From Arbacia lixula (lineage: Eukaryota > Echinodermata > Echinoidea > Arbacioida > Arbaciidae): a stretch of DNA of 64,000 bases. The position numbers and the translations under genes were made by a program. The stretch covers positions 19,598,925 through 19,662,924 of the forward strand of contig OZ022591.1 of the NCBI GenBank assembly GCA_963669155.1, given 5' to 3'. This document shows positions 1 to 64,000 of the stretch, one piece after another. How positions within the stretch are numbered: the first letter of the stretch is position 1; every line of letters begins with the position of its first letter. Below the pieces are notes generated by a model. The model worked only from the letters and a program-made list of their open reading frames with translations. It made no database searches and was not told the DNA's origin.

Positions 1-40
1 GAGCTATATAGCCACTGAACTAGTTCAGTGTATATAGCTC
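1..40. repeat. Near-perfect 40 bp palindrome
   Basis: The outer arms GAGCTATATA and TATATAGCTC are exact inverted copies around an inner 18 bp palindrome (CACTGAACTAGTTCAGTG), with only a GC step unmatched. It lies at the window edge, so it may be the end of a larger element. Confidence 0.7.
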
Positions 41-267
41 GATGGATTAGCCCGAATTCGTATTTTCAGAATATGCATTCTGGCAGTCCACCTTCGTTGA
101 CAGCGACCTATGAGAGAGTGTGAGGGTTGCTACAATCATAAACGGGCCAGATTTAAACGCAAACAAAACAGTGGCAAAAACAGAACAAATCGTGCTAATG
201 AATTTTTAAAGCATTCCACAATCACTTCAATGCCCGTGATTTCCAATGCTCCGAGGCACCGACATTA

Positions 268-600
268 TATTTTTGAGACCCGCTCTGCCAAAACCCGAAA
301 CTTCGCGGCATTTTCAGATTCCTAGCTTGATCAACAGCGCCAGCTTTAGCTCGATTGTGTACATACACATACACAAAGATGTTTTTTTCATAATTATAAC
401 TCCGTGAGATACACAAAACTAACAACAACTTTGTTTGATTTCTGAATACAGTAACTGCAGAGGCTACAATATTAAAACTGATATATGTTACCAAAATGTC
501 AATTTCGTCCCTGAGCTCAAGTTTTGACATTTTCAGGCCATTTACGCACACAAAAAAAATGCCGCGAAGTTTCGGGTTTTGGCAGAGCCGGTCTCATTTA
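268..600. mobile_element. Small fold-back element with about 45 bp inverted ends
   Basis: The arm at about 270-315 (GAGACCCGCTCTGCC, AAACCCGAAACTTCGCGGCA) is repeated inverted at about 553-598 with few mismatches. The interior is AT-rich and non-coding. It sits at the outer tip of the larger fold-back at 583-5952, of which it may be the terminal part. Confidence 0.6.
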
Positions 601-1500
601 GTTGATGTCAACTGGGAAAGAAAATAATATCTTTAATTCCCTATTGTGTCCATCGAAGCTGTGTTTCTCAACACAAGTTTTATTTTGAAATTTTCAAGGA
701 AGTTAAGGGCAACACTCATACAGATCCTATACTCGGCTTTCTTCTAAAAGGTTGTTAAATTATGAATAAACGGAGATATAGAATAATTTACTTCAGTACT
801 TACAAAATTGACTAATTTCTTCACTTTCCAGATTTCTCCGGAAATGTAGGATTTAATCATTTTCAAAATTATATCTTAAGCTGTGTATTATCATTTACAG
901 AGTTTGCGTGCATTTTGCGTGCAGCTGAGATGTTTCACTTAAAACATCTGTTTATTTTTTATCGCTAATATATTGTAACGAAATAGCCCTCATTTAAGAG
1001 GCCGAGTCCGTTATTTTATGTGTAATTGGCTAATAAAACGATTATTGGAATCGATTATCGGAAATAGTTAAATCGATCATCCAATTATTATGATCGATAG
1101 TGAAAATGGGATAATTTTGGAGAAATTAATGCTTATAATTTCTAGGAATAAAAGAAGACTGGTCTAAGGTTATTTTATTATAATAGGAGATTGAATTATC
1201 TATCGAATGACGCCTCATTCATGGCCCACTGTAAACTATTGGTGGAGAAAACGTTTGTAAAGTGGGGTAAACCGAGCAGAACGATTAATCACCACGATTA
1301 ATTCATAAAATTAATGTTAAAGAAGCGAGCACGCTCTGAGAATTATTATCCTAGGATCAGAGCCTGTAAATTGTATATCTAACGATTGCAAGTCACCTGA
1401 CTTCTGATTCTTTGATCACGGCTTGATGACTGCTTAAAGGGCTGAAAGTACACCGTACTTGGTAGTCCGGCATTTGCTTTGTATTTGGTTGAGTGAAGGC

Positions 1501-1585
1501 CACTAAGACCCCGTTTACAGTGCAGGGCCGGGCTCGGCCGCGGCTCGGCCGCGGCTCGGCCCCCACTGTAAACGGGGTCTAAGTG
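1501..1585. repeat. Hairpin with GC-rich 11 bp repeats in the loop
   Basis: The arms (GACCCCGTTTACAGTG and CACTGTAAACGGGGTC) are exact inverted copies. The loop between them repeats GGCTCGGCCGC. It lies inside the probable LTR. Confidence 0.8.
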
Positions 1586-1834
1586 GCATTCCGACGCTGT
1601 GTACAAGTAGGTGTTTGCTGTCGTCGCTGAGGTCGATGAGGTATGTTAACTACCATGTGTAGTTTACATTAAAAGATGAACACAAGCCACACAAATCAAT
1701 GTGTATTGAATCATGTTATAGAATTAATTTGATGACTGAACGAATGGAATGCACGTTGATGCATGTTGATGAGTTGGAATGTTAATTGAGGTGTGATAAC
1801 CTGACTGTCGAGCCGCGTTGCAGACGGCTGATGT

Positions 1835-2190
1835 GAGCTGGGCCAGCGTGGGACCTGTGCCAGCGAGTACCAGAGGTACGGATGAAGACAGACCAGCGTG
1901 GCCGTGGACTTGAGCCAGCGTGGGACAGTGGACCTGTATAACAGGGGAACGGATAGAGCTGGGCCAGCGTGGGACCTGCGCCAGCGAGTACCAGAGGTAC
2001 GGATGAAGACAGACCAGCGTGGCCGTGGACTTGTGCCAGCGTGGGACTGTGGACCTGCATAACAGGGGAACGGATAGGGCTGAGCCAGCGTGGGACCTGA
2101 GCCAGCGAGGGACTTTGGACCTGTATAACAGGGGAACGGACGGATAGGGCTGAGCCAGCGTGGGACCTGAGCCAGCGAGGAACAATTAAG
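1835..2190. repeat. Minisatellite, about 120 bp then 71 bp units
   Basis: Units start near 1835, 1955, 2076 and 2147, each beginning close to GGGCCAGCGTGGGACCTG or GAGCCAGCGTGGGACCTG. The first two are about 120 bp and the later ones are shortened to about 71 bp. The long minus-strand frames across it are a by-product of the repeat. Confidence 0.8.
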
Positions 2191-3690
2191 CCTGTGACAC
2201 CGTGGGACAATACGGGGAAGGCTGGAATAGTGGAGGTTGGAACTGCGGTGGTGCTGAAGGTGTCGTAAATTGCGGCAAAACGAAAGCACGTCAACGAGCT
2301 CGGAGGATCTTGGCCGGAACCGGTGGCGTGTTGTACGGTCGGTGATTTCGGCATCCTGACAAGTTCCGGGGTAACCGATCGTACGACTTCCCACCGTCCG
2401 CCCCTTCTATATTTTCTTACACAAGATTAAACTAGGGGTCGGGTCGTTCCGCTACAATATGTTTTGCCATGGTTTTGCTCTCAAAAGTATTGATGCCATA
2501 GAACTGGACAAGCGAAATTAGACTCTACATTTCTTTTGTTCTCTCTGAGAAGCCGTTGCTACACAATCATGCTTGTAATATTATTGTTAAAACACCTGAA
2601 AAACACATGCTGAGAACGCATAAATTTTTGCTATTGTTCTTAAAATAAACCTCGTGATATTTTAATGAGATTGTCACTTTGGGACAAATTTGGACCTAAA
2701 ATAATTAATTCAGAACAACAATGCTCAACTGCCATCACAGTGTCATTGTTAATGAATGATGCCTCTGGTAGACAAGATCTCATGGGTTATGTGTGATGCA
2801 CAATGGACATTGCTGTGTTCTGAATTTATGTGATACCAAGGATGCTTAAGTACGTGGAGTACCATCATCCGTTTAACTAACGGAGATTCATTGTACTCTC
2901 CTTCTAGTCACACGGGAAGTCTTTACAAATATTTTTTTTTTACCTCATATGTTCAATTTCGCCGATTCTCTGAATGATTTTGCCTGGATTTGACGTATAT
3001 ACAAAATCGGATGCGCCGAAAAATTTGGGAAAATATCCTCACGCCATATGCTTATGCAGGTGTTACATGTAGGCTAATACATACGATGCATCTATAAAGA
3101 TTCAATCCAGGAATATTGTTACAATATGGCAAAAGGCTCTAAACGTCATCATATTAGTGAGAGCAGCTGATAGTCTTGAATATTAAGTGGTGGAATCAAA
3201 CCTTGTTCAAAGGGATATGTACTTACACATCTTTGATGATACACACAACCATTGAGGTCGCAATATGTCCAAAAATGAAAATCTCATTAGATATTTCAAG
3301 GATAATTAGAAGAATAATGATTGATGACATATGTCATTAAATTTGTTTCTTAAACAATTGACATTCTTTTACCCTATGATGTGTAAAGGTCAGCCAGATT
3401 TGACTTGAAAGTTTTTTTTTAGTCATTTGTCAATGTCAATCTTGTTTTATCAGCTAGTAAATACCTTGTACCACTAAGTGTTAAAAAGAACTTCTGACAA
3501 AATAATCAAAACTAAGTTTCAACTCGAATTAAGCTGAAACTGACACAACATAAAGTCAAGGGATGTAATTTTTTTAGAAGCAGGTTTTGTGACAGTTGAT
3601 TTTATAACATTTCTTGTAATACTCCCATGAAAGTTTTAGTGTTTGATAAGATTTTCACTTTTGAACAAATTTGTCAAGCATTATGCGTGT

Positions 3691-3728
3691 GTGTGTATGT
3701 ATGTATGTATGTATGCATGTATGTGCGT
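3691..3728. repeat. (GTAT)n microsatellite
   Basis: GTGT then repeated TATG units, inside the loop of the large fold-back element. Confidence 0.85.
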
Positions 3729-4390
3729 CCACGTAAAATTGAATGTTTGTATTCTTGGGTTAATATAAGTTGTCGGCATATCGGCACAAGGATTACATAA
3801 AAAAATCAAACAAATTCATTTTTCAGAATGTCTACAGGCGAAATTCCTAGATTCTGTTGAGTGATTGTGATTGCACTTACTTTGGGTTCATAAACCATAT
3901 TGAATTGGGCAGTGTAAACGTGCTGTATTAAGAACAAACTATGCGTAGAATATCACTATTCTGATCTCATTCTGGACCTGGTGATCAGCAGATTGAGGAG
4001 AGGTTAAACAAGAAGAAGGATAGGTAGAGGGAGGATATAGACGGGTAGCAAGAATAAGAGGGCATTGGTAGAAAAAGGAGAACAGCAAGAACACAACGAA
4101 GAACAAGAACTAGGAGGAGATGAAGAAGAACTAGTAAACATGGAGGGGGAGGTGAAGAATGACAGTGTAATGAAAACACACACAACGACACAAGAGCATG
4201 CAACGAGAGGCAGTGGTGCATCTATGCGGGGGCGGGAGAGCTGCGCACCCCCTCTAACTTGGAATATCACACAATGAACATAATCATACTCATGTGAACA
4301 GTGTCCAACAAAATTTCGGTCCCCGCCCCTCTATTTTCAAATTTTCCGTCGGCGCCCCTACTATGACTAAATCCGAAAACGAGAGGAATG

Positions 4391-4425
4391 GGGGGGGGGG
4401 GGGGGGGGGGGGCGGGGGGGGGGCA
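4391..4425. repeat. G-run
   Basis: About 35 bases almost purely G, interrupted by one C. It could form a G-quadruplex. Confidence 0.9.
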
Positions 4426-4925
4426 AAAGAGCGAATTGCTAGGCCAACCTTCTATCTTCCTTTCTTGCGTCCGCTTATAATGCTCAGCCCTTGAGCCGCT
4501 CTTCATTATCTACATGAATAATATTATTATTGTTCTGTATAACAAGTGTATCTCAATCATTGGCATTGAATTTTGTAATTAGACTACGTCTTAAGTAGTC
4601 TGATTATAAAAATAGGTTTCATATGATTTACGCACACCAGTCCCTGCGCACACTACACACATGATTGAAAATAAAACCGCCCACACGGAGCTATAAAATG
4701 TTTTCATTTTCGTTATCAGGTACCTGGGCAGTAGTTACCTCATTGTTATTTTGACTATGATGATGTCAGTGTTCAAAATACCACAGCGATTTTGGCGCAT
4801 TCCATAGAAACCGCAAAGGGAACTTCAAAACAATAAAGGATTGTGATCTGACCAGTTTCAAGTGTCTGCACGAGGAAAACAACTTGATCAAACTCTGATG
4901 ATTCATCATTAATCAGGGATTCTGT

Positions 4926-5135
4926 TCTTTTTCTTCTTCTTCTTCTTCTTCTTCTTCTTCTTCTTCTTCTTCTTCTTCTTCTTCTTCTTCTTCTTCTTCT
5001 TCTTCTTCTTCTTCTTCTTCTTCTTCTTCTTCTTCTTCATCTTCTTCTTCTTCCTCCTCCTCCTCTTCTCCTCTTCTTCTCCTCCTCCTCCTCTTCTTGG
5101 CTTCTCCTTCTCCTTCTCCTTCTTCTTCTCCTTAT
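4926..5135. repeat. (CTT)n polypyrimidine tract
   Basis: About 115 bp of nearly perfect CTT followed by a degenerate CTC/CTT zone. This is a GAA/TTC repeat able to form triplex DNA. It lies in the loop of the large fold-back. Confidence 0.95.
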
Positions 5136-5952
5136 TTTTCTTTATTAGTAATGAAAACCGTAAGTTATCGATAAGAGTACTTATAACTTATCGTGGGCAA
5201 TGGGAGTAACCTCACTGATTACAATACCTTACAATCAATAACAATCTCCTTTATCGGGACAATACCTTTATGTTTTGATCATGCAGCAAAACACAGTTAG
5301 AATGACAACTAGTTTCGGCTTTTTCCGGAGTCCTGCATTGGTTGGGCCAGGGATGTGTTATGGAAGGATAGGAAGCAACTTTCTTTCTTTGAACTCATGT
5401 GCCAAGCGGCTGAAAGTTATGGTGTTCTCAACAGGTGCTGTTCAGGTGTTTGAACAATTATGAACATGATTGTGTGGCAACGGTTTCTCAGAGAGAACAA
5501 AAGAAATGTACAGTCTCATTTCGCTTGTCCCGTTCTGTTAATGACATTAATACTTCCATGAGCACAACAGGTATCAGCAAACACAAATAAACAAGTTTTT
5601 CAAGTAAAATATCTCTGCTTCACGCAAACACACACAAACGCCGTTAATGATAACACACAGCTTAATATATCATTTTGAGGGTGGTTGAATATCCCAAATG
5701 CACAAGTTGTCGGAAAGTGAAGAAATTGGTCAATTTTGTAATTAATACAAATAGCTTATATGTCCGATTTTTAATGATTCCTCAATACTTTTCGAAACAA
5801 AAGCAGAGTATTAAAATCTGTCATTATCTGCCGTTAACTTCCTTATAGTTTGCAAACGAATTTGTCAAAAACAAAACGTCTACAGACAAATGGGAAATTA
5901 AAGAAATTTCTTTTCAAGTTAACATCAGCTAAATGTCGGCTCGGCACTTGGA

Positions 5953-7080
5953 ACATCAAAGCATTGTCATGATTATGGAATTCTTTTGACATTCATGAAC
6001 ACGCTTTAGAACCCATACAGATGTTTGAATGTATTATGCTCGAGTTTCTACTCCCTCATATAACACTTCCCTGGTTGGGCCAGAGGGTACCCATGCATCC
6101 ACCTTCGACTAGTCAAATCGATATTGCGATATTGTTGTCGGTACAACTCACAGAATACAAGCACATGATACAATATTTCATAAAACAATAAAGCACGATA
6201 CAGGCCTAATTTATTTTACCTCATGAAAAAGTGAGGCCTAATAATTAGGCCTTTTCTGTCAGGCATTATTAATTTCTTTATGTTTTCTTATCAGAGTTAG
6301 TTAGCTTTAAGTTTTATGGATTTCTGTTAGATTTCAAAAACAACAAACATCTTTTTTTTTTACGAATATAATTGATGGAGAGGGTTATCGTTCTTTTCCT
6401 GTTATCTCGTGTATTTTTAGGTACGCTTATCAAAATACAATAAAAGTAGTCCCGGTGATTTGTTTTTTATTTCTTCTTCAAAAGTTTGAAGAAAATAATT
6501 GAGGATGAGGTAATCGTGTTGTGGGTGTTTCCTGAACTGTGACTAAACCGATCTCTATTTGCACAGTCCAATCGCTGCACACAATTCACCCCAACCGCAC
6601 ACTTATATAGGCTATATTAAGATGAATCACTGACAAGGCAAATACTCTTGTCAAAGTACAACAATCACTGATAGATCCGTCGTACAGTGTGCGGGGGTAC
6701 AGAAGCAACAAAGTGAGTGTATCGTCCCACGACGTGTGTGCTGCTTGTTATGTTAACTATTTTTATGTTTCCCTATTATCTCGCTGTCATTATTATGGCG
6801 CAAGCCAAATATTCAACAAGAGGTGTTTTGTAAGAGTAATATTTTCATGTAAATCAATGTGAGTTGCAGACAACCGAGACGCTAAAATAGAAGTGTGACG
6901 TAATTCTCCTTTGATGTAATCATTTTGCCGAGTCTGGTCAGCGCATACTTAATGTAAAAATTTCCAGTAGAAATTTGCTTTCGTGCACGCTAAATGATTA
7001 TTTTGCAGCAACCAATATTTTTACCAATGCACCAACCAATCCAGATTCTAACCCGTCTAACCAGACCAATTAATAAAGGG
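5953..7080. other. Gene-free AT-rich stretch
   Basis: No coding frame, splice-framed exon or RNA gene is visible. A small imperfect palindrome (AGGCCTAATAATTAGGCCT) lies near 6233. Confidence 0.5.
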
Positions 7081-7221
7081 GTCTGTCTACAGTAGGCTTA
7101 TCATTCTTGATTTCTTCGCAAGGGACGGGCTGACGAAAGAGGAGATTAATATACTGGAGCACGCTAGGCAAATGAGAATACTATTGCCCATGATCAAGTA
7201 AGCAAACATATTGCACAGACA

Positions 7222-7263
7222 CCCCCCCCCCCCCACACACACACACTCATGACTTGTACTACT

Positions 7264-7362
<99 letters not shown>

Positions 7363-7385
7363 TCTCTCTCCCTCTCTCTCCATCC
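7222..7385. repeat. C-run, CA and long (CT)n microsatellite
   Basis: A C-run followed by (CA)n at 7222-7247, then (CT)n from 7266 to about 7385 with few interruptions. Confidence 0.95.
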
Positions 7386-7429
7386 CTCGCTCTCTTCATC
7401 CTTGTGGTCCGTTCTCATCTGTGGTTAGC

Positions 7430-8346
7430 ACTTATACACAATGTTCCCATTCACAAGGATGCATACTTCCCCACCAAATTCCTCCCTCAAAATGAAGACT
7501 TGAATTCAGCTTCAAATTGGTTACACTATATTGAAGATATATTGAACAATGCACGATTTGTTAATGTGTGGTTATCTCAGAGTCATGGATTTAAATCTGA
7601 ATGGGTACTGAAGGCACTGAAATTGAGACTAGCTGATATCTTTAAACAGGATTGGGAAGCTACAATATGGAGTAACCGCTTATGTTCGAATTATAAAGTG
7701 TTTAAAGGCCTATTGGAACCGGAAAAGTATCTGCTGTTTCTTTCTTTATAGTAAAGGTGCTACTACTTTGTGTAAATTCAGATGTAGATCACACAGTTTA
7801 CCTGTAAATAATAATAGGTTTGACTCAGACATGTCGTAGGATGATATATGCACACTCTGCTTGTCAGATACAGGGGATGAATTCCATTATATATTTGTTT
7901 GTCCTTTCTTTTTGGAAGAGAGAAAGTTATATTTACAGAAATCAGTGTTACGTAGCCGTAGACCTAGCTCTACAGAAATGGATAAACTTTTTAAGATGCG
8001 ACACTCTTGCCAGTTGAGAAAATTTGTAAAATTTGTTAACATAATCATGAATCATTTCAGTCATGAACCAAAAAGAAGTGATTTTGTTGATGTTACTGTT
8101 CAGCGTCATGAACGTGTAGTTATACACGTAGTGGTAGAATTGTAAGAAATCCTGTGCGCTTGGTGTTGTAAATACTGAAGAAGTTATGTAGTCTATTTAC
8201 GTTATGTACTTGTATGTATTCATGTTATTGTATATCATTGTAAATATGCTGAACTCTCATACCCCGAGAGGGGGTCGATAGAGTTGATAAAATCTTATCT
8301 TATCTTATCTTATCTTATCTTATCTTATCTTATCTTATCTTATCTT
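7430..8346 (+). mobile_element. 3' end of a CR1/L2-like LINE, broken
   Basis: The frame at 7440-7750 (FLPQNEDLNSASNWLHYIED onward) and the following piece (about 7755-8145) resemble the C-terminal region after the reverse transcriptase in CR1/L2-type LINEs, including C-x2-C-x8-H-x4-C (CTLCLSDTGDEFHYIFVC). The two pieces are in different frames with a stop near 7838, so the copy is dead. After the coding end comes a short hairpin (CCCCGAGAGGGGG) and a (TTATC)n tail from 8285, the typical 3' tail of these LINEs. 5' truncated at about 7430. Confidence 0.8.
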
Positions 8347-8880
8347 AGATGATTATATTCCTCCCTTCCACGCACCTGAGTTCCAGTAAAAGAGATTCTT
8401 CTTCTCTACTACGTGATGTGCATATCTTTCTAACCGCCTCGCAGAGATGCTTGGATACCGTTACTTTCATACTGCAACAATACCACTCTACAGATTGCGT
8501 ACCGCAGCCTACTACTACTCCACAACATTACTACAACTAGTATTTTCTAGTGACTGTTGATTCTGGATGGACATCTGCTAATTTTGTTTACGCAATAAAG
8601 GACCGTGAAATATCAATATTCATCATCTGCGTTCCATCTTTATCGTCGCCGCGTTAATCATAGTTAAGAATTTCGCTGTAACATCCAACATCCTCTTACA
8701 CTCTTGCACATTCATGTAAATTACAACCCGAAATTCAAACAACTCGGAATTTAATTTATTCCAGCTAAAACAACACCTTGGAAAATTGTATTTGTAATTA
8801 TAGATAAGGGCCATACAACACATAACTCTATAGCTAACGAAGATTACATAATTATGTTGTGAGCATCATGAAACAGAGGA

Positions 8881-8955
8881 GACAGTTGGAACAGGGTCAG
8901 GATCGAACCCTTGGTCTGTTCGTAAAATTGATTAGGGTAAAGGACTTTCACCACT
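8881..8955 (-). repeat. tRNA-like sequence, possible SINE head or tRNA pseudogene
   Basis: On the minus strand an A-box-like TTTAGTGGTGAAAG is followed about 40 bases later by a B-box-like GGGTTCGATCCTG. No clean acceptor stem is visible, so a working tRNA is unlikely. Confidence 0.35.
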
Positions 8956-9100
8956 AAACTTCTCTCATAAGTTCATTCAAAGGAAATTTTGTGACAGGCA
9001 ACCTACCATTTGTGATGCAGGTTGTCATGTAATCCGAGTTGGAACGCTGCTAACAAACACATGTGTGTTTGATAAATCGCAAGACCTATTAAATATTCGA

Positions 9101-9118
9101 GGGGGGGGGGGGGGGTGG
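9101..9118. repeat. G-run
   Basis: Mononucleotide G tract followed about 90 bp later by a C-rich (CCCCTC)n stretch at 9205-9240. Confidence 0.85.
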
Positions 9119-9409
9119 GAAGATACTGCAATCTTCACTCCAACTGCAAACTCAATGCATCGTAACGATATTGCCACACAAATTACAACAAATATCTATG
9201 AAATCCCCCTCCCCTCCCCCCCTCCCCCTCCCCATCCCCCTGAATCACTTTTGCATGACTCGGATAGATCATCTGCCTGGTGAGATCTACTGTTTATGTC
9301 AGCCCAACTTCTTTGTTATTACTACATGGATGAAATAAATGTGCTGAACCTGACGAACGTTTAAAGAATACATACGTCCAGTCGTCCACGTCCACATCAC
9401 GTCCACGTT

Positions 9410-11840
9410 GTCATGTAAAATTCTATATTGGCACAATGTCGGCACGAAGTCAGCATTAAAATATCGTTATTTGGTCATTACAATGACATAAGCCCGACAA
9501 ACATTTCTTATTTCAGTATCACTATAATTAAGACATTGACGCGATGTCGGCACGGCGTGAGCCTTGCGAATTCAAAAGTCGGAAGAACAATGTCAGCCCG
9601 ACATCACATTTCCGACCACTTCCCACCATGTTAAAATGTCACAAGAAATGACATTGGCGCGATGTCGGCACGACATCAGCTTTGAGATATCGAAATGAGC
9701 TCGAAGTATTGATGTCGGTCCGACATCACATTTTCAACCACTTCCCGACCTAATAGTCACTAGGGCGATGTCGGAACGTCATCAGCTTTAAAATATCGAA
9801 ATCAAGTCAGAATAATGACGTTGGCCCGACATCACATTTTCAACCATTAACCGACATGTTTGATTGGCACTAGTTACCATACTGGCGCGATGCGGGCACG
9901 ACGTCATCTCCGAGATATCGAAACTAGCTCAAAGTATTGATGTCGGCTCGACATCACATTTTCGGCAACACCCAACGTGTTTAAATGTTACTAGTTACGA
10001 TATTTGCGCAATGTCGGCATGACGTTAGCTTTTTGAGATATCGAAATGAGCTCAAAGTATTGATGTCGGCGCGACATCACGTTTTCAGCAAAACCCACCG
10101 TGTTTAAATGTTACTAGTTACGACATTGGTGCGATATCGGCACGACGTCAGATTTAAGATATCGAAATTATCCTCAAATATTGATATCAGCCAAACATCA
10201 ATATTTCAACCAATTCCCAACATATCAAACCATGTTAACTGTCACTAGTTACGATATTGGCGTGATGTCGGCACGACATCAGCTTTAAAATGCCGATGTC
10301 GGCACAATGTAAGCTTTGAGATATTGAAATGAAGTCGGAATAATGACGTCGGCCCGACATCTTATTTTCAATCGCTTTGAATGTAACTAGTCACGATTTT
10401 GGCGAGATGTCGGCACGACGTCAATTTGAGATGTTGGTCTGATATCATATTTTCAACTATTTTCCAACATGTTTAAATGTCACATGATACGTGAACTTCA
10501 AGATTTAAAAATTAGCCTGAAATATTGATATCGGACCACCGTCACATTTTCAAGCATTTTACGATATGTTGGTGTCACATGTCACTGGTAATTATATTGG
10601 CGCAATGGCGACGTCAGCTTTGAGACACCGAAATTAGGTCCGAATAAAATGTCGGCCCGACATTACATTTTCAACTTAACACATCAAAAATAGTAAGTCC
10701 CCCCTAAGCAAAAAAGCATAACTTTTTATGGAAGATGTTTTGGGCAAAATAATTTGGCAGGATTGTTTCTTAACTTACTAACTTATGCGTGAAAGTCACA
10801 TATCCAATTAGCCATGCATGAGTGGGCAAATTTTAAAGGAAAATGTCACTTTTCAAAAGTCACAAGGGTAATTTTGGGATTCTGTCACACGAGTTTTTTG
10901 ATGAATTCCATTTCTGGTGAATAATTTATGTCATTTCAATGTTTATCATCCATCTCTCGGTGCACTAATACCTATCCCGACACTTAACCCCTTGTTCTGG
11001 TTGAGTGAGCACCGTTTACCAAATACTCATCCCTCGTGAGTTTGCAACTGTTAAAAACCCTTTATTTCGGTGAAAAATAAAATTCAGGATATTTTGACAA
11101 AGATGTGACATGACCTGTTATGTAAACATAAAAAGTAAATTTTGTGCCATGGTTGAGTGAAAACATTTTAAAAATCGCACAAGAAATGCCAAAATGTATT
11201 GTTAAAATGACATAAACAATATTGCTCTTTTGACTTTTAAAAGGTGACAAATTTTGCCCACTCATGCATGACTAATTGGATTAATGTGATTTTTCACACA
11301 GAAGTTAGTCAATAAGTGAAATAACAATCCTGCCAAATTATTTTGCCCAAAACCACTTCGATAAAAAGTCTTTAAATATAACTAGTAACGACATTGGTGC
11401 AATGTCGGCGCGACGTCAGCGTTGAGATATCGATATTAAGTCGGAATAATAACGTCGGCCCGACATCACACTTTTAACCACATGCCTACGTGTGTAAACG
11501 TCACACTTTACGACATTGGCGCGATATCAGCACGACGTCAACTTCAAGATATTGAAACTAGGTTGAAATATTGATATTGGCCCTAGGCATCACATATTCA
11601 ACAATTTCCAGATATACATGTATACGACATTGGCGCGATGTCGGCACGACGTCAGTAATGAGATTAGGTCGGAAAAATGATGTCAGCCCGACATAAAATC
11701 ACAACCAATATACCGACTTAATTGACTGCCATCGCTTCCAATATATTGCTAACATTGGCCCTATGTTGGCGCGATGTTAGATTGCCGACCGCAATCTCGC
11801 CGACGACTGCCGATATCGGCCCGACGTCAGCTTGCTAGCT
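9410..11840. repeat. Tandem array of about 105-130 bp units rich in short palindromes
   Basis: Around fourteen units, each with a first block close to GATGTCGGCACGACGTCAGC and a second block close to GATGTCGGCCCGACATCACA, separated by GAGATATCGAAAT and followed by TTTTCAACCACTTCCCGAC. Starts near 9440, 9547, 9664, 9766, 9890, 10011, 10135, 10266, 10408 and, after an insertion, 11405, 11525, 11640 and 11760. Units are diverged, so the array is old. The CG density is much higher than in flanking DNA. No coding potential. Confidence 0.9.
10690..11375. mobile_element. Fold-back element inserted in the tandem array
   Basis: The left arm contains TTTTGGGCAAAATAATTTGG and CATGCATGAGTGGGCAAATT. Both recur inverted in the right arm near 11250 and 11340. 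The array is uninterrupted on either side, so this element of about 685 bp jumped into it. The interior is AT-rich and non-coding. Confidence 0.75.
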
Positions 11841-12342
11841 GGGGATATACACTACCAATATAATAATAATTAATTTACATTTTATTCGATGAACAGTGAA
11901 TAGCACATCTCAAACTGTTCGGCTACAGTATTCGAAATCAGATTTTATAGCGCCTGTACTTCATTGAAATAAAGTAAACTATCATTTCCTAAGCACACAA
12001 AACAAGGTTCAACCCCAGCACATCCACCCACACATCCACAGGCACATACACACGCACTCACAGACACATGTCACAGACAGACAGACAGACACACACACGC
12101 ACCCACGCTGCAATCACACACACACATACATTTTTAAAAAAATTTGATGTCATTCATAAATTATAATTCCTCTTAACTAAAATAAAAATCACAATACTAA
12201 TAAATTTGTATAATAGTAATGATAATAAACAATTCCATAAGAATGAAATCTTTTCTGATATCCCCCGAACATACAAATCCACCCCCCCAAAAAAAAACAT
12301 GTAAGTCCACCCCAACCACCCCCCCGCCCCCCCCCCGCCCCC

Positions 12343-12373
<31 letters not shown>

Positions 12374-14190
12374 CACTCTAAAACACAACTTAAACACACC
12401 GATACCGCCTTCAATCCTCCTGGAATTCCAATAATTATTGAGAAAAAATGCAGACAGATACACACACACAGACACACACGCCCCCCCCCCCCCCCACACA
12501 CACACATATACACGTAATCAAACACGCTCTCTTGATCGTACACTGTCTTTCATAGACCTTCATTAATTTCCCCGCGCATTTGCAGTCTCGGCTATTTACT
12601 GCCCCCGCACAAGGGCCTGCAGTGATGTAATTGTTATTCATAAACTAAAGCGGGGATGTCGTTAGTGACATCATCCCACAATAAATAACACTTGTATCTA
12701 GGGTGATTCGGTATTTTATCGGTTTGTTCTTATTATTTTACATATAGCTTATATAGGCCTATATACTAATGCTAGTAGGCATACTAAGAAGTGTACATCG
12801 AGGTCTCTCATTTTACATGCCGAAAATCTCGCCTGAAATATTCGTTCGCGAGTCCCGTAATTAACTTTCCTGCATACATGTTTTAGCTTTGAGTAAAATA
12901 TGACCAAGGAGTAATATGCTAGCTTCATACATCCTTGATATGACCCTGGGCGGAGGAACCTCATCATTGAAGAAAAATACCAGCGCATAATGGTGCATTA
13001 ATACATGGGTCTGTCCGCAGAGACTACGCCAAAATATTATGATGTTTGACCCTTATACGACTACAGTAAATTATTAGTAGATAATTAGTTCCTTCAGGAA
13101 AAGGAAATTCATGATCAGAGTAGACAAGTCATATAAAAATTTATCTTGTTTGAACATTATTTGATGTTGGTGGAAGGGTCAGTAGGCTAATATTATTTGG
13201 TAATTTTTATTTTACCGTGATCAACTATTTTGAGAAGACACATGGCGGAAGGATTTATGTAAATTAACGACAGAAAGACACGCCCCCGTGAAACATTCCG
13301 CTCAACCACATGGCCTGGCATCAGATATTTGTGTTATTTTGAGGTGGAAATTCCATTTTTAGGGTAGGTCACTATTGTTGCTACTTCCATAATTTTTACT
13401 TGCCTTTCTGTTAATTGATTGAGTTGGGTAATATTGTATTTTGGTGTGTGTAATTACCAAAATTTCGGATTTTATTCGAAGGTTCCACGTTGGAAGTGAG
13501 CATCGTCGAGTCAACGTTTGTTCCCACAGCGCTGGCCTGGGATGTCATCACAGTACACGCATGTGAACCAAACATAATAAGCGCAGGATAAGTTCATTGG
13601 TGTGGTGGACACGTTTAAAACAAATCGATGTGCTGGTACATTTTGTTTTTATTTTGGGGTAAGAAAATGATACCCTTCTTCTTAATCCTCTCTATATATC
13701 GACTAACCAGAGTTCTTTCCCCGCCAAGTCAGTGTACAGAATAATCAAGTATTGTGGTTTTCTTAGCTCTAGATACACAGTATAGACCATCGCAGGGGAA
13801 TCCCCGTTTGACGATTTCCGCCAAAGTCTGCATGAGTTGACCGGGGCATTGGCGGCGGCAAGGCAAGGCGACGGCAGGGGTCCTGGGTATCTCCGAGACT
13901 GCTCCCGTTTCCGCAAAGCGAGAGCGTCCTGAGCCTCGCCTTCGTTCTCCCTGCTTGTCGGGTCGGACTACTGTATTAATAAACCTGTGCAGATGAATGA
14001 ATTACTCATTTGAAATACATTTATCGCATGAATGACTCTCTGTATTGAATGTATACTTCACGTGTATAAAAATGTTTGAAAATTTTGAGCAATGTTAATT
14101 TGCGTTTGATACATATTTGCTCTTCACTCAAACAAATATGTTCTGTCAAAGCCAAAGGACAAGGCTACCAATCTTAGCTGTTCGAAAATG
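11841..14190. other. Gene-free stretch with C/CA microsatellites
   Basis: (CA)n and (GACA)n at 12020-12130, C-runs with CA at 12318-12372 and 12481-12505. A slightly GC- and CG-richer patch lies at 13780-13960. No gene recognised. The long frames over the C-runs are artefacts. Confidence 0.5.
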
Positions 14191-14765
14191 TATGCGCCGG
14201 GCTACAGCGGGCAAGTTACTGGTCGTGTGAAGGAGACTGACGGGCTTGGCTTGGGCGCCAATCTTCACTGGTATTGGTAAAGTCATGGTAATATGCCGTG
14301 ATATGCATATGTTTGCATGACGCACGTTTTATTATGCATCATTCATGAGATACATGTAACCCTAGATATATGGCGATCAACTGTATTTTTGCAGTCTAAG
14401 ATTTTATTGGGCGAGTTCATTCAGAAAATTCAAAAATTTAATAAACCTATCATTTCCTTTTTTAATTTTTGATATATTTGATTATTTATGATAATAAATA
14501 TGTTCTTGTGTTGAAACTCTACTGTATTTAGAGCTGAATTGAACAATTATTTGTTTTCTCTATGACATCTTTTACCAGCTTCAAAGTAGTTACTTATTAT
14601 AGTCTTTCTGCAAGTCTGTAGTCATTTACTTGTATGTTATGATACATTGATGTGCGTACCCGTTAGCTATCACAAGTTACAATTCTAGGCTATTCGTTCT
14701 AAAAGACTCCCGTCAGTCTCCTTCGCGCGACCAGTAGCTTGCCCACTATAGCCCGGCGCACATCA
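14191..14765. mobile_element. TIR element (MITE-like), about 575 bp
   Basis: The left end (14191-14244: GCGCCGGGCTACAGCGGGCA then GAAGGAGACTGACGGG) is repeated inverted at about 14708-14761 with five or so mismatches. The interior is AT-rich and non-coding. A fragment resembling the right end recurs near 17148-17185. Confidence 0.75.
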
Positions 14766-15280
14766 GATAGGCTACACTGGTAGTAGCAGGGATTGAGTGG
14801 TCTTCCCTGCGCGGCTGGCACTGGCGGCTTTGGTCTCACTGCTCCCACCCTCAGTCTCAGAACGTAGAAAGTCAAACGACAATGACAGAGCCTGGTAAAT
14901 TACACTTTTTCCGAAACAAGTACTGAACATATCGCTCAAGCCTGCAGGTCCTTATAGTCGTCTATTCTGAGCTTTTGGGCAGCATATTTCAAACTCTTTT
15001 ATTCTGTCAGACTTGAAATCTCTTGCGAATGCAATTGTGAGCGAAGTGAGCTCATTAATATTCATAATACGTCACGCTCAAGCCTTGTCACTTATTGACT
15101 GTGTTTGCGGACAGTTAAGAATATTTCTAGTGAAGCTTTGTTGGGGGTTCATAGAATTTCTACAAACGGAACAAGGTTGATAAAAGAATATTCATTTTTC
15201 GTCTTCACCAGTGATGATAGGCGTTTGGGCTAACCGGCAAGGATGAAGCCTTATCTATTGTATTCCCGGCCCTGGGGGTC

Positions 15281-15400
15281 AGGGGACATAGCGGGGACAA
15301 TCATTGAAGTTCATTAAAGTTTGCAGGGACGTTTACGAAATTTTGTTCCCAGCACTGCTGGGACATAGCGGGGACTGTCACAAAGATGTCACACCATAGT
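15281..15400. repeat. Copies of a GGGGACATAGCGGGGA repeat
   Basis: GGGGACATAGCGGGGAC at about 15283 and GGGACATAGCGGGGACTGTC at about 15361. Related copies flank the element at 16022-17061: about 15951, 17067 and, inverted, 17105. The 1 kb element therefore jumped into an older repeat. Confidence 0.6.
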
Positions 15401-16021
15401 ACATCAGGGGAAAAATGCACAGGATCAGACGACCAACGAGCGATTTCGCTCTGAAATTGCCCTCTCATTGATACCCCCTATTAAAAAAGAGAATAGAAAT
15501 TGAGCGATTGGGAAAAGTATAGGCATATTACTCCCTTTTAAACATCTAGGCCTATTTAATACACTCCGTCTAAATTTATATCACCAAAATCGAACTTTTC
15601 AGAAAAATGCGTCATTTCAATTTTTCCCATAATATTTGTACCTGAGCAATGAAAAGGATATGAAATCGATTTAACTTGTTATGAATATATGTTTTCATTT
15701 ACTGGCTTTGTGATTGATTTTTTTTTTGTAAACATTTTTTAAAAAGATTTTCTACTCGTTGTCAATCGATATGAAATGCAATAGATACGGTATGCAAGTT
15801 GCCACATACGGTACGGTACCCTGTACGAGATTACAAATTGAATGAAAATATGGTAACTGGACAGAGGCCAGGGATGTACAGTGAGTCCCGGCGTAGGTGG
15901 GCCAGGCGTATGCAGGGATTGTCACATCGTACCCCTGTTAACGGGGGCAGTGACATAGCAGGGGATTTACATAAAATGAGTACCCGGCAGGGCCGCGACC
16001 TCGAGTTACTGTACCGGGGAC

Positions 16022-17061
16022 TAAGCCTGAGTCATATCGATTTTTTCAGAAACCGGTGTTCGATGGCTTTGCGCCGATCGAACATCGATGCATCGATACA
16101 TGACGTCACCCAGCCACTGCCAAGAGCCAATTTATGAATGAAAATATAGTAAGCATACGCAGTGCAATCCTTCCATTTCCCCACATAGTATTCCACCAAA
16201 ACAAGCGTGCAATTCTCTATCACCTCGTACCAAAATCGACCTAGAATTTCACTTTCCTTTATTTTATATGAATTATGAAAGGTATTCTCGGAGAATCTAT
16301 TTTCTCACCAATACTGCACATGTAAGCGAATTTCGATTACTTCTTGTTTTTCCGTCAAAATCTTACAAATTAGCGTCAATATGGCATCGTATACATGTAT
16401 GTAGGTTGGAATCTGTAGAGTCTATATTGCAACGGGCAGAAAGTCAATCAGCTTCCGGGTTGCGATTTTTTTTTTCCGTAACCCTAATGCGTCGAAAAAT
16501 CGCTTCCGGGTTTCGGACAACGTGACCGGATATCGTTATCACTATTTTGGCGACCACGTGGTTATGACGTGATCTACGCGATGCACCAATCAGTGGTCTC
16601 CGAATCGCTATACGGAGACGCTCTATTAGTCTGTACGTCGGCAGCGTGTATGCAAATGAGCCTTACGCACGATTGCCACTGTATTTCCGGGTTTTCACAA
16701 CACACGATGCTATCCGTTGTACAAAGTCTATGGACAATTGTTTGTTGTGGCGTACGCGTTGCGCTGTATATAATAGTGAACGAATCAAATCCAAGTAGTA
16801 GCTGCTTGATCATCAAGCGACCTGTTCATTCTCTTGATGCGTTACCTGCAAAACTCACAAAAGAGAGTAGGAACCAAGTAAGCAAATTAAGATTGTGAAA
16901 ATATGAAGATAAATTGTGTATAACAGGACTATCAAACAAAAGATTTTGTGTTTTCTAGTCAATTTGGTAATTTCATCGATGCATCGAATTCATCAAAACG
17001 AAATCGGAGTTCGACTTCTTCGATCGAACACCGGCTTAATAATCGATTCGACTCAGGCCTA
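16022..17061 (+). mobile_element. 1 kb TIR element, copy 1
   Basis: Ends TAAGCCTGAGTCATATCGAT and, inverted, TAGGCCTGAGTCGAATCGAT, both followed inward by CGGTGTTCGAT. TA at each edge fits a TA target. There is no transposase frame, so it is non-autonomous. Copy 2 lies inverted at 29463-30440. By eye the copies are close to 90 percent alike. Confidence 0.75.
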
Positions 17062-17189
17062 CCGGGGACATAGCCGGGGATGTCACACAGGCAAAACGTA
17101 CACTCCCCGCTATGTCCCCACTTTGTCCAAACTGTGCATTAGTAGATTGCCCACTTGCCTGACGCATATCGGATAGGCTATCGCCATCG

Positions 17190-20149
17190 CAGCTGCCGTT
17201 GTGCAATTCTGAACCACTTAAGTTCTTAAACAATAAAAAAAAAGAAATACAACATGGATTAAAATCAACTTTAAACCAGCCACGAGAATATCCAGGTATA
17301 TTCTCTGTCAATATATGCAATACATGTGAGATTTGAGCAAACAAAATTGCTCAAATTTACATCTAATCACGACTCTTTTGCTCCAAAGCTCAGTGCTACG
17401 CAGTGGTCGCAGTAAGGGTCCAGGGGTAGTATTCCAGAATTATCCTAAATTGGACTAATAAGTCCTAAAGGTCCCCAACTTAGGAGGTGCCTAAGAATTG
17501 TTCATGTACAAGTACCTTTGACGCTAGCGTCAAAGGTAGTGTTGCGCGTGTGTACTGAAAGTCAATGTGTCAAAAGCCTAGGAGTCAGACTAGGAGTACA
17601 TGTATGTGTCGTATACCACTATTACCAGTTATCGTTATGCTATCGCTAGTGCTTGTGTCAATGGCAAGTGGAAGGACATTAGTTTTCAACTTATGTTAAC
17701 GGGTCTCATATAATGTACATCGTAGTATCATGAAAGTCCGATATGATACTACCGCAGGCGAGATCTGCCATCCATAAAGCTTAGAATCATCAACAGTCAC
17801 CACGATTTGTGCCGGTATGTACCAAATTTGCTGCTAAATTCTGTTAAGTTGATGTACGTTCATATTTTTATCTACATTGAATGCAAAACTTTGTAACTTT
17901 TTGGGAAAGCTTAGACTGTGTACGATTTTTTTCAACACAAGCTAAGCTGCACAATGCAGCTCGAAGTGTCCGTGGTGGCTGGAAGTTGGCTGCCGCAAGG
18001 CCAATTCTGACAGATTTTGAGTGAAATTTTCTCTGCGTGTGCGTCTATGGAGTAATGTATTTTAAAGCGTACAAATGACATAGTTTTATTTATTTATTTT
18101 TATTTATATAGTTGTAGATTCTAGACGTAATACATTTACATTGTAGTATATGAATTTATTCTTGTCATGTGAGATGAGGGGAAACAGAATGGAATCAATC
18201 GGTCATTCACAGAAAAATCTGCCCGATATTCCTTCCGACTCTGTGTAGCCATTGACACATGCATGTATGCGGTTAGCCTCAAAATACGTGTATAAAACAA
18301 AATCTGTTTCATGCGATCACTGTCAATCATGATGTCACGTGACTATTCCGTCACAGGGGGAAGTCGAGCTCTGTGTTGAATGTGCGTGTTTTGTATTGCT
18401 GTGTCAAAGAATTGGCCATGTAATGTGCCCCCAATTGGAAGAATTTAAGAGAAAATGCCAAAGAGGTGCATGCACTTTTTCTCAAAAGATGACAAATTAC
18501 GGCGAATTTTGTCAGCGAGAGTAAGGCTGACCCATGCAAAATGCCTCAGCGACAGTAGCGTAATGTGCAGCTAGTACTCACTTCCCCTGCGATCGATGCC
18601 TCCGAGGTTGCGCGCAATACTGTTTTTGCAGTTCAACAATCGTGTTCAGAAGGAAGTTGAAGCTGGATGCGGTTCCCGTCATAAATCTCCCGACCAATTA
18701 ATCCTCTAAAATACGACAAAATATTCGCTCAGCCTCAACTCACTGCTTGGCGCTCGTTCAACTATGGTGTAGCAGTCCCAGGGCTACGGCGCTAATGCAG
18801 ACCTAGAAATCACTTTTTGGGAGGAATTCAACAGCAAAGAAGTTGTCTAGGGTTAGGGTTGGGGTCAGGGTTAGATTTAGAATTAGGACTAGGTTAAGGG
18901 TGAGGGAAGTATACACTTCTGAACTGGTGCCGTGACTGAGCTGGCCGTGAGTGTGGGAGTTGCAATGCAGGCAGCTAAATCTAGTGGTATGGAGACACGT
19001 TCATTAGGAAAAAGCCAGTTCATAGTTACACCATGGTTGGACAATCCACTAAATCAAATAGTACTGAAATTCAATTTTCTGGATTGCTCATATTGATGAC
19101 AAAGTCAAAGACGATTTAATCAGAAAAAGCATTCGGAAGATATTCGCAAAATCACTCTCAACACACAGCCAGCTATGTAATAGCACGCGAAAGACAAACT
19201 TGCGCTCAATCGCGATTGACCAAGCCTTCCCCCTCATACGTCACAGGCTATGACGTAATACGCTTGCCGCTTATCTCTGTTTTTGTCATGTCGTTCTATT
19301 AATAGTCAGGTTTTGATGTAAAATGTACAATTCATTCTTATTTTTTGCTAAAAATATGTATTGAAATGGCCATTAAAAACTAAGGTAGATAAGTGGAAAT
19401 CAGATTTTAAGCTGTCTCGCTGTCAGGGGCCCTTTTAAAGATTGTCCGTCCCTTTTGCAAGCTTAAAATTTGAAATCGTCTATCACGATCGTAAATTGAA
19501 GAAAGTGTGATTCAAGACCATTTCTAAGAATATAGCATGTTGAAGCTTTCTGTATTATGTAAAAAAATTCAGCCGTTAAATTTCAAACCGACTTTTTTCG
19601 TACCACGAAAAAAGTATTAGCCTTTGTTACAGTATCTATGTGGTTATTATGCGTGTGTGAAATGCTAATTTTATGAGTAACTACCAAACTTTGGAGATGA
19701 TTCCTTCCATAGAACAATTTTTTTCATAATGCGTTTTATAATTTAATCAACAGATTAATCAATAAAGCAGAAATTTCAACACAAACTGCTAAAAGCCTGA
19801 GGTAAAGACTATCAATCAGACGTTGTTTACGTGCATTATTTGAATTTTACACTACGTATCCTTTTCAAATTGTGAATATAGAGTTTGCTAACAGTTCTCT
19901 ATATGTTTTGCCAATGTTTCGATGGTTTTGTGGTGATCTGAAAAAGGGACTGGCTGTCTTTAAGCAAAATGCCTCATCCATTCAATTTTGAGCTGTGTAC
20001 TCTAGTTGTCAACAATAAAATATTGTCTGAAGTTGACAACAATGATTGTACATTGTACAGAAACACTGTACACTTAGATAACTTCCTCACGCCAAGCTCA
20101 CTTTATACGTCCTTGTTCATTTACATGTATTGTGCATGCGTAAATAGAA
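17190..20149. other. Gene-free stretch
   Basis: No supported gene. A perfect 26 bp palindrome lies at 17513-17538 and a degenerate TTAGGG-like patch at 18848-18910. Otherwise ordinary AT-rich sequence. Confidence 0.5.
17513..17538. repeat. Perfect 26 bp palindrome
   Basis: The arm TACCTTTGACGCT is followed directly by its exact reverse complement AGCGTCAAAGGTA. Confidence 0.95.
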
Positions 20150-20305
20150 TATATATAGTATATTGTCCTTGGAAGACAAGAAGCCTTCAAAAAGGTGACT
20201 TGCTGAAAGTTATTTGCCTTCAAATGATGCACATTTGGAGTAATTAGTGATTAAATCACAAATCGTCAAAAATTTTGGGCTGAAAGTGTAACCTTTTAAC
20301 AAATA
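20150..20305. mobile_element. MITE family B, partial copy
   Basis: Contains GAAGCCTTCAAAAAGGTGAC, CTGAAAGTTATTTGCC and TAATTAGTGATTAAATCACAAAT, shared with copies at 31016, 42753, 45559 and 60710. Family B is a fold-back: the core repeats inverted in full copies. Confidence 0.7.
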
Positions 20306-20587
20306 TGGACAATATGCTTGATAATTTTGGATTGAAACCATTTGAATATTCTTTTTGCCAAATATAACAATTTAACATCAGTTATGTCTATTCTAAATTT
20401 TGGAGGCAGATAACGACACTTACACAGAATGGCTTGTGTAGGTCTGTCCACTTACCATGCATAACACTTCAAACTTTGTCCTGTACTCTCTTCTACATGT
20501 AACTCACTAGGACTAGTCTGCCATCAAGATGTCTCAGATTTTTGTACACTTACCAAAGAGAATTCATTTTGGATGTAAGCTGCACCT

Positions 20588-21051
20588 TTAAAGGGATAGT
20601 TCACGCTGAAGATAAGTTGGTTTCAATTAAAGCAGAAATAGTAAAGAAACATAAGTGAAGGTTTGACAAATTTCCTTAAAAGGATAAGAAAGTTATGATC
20701 TTTTGAAATTTCAATTTTGAAGTCATATGTGAGGTGCTCTCCCGTATGTTGTGTACAGCATGATTCCATAAATAGCTCTCTTTTTTTTTGACAACAGAAT
20801 GATTTTTTTAAAAACAGGTATACTGCGCAGGTTAAAGGGTGCATATTTTTTTGAGAAAATGCACATTTTTGAGAAAAAATTGGACACAACATTATGGGAA
20901 AACACCACGCATGTGATGTCCCTAAATCAAAACTTCAAAAAGATCATAACTTTCTTATCCTTTGACAGATTTTCATCAAACCTTCATTTAACTGTTTATT
21001 TTATGTGTCTCCTTTTATTGAAACCAATTTAATTTTAGGGTGAACTATCCC
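20588..21051. mobile_element. MITE family A, copy 1 (fold-back)
   Basis: The left edge TTAAAGGGATAGTTCACGCT and the right edge AGGGTGAACTATCCC are inverted copies. The arms run inward about 200 bp (GGTTTCAAT, AAACCTTCA, GATCATAACTTTCTTATCCT in both). No coding. Other copies: 22713, 28856 and 45063. Confidence 0.85.
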
Positions 21052-22712
21052 ACAATGCATCAGACATTGGCCTGTATCACATGTATGGTAGAAGAAAAAA
21101 AAAAGATGTGTCCTTGCTATGAAATCACAATGATATTACCCTGAATAAAGACTAGCCACACAGAGCACTGTACGTTATCCTCACTTTGATGTTCAGTGAG
21201 TGGATATATGTACAAAGTAATGCAGGCTGCATAACAGTGCGTGCACACCTGGCCTATATTATAAACTACACATGCGTGTGCATTGCTCTTGACCTAAACT
21301 ACAATAGAACTGATGCTTCACCTCCGCCATTGCATATGAAATGACATGTATGCATTGCATTTGTATACATGTGCCTGTATACATGTATGCATACCGTGCA
21401 TATTATGGTGAATATCAGGGAGCTCAGTGTGGTTGTGTTCATGGTTCAGTCTGTGCTTTCATAGTTTGTGCTCTTCAGAACAAGTCAGTGGAAAGGAACA
21501 AGTTGTGCAGGAACACCTCCGTGCACATGGACAGTACATGTGCCTCATGATTTGTGATTTGTTTGGGTAAGTTTTATTTACAGATACTGTACAGAAGCAT
21601 TGAAACAAGCTTGCTGATTGTAACAACATTTGTACCTTTCATTGTGTGCGTAGGCCTAAATGAACATGTATGTTAGGTGTACATTTCTTATTCAAGTTCT
21701 ATGCTGATTAATACTGTCAGTCCCATAAGCAATGCACTGTAATTGCCATGGACTTTGATTGTTTGGTATTGATAGGATTAATAGAGTACACATTTCAATG
21801 TGTCAAGGAGAAAGTAATTTGCATCCTGTGGTTTATTTTTGCTCAATGAAGTGAAGATAAGACTCTAATACCCTGTCTTAACAGACAGGCTGGGAGGTTC
21901 TCCGGAGAACCTCTGGAAAAGGAACATGGGGTAAAAATTACTTGTTTGGCATTTACCGGTAAAACACGGGGCAAGGTTTCTACACCCGTCTTAACTGCTC
22001 GAGGATCTTCTCCGGGTACAACCTGGGCCGTTGGGGACAGTGCAGGTAACTTCAGAAGATGGTGGTGGCCGACCAACTTATACATATCCGTAGCCTTGTA
22101 ATTTCAAATTTTGAATGAATAGCCTCTAATTCCTCGCACACTTTTTAACATTTATTTTACAACATGGATTTGCAATGGATATTTGTAGGCATGCTGTTCT
22201 TCATCATGGAAAATCTGCAGCTGAGAAGCAAAGCAATTTTGTTCTAGATCGTTTTTATATTTTCCATTAATGATTATTTCATAGCTTATGATACATGCAG
22301 TACATTATTGGAAGACTTCCCAATATACAAATTTATTGAGTCTGCCTGCCAACTACACTGTACCTGTTAGGAATTAATGAATTGGAGGGGGGGGGGGGGG
22401 GGGGGGCTTGCTGAGTGCCTCAATAAGTCCTGGTCAATTACACATCAGTAATTAGGATGAGGCCCCTAGAGGCAGGCTCAAAGCCACCCCTACACCAGGT
22501 AGAAAGGCCCATTGATCTCCATTGATCAAAGGTGAGGCTGAGGTTCCACGCTGGAACTTTTTCTTTCAGCCCGTCTTAAGATTTTAATCCTGTGGATAAT
22601 ACAGTGGGGGATTATCCTTAGTGGAGATGGTATACAGTTTGTAGGGATGATCATTGCTTGGCCTTAGCTTTGTATTCTTGTTTTTGGTGGGAAGGAGCAG
22701 CATAAGTTTCTT
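21052..22712. other. Gene-free stretch with a G-run
   Basis: A G-run lies at 22386-22406. A somewhat GC-richer patch at 21880-22080 has an open minus frame but matches no family I know. Confidence 0.45.
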
Positions 22713-23136
22713 GAAGGGAAAGTCCACCCTGAAGTTGAGATGGCTATAATAAAAGCATAGACATGAAAGAAACATGAAGTGATGGTTTGATGAAAATCCA
22801 TTGAAGAAGAAAGATGCTATCCCATGTGTTGTGTACTATATTTTTTTAAATGTTAGTTTATGTATCATTTTACGTGTGTATTTGATATATCAGTAGATAC
22901 TCATTTTTACACACATACATATATGAAAAAAAGATTTATTCCTTCATCAGAAACAGAAAAGAGCAATTTATGGACTCATATAGCACACAACATATGTGAG
23001 AGCATCTTGCATGTGACAACACAAATATTAATTTCTTCAAATCCTTGAACAGATTTTTGTCTGACCTTCACTAAAATGTTTCTTTTATGGTTCTGCTTTT
23101 ATTAACTTCAACTTAAAGACAGGGTGTCTCTTTTAC
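22713..23136. mobile_element. MITE family A, copy 2, diverged
   Basis: Starts GAAGGGAAAGTCCACCCTGA and carries the inner marks GGTTTGATGAAAATCC and CACAACATATGTGAGAGCA. The right arm is weaker (AACTTAAAGACAGGGTG), so this is an older copy. Confidence 0.7.
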
Positions 23137-23307
23137 AGGATAAAAAAAATAACATTTTGTACAAACCAAGGCAAATTGAAAAAGATACTGTATATTAGAA
23201 CTGGAAACAGACTTATAACACAATTCTAGTGATCAATTATTGAGGAGGTTTTGGGTGGGTTGTCCGAAACCGAGACCAGCGATTGTTGTATGCTATTGTC
23301 CGCATAG

Positions 23308-23334
23308 TATGTCTGTCTGTCTGTCTGTCTGTAA
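23308..23334. repeat. (GTCT)n microsatellite
   Basis: Six or seven GTCT units at the end of a short repeat that begins GGTTGTCCGAAACC near 23259. Confidence 0.85.
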
Positions 23335-23941
23335 TATCTGCCTGATACCTGATTTTACGCCCTTTCCCCCCAGCACTGTAGTCTTGCGCTCACACCAAGC
23401 AGTGTTTTGTAACACAAAATTTGATTGGACAGGATCTAAGTGCAAGTCAGATCTTTTACAAGTATTGTTCCCATGAACGTACAAGTGGAATGACGTGAAT
23501 CTACGGTACACATAAGCTATTTCATGGACATGTTGTAATTTGTTGTAGTTCTTTCGTGCCAGTCTAACGCATAAGGCACTGTACATGTGCTCTTTGCAGT
23601 GTTTTCGTTTTAAGATTGTCAATGAACTTTTAAAAAACATGTAGAGTGAATAAGATTTAACTGCCTGCTGCTGACTTTGCAATTTCATTCCAGTCAAGGT
23701 TCATGTAAATATCACCTGTGAACACCCAAGTATAACATGAGATTTCTTAAAAAGAAACACCATGAATTGTTTCAACCTACATGTACATTGTAATTGGGTT
23801 TTAGGGATTCCCCACAATCTATGCACATCTAGATGTAGATAAGGAGGAATGCGCTGCCAGTTCGAAGTCCCATGGCCAATTTGAGACATTTGTCTTGCAA
23901 GGAGACTTGAACGCTGACAAGAAATACAAATTCATAAAATG

Positions 23942-24425
23942 TCAACAAATTTGAGAAAGTGATTGTGAAAAGTCAGAGAGAAATTAACCATGTTTGTACA
24001 TCATGTGCAACTGATTGTAACATGCATTTGTCTTAGAAATATCACAAAATATATGTAGCAGATATGCACTAATGTTTTCATTAAAAATATGACCACATGG
24101 GGGGCATGTTTGCATAATCCCCAGGGACTACTATCTAAAGGCCAAGTGAGTATTATGCAAATATTGGGAGCCTAGATGATGGGTTATTGCATGGTATTGT
24201 GAAAGAGTGGCTGAAGTCGTGGCACACATGTACACACACTTCCTTATAAGGCCTATGAGACCATATTTGGCCATCTCTTAAAAAACTACATGAAGTGTAA
24301 AAATGATATGCACTAGCCAGGCCCCCAACAAATTGTCAACAAATTTGAGAAAGTGATTATGAAAAGTCAGAGAGAAATAACCATGTTTGTCATTTGCAAC
24401 TGATTTTAACATGCACTAGCCAAGC
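23942..24425. repeat. Direct repeat of about 85 bp, 388 bp apart
   Basis: ACAAATTTGAGAAAGTGATT and GAAAAGTCAGAGAGAAAT, ending near AACATGCA, occur at 23945-24030 and again at 24333-24416. A C-run follows at 24428-24444. Confidence 0.8.
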
Positions 24426-26060
24426 CACCCCCCCCCCCCCCCCATTCCCCCTTCATATATAGGTAGAGGCAGCTATGGCTGTAGTAGACTTATGCTGTGT
24501 TAAGACCAGGGAGGTTTGCCATTACTGTTTGTCAAAATGGCCTTCCTGAGTGACTGAGTGAGTTTGTGTACTTAAAGCTAAGCAAAGGTAAGGACCACAA
24601 CGTGCATGCTGCGTTCATGCGTTTGAAAGACTACGAACTACGGATCAAATCACCAGCACTATTTCCTAGCTCACCAAAAGAACTTCTTTTTAAAAATGTA
24701 TAGAAGTAAGATGTTTTCATGAGAATACCAGCTTCACTGTATAGGCGGTGAGTGGTAAACTAGATTAGTCACTCTTTTATACCCATTTTATACTAGGAGT
24801 TGCCAGGTACGGACCTGAAGCAGGGTAACCTTTACCCAGTATGTAACCAGTATGAAAGGTCAACAAATACGTGTATTAAGCCCACGCTTCAGTTGGTCCA
24901 TGCGAGAAGGTGGACCAGGTTCACATCAGGTCCGTTTCAGGCCCGAGCTTACAAAGTATAAAAGTTTCTTAATTTTAGTACGGACTAAATTCGTTGACCC
25001 ATGAATCGGAAAGAGTGCCACATGTGGGTTACCAATGCTATAATAATTCGTGCATGATGTGCATAATTCTTTGCTGTACTGTTGGGCCAGGAGAGATCGC
25101 ACTTCGTTCGTCATCAAAGTAGATTTGACATATTGTAATAAATACATCAACAGAATATCGCTGAGAAGCGAACTGTATTAAATCCTCTATCTAGAATTTG
25201 AACATGGCAGATAAAGATTGAAATTCCTGTGGAATGGGAACGGAACTCTAACTCGCGAGTAGTTATATAGGGAAGAAAGCGTTCTAGTCACGGGAAGCAC
25301 AGCTGCTGAGAGGGGGAGATAGGGAAGATGAAAATGGCGTCATTCTCCTCTTTTCTCCTGTGAGCTGGAGATGGAATTGAGAATGATAAATCTACTGCAA
25401 AGAGCCCAATTTATTGAATATTGTACTTAGAATTTAAAATGCCTGGAAGCCAGGGTAGAATATGTACCAGTATTGGGCCAAGAGATAGAAGTTACCAATG
25501 GACACTGTGATCTTGTAGATTTAGAAGACATGAGGATGATGCAATATGTCTCCCTATTTAATCACTTTTTCCTCCTGCAGTTCTAAGCTGGAACGAATGG
25601 TGGCCTGACCCTTTATTGAAGTCCTTGTCCATCTGTGATCCAGACCTGTGTGTGTACATACATGCTGAATGAATAGTGCCTCAGGAGACTGCAGATTAGA
25701 ACAATGGCTATACTACTCTTGGAGATATTGCATCATCATTCCAATTTCTGATGTTGGTCACTTTGTTTAATTTTATCATTGTCTTATGATTCATGCCTTG
25801 TCCAGAAAATCTGTATTTCATTTGAATTGATGTTATTTTCACCAAATAATTGTTTCTTGTAGACAATGTTGTCTCTAGTCAGTTGTTCTGCTTATTACAC
25901 TCATGCTAATTTAATTGTCCTTTTTCAGGTTCAGGTTCTGTGAGCAGAGGACTTATTCTCCAATTCTGATGGCTTTTAGTTGGTTATACATTCACTGCTT
26001 ATATCAGCTATTCTTTATTTAAAAATGGTCTGTTTTCTTTTCTGTTTTTTCTATCTGCAG

Positions 26061-26793
26061 GTTCTGAGGGCCAAGGACCTTTCCACCCATCCCGATACCT
26101 TTAATGAGGAAATGAAATGCTGCCACCTGTGTTCCGTCATGGAATAACCCCTACGCTGCACACCCATTTACATGTATGTCCAACTGACCAACAAATTATT
26201 TTCCTGTTGCACACAACGCTGCGTGATATTGCTGCATATTTTTGAACGCCCACCCTCATGTGCCTTCTCCGTTTTTCCATCCACCTAATGGAACCAAGGT
26301 TGTCGGTCTTGCTGAACTTACCAACATAAAGTCTAATCCACTGGGATAATACAGTATGTGGCAAATACTGATTGTCTTGTAAATACGGAATGCTCCCCCT
26401 TAGTTTCAAGTGCAGCTCAAAACTCTGCAGTCTTCAAGGGTATGAAATGTCCAAAGCACCTTTGTTTGAGTGAACAATGTACGAGAACGCTTAGTTAAGA
26501 TTTGCAGCTGCTACCTCCAGCATACATGCCCGGTAGCTGCACATCTTTTGCATTGGACACGGCACAAATGAGATTGCCCGCATCAAAGAGCTAGTTACAA
26601 AGGTGCAACTCCGCCCTCCTCTCATTTTCAGTAATGTGTGCCATCACTGAAAAGTCGCAAGCTCTTATGTCACTCCACCGCCAGTGAGAACACAAGAAGT
26701 TGTGTGTGTCACATTGCAAAAGTGAACACTGACTGTTGCAGTATTAACATTCCCTGAAGAAGCACAGTGCATGTTCCGGAGTACCCCGTCGTC
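26061..26793 (+). other. Probable 5' leader sequence upstream of the p53-family start codon
   Basis: A pyrimidine tract ending CTATCTGCAG at 26060 is a good acceptor, so this stretch may be the leader part of exon 1. It holds several short upstream ATGs. One (26771-26857, 28 codons) overlaps the main start out of frame but has a weak context. No transcript evidence is available. Confidence 0.35.
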
Positions 26794-26891
26794 ATGGATA
26801 CGCACCAATCTCAGGAGCTCACTGACCTGCCACTCAGCCAGGAGACATTTCACATGATGTGGGACCAACTCATAAGTGATGCCAACAATGG
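26794..26891 (+). CDS. Coding exon 1: start codon and transactivation motif
   Basis: Encodes residues 1-32 and ends in phase 2 at a GTATGT donor. The ATG has a purine at -3 and G at +4. PLSQETF is identical to human p53, and the F-x3-W-x2-L motif (F19, W23, L26) is the pattern by which p53-family proteins bind MDM2-type partners and coactivators. The start was chosen because the motif follows at the family's usual distance. The sequence upstream is probably 5' leader: an acceptor-like CAG ends at 26060. A non-coding first exon and the promoter are not identified. Confidence 0.9.
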
Positions 26892-29800
26892 GTATGTACC
26901 TCAGTTCTATTTTAGTGTCAAGTCAAATATGGGCTCCATCTTTTAAAGAGTTGCGATTGATCTGAAGTGATTGCAAGTCCAATCCCCAATCTTTGATGTA
27001 CAGTTACGATCACAATTCTTTAAAAGACAGGGAGGGCGCAGGTGCATAGTCAAACATGAATTAATTTTTATTTTTGTTATTAGATGCAAATATCTAGTAT
27101 CGTTGTGGTTCTTTGATAAAGGGCCTACATTAGTGCCAAGACAGATGTGATTATTTTTTCCCGACACAGGCTCTTTTCGGCAATACAGATGCTAAATATC
27201 CCTGAGCTCCCATGTAATGTTTTCATGGATAACCATCTTTCTGCCTCTCTAGAGAGGAGGGATATATAGATTGAGTTATTGTTATCGTGCAGAGGAAAGA
27301 AGCAGCTTCAAGCAACGAGGCTAGGCAGGCATGTGTAAAGAGTAGGGTATTCCCCCTGTCTTTAAAAATAGTTGTTCCTGTAGGTAGATATCACATACTT
27401 GTTGCAACAGTCTGCAGGGCTGTGATTGGAGGTACACAGCACTTTGCTCCTCATTGTTTGCTCAAATATGTGAAGGCACGTCCAATGAGGCAAAAGTAAA
27501 TTATGAAGGTTCAGTTGGTATGCTGAACAGACATTTTAAAGCCTTTTTCCACCCAGTCATGCCATTCATTGTCAAGACAGTGCCGGGATTACCACTCGTC
27601 CTGGGAGGGAACTTACTGTACATGGCGAAGTCATTGTTTTCTTTGATTACTATGGCCTCATTTATAGCAGAAGCATAGTTTGTTGTTAACGGGCCGGATT
27701 TTTGGCGCAATTTTCCAGAGTCGGCTTTATTAGACAAAATTTTTCCCAGTGCATCATGACACAGATGATGTATGGCATTGCACAAAGGGAACAACAGTCA
27801 GAAATTCGGTGAGTTGAATTGCCAGAGAAATATATATGAAAGAATACCTGTCAAAAGGTGGCCCAATTGGAGTTCTTTGTTTCTTTACTGCATTTAATTT
27901 CTAATTCAGCATATATGTTATTTCTGTCATAGAGTCAAACATGCCTATTGCCTTCAAGTAAAAATCACTGAAATTCAGTCCTCTAAGAGTATTTTTCCTG
28001 TTACTGTACACCTGTCCATAAAGGCCCCATTTTTTTGTGTCCCTTATGGTCTTTATGAGAGGGTTTGCCAACGTATGTGGGGACAGCCTATAAATATGTT
28101 GTTTTTAGTTCTCTGTAAAATACTCTGCAATAGACAATGTAAATTACATGTATATGTAAAAATAGAAGTATTGTTAAATGTCTAAAAATGGACTAAAATT
28201 TGCTGCAAATACGTTCTGTGGAACCTTCTTGTTCTGAGGAGCATCCAGTCATTTGTGTCATGCAAGTTACAGCAAATTTTGAATTTGAGGAAATGGACCT
28301 TGAAAATATTAATTTAGGGGAAATGTACCATTTTGCACTTTCCTTCAAATATGCGCTGAATCACATTTTTCATGCCTTCACAACAAAGTTACCAGATGGC
28401 AAATATGTTTCAGTGTTGTCCATCTATCTGTACTATGTATGTCCATTCAGATCTCATCTATGCAAAAACTAAAAAGACAATTGACCATATTTCATCAAAT
28501 CTGGTGTAATGATGATATATGGTAGGGCAATGAACTGATTAGATAATGGGTCATGTAGGTCAAAGGTTATGGGTCAAGGTTAAATCCTAATATTTCACCA
28601 AACTTGACCATTCAGTGACACATTTTTAGGTCAGTAAGAGTTCACTCTTCACATTATAACTCAAGAAATAATTGACGAAATTTCATCAATCTTTGTGTTA
28701 AAGGACAGGACAAATAACTGAGTAGATGTTGGGTTATAAAGGTCAAAGGTCACAGGTCAAGACTAAATTCATTTTTTTTAAACCTACGTTCAGAAATACA
28801 ACACTGAATGTCATCAAACTTGGTACAATGGTGATATATGAATGACATGACAATTGAAGTTATAGTCCACCCTAAAATGTATTGTTTTTTTAGGTTTTTA
28901 AGTTCATATGTTGGTTTGAATTAAAGTTTAATTAAATTAAATATATTAGTGGAGGTTTAATGAAAATTGGTCAAAGGATGAGAAAATTTTGTGACATCGC
29001 ATGAGATGTACTCTCCCATGTGTTTTGTACAATTTTTTTTTTAATTTCTATTTTCTCAAAAGAATATGCATAATTTTACCTGTGAATACATCATAAGAAA
29101 CATGTGTTTCCACACATACCATTAACAAAGGAATTATTCCTTCTTTAAAAACAGAGCAAGAGTAATTTATCAAATCATACAGCACACAACATATGGGTGA
29201 GCACCTCCCATGTGATGTCACGAAATTTAAATTTCAGAAGATCATAACTTTCTTACCCTTTGATGGATTTTTGTGAAACCTTCACCAGTACATTTCCTTG
29301 GTATGTCTGCTTTTATTGAAACCAACTTAACTTCAGGATGGAGAAACATGATGCTTTTCAGGCTAAGCATCTTGTGAAGTGGACAAAATGTACCACAGTT
29401 TAAAACTTTCCCTTTCTTCCCTTTTCCTTTCCCTATGCCAATTCCTTTGAGCTGTACTGTACTAGGCCTGAGTCGAATCGATTATTAACCTGGTGCTCGA
29501 TCAAAGACATCGAACTCCGATTTCGTTTTGATGAAATCGATGCATCGACGAAATTACCAAATTGACCAGAAAACACAAAATCTTTTATTTGATAGTCCTG
29601 TTGTACACAATTTATATTCATATTTTCACAATTTTAATTTGTTTACTTGGTTCCTACTCTCTTTTGTGAGTTTTGCAAGTAATGCATCAAAGAAAATGAA
29701 CTGGTCGCTCGATGATCAAGCAGCTACTACATACTTGTCTTTGATTCGTTCACTTGTATATACCGTACTACGCAACACCACAACGAACAATTGTTCATAG

Positions 29801-32800
29801 ACTGTGTATATACACAGTCACATGTACAACGGATAGAGCGTCTCCGCACAGTGATTTGGAGACCGCTGATTGGTGCATCGCGTATATCACTTTTTGACCA
29901 CGTATAGATAACGATAACGATATCCAGTCACGTTGTCCGAAACCCTGAAGCCGATTGACTTTGTGCACGTTGCAATAGACTCTACAGATTCCAATGAGCA
30001 CGTGATGCCATATTGAAACTAATTCTTAAGATTTTGATGGAAAAGCAAGAAGTAATCGAAATTCGTTTACATGTACATGTGCGGTATCGGTGAGAAAATA
30101 GATTCTCCGAGAATACCTTCCATAATTAATATAAAATATAGGAAAGTGAAATTCTAGGTCAAATTTGGTACGAGGTGATAGAGGATTGCACACTTGTTTT
30201 GGTGGAGTACTGTTTGGGGAAATGGAAGGCTTGAACTGTGCATACTTTTTCATTCATAAATTGGCTCTAGGCAGTGGCCGGATGACGTCATGTAAAAAGC
30301 AAAATGTACACGACCGCTAGCGTTCGCACTCCGCTATCCGTTGTACACAATTTGTCAATGTGCTGTCGATGCATCGATGTTCTGTCGGCACAAAGCCATT
30401 GAACACCGGCTTCTGAAAAAATCGATATGACTCAGGCTTATAGTGTACATAGCAAGTTTTCCATGCATTAAGACTTAAGAGGACAAGATTTTACTAAATT
30501 TTCAAGATTTTGGCCATACTGCAGTGCTGGGGGTGAGGCATGCCAGTGGACAGAACACAGTCAACTTTATCTAGGTGATTACTGTAATATTGTTTTTGTT
30601 TGTTTCTTTGATCTAAACAGGCTGGTACTCCAGAACCCGGTGGAGGTAAATATCGAGAATGTAAACTTAGATGAGGCAGGTGACAATAATGTCATCCAGC
30701 AGGAGCAGTATGAGTTCCAGGTGGAGCAGCTCCAGTTTGAGCCTCAGCGGCCGGCTCTCATGAGCTTCCCAACCATCCCTAGCTTCACCAGTGAGAGTTC
30801 GGTAAGGAGCCCTTCTGCAACTCTAGGCCTTCATATACCATGATACCACTATATTAAAGCAGGTAGAAACAAGCATTGAGATGAACACAAACCACACATT
30901 TGTTAAGTAGTATATCCTTCATCAATATATTCCAGTTCATTGATTGGTTGAAAGGGTGTCACATGACCACAAATAGATAAATTATTCGAAGGAGGAGACC
31001 TCAGAGGGAAGTTAAAGGGCATATACTGTACTGGGAAGGCAAAAAAGCCTTCAAAAGGTAATTGTTAGCAATCTTCTTGCCAATGGTCTGAAATTTATTT
31101 GCCCTCAAATGATCCATATTTGGAGTAATTAATGATTAATGATTAAATCCTCAAAATGTTCGGGCCGAACATTTTAAGGATTTGTGATTTAATCACTCAT
31201 TTCTCAAAATGTACAGTATATGCCCTTTAAGTGCTTTTTTGTGACATCAGAGGGAAAAAAATGTACTATTTCATGACGTCATGTCAAAAATATATTTTTC
31301 TTCCCTCTGGACTATCGGTGATCGATACAATTTTCATTGATTCATCCCAGGTAAATGCGCGACACGCAAAATCTACATGATAGATTTCTTCCCAGCTGCT
31401 TTTTGGTATTTTTGCGGAAAATCATTGGGCGCGCTGCCGGTACTCCCGCGGTGTTGCGGCCGAGGTGCAACTTGAATTTCTATTTGTTTGCTAAAGCCGC
31501 AGGAAATAACAAAACATCTGAATCGGGCTCCTGCGTTTGGAGCTTAGCGCATGGGCACTATATTACAAGGTCCATGGTAAGGATTAAATTAATGAACAAA
31601 GGATATATGAAGGATATAAAACACATATTTCATGATCTTTATTCAGGAACTTTGTGGAATCTATTGGTCCCATCGGTGAAGTGGAGGGTGTTGACCTGCA
31701 GTCTCCGGGAGGGAAAATAGTACCGCACGCCCTCCACTTAACCTCGGTACAAATAGATCCCCAGATCCACAATCCACAAGATCCCTCATGGTCATGAAAT
31801 ATTTGTATAATATACTTCAATTGAACAAATATACGCTGAAATTTGTTTGTAATTAACCCTAATACTCGGGGGGGATTTTTGTTGTTACTTCTTTTTTTTT
31901 TTCTCTCTGATCCTTCCAGCACATTTTGATACCAAATTTATGGCGACTGGACCTACCGTGTGGGTGTCAGATTACGTTTACCAAACACATGTCACTGAAA
32001 GATTGCTGTTTCTCTATATGACTGTGTATAACCCTATGGACATAATCAGGAGCTTTTCCATTTGATGTAAATACTTTTCTGGTATCATCATTGTTTCAAA
32101 TATTGTAAATTATTACCACACACACACACACACACCCTCACACACCCACACACCGTCAAACACCCACATAAAAAAAATACATTTGACGAAAAACAAAGAA
32201 ATACATAAGGAAATTGAAAAACAATGAAATACATTAGAAATAATTACCACTGCCTATTTTTTACTTTCAGGGATTGATGAGGGAGTTACGAAAGACATTT
32301 GTACCAAAAAATTGCTATTACTGAGGCTTTATTTAGTGACAAATACCAAAATCAATGATTTCTTGCATAAATTAGCATAATTCTTTTAAAAAAATCAAAG
32401 GATTTCCATAAATTTAGCTATACAACTTTGGAGACGACATAATTCTTCACCCTTGTGCAAAATGTTGATGCGAATGGGCGACTTATGGCCGAGATCTAAG
32501 GGGGGGGGGGGGGGGGGGCGGGCCATAATGCCCCTACACATTTAGGTCTTTTATAATTATGCACATACTTAAGAAACAATTTTTACTAATTAATCGATTA
32601 AAACATACTCCTTTATTGAATAGTGTGGTTTTTACCATGGGTGAAATAATTCCCATCACAGCTTCATTGATCATCATAGTCCCCTCTTGGCTGTATACAA
32701 GTATGATTAGTCCATTGTTGGTTACAAGGGGTGTGAATATTGAGACTAATGAAAGTGTAATTTCTCATGGAAAGAATTTGGGAATTACGAGCTTTGTTCT

Positions 32801-35800
32801 GAAATATTTCTTGTGATGTAAGTGAAAGAATAGTGAAAGAAAAGGGAAGAAAAGTAATGAACAAAGGAGAAACTATTGCACAAAGATATTTTTTGTATAG
32901 GAAGCCTAGTATTGATTTTACCAGTGCACCCCTATCATGCGCCAATAATGGAACATTCCACAGACTTGTCCAGACTTGTCTTGTTTACAAACAGTCCTTG
33001 CCACAAGCCCCTGGATGATGTCATTGCTGTTCAACTTTTCACCTCGGTTCAAAGATTGTGATTGGACAAAGTGCAAAGGGTTTCTCCCTAATAGGGCAAT
33101 AGAACATCCTTGTATGGATATTGCCTCATGCATGTATGCATGACCTGAAAGTAGTTCTGGCCAGCTGATTTGTTTTTTCTTCCCAACAGCTGATGTAGTG
33201 TACCTGTGTGTATGTTTGTGTATTATGTGGATTGCGCATCATCTGTTTGATATGGTATGATACTTACCTACTGTGTAATAAGTGTGAAGACTGAAAATAG
33301 TCTGTTTAGTGGGAGCAGGAATATCAGGAAAGTGACATTTTGCATGGTGGATGACATTTTGGCATTTCCCCCCTCAGGTATAGTATGGCATTTGGAAAAA
33401 TGTATCCTTATGAATGAGATGAAATTGTGCGATTGACAGTGTGTCTGTGAAGTGATTGATTTCATGGGTGTGTGCCGCTGTGTTTGTTCCTACTGCTATG
33501 AGCAAGCTATTGCAGGTAGGATATTCTGTTATTGTTTTGGAGAAAATGTAGCACTTCATTTCCATTCATACATTTTGCTCTGTCATCTCTCCCTTCTTTC
33601 TCCCCCTTTCTCTCCCTCTTTCTCCTCTTTCTCCCTCTCCCCTACTTTCTCCCCTTCTCCATCCTTTCTCCCCCCAGGCCCTCTCTCCTCCCCTCTCCCC
33701 TTCCCTCTCCTCTCCCCTCTCCCCTCCCCTCTCCCACTCTCCCCTCCCCTCTCCCACTCTCCCCTATCTTTCCCCACCCTCTCTTTCCATCTGTCCCCCA
33801 CCCCCTGTCTCCTCTCTGTCCCCCACCCTCTATCCCCCACCCTCTATCCCCCACCCTCTGTCCCCTACCCTCTCTCCTCTCTGTCCCCCACCCTCTATCC
33901 TCTCTGTCCCCCACCCTCTCCCCCTCTCTGTCCCCTACCCTCTCTCTCCCCTCTCTGTCCCCCATGCCCTCTCTCCTCTCTGTCCCCCACCCCTCTGTCC
34001 TCTCTATCCCCCATCCCTTCCCCCCTCTCTTTCCCCCATCCCTTCTCCCCTCTCTTTCCCCATCCCTTCTCCCCTCTCTGTCCCCCATCCCCTCTCCCTT
34101 CTCTGTCCCCCACCCTCTCCCCCCTCTCTGTCCCCTACCCTCTCTCTCCCCTCTCTGTCCCCCATGCCCTCTCTCCTCTCTGTCCCCCACCCCTCTCTCC
34201 TCTCTATCCCCCATCCCTTCCCCCCTCTCTTTCCCCCATCCCTTCTCCCCTCTCTTTCCCCCATCCCTTCTCCCCTCTCTATCCCCCATCCCTTCTCCCC
34301 TCTCTTTCCCCCATCCCTTCTCCCCTCTCTGTCCCCCATCCCCTCTCCCTTCTCTGTCCCCCTACCCTCTCTTTATAATGGGGTTTGCCTGTACTACACT
34401 GGGGATATTGTGCTGCCTTTTCCCCCATATTTTGTCTTTTAATGCCGAATAGGATTTGAACAGATGTATCTTGTGTGTATGCAATACAGTCTTCATGCTT
34501 GTACATGTAAGGGGATAATTCTCTTTATAAGAATAAAATGGGTCACCAATTCATGACAGATGCTTTCAAGAAATGGACATAATTCTGACTGTGATGTGAA
34601 CTCTGGTTGTGACACCTGTGTATTGATCTTTGCCTGATTGACCAATTACTTTGTGATGTATGCTTGTATTAAGTTGAGTCAGCCTACATGTAAGTTGTAG
34701 ACTGGCCGTGGGATGTTTCTTGTTTCTACAGTGCAATCAAAACGAAGACTAGACACAGAGACTAGCACGCATCTCTTTGTCTTGACCTTGTTGTTAGAGA
34801 AAGAATGTGCAGAGTCTATGTGTACTATATCATACATGTACTTAGGTATGGTTGTCTATCTTTTGTGAAATTCCAACCATCCCCATGTGTATTCCCGCCT
34901 CCGCCCATTTGATATGTTGGCTGACTGGAAAAGAAAAAGAAAATTGTACAGCATCATGAGACTCTGTTATGTTCAATTTTTCTTTGTTGGATCTTATCAG
35001 TTTCTGGCCGAGCTGAATGCTGCGCTGCCCTCCCAGCCCCAGCCGACGGTCGCTAACGAACGCTCCCCGGGTAGCAGCACGATGCCTAGCTCCATCGGCT
35101 ACGTCTCGGCAACGGAGACCAATGCCACCCCACCCCCGCTGTCCTTCACTCCACCTTTACCCAACCAACCCCTTCTACCATCAAAGTAAGAGAGTTACTA
35201 GCCAGGGGCCATATTCATGAAACATTCTAGCCTAGCTAGTTGCTGAATATGCATTAAAGCTGAACGTACTTCAACAAGGTGGTAGGCGGAGAATATTTCA
35301 TGAAAATGGTCCCTGAAGAATCATTTTCACTAGCTATGATCTCCTGAATGTTGTGCTTACTCCATGAGGTTCAGGGGTTCAGGGGTACAGTAAATGTTTA
35401 TTTCTTGGGGGCTTCTGGTAGCAATGACATGAATATCAATACTGACCGGTAACACTATCGTTTTGCTTACAGCACGGAGTATTCCGGCGAGTTCGACTTC
35501 CAGATCGATCTGGGACAACCGACCTCTCAAGCTTCAAAAAGCGTGTCATGGACCGTAAGTAGAAAAGTCTTCGCTTGCTACCACTCTTCAATTCCTACTG
35601 GATGATGTGATCAAGAGGATTTTTCTGTTGATCATCACTTACTTCAAATTATTTTCTTCAGCTTTTGAAGATGACAGTTTTGCTCTTCAGAATGGCACAA
35701 TTATTTTTTAAGTTGATTTTCTTAACTTACAGTGGAAGACTGTATGTTACCCTTTATGAAAATTTAAATAAATGAAATGAAAAGTGTCCTTTGGAATGCC

Positions 35801-35849
35801 AAATGTAAGTCTTCTAACTTGAGCATGGGTAATGAAGCACCCCCCCCCC

Positions 35850-35893
<44 letters not shown>

Positions 35894-38800
35894 AACCCTC
35901 AACATCAGGAAAGGGTTAAGAAATGACAAATGCCCATTTGAACGCGAAATAGCAATCCAGTCTTGCTTGAAAAAGGCCTTTGTCGTGACTGCAGCATTTT
36001 GTATCTTCTGCCGTCTTTGTAGTACAGCCCCAGTTTGAACAAGCTGTTTGTGGATCGAGATAAACCATGTCCGATACAGTTCAAGACATCTCACCCACCT
36101 CCCGCAAACTCTTACATCCGGGTGCTCCCTATCTTCAAGCAGGCAGAGAACTTGGCTGAGGTTGTGTCCAGGTGCCCCAATCATATCGGCACCCAGGAAG
36201 GTATGTACACTGGGCCTAGATCAATAAACACAGAGGGAGAAGAAGAAATGCCCATTCTTTTCTCCCCCTCCTGGCTCCTTGCCCTGGACCTGATGTATAA
36301 ACAGAGACGCCTACCAGTACCATAAAATCCTATTAAATACAATTTATATGCCTTTGCCATGAAGTAGCCAGCGTGGTGTAGTGTTATTAATCAGAATAGT
36401 GTAGTGGTGATACTAGCAGAGGTAGCACCCTTGATCTCTTATCAGCTGCATGCTCATGTCATTTGGGTGTGGATAAGGGACACTGGCCTTTCAGTAATAC
36501 TTTAACTCTCACTTATAGCGCCGTCGGCCACACCACGGTACCTCTCCTTGGCTGGGGAGCTAAACTAAGTGGAGAGTATCAGTGCTGATCTTGATGAGGT
36601 CAGTGTAAAGTGGATGTTACTCCTTAAGTGCACAGAGACTGAAGTGGTGGAAGAGGCAGACAACCACTAGAATTGGTCAATGGCTGTGAAGGCATGCCAG
36701 CAAGATGTGTGACACATCCAGGGCACTCGCTTCACAACATAGGACTTGTGGCCAGTCACTGTGGAAGGGATTGCGATCAAATTTTTTCAACTTATACAAA
36801 GAGAGGATATTCAGAGACATTGACGACATGAAGGGAGAGAATGTAGGAAGAGTGAACATCAACAAACTGAGATATGGAGACGACGCAGTCTTGTTAGCTG
36901 AAAGTAATGAAGACTTACAACAATCAATAAATGTAGTAAATAAAGGATTGAGAGAAAGAAGAGAGGACGAGGGCGAATAGGAATTCAGTGGATAGGCAAT
37001 ATATCCCTCATTGATATATTCCAGTTGGTTGATTGGTTAAAAACTGTGTCACATGACCACAGATATTTCAGCTATGTCAAGCGACAGAAGCTCCAGGGGA
37101 AGAAAAAGACTTATTTCGTGACGTCAGAGAGAAAGAAGATGTTTTTTCCTGACCTCATTTTAAAAATAGTCGCCCTTTTCCCTCTATCTCTATCGGTTCA
37201 TCTTGGGTAAATGCGCGACATGCAAATTCTACAGGATACTTCGATTTCAGCTTCTTTCCTGCGTTTTAGTGGAAAATCATTGAGGCTAAGTTACAGAGAA
37301 TGTGTCAGAAGGCACACAATTGAGATGTGGCGGTAGCTGAACTGCGGAGAGTAAATGGCTTTTGAAAGAAGAAATATGGCGGTAAGATATTTATGCATCC
37401 ATCACGAAGAGGCCGGAGGCCTTCACGTTTTCAGGTTGTCCGGTTGTCCGTCATCCATCGATTCCGTATATGCAATTAATATCTTGAGAACCGTTCACCA
37501 TATTTGCTTCAAACTTGGTCTATGTGTGCATTTGCATGAAACCAATGAAGTGTTTAAAATAGGGGTAATTTCTGATTGACTTCAAAAGTGAAAGGTCGAT
37601 GAATTTGTAAAAAAAAAAAATGCCCCCAAATGATGTTTTTCCCAGTAAATCCAAATCTAATGATTCAATTCCAACCAAACATGATACAGAGAATGAACAC
37701 GACATGGACTTAGGCTCATGACATATTTATAATTTTTCTCATTAAATCCAAATCCAAATCCAACCAAACATGGTATGATGGATCACTGCATGGAGATAGA
37801 ATGATGACATTTTGGTTAAATTTCTGAAAGATCAAAGGTTATGATTAATTTCACCAAAAATTGGTTTAAAGATTGCCAAAGTATTTTTTTCAAATAACTG
37901 AATTGAAAAAAGACAATTTTAAACAAACTTGATGCAAGGGTGGACGATTACATTTAGATTCGTTAGATTAGAAGTCAAAGAAGTAAGAGGTCAAAGGTCC
38001 ATAAACGTTGCGAAACTTGGCTAATCATGGCCAAAAATTTGTTTGCTAATACTAGAAATTTAATGGTACATTGCCAACCAAACGTCTAAGTTTTCTGAGA
38101 AGATTATCAATGTCACCCACATGAAGGTAAAATAAGGAGCGACAAATGTGGGCTTTATAGGCAGGTGGTGTCTCTATAAATGAGTCGCTAAAGCAGGTTT
38201 TACTGTACTGGAAACCCTGACTGCAGTATGATGTGCTGATTTGTCTTGTCTTGTCTCGCAGAGCCGTCAGCCAATCACCTGGTGCTGTGCAGCGACCCCA
38301 ACACGCAGTACTTCACAGACCCCTTGAGCTGTCGCCACAGCCTGTGTGTGCCCTACAACTGCCCCCAGGTGGGCACCGAGTTCTCCAAGTACCTGTTCAC
38401 CTTCAGATGCTTTATCTCCTGCGTTGGCGGGCTCAACAGGAGGAAGATTCAGCTCGTCTTCACCTTGGAGGACGAGTGAGTTCTGCTGTCTGGAAGTCCA
38501 ATCTTTATTTCTTTTAAAAACAACAGGGCCCTGTTGCAATAAACGTAACATTGATGGCAACTCTGCTATCATTGACAGCTTTTATGGAAACCTTGAATTT
38601 GATGAGCTGTTGATTGATGTTACCATGGTAACAGATGATGACATGGTAAACTTAAGGTATGCAACAGGGCCCAGTTCATCAAATTAAAAATGCAGACTGG
38701 CCCTTATCAACAACAAACAATGAAAGAATCAAACCTATCAAACTTGTCAACATATTTATTTCATTGGACCTTCAAAATGTCCAAGTACTTGTATATGAAT

Positions 38801-41800
38801 CTTACAAGTGCTTAGCACGTGCTTAATCTTAGTCCTGTTTGATTGGCTGCTTTATTCAGGAATAGCCGTGTACTGGGAAGACGGGCGCTGGATGTCCGGG
38901 TGTGTGCATGTCCAGGCAGAGACCGCAAGGCAGAGGAGCGGCAGTCGGAGAAAAGCAAGGCATCAACGAAGAAGCCAGTGAAACGAGGTGAGGAGTGGGG
39001 AGAGGTGCTGCTGAAAGGATGTTGTTTGTATGGTGAGGAAGTATGTCAAGAGTAGATGGAGCAGTATGGTGAGGAAGTATGTCAGGAGTAGATGGAGCAG
39101 TATGGTGAGGAAGTATGTCAGGAGTAGATGGAGCAGTATGGTGAGGAAGTATATCAAGAGTAGATGGAGCAGTATGGTGAGGAAGTATGTCAGGAGTAGA
39201 TGGAGCAGGCATTGGCATGGTCACAGGAAGGTTGCCTGTTCTCCTGTCCTCTTCTCTTTGAGTCTAGTGTACAGGTATACATGTGCAATTTCAGTTGAAA
39301 AAGTTTCCCAGTTTTGGTAACTACTTTTGAGTGTAGCCTTAGGTCTATTATAGCCGTAAAAGTTTCCATTCTCGATATTTCCTATTAACATCTGGGGTGA
39401 TGGATAGTTGATGTATTCTTCCAGGAAGGTATGTGTGTAGGTGCTCACTTCACTGTTACATTTTTTTAAGACATCCAAATGTGTTCTCCACATGGCTTGT
39501 GCAAATCTTGCTCTTTTGATCAGGAGGACCACCATGTAATTAACGTGGAGTAGTTGTTGCTATGTTGGGTAAACATTGGGTTGTTGGTGGAAATATTGAT
39601 CATGAAATGTTGAATATTAGATCACCCAGTCCAATGCACAAAACGAAATGGTACATCTTGATACGTTTTTCAAACTTGTAGGAGCCACAAAGCATTCATA
39701 ATCTTCACAAATTACTCAAGAGGATGTTACACCTTCATATGTTTGTCTCTCAACTAATTGATTACCATTGGCATGAATATGTGTAGTATGCCATTGGTGT
39801 TTGCCAAGGACTGGTAATGTAAGCGTTAAATCAACTCTTCCAACTTGCAGGAGCCACAAAGCAAGTGACATCATCCGTCGGGCTCACCTCCTTCACCAAG
39901 AAGAGGAAAGTCGACGACGAAGTTTTTACAATCACAGTGAGTCCAAGAAGAATCCTTCACTGTATTAGTAGGGCATTTCATGAAAGTTGTCAATGCTGAC
40001 ATTTTCAGTGAAATCCTCAGTTTTGATTGGCTGAGAGGCACTAGCCTCTGACTGTTTCTATGGTAACTGTCAGAGAAAAAGATGACTTGTCAGTGGTTAC
40101 AACTTTCATGTAATGCCCCCCAGTAGGGCTCTCGCCAGGATTGGTTTGCTGTCAAATTAGACACCTTGCACTCAGCCATAATTAGGCAAAAGAACATAAC
40201 CCCAAATATCATATTCTGAGAAGAACGATTATAAATAGATGAGATTTGGGACTTTCACCATTGGAAAGAGCTCATCTTATTAAACGAAAATTCCTTCTCA
40301 ACTAAAAAGTAAAAAAAATTGGGTTACGCTCTTTTGCCTTTTGCCTTTTTTACGGCCTTTTTTGCGGCCTTTTTTACGGCTCCTTTTACGGCCGCACTGA
40401 CAGGGCCAATTTCAACGTTGTCCTGTGTCATATTTGTACACACATACTGTATCTGATCATGAGAATGTGCGCATGTGGTATGCAGAGATGCCAACCCTTA
40501 CGATTACCATCCTTATCCTCCCAATATCTTTTTGCACTAAACAGTACCATAGACATGCCTGAGAAATGTTGTGTGCTGAGTTGAGTATGTAAGCTCAATT
40601 ATGTTAGCTGCTGCTGCATTCTACATAAAAGGCAATGACACATTTGTCTAAGTGCTGTAATGCAGCTAGCCACACTTGCGATATGCTCTGAGCAGACAGG
40701 CTGCCTGCCATGCATGTGGCCGCTGGACTTTAAACTCTGAGTCAAGTTGGGCGCTGAAAAGGTTGAGGACTAATTTGGTGTAACGGGTGGGTAGGTAGTG
40801 ATAGAGAATGTTGGAAAATTAGCTAAAGATGACCCAAGAGATAGTCTCAGAAGTTAAAGACCAATTACAGTCTCCAGTACAGGTTTCCTCCAAATCTGAA
40901 AGAGGATTTCATCATTCATATTGTACAGTTTGCAGTCTTGATATTCGTTTGAGCATGTAGGTCGTGACAATCTTGGTAAGCATGTTAGGAGCAATCAGCA
41001 CACAGACATAGCAAAGGCAAGATCTGGAGCTGAGAAATGCACATGATACACAATGGATGTTATGATTACTATCTTGTAAAGCTAGTTTTCCTTTGAATTG
41101 ATATCACCTTGGTTATTTTGTTTTCTCACAGGTTCAAGGGAGGGAGAAATATGAACTTTTGATGAAAATCAAGGAATCTCTAGATTTGATGGACTTTGTG
41201 ACTCCATCTCAGGTCTCCCAATGCAGGCAACAGCAGGCACAGCTAAATCAACAGTAAGTCAACTTGCTGCTTTCTCCCCCTTCTCTCTTTTGACTCTCCT
41301 CTTCTTCTAAGGCTAATTTACACTTAACCCATCATTTCTGATTTTTTTTTTTTATTTGTGTAAAGAAATGGAAGCATTTGACTGCCAGCAAAATCCCAGT
41401 AGTGCACATGGGCTGCATGTATGCCAGGCTATTCAATGCATACAGAAGGCATGAATCGCTGGCATAAAATCTCTAGGGTTAGCGATTATTTGTGTGCAAT
41501 CAGTTACTCTGGCCAGACATCGTGGTATCGCCAAAGAGAAACTTACTTTACAGAACAGGATGTTTTGAAATTGATTTCTTGGCCGTGCTGGGAAGTAGTT
41601 GCCTAGCAATTTTCATGTTTTAGTGGCGATGTGAGAAACAGGCCATTTTTTTGCTGCAAAGGTAAATGGCCTTTTGTTCTGTTTGAACCATTTTTTCTGT
41701 TGTGCCAGGTCATTCTTGTGTCGTAACTGGTATTATGGTCATGGCTCATTGTTGCTATGTATCAGTTTCTTTTGTTACATTTGTCTGGATTTGCTTGTGT

Positions 41801-44800
41801 GCCTGATTATCATTGTTTGTGTGTGATTCTGTAAGTTTGTACGTCCATCTTGATGTTTTTCCATCTATGTGTCTGTCTATGTTTTTGAGCTATCTGGGTG
41901 TGTTTATATCTCATTTCCAACAATTTTGTGTTATGTATCAAGAATCCATCTGGTTGTGTGTGTGTTTGTGTGCGACCATGCAGTTAAGTAAGCCATTTTA
42001 TCCCCGCAAGATGGTCCACAATTGAATGTTGGTATTCTCTAGAGAGAATATTGCTGGCTAAACATGGACGGAACGAAACTTGTCAGAATTATTGTGTATG
42101 ATCTGTTGGCAATTTGACCAGAAGTGCTGATAGTGTGGAGTACCTACCCCTTCACTGCAGTGCCTTATCCACAAAAGCTTAGCATGCTCAAGATTTCATG
42201 TGATCTACCTGCCAAGACCATCCTGGCTTATCAAATGATAGAAAGCCTTTTCTGTGACCCAGTTTAGAGTCTCTGGCCATCTTACCCTGTTATTCCCTTA
42301 CATCGCACTTCTAAAGTGGTGACACAATTGTGAGCGTTTTGACACAGCCGTGTCACTGCTGTTCAGTCACAGTGGTATGTTTCACAATATGTGATGATGT
42401 GCCAGTTATACCTTAACGTTACTCTGCGCACAGTGTGTGCTCCTCAAATTGATCATGAGGCTCTGGTTTACACCGGGTTGCAAAAATTTTAAATCACCTC
42501 GGAATTTAAATCACTTCATGGGGTTTTCAAGTAGAGGGAGGTACAAATTCATCCAAATAAGTTTAACGTTTCAAAGAAATAGGAGTAGACCAAGTGGCTG
42601 TGAATTATTATTCTTTTTTAAAAAGAGGTCTGGAATCTTTGGTGGTCCTGTCCCTTCAAACAGAGGAAAAGATGGCTGATTTGTATCCATTTTGGACAAA
42701 GTACCACATTTTGTGCCAAGGGCCTATGAATATTAAACTCTATTAAAAATTATTAAAGTTATTTGCCCTCAAATGATCCACATTTGGAGAAATTAGTGAT
42801 TAAATCACAAATCCTTTAAGTGTTCTGGCCAAAATTTGAAGATTTGTGATTTAATTACTCCAAATTTAGATCATATGAGGGCAAATAACTTTCAGCAAGT
42901 TTCTAAAATGGACAATACATGAATTTAAGACCATTGGTAAGAAGATTGCTCAAGATTACCTTTTTGAAGTACAGTATATTCCTTTTAAAGATATAAAGGG
43001 ATTTGTGCACAAGATTGTTTCATTTACATCTTTTTATATCGTTTATAGTTTTTAGCACCTTCGTAATGATATTGCAGAGCAAAATAAAGGTGAACTGACA
43101 AGTAACTTAATCTTCAAATTGGCAATAGGTTGAAAAGGTTGAAAACCACAAGTTTGCTCTTCAAATAACCACAATTATTATCGTAGATTTTATTTTGTTA
43201 ATTTTACAATAGAATGTACTTCCCACTTAAGATGCAAATTCAAGTGAAATAAAATTTGTGTTGCCAATTTGAAAGAGAAATAATGATCAGTGTTGCTGTA
43301 CAGGGGTTTAAGTCTTTAACAAAGATAGAAAAACAGTACGTATGCTTCATGAGGGTCTCTTTTTGTTTCTCGTTTCCCATCCGGCTGCAGGATCCGTGAA
43401 GAGCTCCACCAATTCTACCGGAAAAAGACTAAGAAACGGAGTGGAAACGAGAAACAAAAATAGAACCCTCTTTTTCTCTCCTGATTATTTGTACACCACA
43501 TCTTTCCTTTTTTGAATTCCACGAAATATTTCCCCTCTTTCATGAACTGCACTCCCTCTTGTCGCTGTGCAGAATACTTGTCAGCAGATCATAAATGGCT
43601 AATAAGCTAATACAAAGGATTGATGTGGTAGCAAATGAACCTCTTTGGATTCAACTCATCCTGTTTATCCACCTGGTTAAAAGATAAATATATTACATTC
43701 ATTACATCTAATGAAACATCATAAACAATATTGCCATTGACCAATTTGTGTTAGTCAACAACAGATATTAGTCATTCAGTATATTTTGTATTGCAGTCAA
43801 AATATCTCTGTCAGTAAATATTAAATATTAGATTATTACAACATTACAAAATATTTATTAATAGATATTAATTGTTGCAGTTTTTACATTCAAAGATTTA
43901 ATGGTGGTGTATCCCTTTTGGAGGTTGAAACTATGTTGTCAAAAGACATTTCGTAGACATATATGTTGACATTTAGTACTAGTTGGCTGGGCCAATGCTG
44001 CTAATGAGATAAGTTCTAGAATTCCGACTTGAATCCTAACATGCACAGGTATGAGTGCGTCGGCACAAATTGTGTGCACAAGGTCACTTTGCATGGTTTA
44101 AACACATGAGATACAGCCGTGTGTATTTTTTACCATGCCAAATCTAACAATTCTACCTCACCACCAAAAAAATGCACCGTTGGTTTCATAGAATTGGCAA
44201 CAACAAAACAATTCAAAAAAGAAGAAACGTCATGCGAAAAGTTTACCAAATTTACTAATGCATGGCTATGAATTTCCACACATTCGGCAAAGAAATCACT
44301 AAATTTACTTTTTACTTGCAACAGATCCTAGATTTTCATAATTTACATGTTAATGGAAGTTAGAATGCATTATCGGTAAAATTATTAAGGAGGAGAATTC
44401 TCGGGAGATTTTTAAACGCATTATGTAAAATGCATTGAGGTGAGTTTATCACTTGTTGTGAGTTGGTGACAGCACCTATAACTGTAGGTAGGTTGTGCAA
44501 CAGAGATACACCAGGTACAGTAATATTCAGGTACAGTACTAAACAATAACCCCAAGGTACAACTGACAAATGTAGTGTATAGGAAGTATTCTATATAGGA
44601 CCAACCAATGTTTTAGGTATCGGTTCTTTTAAAACTTCCCTGAGCGCAGTTCATTTTGCTCTGAGTAAAGTTAATCATACCATGCTCTTTATGATATATC
44701 ATCCTTTGTGTGCCGTACAAATATATCCCTATTTGACTAGAGTGTATTTATTGTGAATAAATGCACTTTACAGAGTTAATTACTCTTATACTCATTAAGA

Positions 44801-47800
44801 CATTGTGATGAATCACATTTTCCCTGTGATTCTCTTCTATCAGTACTGTACTTTGAAGGTGGTTTGGACCAAGCGCTTCCTTTCTGTTATCTGTCGGTTG
44901 TTACAAGAAAAGTGCATATGTTCATATTCTTATGCCAGATTTTAAAGCATGGAATGATCGTATTTAAGGTGTATGTCAACTGTCTTCCTCCTCATGTATT
45001 GATACATGTTCTGGACTATGCATGGAGGCCTACTGTAGCTGCAGGGATTTTTGAAGCGTACTTAAAGGGATAGTTCACCCTGAAATTATTTTGGTTTCAA
45101 TGCAAGCAAACACATAAAAGAATTTAGTGAATATTTGACGAAAATCGGTCAAAGGAAAAGAAAGTTATTCGATTTTTAAGTTTTGATTTTGTGACGTCAC
45201 GTGTGAGGTGCTCTCCCCCATATGTTGTGTACATTTTTTTTGGAAGATGTCCATTTTCTCAAAAGGATATTTACCATTTCACATGTGCATTTCGTATATC
45301 ATTTAGGTATACATGTTTTTACACGTTTTTACAAAAATATGTATTTCTTCATCAAAGAACATAAAAAGATAAGTTATGGAAAAATTGGTACACAACATAT
45401 GGGAGAGCACCTCGCATGTGACATCACAAAATCAAAACTTTAAAATCAAATAACTTTCTTTTCCTTTAACCGATTTTCATCAAGCCTTCAATGATATGTT
45501 TCTTTCATGTGTCTCCTTATATTGAAACCAGAATTATTTCAGGGTGAATGATCCCTTAAAGGGAAAACAAAACATTTTAGAAACTTGCTGAAAGTTATTT
45601 GCCCTCAAATGATCCACATTTGGCGTAATTAAATCACAAATCTTTGAAATGTTCGGCCTAAACACTTTGAAGATTTGTGATTAAACAATTATTACTCCAA
45701 GTGAGGATCATTTGAGGGCAAATAACTTTCAGCAAGTTTCTAAAATGGACAATACATGAATTTAAGACCATTGGCAAGAAGATTGCTAACGATCACCCTT
45801 TTGAAGGCTTTTTGTCTTCCCAGTGCAGTATATTCCCTTTAAACAAATGTACTGCTACTCCACAATGTCTTCATATCTTAGAAAGGGTGTTAGGTTGACT
45901 CATATTGTTATATTTTATGCATATTTCAAAGTAATATTTCTAGAGAATAACACAAAATTGCATTATTAGTCACCTACAATGAGAATTATAAGCATAATTT
46001 CTATATGAAAAAGAAAATCCTTATAAAGGTATGACTTGTAATATTTTGAAGATATGTGTGTGCTATGAAATGTCATTTTGAAATGACTTGAAGTTTCTGC
46101 TTTGATGTCATGTCTAATTTTGTTGATAGTGAGTAATTGGTAATATACGTTATTGTATGGAGGTGATTAATCAAAGGGGAAGTCTTCACAGAGAATAAGT
46201 CCCTTGCAAAAAAGGCAGGAATCTCAAAGAAACATAGAGGTGAAAGTTACAGTAAAATTAGACCAGTAGTACAGAAGTTACGGTTATTTGAAGTTTGGCA
46301 TTCCTGATATTGACATATGTGATGTTATAGGCGAGGTCAGAATGCAATGCATCATGGGTAAAGCACCTTTAATCCCCCCTGCTTTTATTGAGAAGAACTT
46401 TTTATTACAGTGAGCTACCCCTTTAAGAGCAGGAGGAGACATGTTTATTACTAAGCTAGCGGAGAGATGTATGCATTACATTCCAATATGCTACTAAACC
46501 AGTCTTCCTAACATAGTTTTCAAAAACCGTTCAGCTTTTGTCCCACATTTATCCAGATATTCAGGAAATTGTGAGAAACATGGTGGGCTGTTGTGGGTTT
46601 TACCACAATTATTTCAGCACAGATATTCATCTTCCAATGTGTTCAGCATGAGAAGAAAAACAAAAACATAAAAACATAAAAACATAAGATTCATATCCAT
46701 GAGTTGTATTATTTATTTGGATTTCAGACAACCACATAGAGGTGGAGGTATGTTTATTCGTACAATAGGTATTCTTACATGCGTGTTGCATGTATGATGC
46801 CTTTTTTCTCTGCCTTGTAAAGTCTTCTTTTATTATGTAGATATGTAAATTTGTAAAAATCCAAAATAAAAAGATCAACTTTAAGCAAAAGTGCTGTTAT
46901 TTTGTTTGTAATTTTGTGTTATTTCAGAAATTTAGAGAAAATTATTTATGAAATTAATTATAAAATATGTTGTTGTGTGCGTCATGAGCTTGCTGTATGT
47001 TTGTCTTTGTTTTCAATGTGAGCTACATGCGTGTGTGTGTGTGTGTGTAACTGCAGGAGAGAAAATAAAAGTGGAATTGTCAAACTGATTGGTAAAAGTT
47101 GTTTAGTTCTTGCAAATGTTTGGGGTTCTATGCTGATTATGAAGGTAAATGTGACGTACATGTATTTACATTAGATCTCAAGTAAGATTTGTCTACATAC
47201 TGGTACTAGTGCTGCACTGATATCGCCTTTTTGTCTCACCGGAACGAAGATCGGCTGAGACCTACATGTAGTAATCACTTGTCCTGTTAGACTGTTTTAA
47301 AATTGTTAAAGTTTTGGTAGGACTTGCTCTTATTTCTTTATTCCTGCATCAATCAAACGAGACCTTCATTTAACGCTGTATCCAAAGGAAGGAGTGTATT
47401 TCCCAGAAAGGAGGAAGACGCAAAAAGACACAATGCTGGCTCTTTGCCATGGATTTGTAAGGGATTCGAACCCATAGCCACTGTACCTATTGAGCCACGC
47501 TGCTCTCCGTGGTCAGGATGGGAGATGTAGAGCCATGCCCAACAGCCTGCAAGCTGAGCCCAGGTCCTTGGCTGTGGACTGCATGGACAACTGAGTCTGT
47601 TTCCAACTCTGGTCTCTTAACAACTGTCTGGTAACAAAAGAAAGGGGAGAGGGCATAATCTTGTATTATCAAACATAGTTGTTACCAGACTCAGGTGTGT
47701 CCACAGCATAGAACATTGCCTACCTGGAAACCAAAGTGACCCCAACATTGTCTCTCTCCTTCCCTTCCTCCCTGCCTACAGGCTGCAGGTACCGAATGGT

Positions 47801-50800
47801 GTGCCTCCCAACGTAGCACGGGTCAGCTCTTTCCAGGCCACCCCACCCTCAACCACTGCCACCCAGGGGAACGCACTCGGCCACCCCAACCCCACCCCCA
47901 TCCAACCCACACCGAGCCTCACACGGAGCAGCACCTTCCCACAGCAACAACAACAACAAAACACTCAGCAGCAGCAGCAGCAGTACCCGCTGCAGCAGAC
48001 TAACCTACCCATGATGCCTCAGCAACAGCTTCCATCCACATCTACAGCACTCCAGCGTCAGGACACCACCATTTGTAAAGGTTTGCTTGATCATGTTCTT
48101 ACTTCTGGGAATGAAGTTGTTAAGTGCCATTGAGTCGTTCTTGACTCCTGCTGTTCTATGCTGTGCAAGCAGGCTTGGTTCCCTCAAATATTTTCCAGTT
48201 TCTTTAGGAATTCCTTCTAACCATCTATTTCTCTGTCTTTCTTTTCTCATCCTTCCTTGTACTTTCCCAAGCATGATGTCCTGCTCCTTACCTTTTGATC
48301 TGATAATAAAGGGGTATCTTGGTTTTATCTCTTTAAGTATTGATTTGTTTGTCCTCTTGTCAGTCCATGGAGTCCTTGACATCCTACGCCAGCACCAAAG
48401 TTCAAATGCATCTCTATCCTTCCTCTCTGCCCTTTTTATTGTCTTGCCTGAATGTGGTTCGGCTGAGACCTAGTAATCACTTTTCCTGATGGTCTGTTGG
48501 TATGTTGGTCTGGTAGTCTGTTAGTCTGTTACAAAAATATATTTCTTTATTTCTGCATCAATTGTGTTCCTACTTGGTACAAATGAGCCTTGGGTAATAC
48601 CACATGTGTGCTGATGAGGATGATGAGGTGAAAGGACATTTAGGGGTCAAAAGGTCAAATGATATGAGGCCATGGCGAAATCAGGCGATACTCGTGGTTC
48701 GCGAACCACCTTGTTATTGTCCAGCATTTACTTCCAAGTAATACCATAGGGAATAGTAATGTATTTGTCATCTTTATCTTAGGTGTCTTCTTAATATCTC
48801 TATGTTTTGCAGAGTTAATAGTTACAGTGACAATACAACTCAGAATTATGTTCAAAGAAGCATCGTTTAAATCCCTAATACGGTTGGGTCTCAAAATCCA
48901 GTGGTGCTTGCTCTACATCTCCCTTTCTCTCTCCCTCCTACACCCCCATTTTCTCCCTCTCCCTCTGTAACTATGTTCTTTCCATCTCTCTCTGTCGCTC
49001 TCTCCGACTGACGAAAGCCTTTGATGGAGTTGTGACCACGCCTCTCTCTTGTTCTCCTTGCCTCATGTAGATGAAGCAGATGGACCCAACCCTAACATCG
49101 AGCTGGATGCGATCCCTACCAGCCAAGGCTTTGGGTTGCCTGGCAACCTGCAACTAACCCCGCCCTGCCAGACACAGAACCACTCCGCAGCAAACCCCGA
49201 CGTCTCCATTGGAGGGTAAGGGTTCGTGGGTGAAAGGGAATCTGTGTTACAATGACATATTTTCTGCACATGTGTAATAGGATCTGCGCCAATTGTTCAA
49301 TTGCCATCATGTCTACTCCTATCTAATCTTCCAGCATAAGCAGGAAGCTACCCTTTAAGATCGATGCAAACTAAACAACTATCCTGAAGTGGTTGTGAAA
49401 ATTTGACTGAAGCTTGATGCTCCAAGTTCAAGCCCATCCGTGGCACTTGTGTCCTTCAGCAGAAATACTTAATCCACATGACTGCTCTTTTACATTGGTG
49501 TATAATTGGTACCCAGTAATAGTGGAATGAGTGTGCCTTAGTGGCTCCCATGATTCTGCATGATTTCTAGGGATTAGACATGCTTCACAAAGACTTGCAA
49601 GCATCTGGTGACTGGGGTAATGATATACAAATAATGCATAGTTGTGAGTGCGTTGGGGCTGTGCAGCGTTAGGTAGGAGGTGTTTACCATACACTGCACG
49701 GCCTCAATGTCACGAACGTTAAAACGGTGCATTATTTGTTTTATGAGACACAGTACTCTACAGTATTTTTCAGTGTATAAGACACATGTTTTTATGCCTC
49801 TGCCACGAAGTGGCCGGAGGCATTATGTTTTCGGGTTGTCCGTCCGTCCGTCCGTCCGTCCGTCCGTCCGTCCCGTCCGTCCCGAATCCGTTTAGGCAAT
49901 ATCTTGAGAACCGTTCAGCAGATTTGCTTCAAATTTGGTACATGTATGTATTGCATGAAATTAATGAAGTGTGCAAAATTGGGGTCAAATCTGATTTAGG
50001 TCAAAGGTCAAAGGTCAATGAACTTTGTAAAAATTGCCCAAAAATGACCTTTTCCACAATAAATCCAAAAACAGGGATGCAATTCTCATTAAACATAGTA
50101 CAAAGATGGATTACTCTTTGGGGATAGACTGGGGAAATTTTTGGTAAAATTCCTGAAAGGTCAGAGGTCAAAGGTCAATGAAATTTGTGAAAATTTGCCA
50201 AAAATTGACCTTTTTCGCAATAAATCCAAATCCAAGGATGCAATTCTCATTAAATATGGTACAAAGATAGATCACAACTTGGGGATAGACTCCTGAAATT
50301 TTTGGTAAAATTCCTGAAAGTTCAGAGGTCAAAGGTCAATGAACTTTGCCCAAATTGGCTAGAGATTGCCCCAAACTTTAAATTTTTCACAATAAATCCA
50401 AATCTAATGGTGCAATTCCAACCAAACATAGTGGAACGATGCATCACTACTTGGGGGTAGACTGGTGACATTGTTGGTGAAATTTGCTGGAAGGTCAGAG
50501 GTCAAAGGTCAATGAACTTTGCAAAAATTGATATTTTTCACAATAAACCCAAATCCAAATCCAATGGCGCAATTCTAACCAGACATGGTACAGAGATGTA
50601 TCACTTCATGGAGGTAGACTGGTGAAAGTTTGGGTAAAACTCCTAAGAGTTCGAGGGTCAGAGGTCAATGAACTTTGCCAAAAATTAGCTAAAAATTGCC
50701 CCCAAAGTGATAATTTTTAAAATATATCCAAATCCAATGGAGCAGTACCAACCAAACAGGGTGCAAAGATGGATCACTACTAGAATGATGACATTTTTGG

Positions 50801-53000
50801 TGAAATTTCTCAAAGGTCAGGGATCAAAGGTCAATGAACTTTGCCAAAATTGGCTAAAAATTGCTCCCAAACAGATATTTTTCACATTGAATCCAATACT
50901 AATGATTCAATTCAAACCAAGAGGTCAAAAGTCAATGAACATTGCCAAACTTGTCTAAACTTGAAAAAACAGAATGTTTCATTTCACATTGGAGCAATGG
51001 TACATTGCCCACCAAACATACATATATTCTGAGAATAGCAAAGAGGCGGAGGCATATTTATCGACTGCGTGGCAGTCGAATTGCTCTAGTTTCCCTTGAA
51101 AATCACGTCAAAGCCCGGGTGCATCTTATACACGGCGTTAGCAAAAATTGGGTCTTTCAAACCAAAACATATACACATGTATGGGACTATGCATTGTGTG
51201 ACATATAAAAAAGTAGATGGCTTTGATAGCCCGATACAATTGTTTACTGGTAATACAATCTCAATCACATCACCAGCATACTTAAAGTTGGGGTGCGTCT
51301 TGTACGCCGAAATTTATGGTACTTAGATCCTGGCCTGGCTTTGATCCACTCAGATGCTTGGCTGAGCAATTCCTGCATAATCTGCTATACAGACCATAGA
51401 TGGCAGCATATGAAAAACAATAAAATTCCTAACTGGGCCCAATCATGCCAAACTCATTTGGCTACTACAGTTCTGTGGCAAATTTTGACGTACAATTGGA
51501 CCAGGCGGGTGTTTCACCAAGCTGTTCGTAAGTTACGAACGACTTTATGAACGACTGGTGATCCCTTCTTGTGCTAAATACGATACCACACTTTGTTCAT
51601 TGAGAATCTGATTTAGCACAAGAAGGGATCACCAGTCGTTCATAAAGTCGTTCGTAACTTACGAACAGTTTGGTGAAACACCCCCTATGGTTCACAAAGC
51701 CCCAAATGTTAACTGTGTGCAGCTGGTTAAGCGCTGAATAAACACTGCATATTATTATTATGAATATGATTACAGCAGCATTTTGCTTGGCAGTGAGAGG
51801 CTTGAATGTGGATGCCATTGTTTGATGCCATTGTTGGATGCCATTGTTTGATGCCATTGTTTGATGCCATTGTTTGATGCCATTGCTTGTTGTTGCCTCA
51901 GGTGGCTGGGCAGACTGGGCTACAAGCAGTATGCAGACATCTTCCACCAGAAGGGCGTGCACACCGTGGAGCAGCTGGAAGAAATCAGCCTGGAGGTAAG
52001 CTAGGAGGAGGAGTCATATGTGGCTTTAGAAGATTCAAGAAAAATAGAATCAAGCAAAAGGCCTAGGAGGCACGATTGAAAGTGTCATAGTGCAATTTAG
52101 GATTTTGGAATTTAAGATTTTGTACACAAATCTATGCAAAATTTAATTTTTGACTGATTTTGGCCTGACATGCAATTATATAAAATTGCATAAGCTCAGG
52201 AACTATTTATCAAATTTGTTTGAACTTGGTCTCAAACGGGAGGAAAAAATCACTGAAGGGCGTGTCACGATTTGTAGCAATTGCATGTCAGTTATGGATT
52301 TTGTACGGGGGGGGGGTGGGGGGGGGGGTGGGGGGGGGGGGGGTTGTCAGAATGACCCTCCCCAGTCAGAATAGAGTAAAGAGAATAATGGGGCCCACTC
52401 TGTAACTGTACCTCTCCCACAGTTCCACAGTGTTGTAATAAGTTTGGTACTGAAATGTTTAAATCATTGTTAAGTATTTTATAAAGAGTGGGTTCAGAAT
52501 CAAATGAGGAACAAACCCTGACTTATACAATTAAAGGAGATTTATGAATGTTTCAAGTAAAATCATTGATATGATTACATGAGAGGTCACTTTCCACTAT
52601 TCTTCAGTCGGAAGTGCCTATAAATGGAAATATGATGTCACCTTCTCACAGAGTAGTCCGACCGATAGGATCATGTCATCTGTGTTGGCCTTAAGAGCCA
52701 TTTGAGGATTTCACTGTGCTAGTTGAGAAAGAAGCTATATGATGAATGTTGTTTCTGCCCTGCCTCCCCCAGGACCTGGCCCACATGCCCCAGCAGGCAC
52801 GGGAGACCCTGTGGCGGGCCGTCTTGGACCTCAAAAGTGGTCTGCACATGGGCACGCCGTCCATGGCGCGGATGGGTTCAGGCACCTCCACTGCCAGCCT
52901 ACATTCCAGTGGGTCGCTGAGTGGGAGCCAGGTCTACCGCGCTACTCGCTTCACCCTCAAACAAGTTCTGTCCTTCAAGGTGGAGAAGGAGGATGATTAA
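26794..53000 (+). CDS. p53/p63/p73 family transcription factor, whole gene (13 coding exons plus one alternative last exon)
   Basis: Sequence-specific tetrameric transcription factor of the p53 family; relatives act in the nucleus on DNA damage, cell death and germline or epithelial integrity. The joined exons give about 679 residues in the long form: transactivation motif (19-26), Pro-rich linker (to about 154), DNA-binding domain (about 155-340), KKRKV nuclear localisation signal (372-376), tetramerisation domain (about 379-415), Pro/Gln-rich linker (426-572), SAM domain (about 568-630) and a p63/p73-like C-terminal segment (about 636-679). The length is close to TAp63-alpha and TAp73-alpha. 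A short form ends at residue 448. All introns begin GT and end AG, and all phases match. The SAM domain and TID-like tail make it p63/p73-like, while the N-terminal motif looks more like p53. It is probably the single ancestral-type gene of this animal. That point is inference. Confidence 0.95.
28395..28855. repeat. Family C repeat (AGGTCA-rich), diverged copy
   Basis: GGTAGGGCAATGAACTGATT followed by repeated AGGTCAAAGGT motifs. It is closely similar to 58325-58640 and related to 37403-38165 and 49792-51065. Confidence 0.7.
28856..29342. mobile_element. MITE family A, copy 3
   Basis: Starts TATAGTCCACCCTAAAATG, includes CACAACATATGGGTGAGCAC and AGATCATAACTTTCTTACCC, and ends with TTGAAACCAACTTAACTTCA. 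It lies in intron 1, directly after a family C repeat. Confidence 0.75.
29463..30440 (-). mobile_element. 1 kb TIR element, copy 2 (inverted relative to 16022-17061)
   Basis: Ends TAGGCCTGAGTCGAATCGAT and CGATATGACTCAGGCTTA, with the same inner sequence as copy 1 on the opposite strand. It lies in intron 1, 180 bp before exon 2, and is 978 bp against 1040 bp for copy 1. Confidence 0.75.
30621..30801 (+). CDS. Coding exon 2: acidic and Gln-rich N-terminal region
   Basis: Follows an AACAG acceptor, completes glycine 33 and encodes residues to 93, ending in phase 0 at GTAAGG. The segment is acidic and glutamine-rich ([16 protein letters not shown], then [17 protein letters not shown]), as expected for a second transactivation region, and ends Ser-rich. 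There is little direct family similarity, so this exon rests on its frame, its splice sites and its match in phase to exon 1. The frame stays open past the donor, so the donor rather than a stop defines the end. Confidence 0.8.
30893..31445. repeat. Family D repeat, interrupted by a family B MITE
   Basis: ATATATTCCAGTTCATTGAT, GTGTCACATGACCAC and, after the insertion, GGTAAATGCGCGAC and GCGGAAAATCATTG are shared in order with 36985-37300, which lacks the insertion. Confidence 0.75.
31016..31230. mobile_element. MITE family B, copy inside family D
   Basis: Begins TAAAGGGCATATACTGTACT and ends with the inverted ACAGTATATGCCCTTTA, so the ends are exact inverted repeats. The inner palindrome has ATTTGTGATTTAATCAC-like arms. 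Confidence 0.85.
31446..33585. other. Intron 2, central part, no gene
   Basis: (CA)n at 32118-32160, a G-run at 32500-32519 and a T-run at 31889-31901. No exon in frame with neighbours is visible, and no alternative first exon for a delta-N form could be supported. Confidence 0.45.
33586..34375. repeat. Pyrimidine-only minisatellite, about 790 bp
   Basis: Almost every base on the + strand is C or T. Recurrent units of about 28-36 bp combine CTCTCTGTCCCCCA with CCCTTCTCCCCTCTCTTTCC. A block of about 180 bp (33935-34120 and 34118-34300) is itself duplicated. Long frames on both strands are artefacts of this composition. It lies in intron 2. Confidence 0.95.
35001..35185 (+). CDS. Coding exon 3: Pro/Ser-rich linker
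   Basis: Encodes residues 94-154 plus two bases of Asn155. It begins [16 protein letters not shown] and then runs rich in Pro, Ser and Thr ([15 protein letters not shown]), like the proline-rich region between the transactivation and DNA-binding domains of p53-family proteins. The base composition is clearly GC-richer than the surrounding intron, which helps mark the exon. Donor GTAAGA, phase 2. Confidence 0.88.
35205..35314. mobile_element. Short MITE in intron 3
   Basis: The left end GGGGCCATATTCATGAAA and the right end TTTCATGAAAATGGTCCCT are inverted copies, about 110 bp overall. It starts 20 bp after the exon 3 donor. Confidence 0.6.
35473..35554 (+). CDS. Coding exon 4: start of the DNA-binding domain
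   Basis: Encodes Asn155 to Thr182: [17 protein letters not shown], then SKSVSWT. It aligns with the first strands of the p53 and p63 core domain (NTDYPG and KSATWT in vertebrates). Lys177 corresponds to the loop L1 lysine, K120 in human p53. Acceptor TTACAG, donor GTAAGT, phase 0. The exon is only 82 bp. Confidence 0.93.
35840..35892. repeat. C10/A42 mononucleotide block
   Basis: A C-run directly followed by about 42 A, 130 bp upstream of exon 5. An A-tail of this kind could also be a retroposed end. Confidence 0.9.
36023..36200 (+). CDS. Coding exon 5: DNA-binding domain, first zinc ligands
   Basis: Encodes residues 183-241. [16 protein letters not shown] and EVVSRCPNH are family hallmarks. 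Arg232 corresponds to human p53 R175, and Cys233 and His236 to the first two zinc ligands (C176, H179). The acceptor TTTGTAG is preceded by a weak pyrimidine tract. The donor is GTATGT, phase 1. A C-run/A-run block lies about 130 bp upstream in the intron. Confidence 0.95.
36775..36965 (+). mobile_element. LINE reverse-transcriptase fragment
   Basis: [20 protein letters not shown], then [20 protein letters not shown] matches the region around the catalytic [YF]-x-DD box of non-LTR reverse transcriptases (here YGDD). Only about 60 residues remain, so it is a dead scrap in intron 5. It is probably the same broad LINE type as the pieces at 48087 and 60985. Confidence 0.75.
36985..37300. repeat. 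Family D repeat, uninterrupted copy
   Basis: Shares CCTCATTGATATATTCCAGT, TGTCACATGACCACA, GGTAAATGCGCGACA and GTGGAAAATCATTGAG with 30893-31445. Confidence 0.75.
37403..38165. repeat. Family C repeat in intron 5
   Basis: GAGGCCGGAGGCCTTCACGT, GGTTGTCCGTCATCC and ATATCTTGAGAACCGTTCA match the head of 49792-51065. The body has degenerate ATCCAAATC and GGTCAAAGGT units and ends TTGCCAACCAAACGTC. Confidence 0.75.
38262..38475 (+). CDS. Coding exon 6: core DNA-binding domain
   Basis: Encodes Glu242 (split) to Asp312. It contains RHSLCVPY, then C291-x3-C295 (zinc ligands, human C238 and C242) followed by VGGLNRRKI. Arg301 and Arg302 correspond to R248 and R249, and Gly298 to G245. This one 214 bp exon covers what vertebrates split at an intron between their exons 6 and 7. 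Donor GTGAGT, phase 2. Confidence 0.95.
38525..38672. mobile_element. Short MITE in intron 6
   Basis: AGGGCCCTGTTGCA at the left and TGCAACAGGGCCC at the right are exact inverted copies, overall about 148 bp, starting 50 bp after the exon 6 donor. Confidence 0.75.
38860..38987 (+). CDS. Coding exon 7: end of the DNA-binding domain
   Basis: Encodes Glu313 (split) to Arg355. It carries [19 protein letters not shown], the family's C-terminal DNA-contact helix: Arg326 is R273, Cys330 is C277, Arg333 is R280 and Arg335 is R282 of human p53. A Lys/Ser-rich hinge follows ([14 protein letters not shown]). Acceptor TTCAG, donor GTGAGG, phase 1. A 36 bp tandem repeat begins 40 bp past the donor. Confidence 0.95.
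39027..39206. repeat. 36 bp tandem repeat, five units
   Basis: Five nearly identical 36 bp units starting GTATGGTGAGGAAGTATGTC and ending AGATGGAGCA. Since 36 is a multiple of 3, frames stay open on both strands, but the repeat lies in intron 7, 40 bp past the donor. Confidence 0.95.
39851..39936 (+). CDS. Coding exon 8: nuclear localisation signal and start of tetramerisation domain
   Basis: Encodes residues 356 (split) to 384. [14 protein letters not shown] holds a classical monopartite nuclear localisation signal (KKRKV, 372-376). DDEVFTIT is the first strand of the tetramerisation domain; p53 has EYFTL and p63 DDELLYLPV at this place. Acceptor TTGCAG, donor GTGAGT, phase 0. Confidence 0.93.
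39971..40119. mobile_element. Short MITE in intron 8
   Basis: GGGCATTTCATGAAAGTTGT and, inverted, ACAACTTTCATGTAATGCCC bound about 149 bp with a small internal palindrome (GGCACTAGCC). Confidence 0.75.
40330..40395. repeat. Short tandem GCCTTTTTTACG units
   Basis: Four to five degenerate copies of GGCCTTTTTTACG in intron 8. Confidence 0.75.
41132..41253 (+). CDS. Coding exon 9: tetramerisation helix
   Basis: Encodes residues 385-424 plus two bases of Gln425. [19 protein letters not shown] closely matches the p63/p73 helix (GRE-x-[YF]E-x-L-x-KIKESLEL). A Gln-rich extension follows ([10 protein letters not shown]), as in p63. Donor GTAAGT, phase 2. This donor can join either 43391 or 47782, which both complete Gln425 in frame; the choice decides the protein's ending. 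Confidence 0.95.
42753..42990. mobile_element. MITE family B, copy in intron 9
   Basis: TTATTTGCCCTCAAATGATC and its inverted form (GATCATATGAGGGCAAATAA) flank an inner AATCACAAAT palindrome. It ends ACAGTATATTCCTTTTAAA. Confidence 0.8.
43391..43463 (+). CDS. Alternative terminal coding exon 10S: short basic tail
   Basis: After an acceptor reading CGGCTGCAG, the frame continues as [19 protein letters not shown] and then EKQK with a TAG stop at 43461-43463, giving a 448-residue protein without SAM domain. The tail extends the tetramerisation helix and ends in a Lys/Arg cluster, reminiscent of the basic C-terminus of p53, though not clearly homologous. The exon needs no donor: a 3' UTR would follow, with AATAAA candidates at 44756 and 46865. 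The second has a GT-rich stretch downstream. Expression is inferred from structure only. Confidence 0.82.
45063..45558. mobile_element. MITE family A, copy 4 (best preserved)
   Basis: Starts TTAAAGGGATAGTTCACCCT and ends AGGGTGAATGATCCCTTAA. The long arms share GTGAGGTGCTCTCCC and CATATGTTGTGT, inverted on the other side. It abuts a family B copy. If the short transcript runs to 46.9 kb, both MITEs are in its 3' UTR and could form a hairpin. Confidence 0.85.
45559..45842. mobile_element. MITE family B, full copy
   Basis: Starts TAAAGGGAAAACAAAAC and ends CAGTATATTCCCTTTAAA. The inner arms TGAAAGTTATTTGCCCTCAA and TTGAGGGCAAATAACTTTCA are exact inverted copies. Confidence 0.85.
46865..46925 (+). 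terminator. Candidate poly(A) signal of the short transcript
   Basis: AATAAA at 46865-46870 is followed within 20-50 bp by a T/GT-rich stretch (GTGCTGTTATTTTGTTTGTA), the usual layout of a strong animal cleavage site. An earlier AATAAA at 44756 and a later one at 47064 are alternatives. If used, exon 10S plus 3' UTR would be about 3.5 kb and contain two MITE copies. Confidence 0.45.
47225..47350. repeat. Family E repeat, fragment
   Basis: GATCGGCTGAGACCTACATG and TAGTAATCACTTGTCCTGTT are shared with 48455-48715 (TTCGGCTGAGACCTAGTAAT). Confidence 0.6.
47430..47520 (-). repeat. Possible tRNA-derived SINE head
   Basis: On the minus strand GAGCAGCGTGGCTCAATAGG (A-box-like) precedes GGGTTCGAATCCC (perfect B box). 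The spacing is too short for a working tRNA, so this looks like a decayed SINE. Confidence 0.45.
47782..48080 (+). CDS. Coding exon 10L: Pro/Gln-rich linker of the long form
   Basis: After CCTACAG it completes Gln425 and encodes residues to about 524. The segment is Pro/Ser/Thr-rich with two glutamine runs ([17 protein letters not shown]), like the linker between tetramerisation and SAM domains in p63/p73. Two donors fit in the same phase: GTAAAG after 48074 and GTTTGC after 48080. They would give TTIY-EAD or TTICKD-EAD. The first has the better donor consensus. A LINE fragment begins a few bases past the exon. Confidence 0.88.
48087..48418 (-). mobile_element. LINE C-terminal fragment, antisense, next to exon 10L
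   Basis: The minus frame reads [29 protein letters not shown] and [20 protein letters not shown], the well-known C-terminal end of RTE/Jockey-type LINE polymerases (FEMWCWRRML, WTDK-x-TN, GKVEGKRGRGR). Only this end is present. It abuts the exon 10L donor region. Confidence 0.8.
48455..48715. repeat. Family E repeat, longer copy
   Basis: From GGTTCGGCTGAGACC to TCGTGGTTCGCGAACCACC, the last part being a perfect palindrome (GTGGTTCGCGAACCAC). It includes AGGGGTCAAAAGGTCAAATG. Confidence 0.6.
49071..49215 (+). CDS. Coding exon 11: linker before the SAM domain
   Basis: Encodes about residues 525-572: [20 protein letters not shown], then [19 protein letters not shown] and NPDVSIGG. It is Pro/Asn-rich with no recognisable fold until the last residues, which lead into the SAM domain. 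Acceptor TCATGTAG, donor GTAAGG, phase 2. The GC content and open frame contrast with the pyrimidine-rich intron just upstream. Confidence 0.88.
49792..51065. repeat. Family C repeat, full copy with internal tandem units
   Basis: The head GCCACGAAGTGGCCGGAGGC is followed by (GTCC)n and CTTGAGAACCGTTCAGCAGA. The body has about six units of 150-170 bp, each with AATAAATCCAAATCCAA, ATGGTACAAAGATGGATCAC and AGGTCAGAGGTCAAAGGTCA. The tail is AAGAGGCGGAGGCATATTTA. It lies in intron 11. No coding. Confidence 0.85.
51508..51688. mobile_element. Hairpin MITE with nearly perfect 72 bp arms
   Basis: The left arm from GGGTGTTTCACCAAGCTGTT to CTTCTTGTGCTAAAT is matched by the inverted right arm with a single mismatch by my count, around a loop of about 30 bp. 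The near identity means recent insertion or repair between arms. It lies in intron 11, about 215 bp before the SAM exon. Confidence 0.9.
51813..51892. repeat. 13 bp tandem repeat before the SAM exon
   Basis: Six units of GATGCCATTGTTT with one or two changes, ending about 10 bp before the acceptor of exon 12. They occupy the place of the pyrimidine tract and branch point. Confidence 0.9.
51902..51995 (+). CDS. Coding exon 12: first half of the SAM domain
   Basis: Encodes Gly573 to Glu604: [19 protein letters not shown] and then [13 protein letters not shown]. It aligns with the p63/p73 SAM domain (FLARLGCSSCLDYFTTQGL, then T-x-YQIEHYSMD). SAM domains are five-helix bundles for protein or lipid contacts. 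Acceptor TTGCCTCAG, donor GTAAGC, phase 0. A 13 bp tandem repeat ends just before the acceptor. Confidence 0.94.
52308..52343. repeat. G-run
   Basis: About 36 bases of G with three T interruptions in intron 12; potential G-quadruplex on the coding strand. Confidence 0.9.
52773..53000 (+). CDS. Coding exon 13: end of SAM domain, TID-like tail and stop
   Basis: Encodes residues 605-679 and a TAA stop at 52998-53000. [20 protein letters not shown] completes the SAM domain. After a Ser/Thr/Gly-rich stretch, [15 protein letters not shown] matches the p63/p73 transactivation-inhibitory segment (DAVRFTLRQTISF in p63). In p63 this segment folds back on the transactivation domain and keeps the dimer inactive; whether it does so here is unknown. 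Acceptor CCCCCAG. Confidence 0.95.
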   Translation, partial: DLAHMPQQARETLWRAVLDLKSGLHMGTPSMARMGSGTSTASLHSSGSLSGSQVYRATRFTLKQVLSFKVEKEDD

Positions 53001-54920
53001 GACTGGGTGCACCCCTCGACGTGCGCGACCTAATCCAGTGCCGCACCAACAGCAAGTCTATCTGCATTCTAGCGGGTCCCTGAGTTGCAGTTGGGATTCA
53101 ACGCATCGAGGTCAGCTTCGGCTTGACCCAGGAAGTGCTTCTTGAGCGGATCACAGTGGGCATGACGTTGCCTAGTCTCCCGACTTATCTGCCATCCTGC
53201 CAAGCGCATCATGCTGCATTAGCGGTGCGGGCCAGTGTTGGGCCTAGTAATGGACGCGACTGTCACCATGGTACCCTGCAACCTCACACTCCGTTGTGCT
53301 GATGTCTTGGATGAGGAAACCATCATCTCTATGTCAATCATGCTGCTATGGCAATGGCAAGGGCCGATTGATATGTATGAGAAGAGCCATATGATTGCTG
53401 GAAGAGTCGCCCATCTCTCTAATGACGCATCTTGTTTTTGATGGGACACTAAGCGAAGAAGTAGACTAGCATGCCGAGATATAGTGCCCAGTAGCCTGCT
53501 TCACAGAATCAAAATCAGCAAGTGTAAGAAGTGTAGTGTCACTTGTAGCAGCATTGCCTCTGTGAGGCTGTCGCACTCCTACATTGCATTCCTCAGCACA
53601 CCTACAGAGTTGCCAATGTGAGGATTGGGTGCAGAACTGTAGCTGCAGAGCCAGTGACTGCCAGGACTTTTGCAGGATTTGTTTGTTTATTCTAGGAATC
53701 CCCTACTGAGTGCGGTAAAAAGAAGAACACGCAGAGGAAGGTAGTCCCGATTTCAATCTCTGTCACCCTTTCAACAATCTTGCATCAATCATGTGTACTC
53801 TTTTGATAATCATTGTGTCAGTCCAACCATGTAGACTGAGAGCAGAAGCGAAGCAGCAGTAGCGGCACGTCAAACAGTCAGTCCCTGTAGAACAGGCACT
53901 GCTACAGTAGCAGATAAGGTGACAGCTAGTGCACATAGTGGATCGCTAGTGGACGCCATTGAGGATGAAGTGCCTAGTGGCACCATTAGAAATGTGTGGA
54001 GTGAATGGTGTCATGATGCGTGCTGTTGGTATGGATGTTGTCTGAAGCCTGCAGGATATTTGATGCCACGTTCCAAGACATCAACATGTCCTTGTTGGAG
54101 GGGATCCAGTGCATGACTGGGCTGCACTTCAGTTTTGAACATGGCAATGGATATTATCAGACCCATCTGGAAGGCATTTGTGCTGGTGAAGGTTCTGGAC
54201 CTCTTCAATGTTGAACATTCCAATGGATGTCGCCAGACCCATCTAGAGGTTGCCGAGAATTCAATGTACCTGGGGCATGGCTGCTATGGTGTTAGCTGTA
54301 GCTGAGTAATGCCAGTTTGACAGCATGTTGCACCTGTTTGGCAGACTGTGGACAATGGACAGATAGGGCCTGAGGTTAGCTTCATGAAAGAGAGGATTCC
54401 AGGCAAGATGTCATTCCTGTGCCTAGACCATATAAAACTCTCTAGGAAAAAAAAAATGGTTGTGCAGCAATGCAGGAAGTTGGAGTAGGAGCTCACATTC
54501 TTCCTTGAGATTACACTAAAGGCCTAAAAACTGATGAAAGGTAACAAGGCCAATGCAAACTGTAATATCTCTTATGTATCTCCTCCCAAGTGTGACTTCA
54601 CAAGCATAAATCTAACCACCAGGACATGTGATATATGTCCATACATGCTGCCCAACTTCGGAGAGACAAATTGTTAAAAATTCACTTATTGATGTTTTGG
54701 TCTTTTACTCAGCATGCTGCACTTGCGAGCAATATGTGAGCAATATGTGACAGTGTAACATTCATCTGGCCAACATGATGGAATGTTGCACTAATGCCAG
54801 TGGAAATGATGGACACATTTTGCTCATTCGCAAGCAATGATGATTTGTGCAGTTGCTTCCTTTTGCCAAAGTACAGCAGATGTGTGTATAACAGCTGCAA
54901 AGATGCCTAATCATCAAGGG
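53001..54920 (+). other. Probable 3' UTR / 3' flank of the long transcript
   Basis: No gene seen after the stop. Stops occur in all frames and no family match is visible. An approximately 45 bp stretch is imperfectly repeated (around 54131-54170 and 54210-54245). No convincing AATAAA lies before 54990; the nearest ones are inside the MITE at 54925-55532. Confidence 0.4.
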
Positions 54921-54924
54921 ATTA

Positions 54925-55532
54925 AAGGGTTACTAAATTAGAAAAATAAGCTCCCACTAATTTATGTAAAATTATCCACTAAAATTCGTTTGCCGCAATA
55001 AAGTCTCATTTTGACAAAAATCTGAAAAAACGCACACCTCCAGTGACGTCAGAAAAATAAAAATGCCATAAATGCCAACGGCGTGAATAAAATATTTTAT
55101 TCACGCCATGAAAGCACACCTCCAGTGACGTCAGAAAAATAAAAATGCCATAAATGCCAACGGCGTGAATAAAATATTTTATTCACGCCATGAAAGCAAT
55201 ACGTTACCAATGGGAACCCCAAAGCTTGTCCGAGGTTTGTCCGAGTAGCAACAACTAATAGATTCAAAGTGCATTCCATCCATTGAATCTGAATGACAAG
55301 ATACTGGTGAATGCAATAACACGTTCCTACACAGTTAGAGGGAAAGTTGTGAATACATTACGAAAATGGTCTATGGTTGACTTCCGTACACGCCATTGGC
55401 ATTTATGGCATTTTGACTTTTCTGACGTCACTGGAGGTGTGTGTTTTTTCAAATTTTCGTCAAAATGAGACTTTATTGCGGAAAAAAAGGTGAAATTCGT
55501 TTTCAGTGGATAATTTTACTTAGTAACCCTTT
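54925..55532. mobile_element. TTAA-flanked MITE, about 600 bp
   Basis: TTAAAGGGTTACTAA at the left and TTAGTAACCCTTTAA at the right. Inner arms (CAATAAAGTCTCATTTTGAC, ACCTCCAGTGACGTCAGAAA) recur inverted. The TTAA at each edge fits a piggyBac-type target. It carries an exact 82 bp tandem duplication and AATAAA hexamers. Confidence 0.8.
55032..55195. repeat. Exact 82 bp tandem duplication
   Basis: 55032-55113 and 55114-55195 are identical base for base as I read them. Each contains a 30 bp palindrome built on GGCGTGAATAAAATATTTTA. Confidence 0.95.
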
Positions 55533-56760
55533 AAGGTGAATCACCTCAGCTTCATAATTATGCATTCATAATCACTAAACTTTTGATGAGAAAAAGGGGA
55601 GACAGGATGGTGGTTGGAACCTCAAACCCAGTCGTTTTGCTTTTTTAGAGCAGAATGATGCATGGGATTGAAAATCAATTAAAAACTTATCAGTATTATT
55701 TGACAGCTTAGCTTTATGATATTGTTAAACTGGTAGTAGTTGCAACTAGTAAGCTGGAAATGGCCAATGAGCTGGTTTTTGTATTGTCAGAGATGCCATG
55801 CCATGGTAGTAACTAAGCATTGCTTGTAAATGAGTGACCTCTATTGCTTGGCCTTTCCCTGTTACTTTTAAAGCAAACTCCATGCTCAGTTCAAATGCAG
55901 GTATAGTTCAATCGTAGAATCAACAAGAGTCCAGTTTCTTTCTGCTTGTCTTGCACTGTGCAGACACCCACATGTGCCTCCCTCGTCTTAGTTTGTGCCA
56001 GATCAAATCTGCCCTAATCTGACAAAAGGAAGCAACTAACAAAAGAGACATTTCTTGTAAATGAGCAAAATGTCTCTGTCACTTGCATTGGCAACAGTGC
56101 AGCACCACATCATGTTTGATTGAATGTCTCACAGCAAGATGAATACTTCTTCTCCAGAGTTTGTCTGTATGTAAGGAATGCTGGGTACAATCTAAGAGTA
56201 CCAATAACCCAGATTTGAGTGATTTGTCACTTGCTTCCTTTTGTCAGAGTAGGGCAGAAATGCTGTTCTATGGGATATGTATAAAAGTGGTGCACGCATG
56301 TGAAGAAGTCGCTCATGAACACTTAGGCGGATGCAGACCAGATCCGATGTCCGACACGAAATACGACTTTCCGACAAAACATCAAAATAAAAATTAGAGC
56401 AGTGCAAATCCAGTTTGTCTATTCACACCGAAGCAACACAGCAAAAAAAGTTGTGTCCAACACATTTTTTTGTATTCAAATATTTGATCATGTAGCAATT
56501 TTTCATACATGACAATCCAACATTTAGCCAGAGACCAATCACAACAGCAGATTCTTATGACATCACTCCAAAAGTTTGGCTTTTCAAATGAATTGTTGCT
56601 GAAAATCTTTGCGAACACCCCATTTCAGTCGATCTATTCAAATGTGTGTTGGACAGAAAAAATGGTACATTGCTATTGGTTATGCACATCGTGTCTCTTG
56701 GTGAAGCATAATTAACTTCTTCAAGATGGGCAAAATCTTTTTCAGTCTTTCAGTTGATTC

Positions 56761-56796
56761 ACCCCCCCCCCCCCCCCACACACACACACACACATT
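56761..56796. repeat. C-run followed by (CA)n
   Basis: About 16 C then CA repeats. Confidence 0.9.
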
Positions 56797-57129
56797 TGTT
56801 TTAGGGTTAATAGAGGTTGTTAATTCATCCAAATGTTATCTGGGCACATTAATTGCTGTTCAATTCCAATCTTACTTGGGTTTGAAAGGCCTCGACTGGA
56901 GACTAGTCTAACATTAATGCAAGTAAACATAAGAAGTGATCGTAGTGTAGGGTCTAGAGGTTTATACAGGTAGTAGTCAATAATGATTGTTGTTATATGC
57001 AACTGTTTTCTGCATAACTGTCATCGTTACACCTTAATCTTACTTTAACTTTGAAAGGCCTTGACTCACATGCACCATAATTTTAATAGACCAGTGTTAT
57101 CAATTTAGTAACCTATTACCCCAATTCTG

Positions 57130-57155
57130 ACGGGGGGAGGGGGGGGGGGGGGAAT
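57130..57155. repeat. G-run
   Basis: GGGGGGAGGGGGG-type tract preceding the 165 bp duplication. Confidence 0.85.
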
Positions 57156-57199
57156 TCGGAGGATACTATGGATTTGGTGCCTCGTTGCGCCATAGCCGC

Positions 57200-57490
57200 T
57201 GGAGAGATTTTCTTGTGAGCGCGCTACTGGCTGCACTTCTTTTCGGATCATCTTCAAATTTGTTACAAAGATATATTGTGGTAAAACGAAGATGCCTATT
57301 GTTTTTAGTGGTGGCGCCCTCACTTGGTCCATCTTTGTACACAAAAAGGTAAATTTTAATTCTTGTGAGCGCTCTACTGGCTGCAGTTCTTTTCGGATCA
57401 TCTTCAAATTTGGTATGAAGGTGTATAATGGTAAAACAAAGACGCCTATTGTTTTTTGTAGTGCGCCCTCGCTTGGTCCATCTCCTACTC
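57200..57490. repeat. Tandem duplication of about 160-165 bp
   Basis: CTTGTGAGCGCGCTACTGGC, TTCTTTTCGGATCATCTTCA and GCCTATTGTTTTTAGTG recur about 160 bp later with small changes (near 57363, 57390 and 57447). Confidence 0.85.
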
Positions 57491-58324
57491 TATCACAAAA
57501 TTATTCTGGAATATTCTTCAGTCATAAATTTTGTAAATCTACTGATGGGTAAGCAACTATGTATCAACACCAACCAGGAAATGCTAATTATATAGGCCTT
57601 CACTTTACCTTAGTGCCCACATGTAAGATGAATTGTAAAATTTGTCAATATTTTCATCTTTTACTTATTACTGTATTTCTTGTGTGTATGCATGGTCATT
57701 GTATAAAGAACTTGATAATCAATTGACCTACAGCAGTTGTGTCATCCTACTTTTTTCACGACATTTTGAAAAGTCATTGTCGGTGTGAAATGTCATGTTG
57801 TGTCGTTTGTTGCAATTTCGTGTCCGGTGTGAATCCGCCTTTAAGCCCCAGTCACAAAGATGTGGATTAGGATGTGGCATGATTTTTTTTCTGCATCTTG
57901 AATGCGAAAGCATATACCCTATTCGTTATCCATTCAAAATGTGTTGATTTTATCGATCTAGCATGACAAACAAAAAAAGTTTGGGAACTGAGTTTACTCA
58001 ATGACTTCTCTCTTGGTGTTGTATGATTACTCTCAGTGCTTTGTATGGTCTCAGAAAACCTGTGTGCTTTTTTGTACAACAATATCCTATTTGTTATGAG
58101 TATGCACTTATGGAAAGTGTAGTATATCAAAATAAGGGTAATGATCAAAAGTAAAAGCTACCAAATTCCACTGTTATGGACAGCTTTAAAGCAAACCATG
58201 TTTCTTTGCTCTTTTGAAGTCTTTTAACAGATGGTATCCTGCTCATTGATTGTACACAGATGTGTCAAAAGTAGAGTGCAAGGCATTGTGAAGATAGTAT
58301 CAAATCAGAAAGTATTCTCTTTTT

Positions 58325-58640
58325 ATACCTCTGCAACAAAGTTCATGGATGACAAAATTATGTTTCTGGGTTGTCTGTCCGGATTTTGTTGATGCGATAA
58401 CTAAAAATATAATTGACCAAATTTTATCAAACTTGGTGCAATGATGATATGTGGCAGGGCAATGAACTGACTAGATTGGGGTCATGTAGGTCAAAGTTTA
58501 AAGATCACAGGTCAAGGTCAAAACGTAAAATTGTATTGTTTACATGATAACTGGAGAAATATCTAACCAAACATAGATCAATGATTACATGTGACAGGAC
58601 TGGGTGATAAAATTTCGGATCAGATAGCAGCTCATATGTG
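58325..58640. repeat. Family C repeat, short copy
   Basis: TATACCTCTGCAACAAAGTT, GGGTTGTCTGTCCGG, GGCAGGGCAATGAACTGACT and ACAGGTCAAGGTCAAAA, matching 28395-28855. Confidence 0.7.
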
Positions 58641-59086
58641 AAATCCTAAATGTTCATGTATGAAATTTTGCTTCATTTCATAGCGACATAGCAGTTTTCC
58701 ATGCATTAGAAGATGACATTTAACTTTGATTTTGGCAAGAAGTTAGTGTCTGTGCAGTCAAAATTAGTCAAGGTGTTTTTAGCAGAAGTTATTGTGCTAT
58801 TGTATATATTTGTATACAGAAAGAAGTGCCAAAAATATTGTAAATGCTTGTGTAGATATTTTGTATTGGAGACTAGAAATAAGAGATTTGTATAGAAATT
58901 TCTGCTCTTTATGTTCAGTATTTATTTCTGATGCACACAAAGTGTGTTTTGTTTTGTGTGGATTCATTTACTTTCCGCCTGAAGAGGATTAATGATTGTG
59001 TCAGTCTCATAGAGCGTTGTCATGGTATTTTGTTTCATTTACAACATGTAATTTTAAAAAAGCATACAACTGAGCTCTTGTGGCAC

Positions 59087-59389
59087 AGGGCCGTCGCCAG
59101 GGGGGGAGGGTGCGGAGGGTGCGACTGCACCCCCCTTCAGAACCAAAAAAAAAAAAAATTAAAAAACAAAAACAAAACAAAACAAAACAGAACAAAACAA
59201 AACCAGAGGGGGGGGGGGCGGGGGTGGGGGGGGGGGGGCTAGGGATACTTTCTATATCCATTCTGGCCAGCGGGCTATATAACTGCATGAAATTGAGTTA
59301 ATACGTTGTTTTTTGTGTTTTTGTGTTTATTTTTCATAAAAATCACCCCCCCCCCCCCCCCCCCCCTAGAAAAAAGCTGGTGACGCCCT
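59087..59389. mobile_element. Short TIR element, hAT-like
   Basis: Ends AGGGCCGTCGCCAG and CTGGTGACGCCCT are inverted copies with two changes. GTGGCAC flanks both sides, a 7 bp target duplication (8 bp is usual for hAT). The 303 bp interior has A-rich, G-run and C-run tracts and no coding capacity. Confidence 0.65.
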
Positions 59390-60709
59390 GTGGCACGATA
59401 TCGTTTATAGAGGGTTCGGCAGCAGTCTTATCATCCCCACTCTTAAGATCTGCAAAACTTTGACAGTTGTGATCTCGCACTTTGACACGCTACAGTGCAT
59501 GTACACAACAGTCAACTGGCTTTACAAAAAATATGTTTTCCTTTAATTCGAATCGCTTTGGCGATGACCTTGACGAGAGCTTTCATAGGCAATGTTGAGG
59601 TGTTTAACTAGTATAAGTCGATCAAATCTTAGACAATTGATACCAATGTGAAAGGAAAAAAAATGTCTCTATAAAAAAAAAAAATCATTGAGCCCGCTAA
59701 TTTGAACCATAGTCCGTAGAACCAGTACATTATATTTAGTTAAAAATGTACATTTCGGGTGATTCGTATTTAATGCGTTCAAGATCACACGTTTCCCCTT
59801 CTTTGAGTTAGCAGTCCCATATGCTTGTTTTCATGTTATGTGCTGCGATTTGTTGTGCGCGTGTCAGTATGCTGGGAAGCATACATGAATGGAGCGAGCG
59901 TGAAAGGGATAGAGAGATGTGAAGGTATAGTGTCGAGTGTGTGTGAGAAATAGAGAGACGAGAAAGAAGTAAAGATACATGTATTTTTTTTTCCAGAATT
60001 CTTGTACCAACATCTAGGCCAAGCCGCCTCTTGTGAGCTCTTCTTCTTTAAATGTTTTCTCTTGGCAATTCTGGATCTCTCCCAAGCTCCTGTTATTCTC
60101 AATATCTCTTTCCCTCATGCTTTCTTTTTCACACTCCCTTCTTACGTCCTCTGCTCTGTCTCCTTCCCCCTCTGTATCACCTCATTTCTCTCTTCATACA
60201 TTCATTTTTTCTCACAAGCCTGGGGTGCGCATACCAATTTTGACTCCTATTAGCACAGCAATTCGATACAATTTTGAATAACTTACAAGAAACTTACGGT
60301 ATACACCCAGTTGCAGGAATATGATAGAATGCTCCATCGTGTACCAGAGGAGTTAAAATCTGAATCTACTGCTTACCGTCAGGCACGATGACATAGTAAC
60401 AGCAAATTGAGATTATTATTCATTCTAAGTAATTTCAGCTGGATTCATAGGATTAAGCATGCTATCCTTGTTGCTGATATGCCGAAGGTTCCTTTTTTGA
60501 AATCGTCCCAGAACCAGAAATCCCTTTTACTACTAATATTGTATCTAACTTAACCCTGAAGGAAACATCTGATCAATATTAGAATACAGATACAGTCTGT
60601 AACAATGTGTGCCATAATATTCTTCCATCTTGGATGGTCTCAATAAGTGAACATCTACATGTGAAGTACTTGCTGACCAGTGTAAATCATTCAGGTGTCC
60701 TATCATCAT

Positions 60710-60893
60710 CCAAATTTTCGGCCCGAACACGAGGATTTGTAATTTAATCACTAATAACTCCAATTGTGGATCATTAGAGGGCAAATAACTTTCAGCAAGT
60801 TTCTAAAATGGACAATACATTAATTTAAAACCATTGGCAAGAACATTGTTCACGACCACCTTTTGAAGGCTTTTTTTGTCTTCCCTGTTCCCT
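60710..60893. mobile_element. MITE family B, partial copy
   Basis: CTCCAATTGTGGATCATTAG, AGGGCAAATAACTTTCAGCA and CCTTTTGAAGGCTTTTTTTG match the right half of 45559-45842. Confidence 0.75.
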
Positions 60894-60984
60894 GAACATC
60901 CTTCGAGAATATGGCCAGCATTTTAACCTCGAGAAAAATCAACATTAACGTGATGAGAGCCCGGCTTATAAGATGGTACACCGT

Positions 60985-61135
60985 GTATTAGTTTGGTCGA
61001 CGCTCTTATACGGCGCTGAAACATGGACACTTACAAATCTCAACAGAAGAAAAATTGAAGCATTTGAGATGTGGTTATATAGAAGAATATTTCATATATC
61101 GTGGACACAACATAAAACAAACCAATCTTACTAAT
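60985..61135 (+). mobile_element. LINE fragment
   Basis: The + frame reads YGAETWTLTNLNRRKIEAFE and MWLYRRIFHISWTQHKTNQ, the segment between the reverse transcriptase and the C-terminus of RTE/Jockey-type LINEs (YG-x-ETWT, FEMWC-x-RR). Truncated on both sides. Family B MITE sequence lies just upstream. Confidence 0.8.
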
Positions 61136-61497
61136 GACGAAGACTGAGAAACAGTTACTCAATATGATTTAAAAAAAAAAGAAAATACAACTAGTGCATG
61201 CGTTGTAGACTCACATCCTATACGTGTACAACACGCAATTATTTTCGAAGTACGGACGAAGAAAAATGTCCGTACACACTCTCTCTCTCTCTAAATTACT
61301 AGCCGCTCCAAGCCATGGGCTCCGCAAATTATTAGTATGTATCATGTTGATTTCGTCCAGCTGTCGTTATTACTAACCATCCTTCCTCCCAAATTTTGCC
61401 TGCCCTTTTGGCCGCTGTATGATGGTCGGTGCTGGCCGGTGCATGGAGACGACAGCTCTGTGGTTAGTGCCTGGATGCTATTATAATGCGAGGTGGT

Positions 61498-61498
<1 letters not shown>

Positions 61499-61553
<55 letters not shown>
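61499..61553. repeat. (GA)n microsatellite
   Basis: About 25 GA units. Confidence 0.95.
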
Positions 61554-61936
61554 AGATTATGGAGGTATTATTTCTATTTCTGACTCTGCCTTCACGCTCG
61601 TAGTCTCTACTCAGATGCCCACTATAATCTCAGGTCTGATGTTATCATTAACGCTGAGGTTAGTGGGCATCTGGTTAACTTTTCATTTGTGTATGAATAA
61701 CTAGAGATATAGCTTAAATTTTGTCAGGAATACAATGACACAAATTACAAATTCACTCTTTCCTTGAACCTAGTTTTCGACACAATGAAAGCTCTAATTC
61801 GGGACATCCTTAACCCGTTTGTTTTCCAGTTGGGTTGAGGAAAAGAACGACATAAAGCGCATGGTCCGACAGCTACGACACCCGAAGTTACCGATGAATC
61901 GACCTGAGTGACATTTCCTTTTAACGACAACGCCCA

Positions 61937-61963
61937 TCACGTGACTAGGAAGCCGTGACGTCA
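61937..61963. promoter_or_regulatory. E-box and CRE palindromes close together
   Basis: TCACGTGA (61937-61944) and TGACGTCA (61956-61963) are perfect consensus sites for bHLH-zip and CREB/ATF proteins, 11 bp apart, with AGGAAG (ETS-like) between. A CG-richer stretch follows to about 62110. It could be the promoter of a gene lying outside the window; no exon supports this. Confidence 0.3.
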
Positions 61964-62129
61964 ATGGTAATCTGCTGAAAGGGACTTTGATTGTATTACA
62001 CGTTGATCGTTTTCTACATAGCCGCTCTCGTCTAAAGCGATTTTTTACTCCGACTTGTGCACGAGCCGCCTACCCGCGCGCCAGTGCAATGGCTGAATAT
62101 CGCGATGCGTTGAGCGTATTAATTAACTT

Positions 62130-64000
62130 TGTTATCGAGTGACTGTTTCGGCGCTGTTTTTCCCCCCTCCTCCTTTTTTCTCCTTGCGATCTAGTACATT
62201 CACATTGTCATTCTTCACCGCTTAGTTTTCACAAACCGATTACAAAGAGTTTCCACGATTGGATATACCGTATTCACGGGATTGTCCGAAAATGAATTAC
62301 AAATACGGCTTTTTTTTCATCGTCGCCGTTTCCACTTCGAATGTGATGTGTCATGTGACTAGTAAATACTCGTCAACAAATGGCTGCCCATGCCGCGGAT
62401 CACTGTGTAGGAATCAACTAAGCCGACTACAACATGGCATACATGTAATAGATTAAGTTTATTTTAATTACTGTGTAGGTAGGCCTATAGGCTATGACTA
62501 GAATATTTCATATGAAATGTATATTATATTAGGCCTAACAAAATCTGCCAACAGTTTGGCGGTTATTCTATTGTATATGTAAATACGTATGTATGTTTGT
62601 ACAATGCATATACGCATGCAAAGTTAGTGTAATTTTCAAATGACCCCCCCCCCCCCCACACACACACACACACACACACCACACACCACCTTCACACGCT
62701 TGTAGTTCTACATTCCTGGTTCCAGTCAATATACATTGCAATATCACACTCCGACACCTTTCAAAGCTGCTGATGAGGGAGGTAGCATTTTTGAGAAGAC
62801 CCCTGAATCTCGCCTCTCGCTCGGATCGGCGGTACTGAATAAATGAACATGCATTGTGTATTGCCTTCGCGCCACGTCTCACGCAGTGCAGCCATTTTGG
62901 TTTCAGGTACGACTTCATCCTTCGGTTTTGTATTAACGCTGCGGATTTGCGAACGAAGAAGAAAATACAGATCAAAATACAGATCAATGCAATATCATAA
63001 CTTTCACATTATCACTACACGTACTTCTAGTTCCACTCTGCTACTCATAGTAGTATACAATCGTGCTGCAGTGAACATTTTAATACCAGGATATATTGCC
63101 TACGGGTATACTAAACCCATAACCTAAATTGTGTAAAATCATACATGGTAAACTCGGCCTACTCGGATATTCCACATGTCATGATGCTGATTCTGCAGTC
63201 GATATCGTTTGTTACGGTTCTCATTACACCAGAATAAGATCTGGTACACTTGATATAGCTCTGGCTCTATAGGCTTAACATTACAGTAATATAATACCTT
63301 AAACCATTCGGCCAACTAGTATACGAAAATCGTTCCTCCTCGACATGAATTGGATAACTAGAGTGATTGTGCACTATTCAAACTTCTTGGAGGGCACTTT
63401 TTTTGAACGACAGCACGCTGCTACGTAGTGTGCCGTAGCTCACACGAAGGCTGTGGTTATAGAGAAATTTGTACATGGCTATGCGTGTTCTTAGCTGTGG
63501 CGGAAAGTTCTAGAATCTCAACGAATGACATACGATTGCCAACCAGATGTTCCGCCTTTGTATTTAGTAAAGGGCGCCTTGCTCGGTGGTCAACAAAATT
63601 TCTGAGAGAGCCACCGTAATGTAAGGGAGCACATCGGACTCGTGAGGCAAAGAGAAAATACCATATCACTGCGCTAGCCGCTAACGTGGCAAAATACACT
63701 TCTAAATACACATGCGATAAATTTGTACCATGCTGTCGATCATAGGTTAACAAAATAAACAAGGACTGGGGGATATGAAAAGAAAGAGAAAGAACAGCAG
63801 AGTGCTGGCGGCAGTGTGTCGGCAGTGTGTGCGAATGTAGTCATGTAATGATATTAGATCACATGACTATGGTAATACAGAATACAGATAAAGTCTCATA
63901 GAGACACGCTGCTAAAGAGAAAAACAGGGGTTCATGAATAATACGGCTTGTGTGTTGTCACGGGTCGAAAGCGCTCGGTTCGTCGCTTGCATCACTGGAC
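62130..64000. other. Gene-free end of the window
   Basis: C-run with (CA)n at 62644-62690. A minus-strand frame at 62568-62987 is open near 62740-62990 but matches nothing I recognise. The last kilobase shows no repeat or gene I can support. Confidence 0.4.

Follow-up and report, generated by a model that had tools for sequence, protein, structure and literature searches.

The analysed window is a stretch of 64,000 nucleotides that forms part of contig C16; the assembly searched comprises 607 Mb in 590 contigs. The window carries a p53-family gene on the plus strand that extends from the ATG at 26794 as far as the stop codon at 53000 and has two alternative endings (Table 1). Nine exons, from the ATG to the donor at 41253, form a stem that is common to both forms. 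Joined to exon 10S, the stem gives a short form of 448 residues, and joined to four other exons, of which the first is 10L, it gives a long form of 679 residues. The introns of the gene are GT-AG, and both predicted proteins are open. The donor of the OD exon (CAACA/GTAAGT; slashes mark exon borders and joins throughout) is in phase 2 after codon 424, and residue 425 is a split Gln in both forms. A first-pass annotation of this DNA had described one locus with two alternative 3′ ends, which branch behind the OD exon to 10S at 43391 or to 10L at 47782 and both complete Gln425. We confirm this description: the coordinates hold, clean splice sites lead from the donor at 41253 to 43391 or to 47782, and with the donor in phase 2 after codon 424, either ending completes the Gln.

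Table 1. Exons of the p53-family gene and the intronless copy on contig C4. Positions are those of the window unless a contig is named.
Feature	Position	Strand	Remarks
Coding exon 1 (first seen)	26794..26891	+	ATG, transactivation motif; donor GTATGT, phase 2
Coding exon 2	30621..30801	+	AG/GT borders, frame joins
Coding exon 3, proline-rich	35001..35185	+	
Coding exon 4, DNA-binding domain start (..ASKSVSWT)	35473..35554	+	
Coding exon 5, DNA-binding domain (YSPSLNKLF..)	36023..36200	+	
Coding exon 6, DNA-binding domain	38262..38475	+	Join 36200/38262 also in C5 block
Coding exon 7, DNA-binding domain end	38860..38987	+	Join 38475/38860 spanned in C4 copy
Coding exon 8, basic linker	39851..39936	+	Both flanking joins spanned in C4 copy (gapped alignment at the 5′ one) and in C5 block
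Coding exon 9, OD with p63-type second-helix region	41132..41253	+	Branching donor at 41253
Coding part of exon 10S (basic short tail up to 43460, then TAG)	43391..43463	+	Junction 41253/43391 in C4 and C5 copies
Putative 3′ UTR of the short transcript	43464..43840	+	Motif scan alone; ATTAAA at 43820
Exon 10L, Gln/Pro-rich linker	47782..48080	+	No second copy found
Long-form exon 11, linker up to SAM	49071..49215	+	
Long-form exon 12, SAM first part	51902..51995	+	
Long-form exon 13, SAM end and TID-like C terminus, TAA stop	52773..53000	+	
p53 copy on contig C4 (L008)	C4:29797968-29798587	-	Intronless, short ending

Both forms belong to the p53/p63/p73 family. In each of them, Pfam detects P53_TAD at residues 8-28 (E 1.2e-4 to 1.9e-4), the P53 DNA-binding domain (DBD; PF00870) at residues 155-341 (E 2.7e-59 to 6.9e-59), and P53_tetramer (PF07710) at residues 372-411 (E 1.1e-17 to 2.2e-17). 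SAM_2 is confined to the long form, where it matches residues 570-621 (37.7 bits against a cut-off of 20.5, E 2.3e-9) and SAM_1 scores slightly below its cut-off; no Pfam match to SAM was found in the 448-residue short form. The p63/p73 layout that had been proposed for the long form is borne out by the SAM_2 match after the OD, while the resemblance of its C terminus to the end of p63, for which we call it TID-like, was judged by eye. A genome-wide family search, at its threshold, found a P53 domain or tetramerisation match elsewhere at one locus only, on contig C4; the fragments on contig C5 described below came to light only in DNA and protein searches. Within the window, no Rfam family reached its gathering score.

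We determined which kind of OD the two forms share. A sequence-based PDB search aligned it to the ODs of human p63 (4a9z) and p73 (2wqi), its best matches, through the Gln-rich second-helix region. Among chains named p53, those that matched only briefly (query 2-24) did so at E 0.015 or worse, and zebrafish p53 (4d1l), which is described as keeping the second helix, matched at E 2.4e-4. The second helix is described as absent in human p53 (PMC4155161). Thus the short form, as judged by this alignment, does not have an OD that stops before the second helix as that of human p53 does. Since zebrafish p53 has this helix and matches, the contrast holds against human p53 only and not against every p53. 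The first-pass annotation had called the short form p53-like. This is right in that, like vertebrate p53, the short form has no SAM; the OD, however, appears to be of the p63 type through the second helix, so that in this part the short form looks gamma-like rather than human-p53-like and TP63 gamma is the closer counterpart.

The tail encoded by exon 10S has 24 residues when counted with the split Gln, as had been noted, before the TAG that follows 43460. It holds nine Lys/Arg and three Glu, for a net charge of +6. In vertebrate p53, a basic C-terminal tail is encoded by the exon after the OD exon. The earlier statement that the basic tail of the short form comes right after the tetramerisation helix has to be corrected, as the basic cluster begins at residue 435, which is 24 residues beyond the last one of the Pfam tetramerisation match, and lies behind the p63-type second-helix region.

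The sequence before the 43391 acceptor is ..GGCTGCAG. Scored with a matrix made from the 12 other acceptors of the gene (which reach 2.5-10.7 bits when each is left out in turn), this acceptor has 7.2 bits and ranks 4th among the 369 AGs of the 6.5-kb intron; use of the top three would yield tails of 4-6 residues. Two further AGs, at 41504 (7.0 bits) and 41709 (6.5 bits), would give tails of 34 and 39 residues. Because these are nearly as good, acceptor score and frame alone do not single out 10S. A net charge of at least +6 is found in three of the 177 intron-AG tails of at least 15 residues, 10S included. We accept 10S as real because two other loci hold intronless copies with the exact 41253/43391 junction.

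One of these copies lies on contig C4, in minus orientation. The second half of the DBD, exon 8, the OD, and the 10S tail are contiguous in it across four parental joins, including 41253/43391, with an alignment that is ragged around the exon 7-8 join. Local alignment of the copy scored 196 with the OD followed by 10S, compared to 114 with the OD followed by 10L and 116 with the OD followed by retained intron. We therefore rejected an origin of the copy from the long form or from an RNA that retained the intron. Within the 60 kb fetched around the copy, we found no match to the long exons at E 0.1 and none to the first half of the DBD. The copy is now defective, as it carries a frame shift near exon 8 and has TGG at the site of the stop codon. 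We saw no poly(A) tract, and no exact flanking repeat of 9-20 bp, as expected of a target-site duplication, was present in the stretches compared; either could have decayed. The copy reads GRDWKTEE where the parent has GRDRKAEE, and the position of the R to W change presumably corresponds to human Arg282. It sits between candidate exons, read by eye, of a gene on the opposite strand; the hand-read candidate protein had no Pfam match above the cut-off.

The second set of copies, found by a DNA search with exon 10S, is at the start of contig C5 and consists of tandem 231-bp units, 16 in all, arranged in six blocks. In each unit, exon 8 is joined to two segments of the OD exon and these to exon 10S, which is included from its first base. 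Identity over exon 10S is 91-96%, and the 41253/43391 join (..ATCAACA/[G/C]ATCTGTG..) is present in 16 of the 16 units listed. Two blocks open with pieces of earlier exons. In the block that was displayed in full, the joins 36200/38262, 38987/39851, 39936/41132, and 41253/43391 are all seen, and the parental join 38475/38860 falls within a deletion.

The array that contains these units (C5:1-9007, L021) is of higher order, occupies the very start of the 29-Mb contig, and has other sequence between the p53 blocks. Two fragments, identical to each other, of an Eph receptor ligand-binding domain (PF01404, E 6e-41) are also part of it; they are 92% identical to C16:2819844-2820278. At C16 a single open stretch contains the Eph piece, so its C5 counterpart may or may not be RNA-derived. 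In Pfam searches of four C5 stretches, the Eph domain was the sole match apart from a p53 piece that scored below its cut-off.

A protein search with the OD and the short tail recovered the parent, the C4 copy, and the 16 C5 units. For the long ending, two of the four long exons were used as DNA queries and matched the parent's exons alone, genome-wide, and a search with the 254-residue protein of the long tail, in which only the best candidates were scored, likewise found only the four exons of the parent in the genome. Exon 10S and the OD exon, as DNA queries, had not picked up the diverged C4 copy, so DNA searches with the long exons could miss old copies too; the protein search gives better coverage. 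Thus, 10S follows at each of the RNA-derived loci that extend to the OD end (two of two). The copies show that a short mRNA was present in the germ line, but they are no proof that the long mRNA was absent. We conclude from the copied sequences that an mRNA with the 41253/43391 join was made and was copied into the germ line at two loci.

To understand how the copies relate to each other, we compared the parent, the C4 copy, and 2 of the 16 C5 units. Over 235 sites, with one C5 unit, differences numbered 74 between parent and C4, 27 between parent and C5, and 73 between C4 and C5; over 187 sites, with the second unit, the corresponding numbers were 53, 17, and 54. Since C4 is equally far from C5 and from the parent, while C5 is near the parent, the C4 copy is old and the C5 copies younger, and they most likely derive from separate RNA molecules. 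By these distances, then, the two sets of copies most likely arose separately.

Codon comparison of the parent with C4, from which exon 8 was excluded together with its frame shift, gave dN values of 0.17 in the tail (23 codons), 0.185 in the OD (41 codons), and 0.275 in the DBD (104 codons). The dN/dS was 0.093 in the tail, 0.095 in the OD, and 0.087 over all 168 codons, estimates that are rough because dS is near or past saturation (1.8 to 4.6), the tail codons are few, and a single pair of sequences was compared. Against C4, the 10S tail thus changes as slowly as the OD, over 23 codons and with saturated dS. Third positions account for 10 of the 17 differences in the tail (P 0.013), 19 of 32 in the OD (P 4e-4), and 56 of 109 in the DBD (P 9e-7). 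Such few changes at first and second positions, at this level of synonymous divergence, indicate that the C4 copy has not been neutral since its birth. We infer that it was in use as a SAM-less p53 retrogene for a long period before it broke. The first-pass annotation had let its two-ended reading stand or fall with use of the 41253/43391 join and conservation of the 10S frame in related species. The join was found in the intronless copies at two loci, and the frame has an excess of third-position differences against C4; as far as these copies can tell, both outcomes favor that reading.

The model that we favor, and hold to be highly probable, is that the window contains the single intact p53/p63/p73 gene found in the assembly of what is most likely an invertebrate deuterostome, with an alternative terminal exon of the TP63 gamma type that gives a protein of either 448 or 679 residues. 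That exon 10S is instead a chance open frame behind a cryptic acceptor, and the long form alone is real, is scarcely credible. The exon is short, and the AGs at 41504 and 41709 are about as good by acceptor score and frame, measures that fail to exclude a chance frame; the intronless copies do exclude it as far as past splicing is concerned, since the exact join is present at two loci, in all 16 listed units of one of them, and the frame is conserved against C4. It is somewhat less far-fetched, but still improbable, that the C4 and C5 copies are DNA duplicates of a paralogous p53 gene that lacks these introns, and so are not witnesses to splicing. The high divergence of C4, with its saturated dS and a dN/dS of 0.087 as in an old functional paralogue, would fit this origin, as would the failure to find a poly(A) tract or a flanking repeat at C4. 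However, C4 and C5 each lack introns at four of the parental joins, and C5 differs from the parent at just 27 of 235 sites. Moreover, whichever origin applies, the copies have a 10S-type tail immediately behind the OD.

A further alternative, which deserves more weight than these two although we consider it unlikely, is that the germ line mainly makes, or once made, the short form, with the long exons rare or confined to the soma. This would explain why 10S comes next at both of the RNA-derived loci that extend to the OD end and why a long-ending copy was not found. However, two events are few and sample germ-line abundance only, and the four long exons keep their open frames, GT-AG borders, and SAM domain.

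In the favored model of a TP63-gamma-type terminal exon, use of the 10S 3′ splice site and of a poly(A) site behind it would result in the SAM-less protein of 448 residues with its basic tail of 24 residues. Skipping of 10S, with splicing over 6.5 kb to 10L, would result in the protein of 679 residues with SAM and a TID-like end. The choice of ending would then be a contest of splicing with cleavage and polyadenylation. The first-pass annotation was right to set a 10S terminal exon against splicing over 6.5 kb; both partners of the OD donor are in frame at Gln425. Both forms are presumably made today; for the long form, support comes from its intact frames. By analogy with forms that lack the TID, the short form may be an open tetramer that is free of C-terminal inhibition.

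We looked for signals that could act on exon 10S. Between the 10S stop and 44756 (1.29 kb) there is no AATAAA, and the only related motif is the ATTAAA at 43820. The C4 3′ UTR was rejected as a guide to the short poly(A) site, as it has no significant alignment to the parental 10S 3′ UTR (P 0.48 in local alignment, 0.087 for the best sub-window, and 0.78 in global alignment). The ATTAAA is a possible poly(A) signal. Five TCTT/TCTCT motifs occur in 150 nt behind the 10S stop, a count that 1.5% of windows reach. Pyrimidine motifs before the 10S acceptor are not clearly enriched (6.2% of windows), and the windows densest in such motifs within the intron are at the OD donor, not at 10S. A PTB-like repressor might conceivably steer the choice of ending.

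The first-pass annotation had implied that a single locus with both kinds of ending would be new. This is not so, since TP63 is described as making SAM-less and SAM-bearing kinds from one locus (PMC10035508, PMC9091270). As in the published descriptions of TP63 gamma, the terminal exon lies between the OD exon and the next coding exon, provides a short unique tail and a stop with loss of SAM and TID, and would compete with splicing to a downstream internal exon. For TP63 gamma, PTBP1 is reported to repress the terminal exon at its 3′ splice site and cleavage site, with Ptbp1 acting likewise in frog, and the gamma peptide to be poorly conserved between human and frog, at 15 of 37 residues (PMC10035508). 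In contrast to this PTB control, PTB-like control is only suggested here. Also unlike TP63 gamma, with its tail of 38 residues, the 10S tail has 24 residues and is strongly basic, and it is part of the only intact family gene found in the assembly.

Molluscs offer a protostome case. Their p53 and p63/p73 forms (Mya arenaria, Loligo, Mytilus) come from one locus and have a common core with C termini that differ. Homologues of p53 and p73 in a clam were reportedly described by Kelley in 2001. Many molluscs are said to have a single p53-family homologue (PMC4155161). As for multiplied copies, the C5 array is like elephant TP53, but it differs in that its 231-bp fragments preserve a single splice form, from a gene that apparently predates the duplications. 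The elephant TP53 copies are retrogenes. Their number in the elephant genome is given as 20 (PMC5061548).

What is new here is an apparently pre-duplication case with physical evidence of splicing. A 2024 review describes the age of C-terminal isoforms relative to the duplications as an open question (PMC11551734), and a search of open-library literature, by title or start of abstract, found no report of a short echinoderm p53 form. If the animal is a non-vertebrate, this two-ended gene, the one intact family member found and with its splicing recorded in the same genome, offers a data point on isoform age that can be checked. The gene appears to be a pre-duplication deuterostome p53-family gene, and it may bear on how vertebrate p53 arose by loss of SAM. 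cDNA fossils in a genome can prove an isoform without an RNA sample, and retroposition of a short form is a concrete route to a SAM-less p53. We offer tentatively, as a view more likely wrong than right, that a gamma-type exon after the OD was ancestral in the single pre-duplication p53 gene, so that a SAM-less splice form would long have preceded vertebrate p53, which fixed that ending; the C4 copy would then be a SAM-less paralogue that was born independently by retroposition of the short mRNA, was under purifying selection for a very long time, and then broke.

The window also contains several repeats. Two copies of one repeat element, at 42755-42969 and 45591-45806, flank exon 10S; they have internal inverted arms and, over two stretches, share 91-95% identity. 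In the same intron as 10S, long inverted repeats are nested at 45061-45561 (122-nt arms, 80%; 62-nt arms, 84%). In the intron before the first SAM exon, an inverted repeat at 51507-51683 is MITE-like, with 78-nt arms that are 96% complementary and 21 nt apart. A tandem repeat of five 36-bp units containing GGTGAGG, at 39028-39208, starts 41 nt behind the donor of exon 38860-38987 and resembles that donor. Between coding exons 2 and 3, at 33437-34452, the pyrimidine-rich sequence has long low-complexity Ser/Pro/Leu open frames in three frames.
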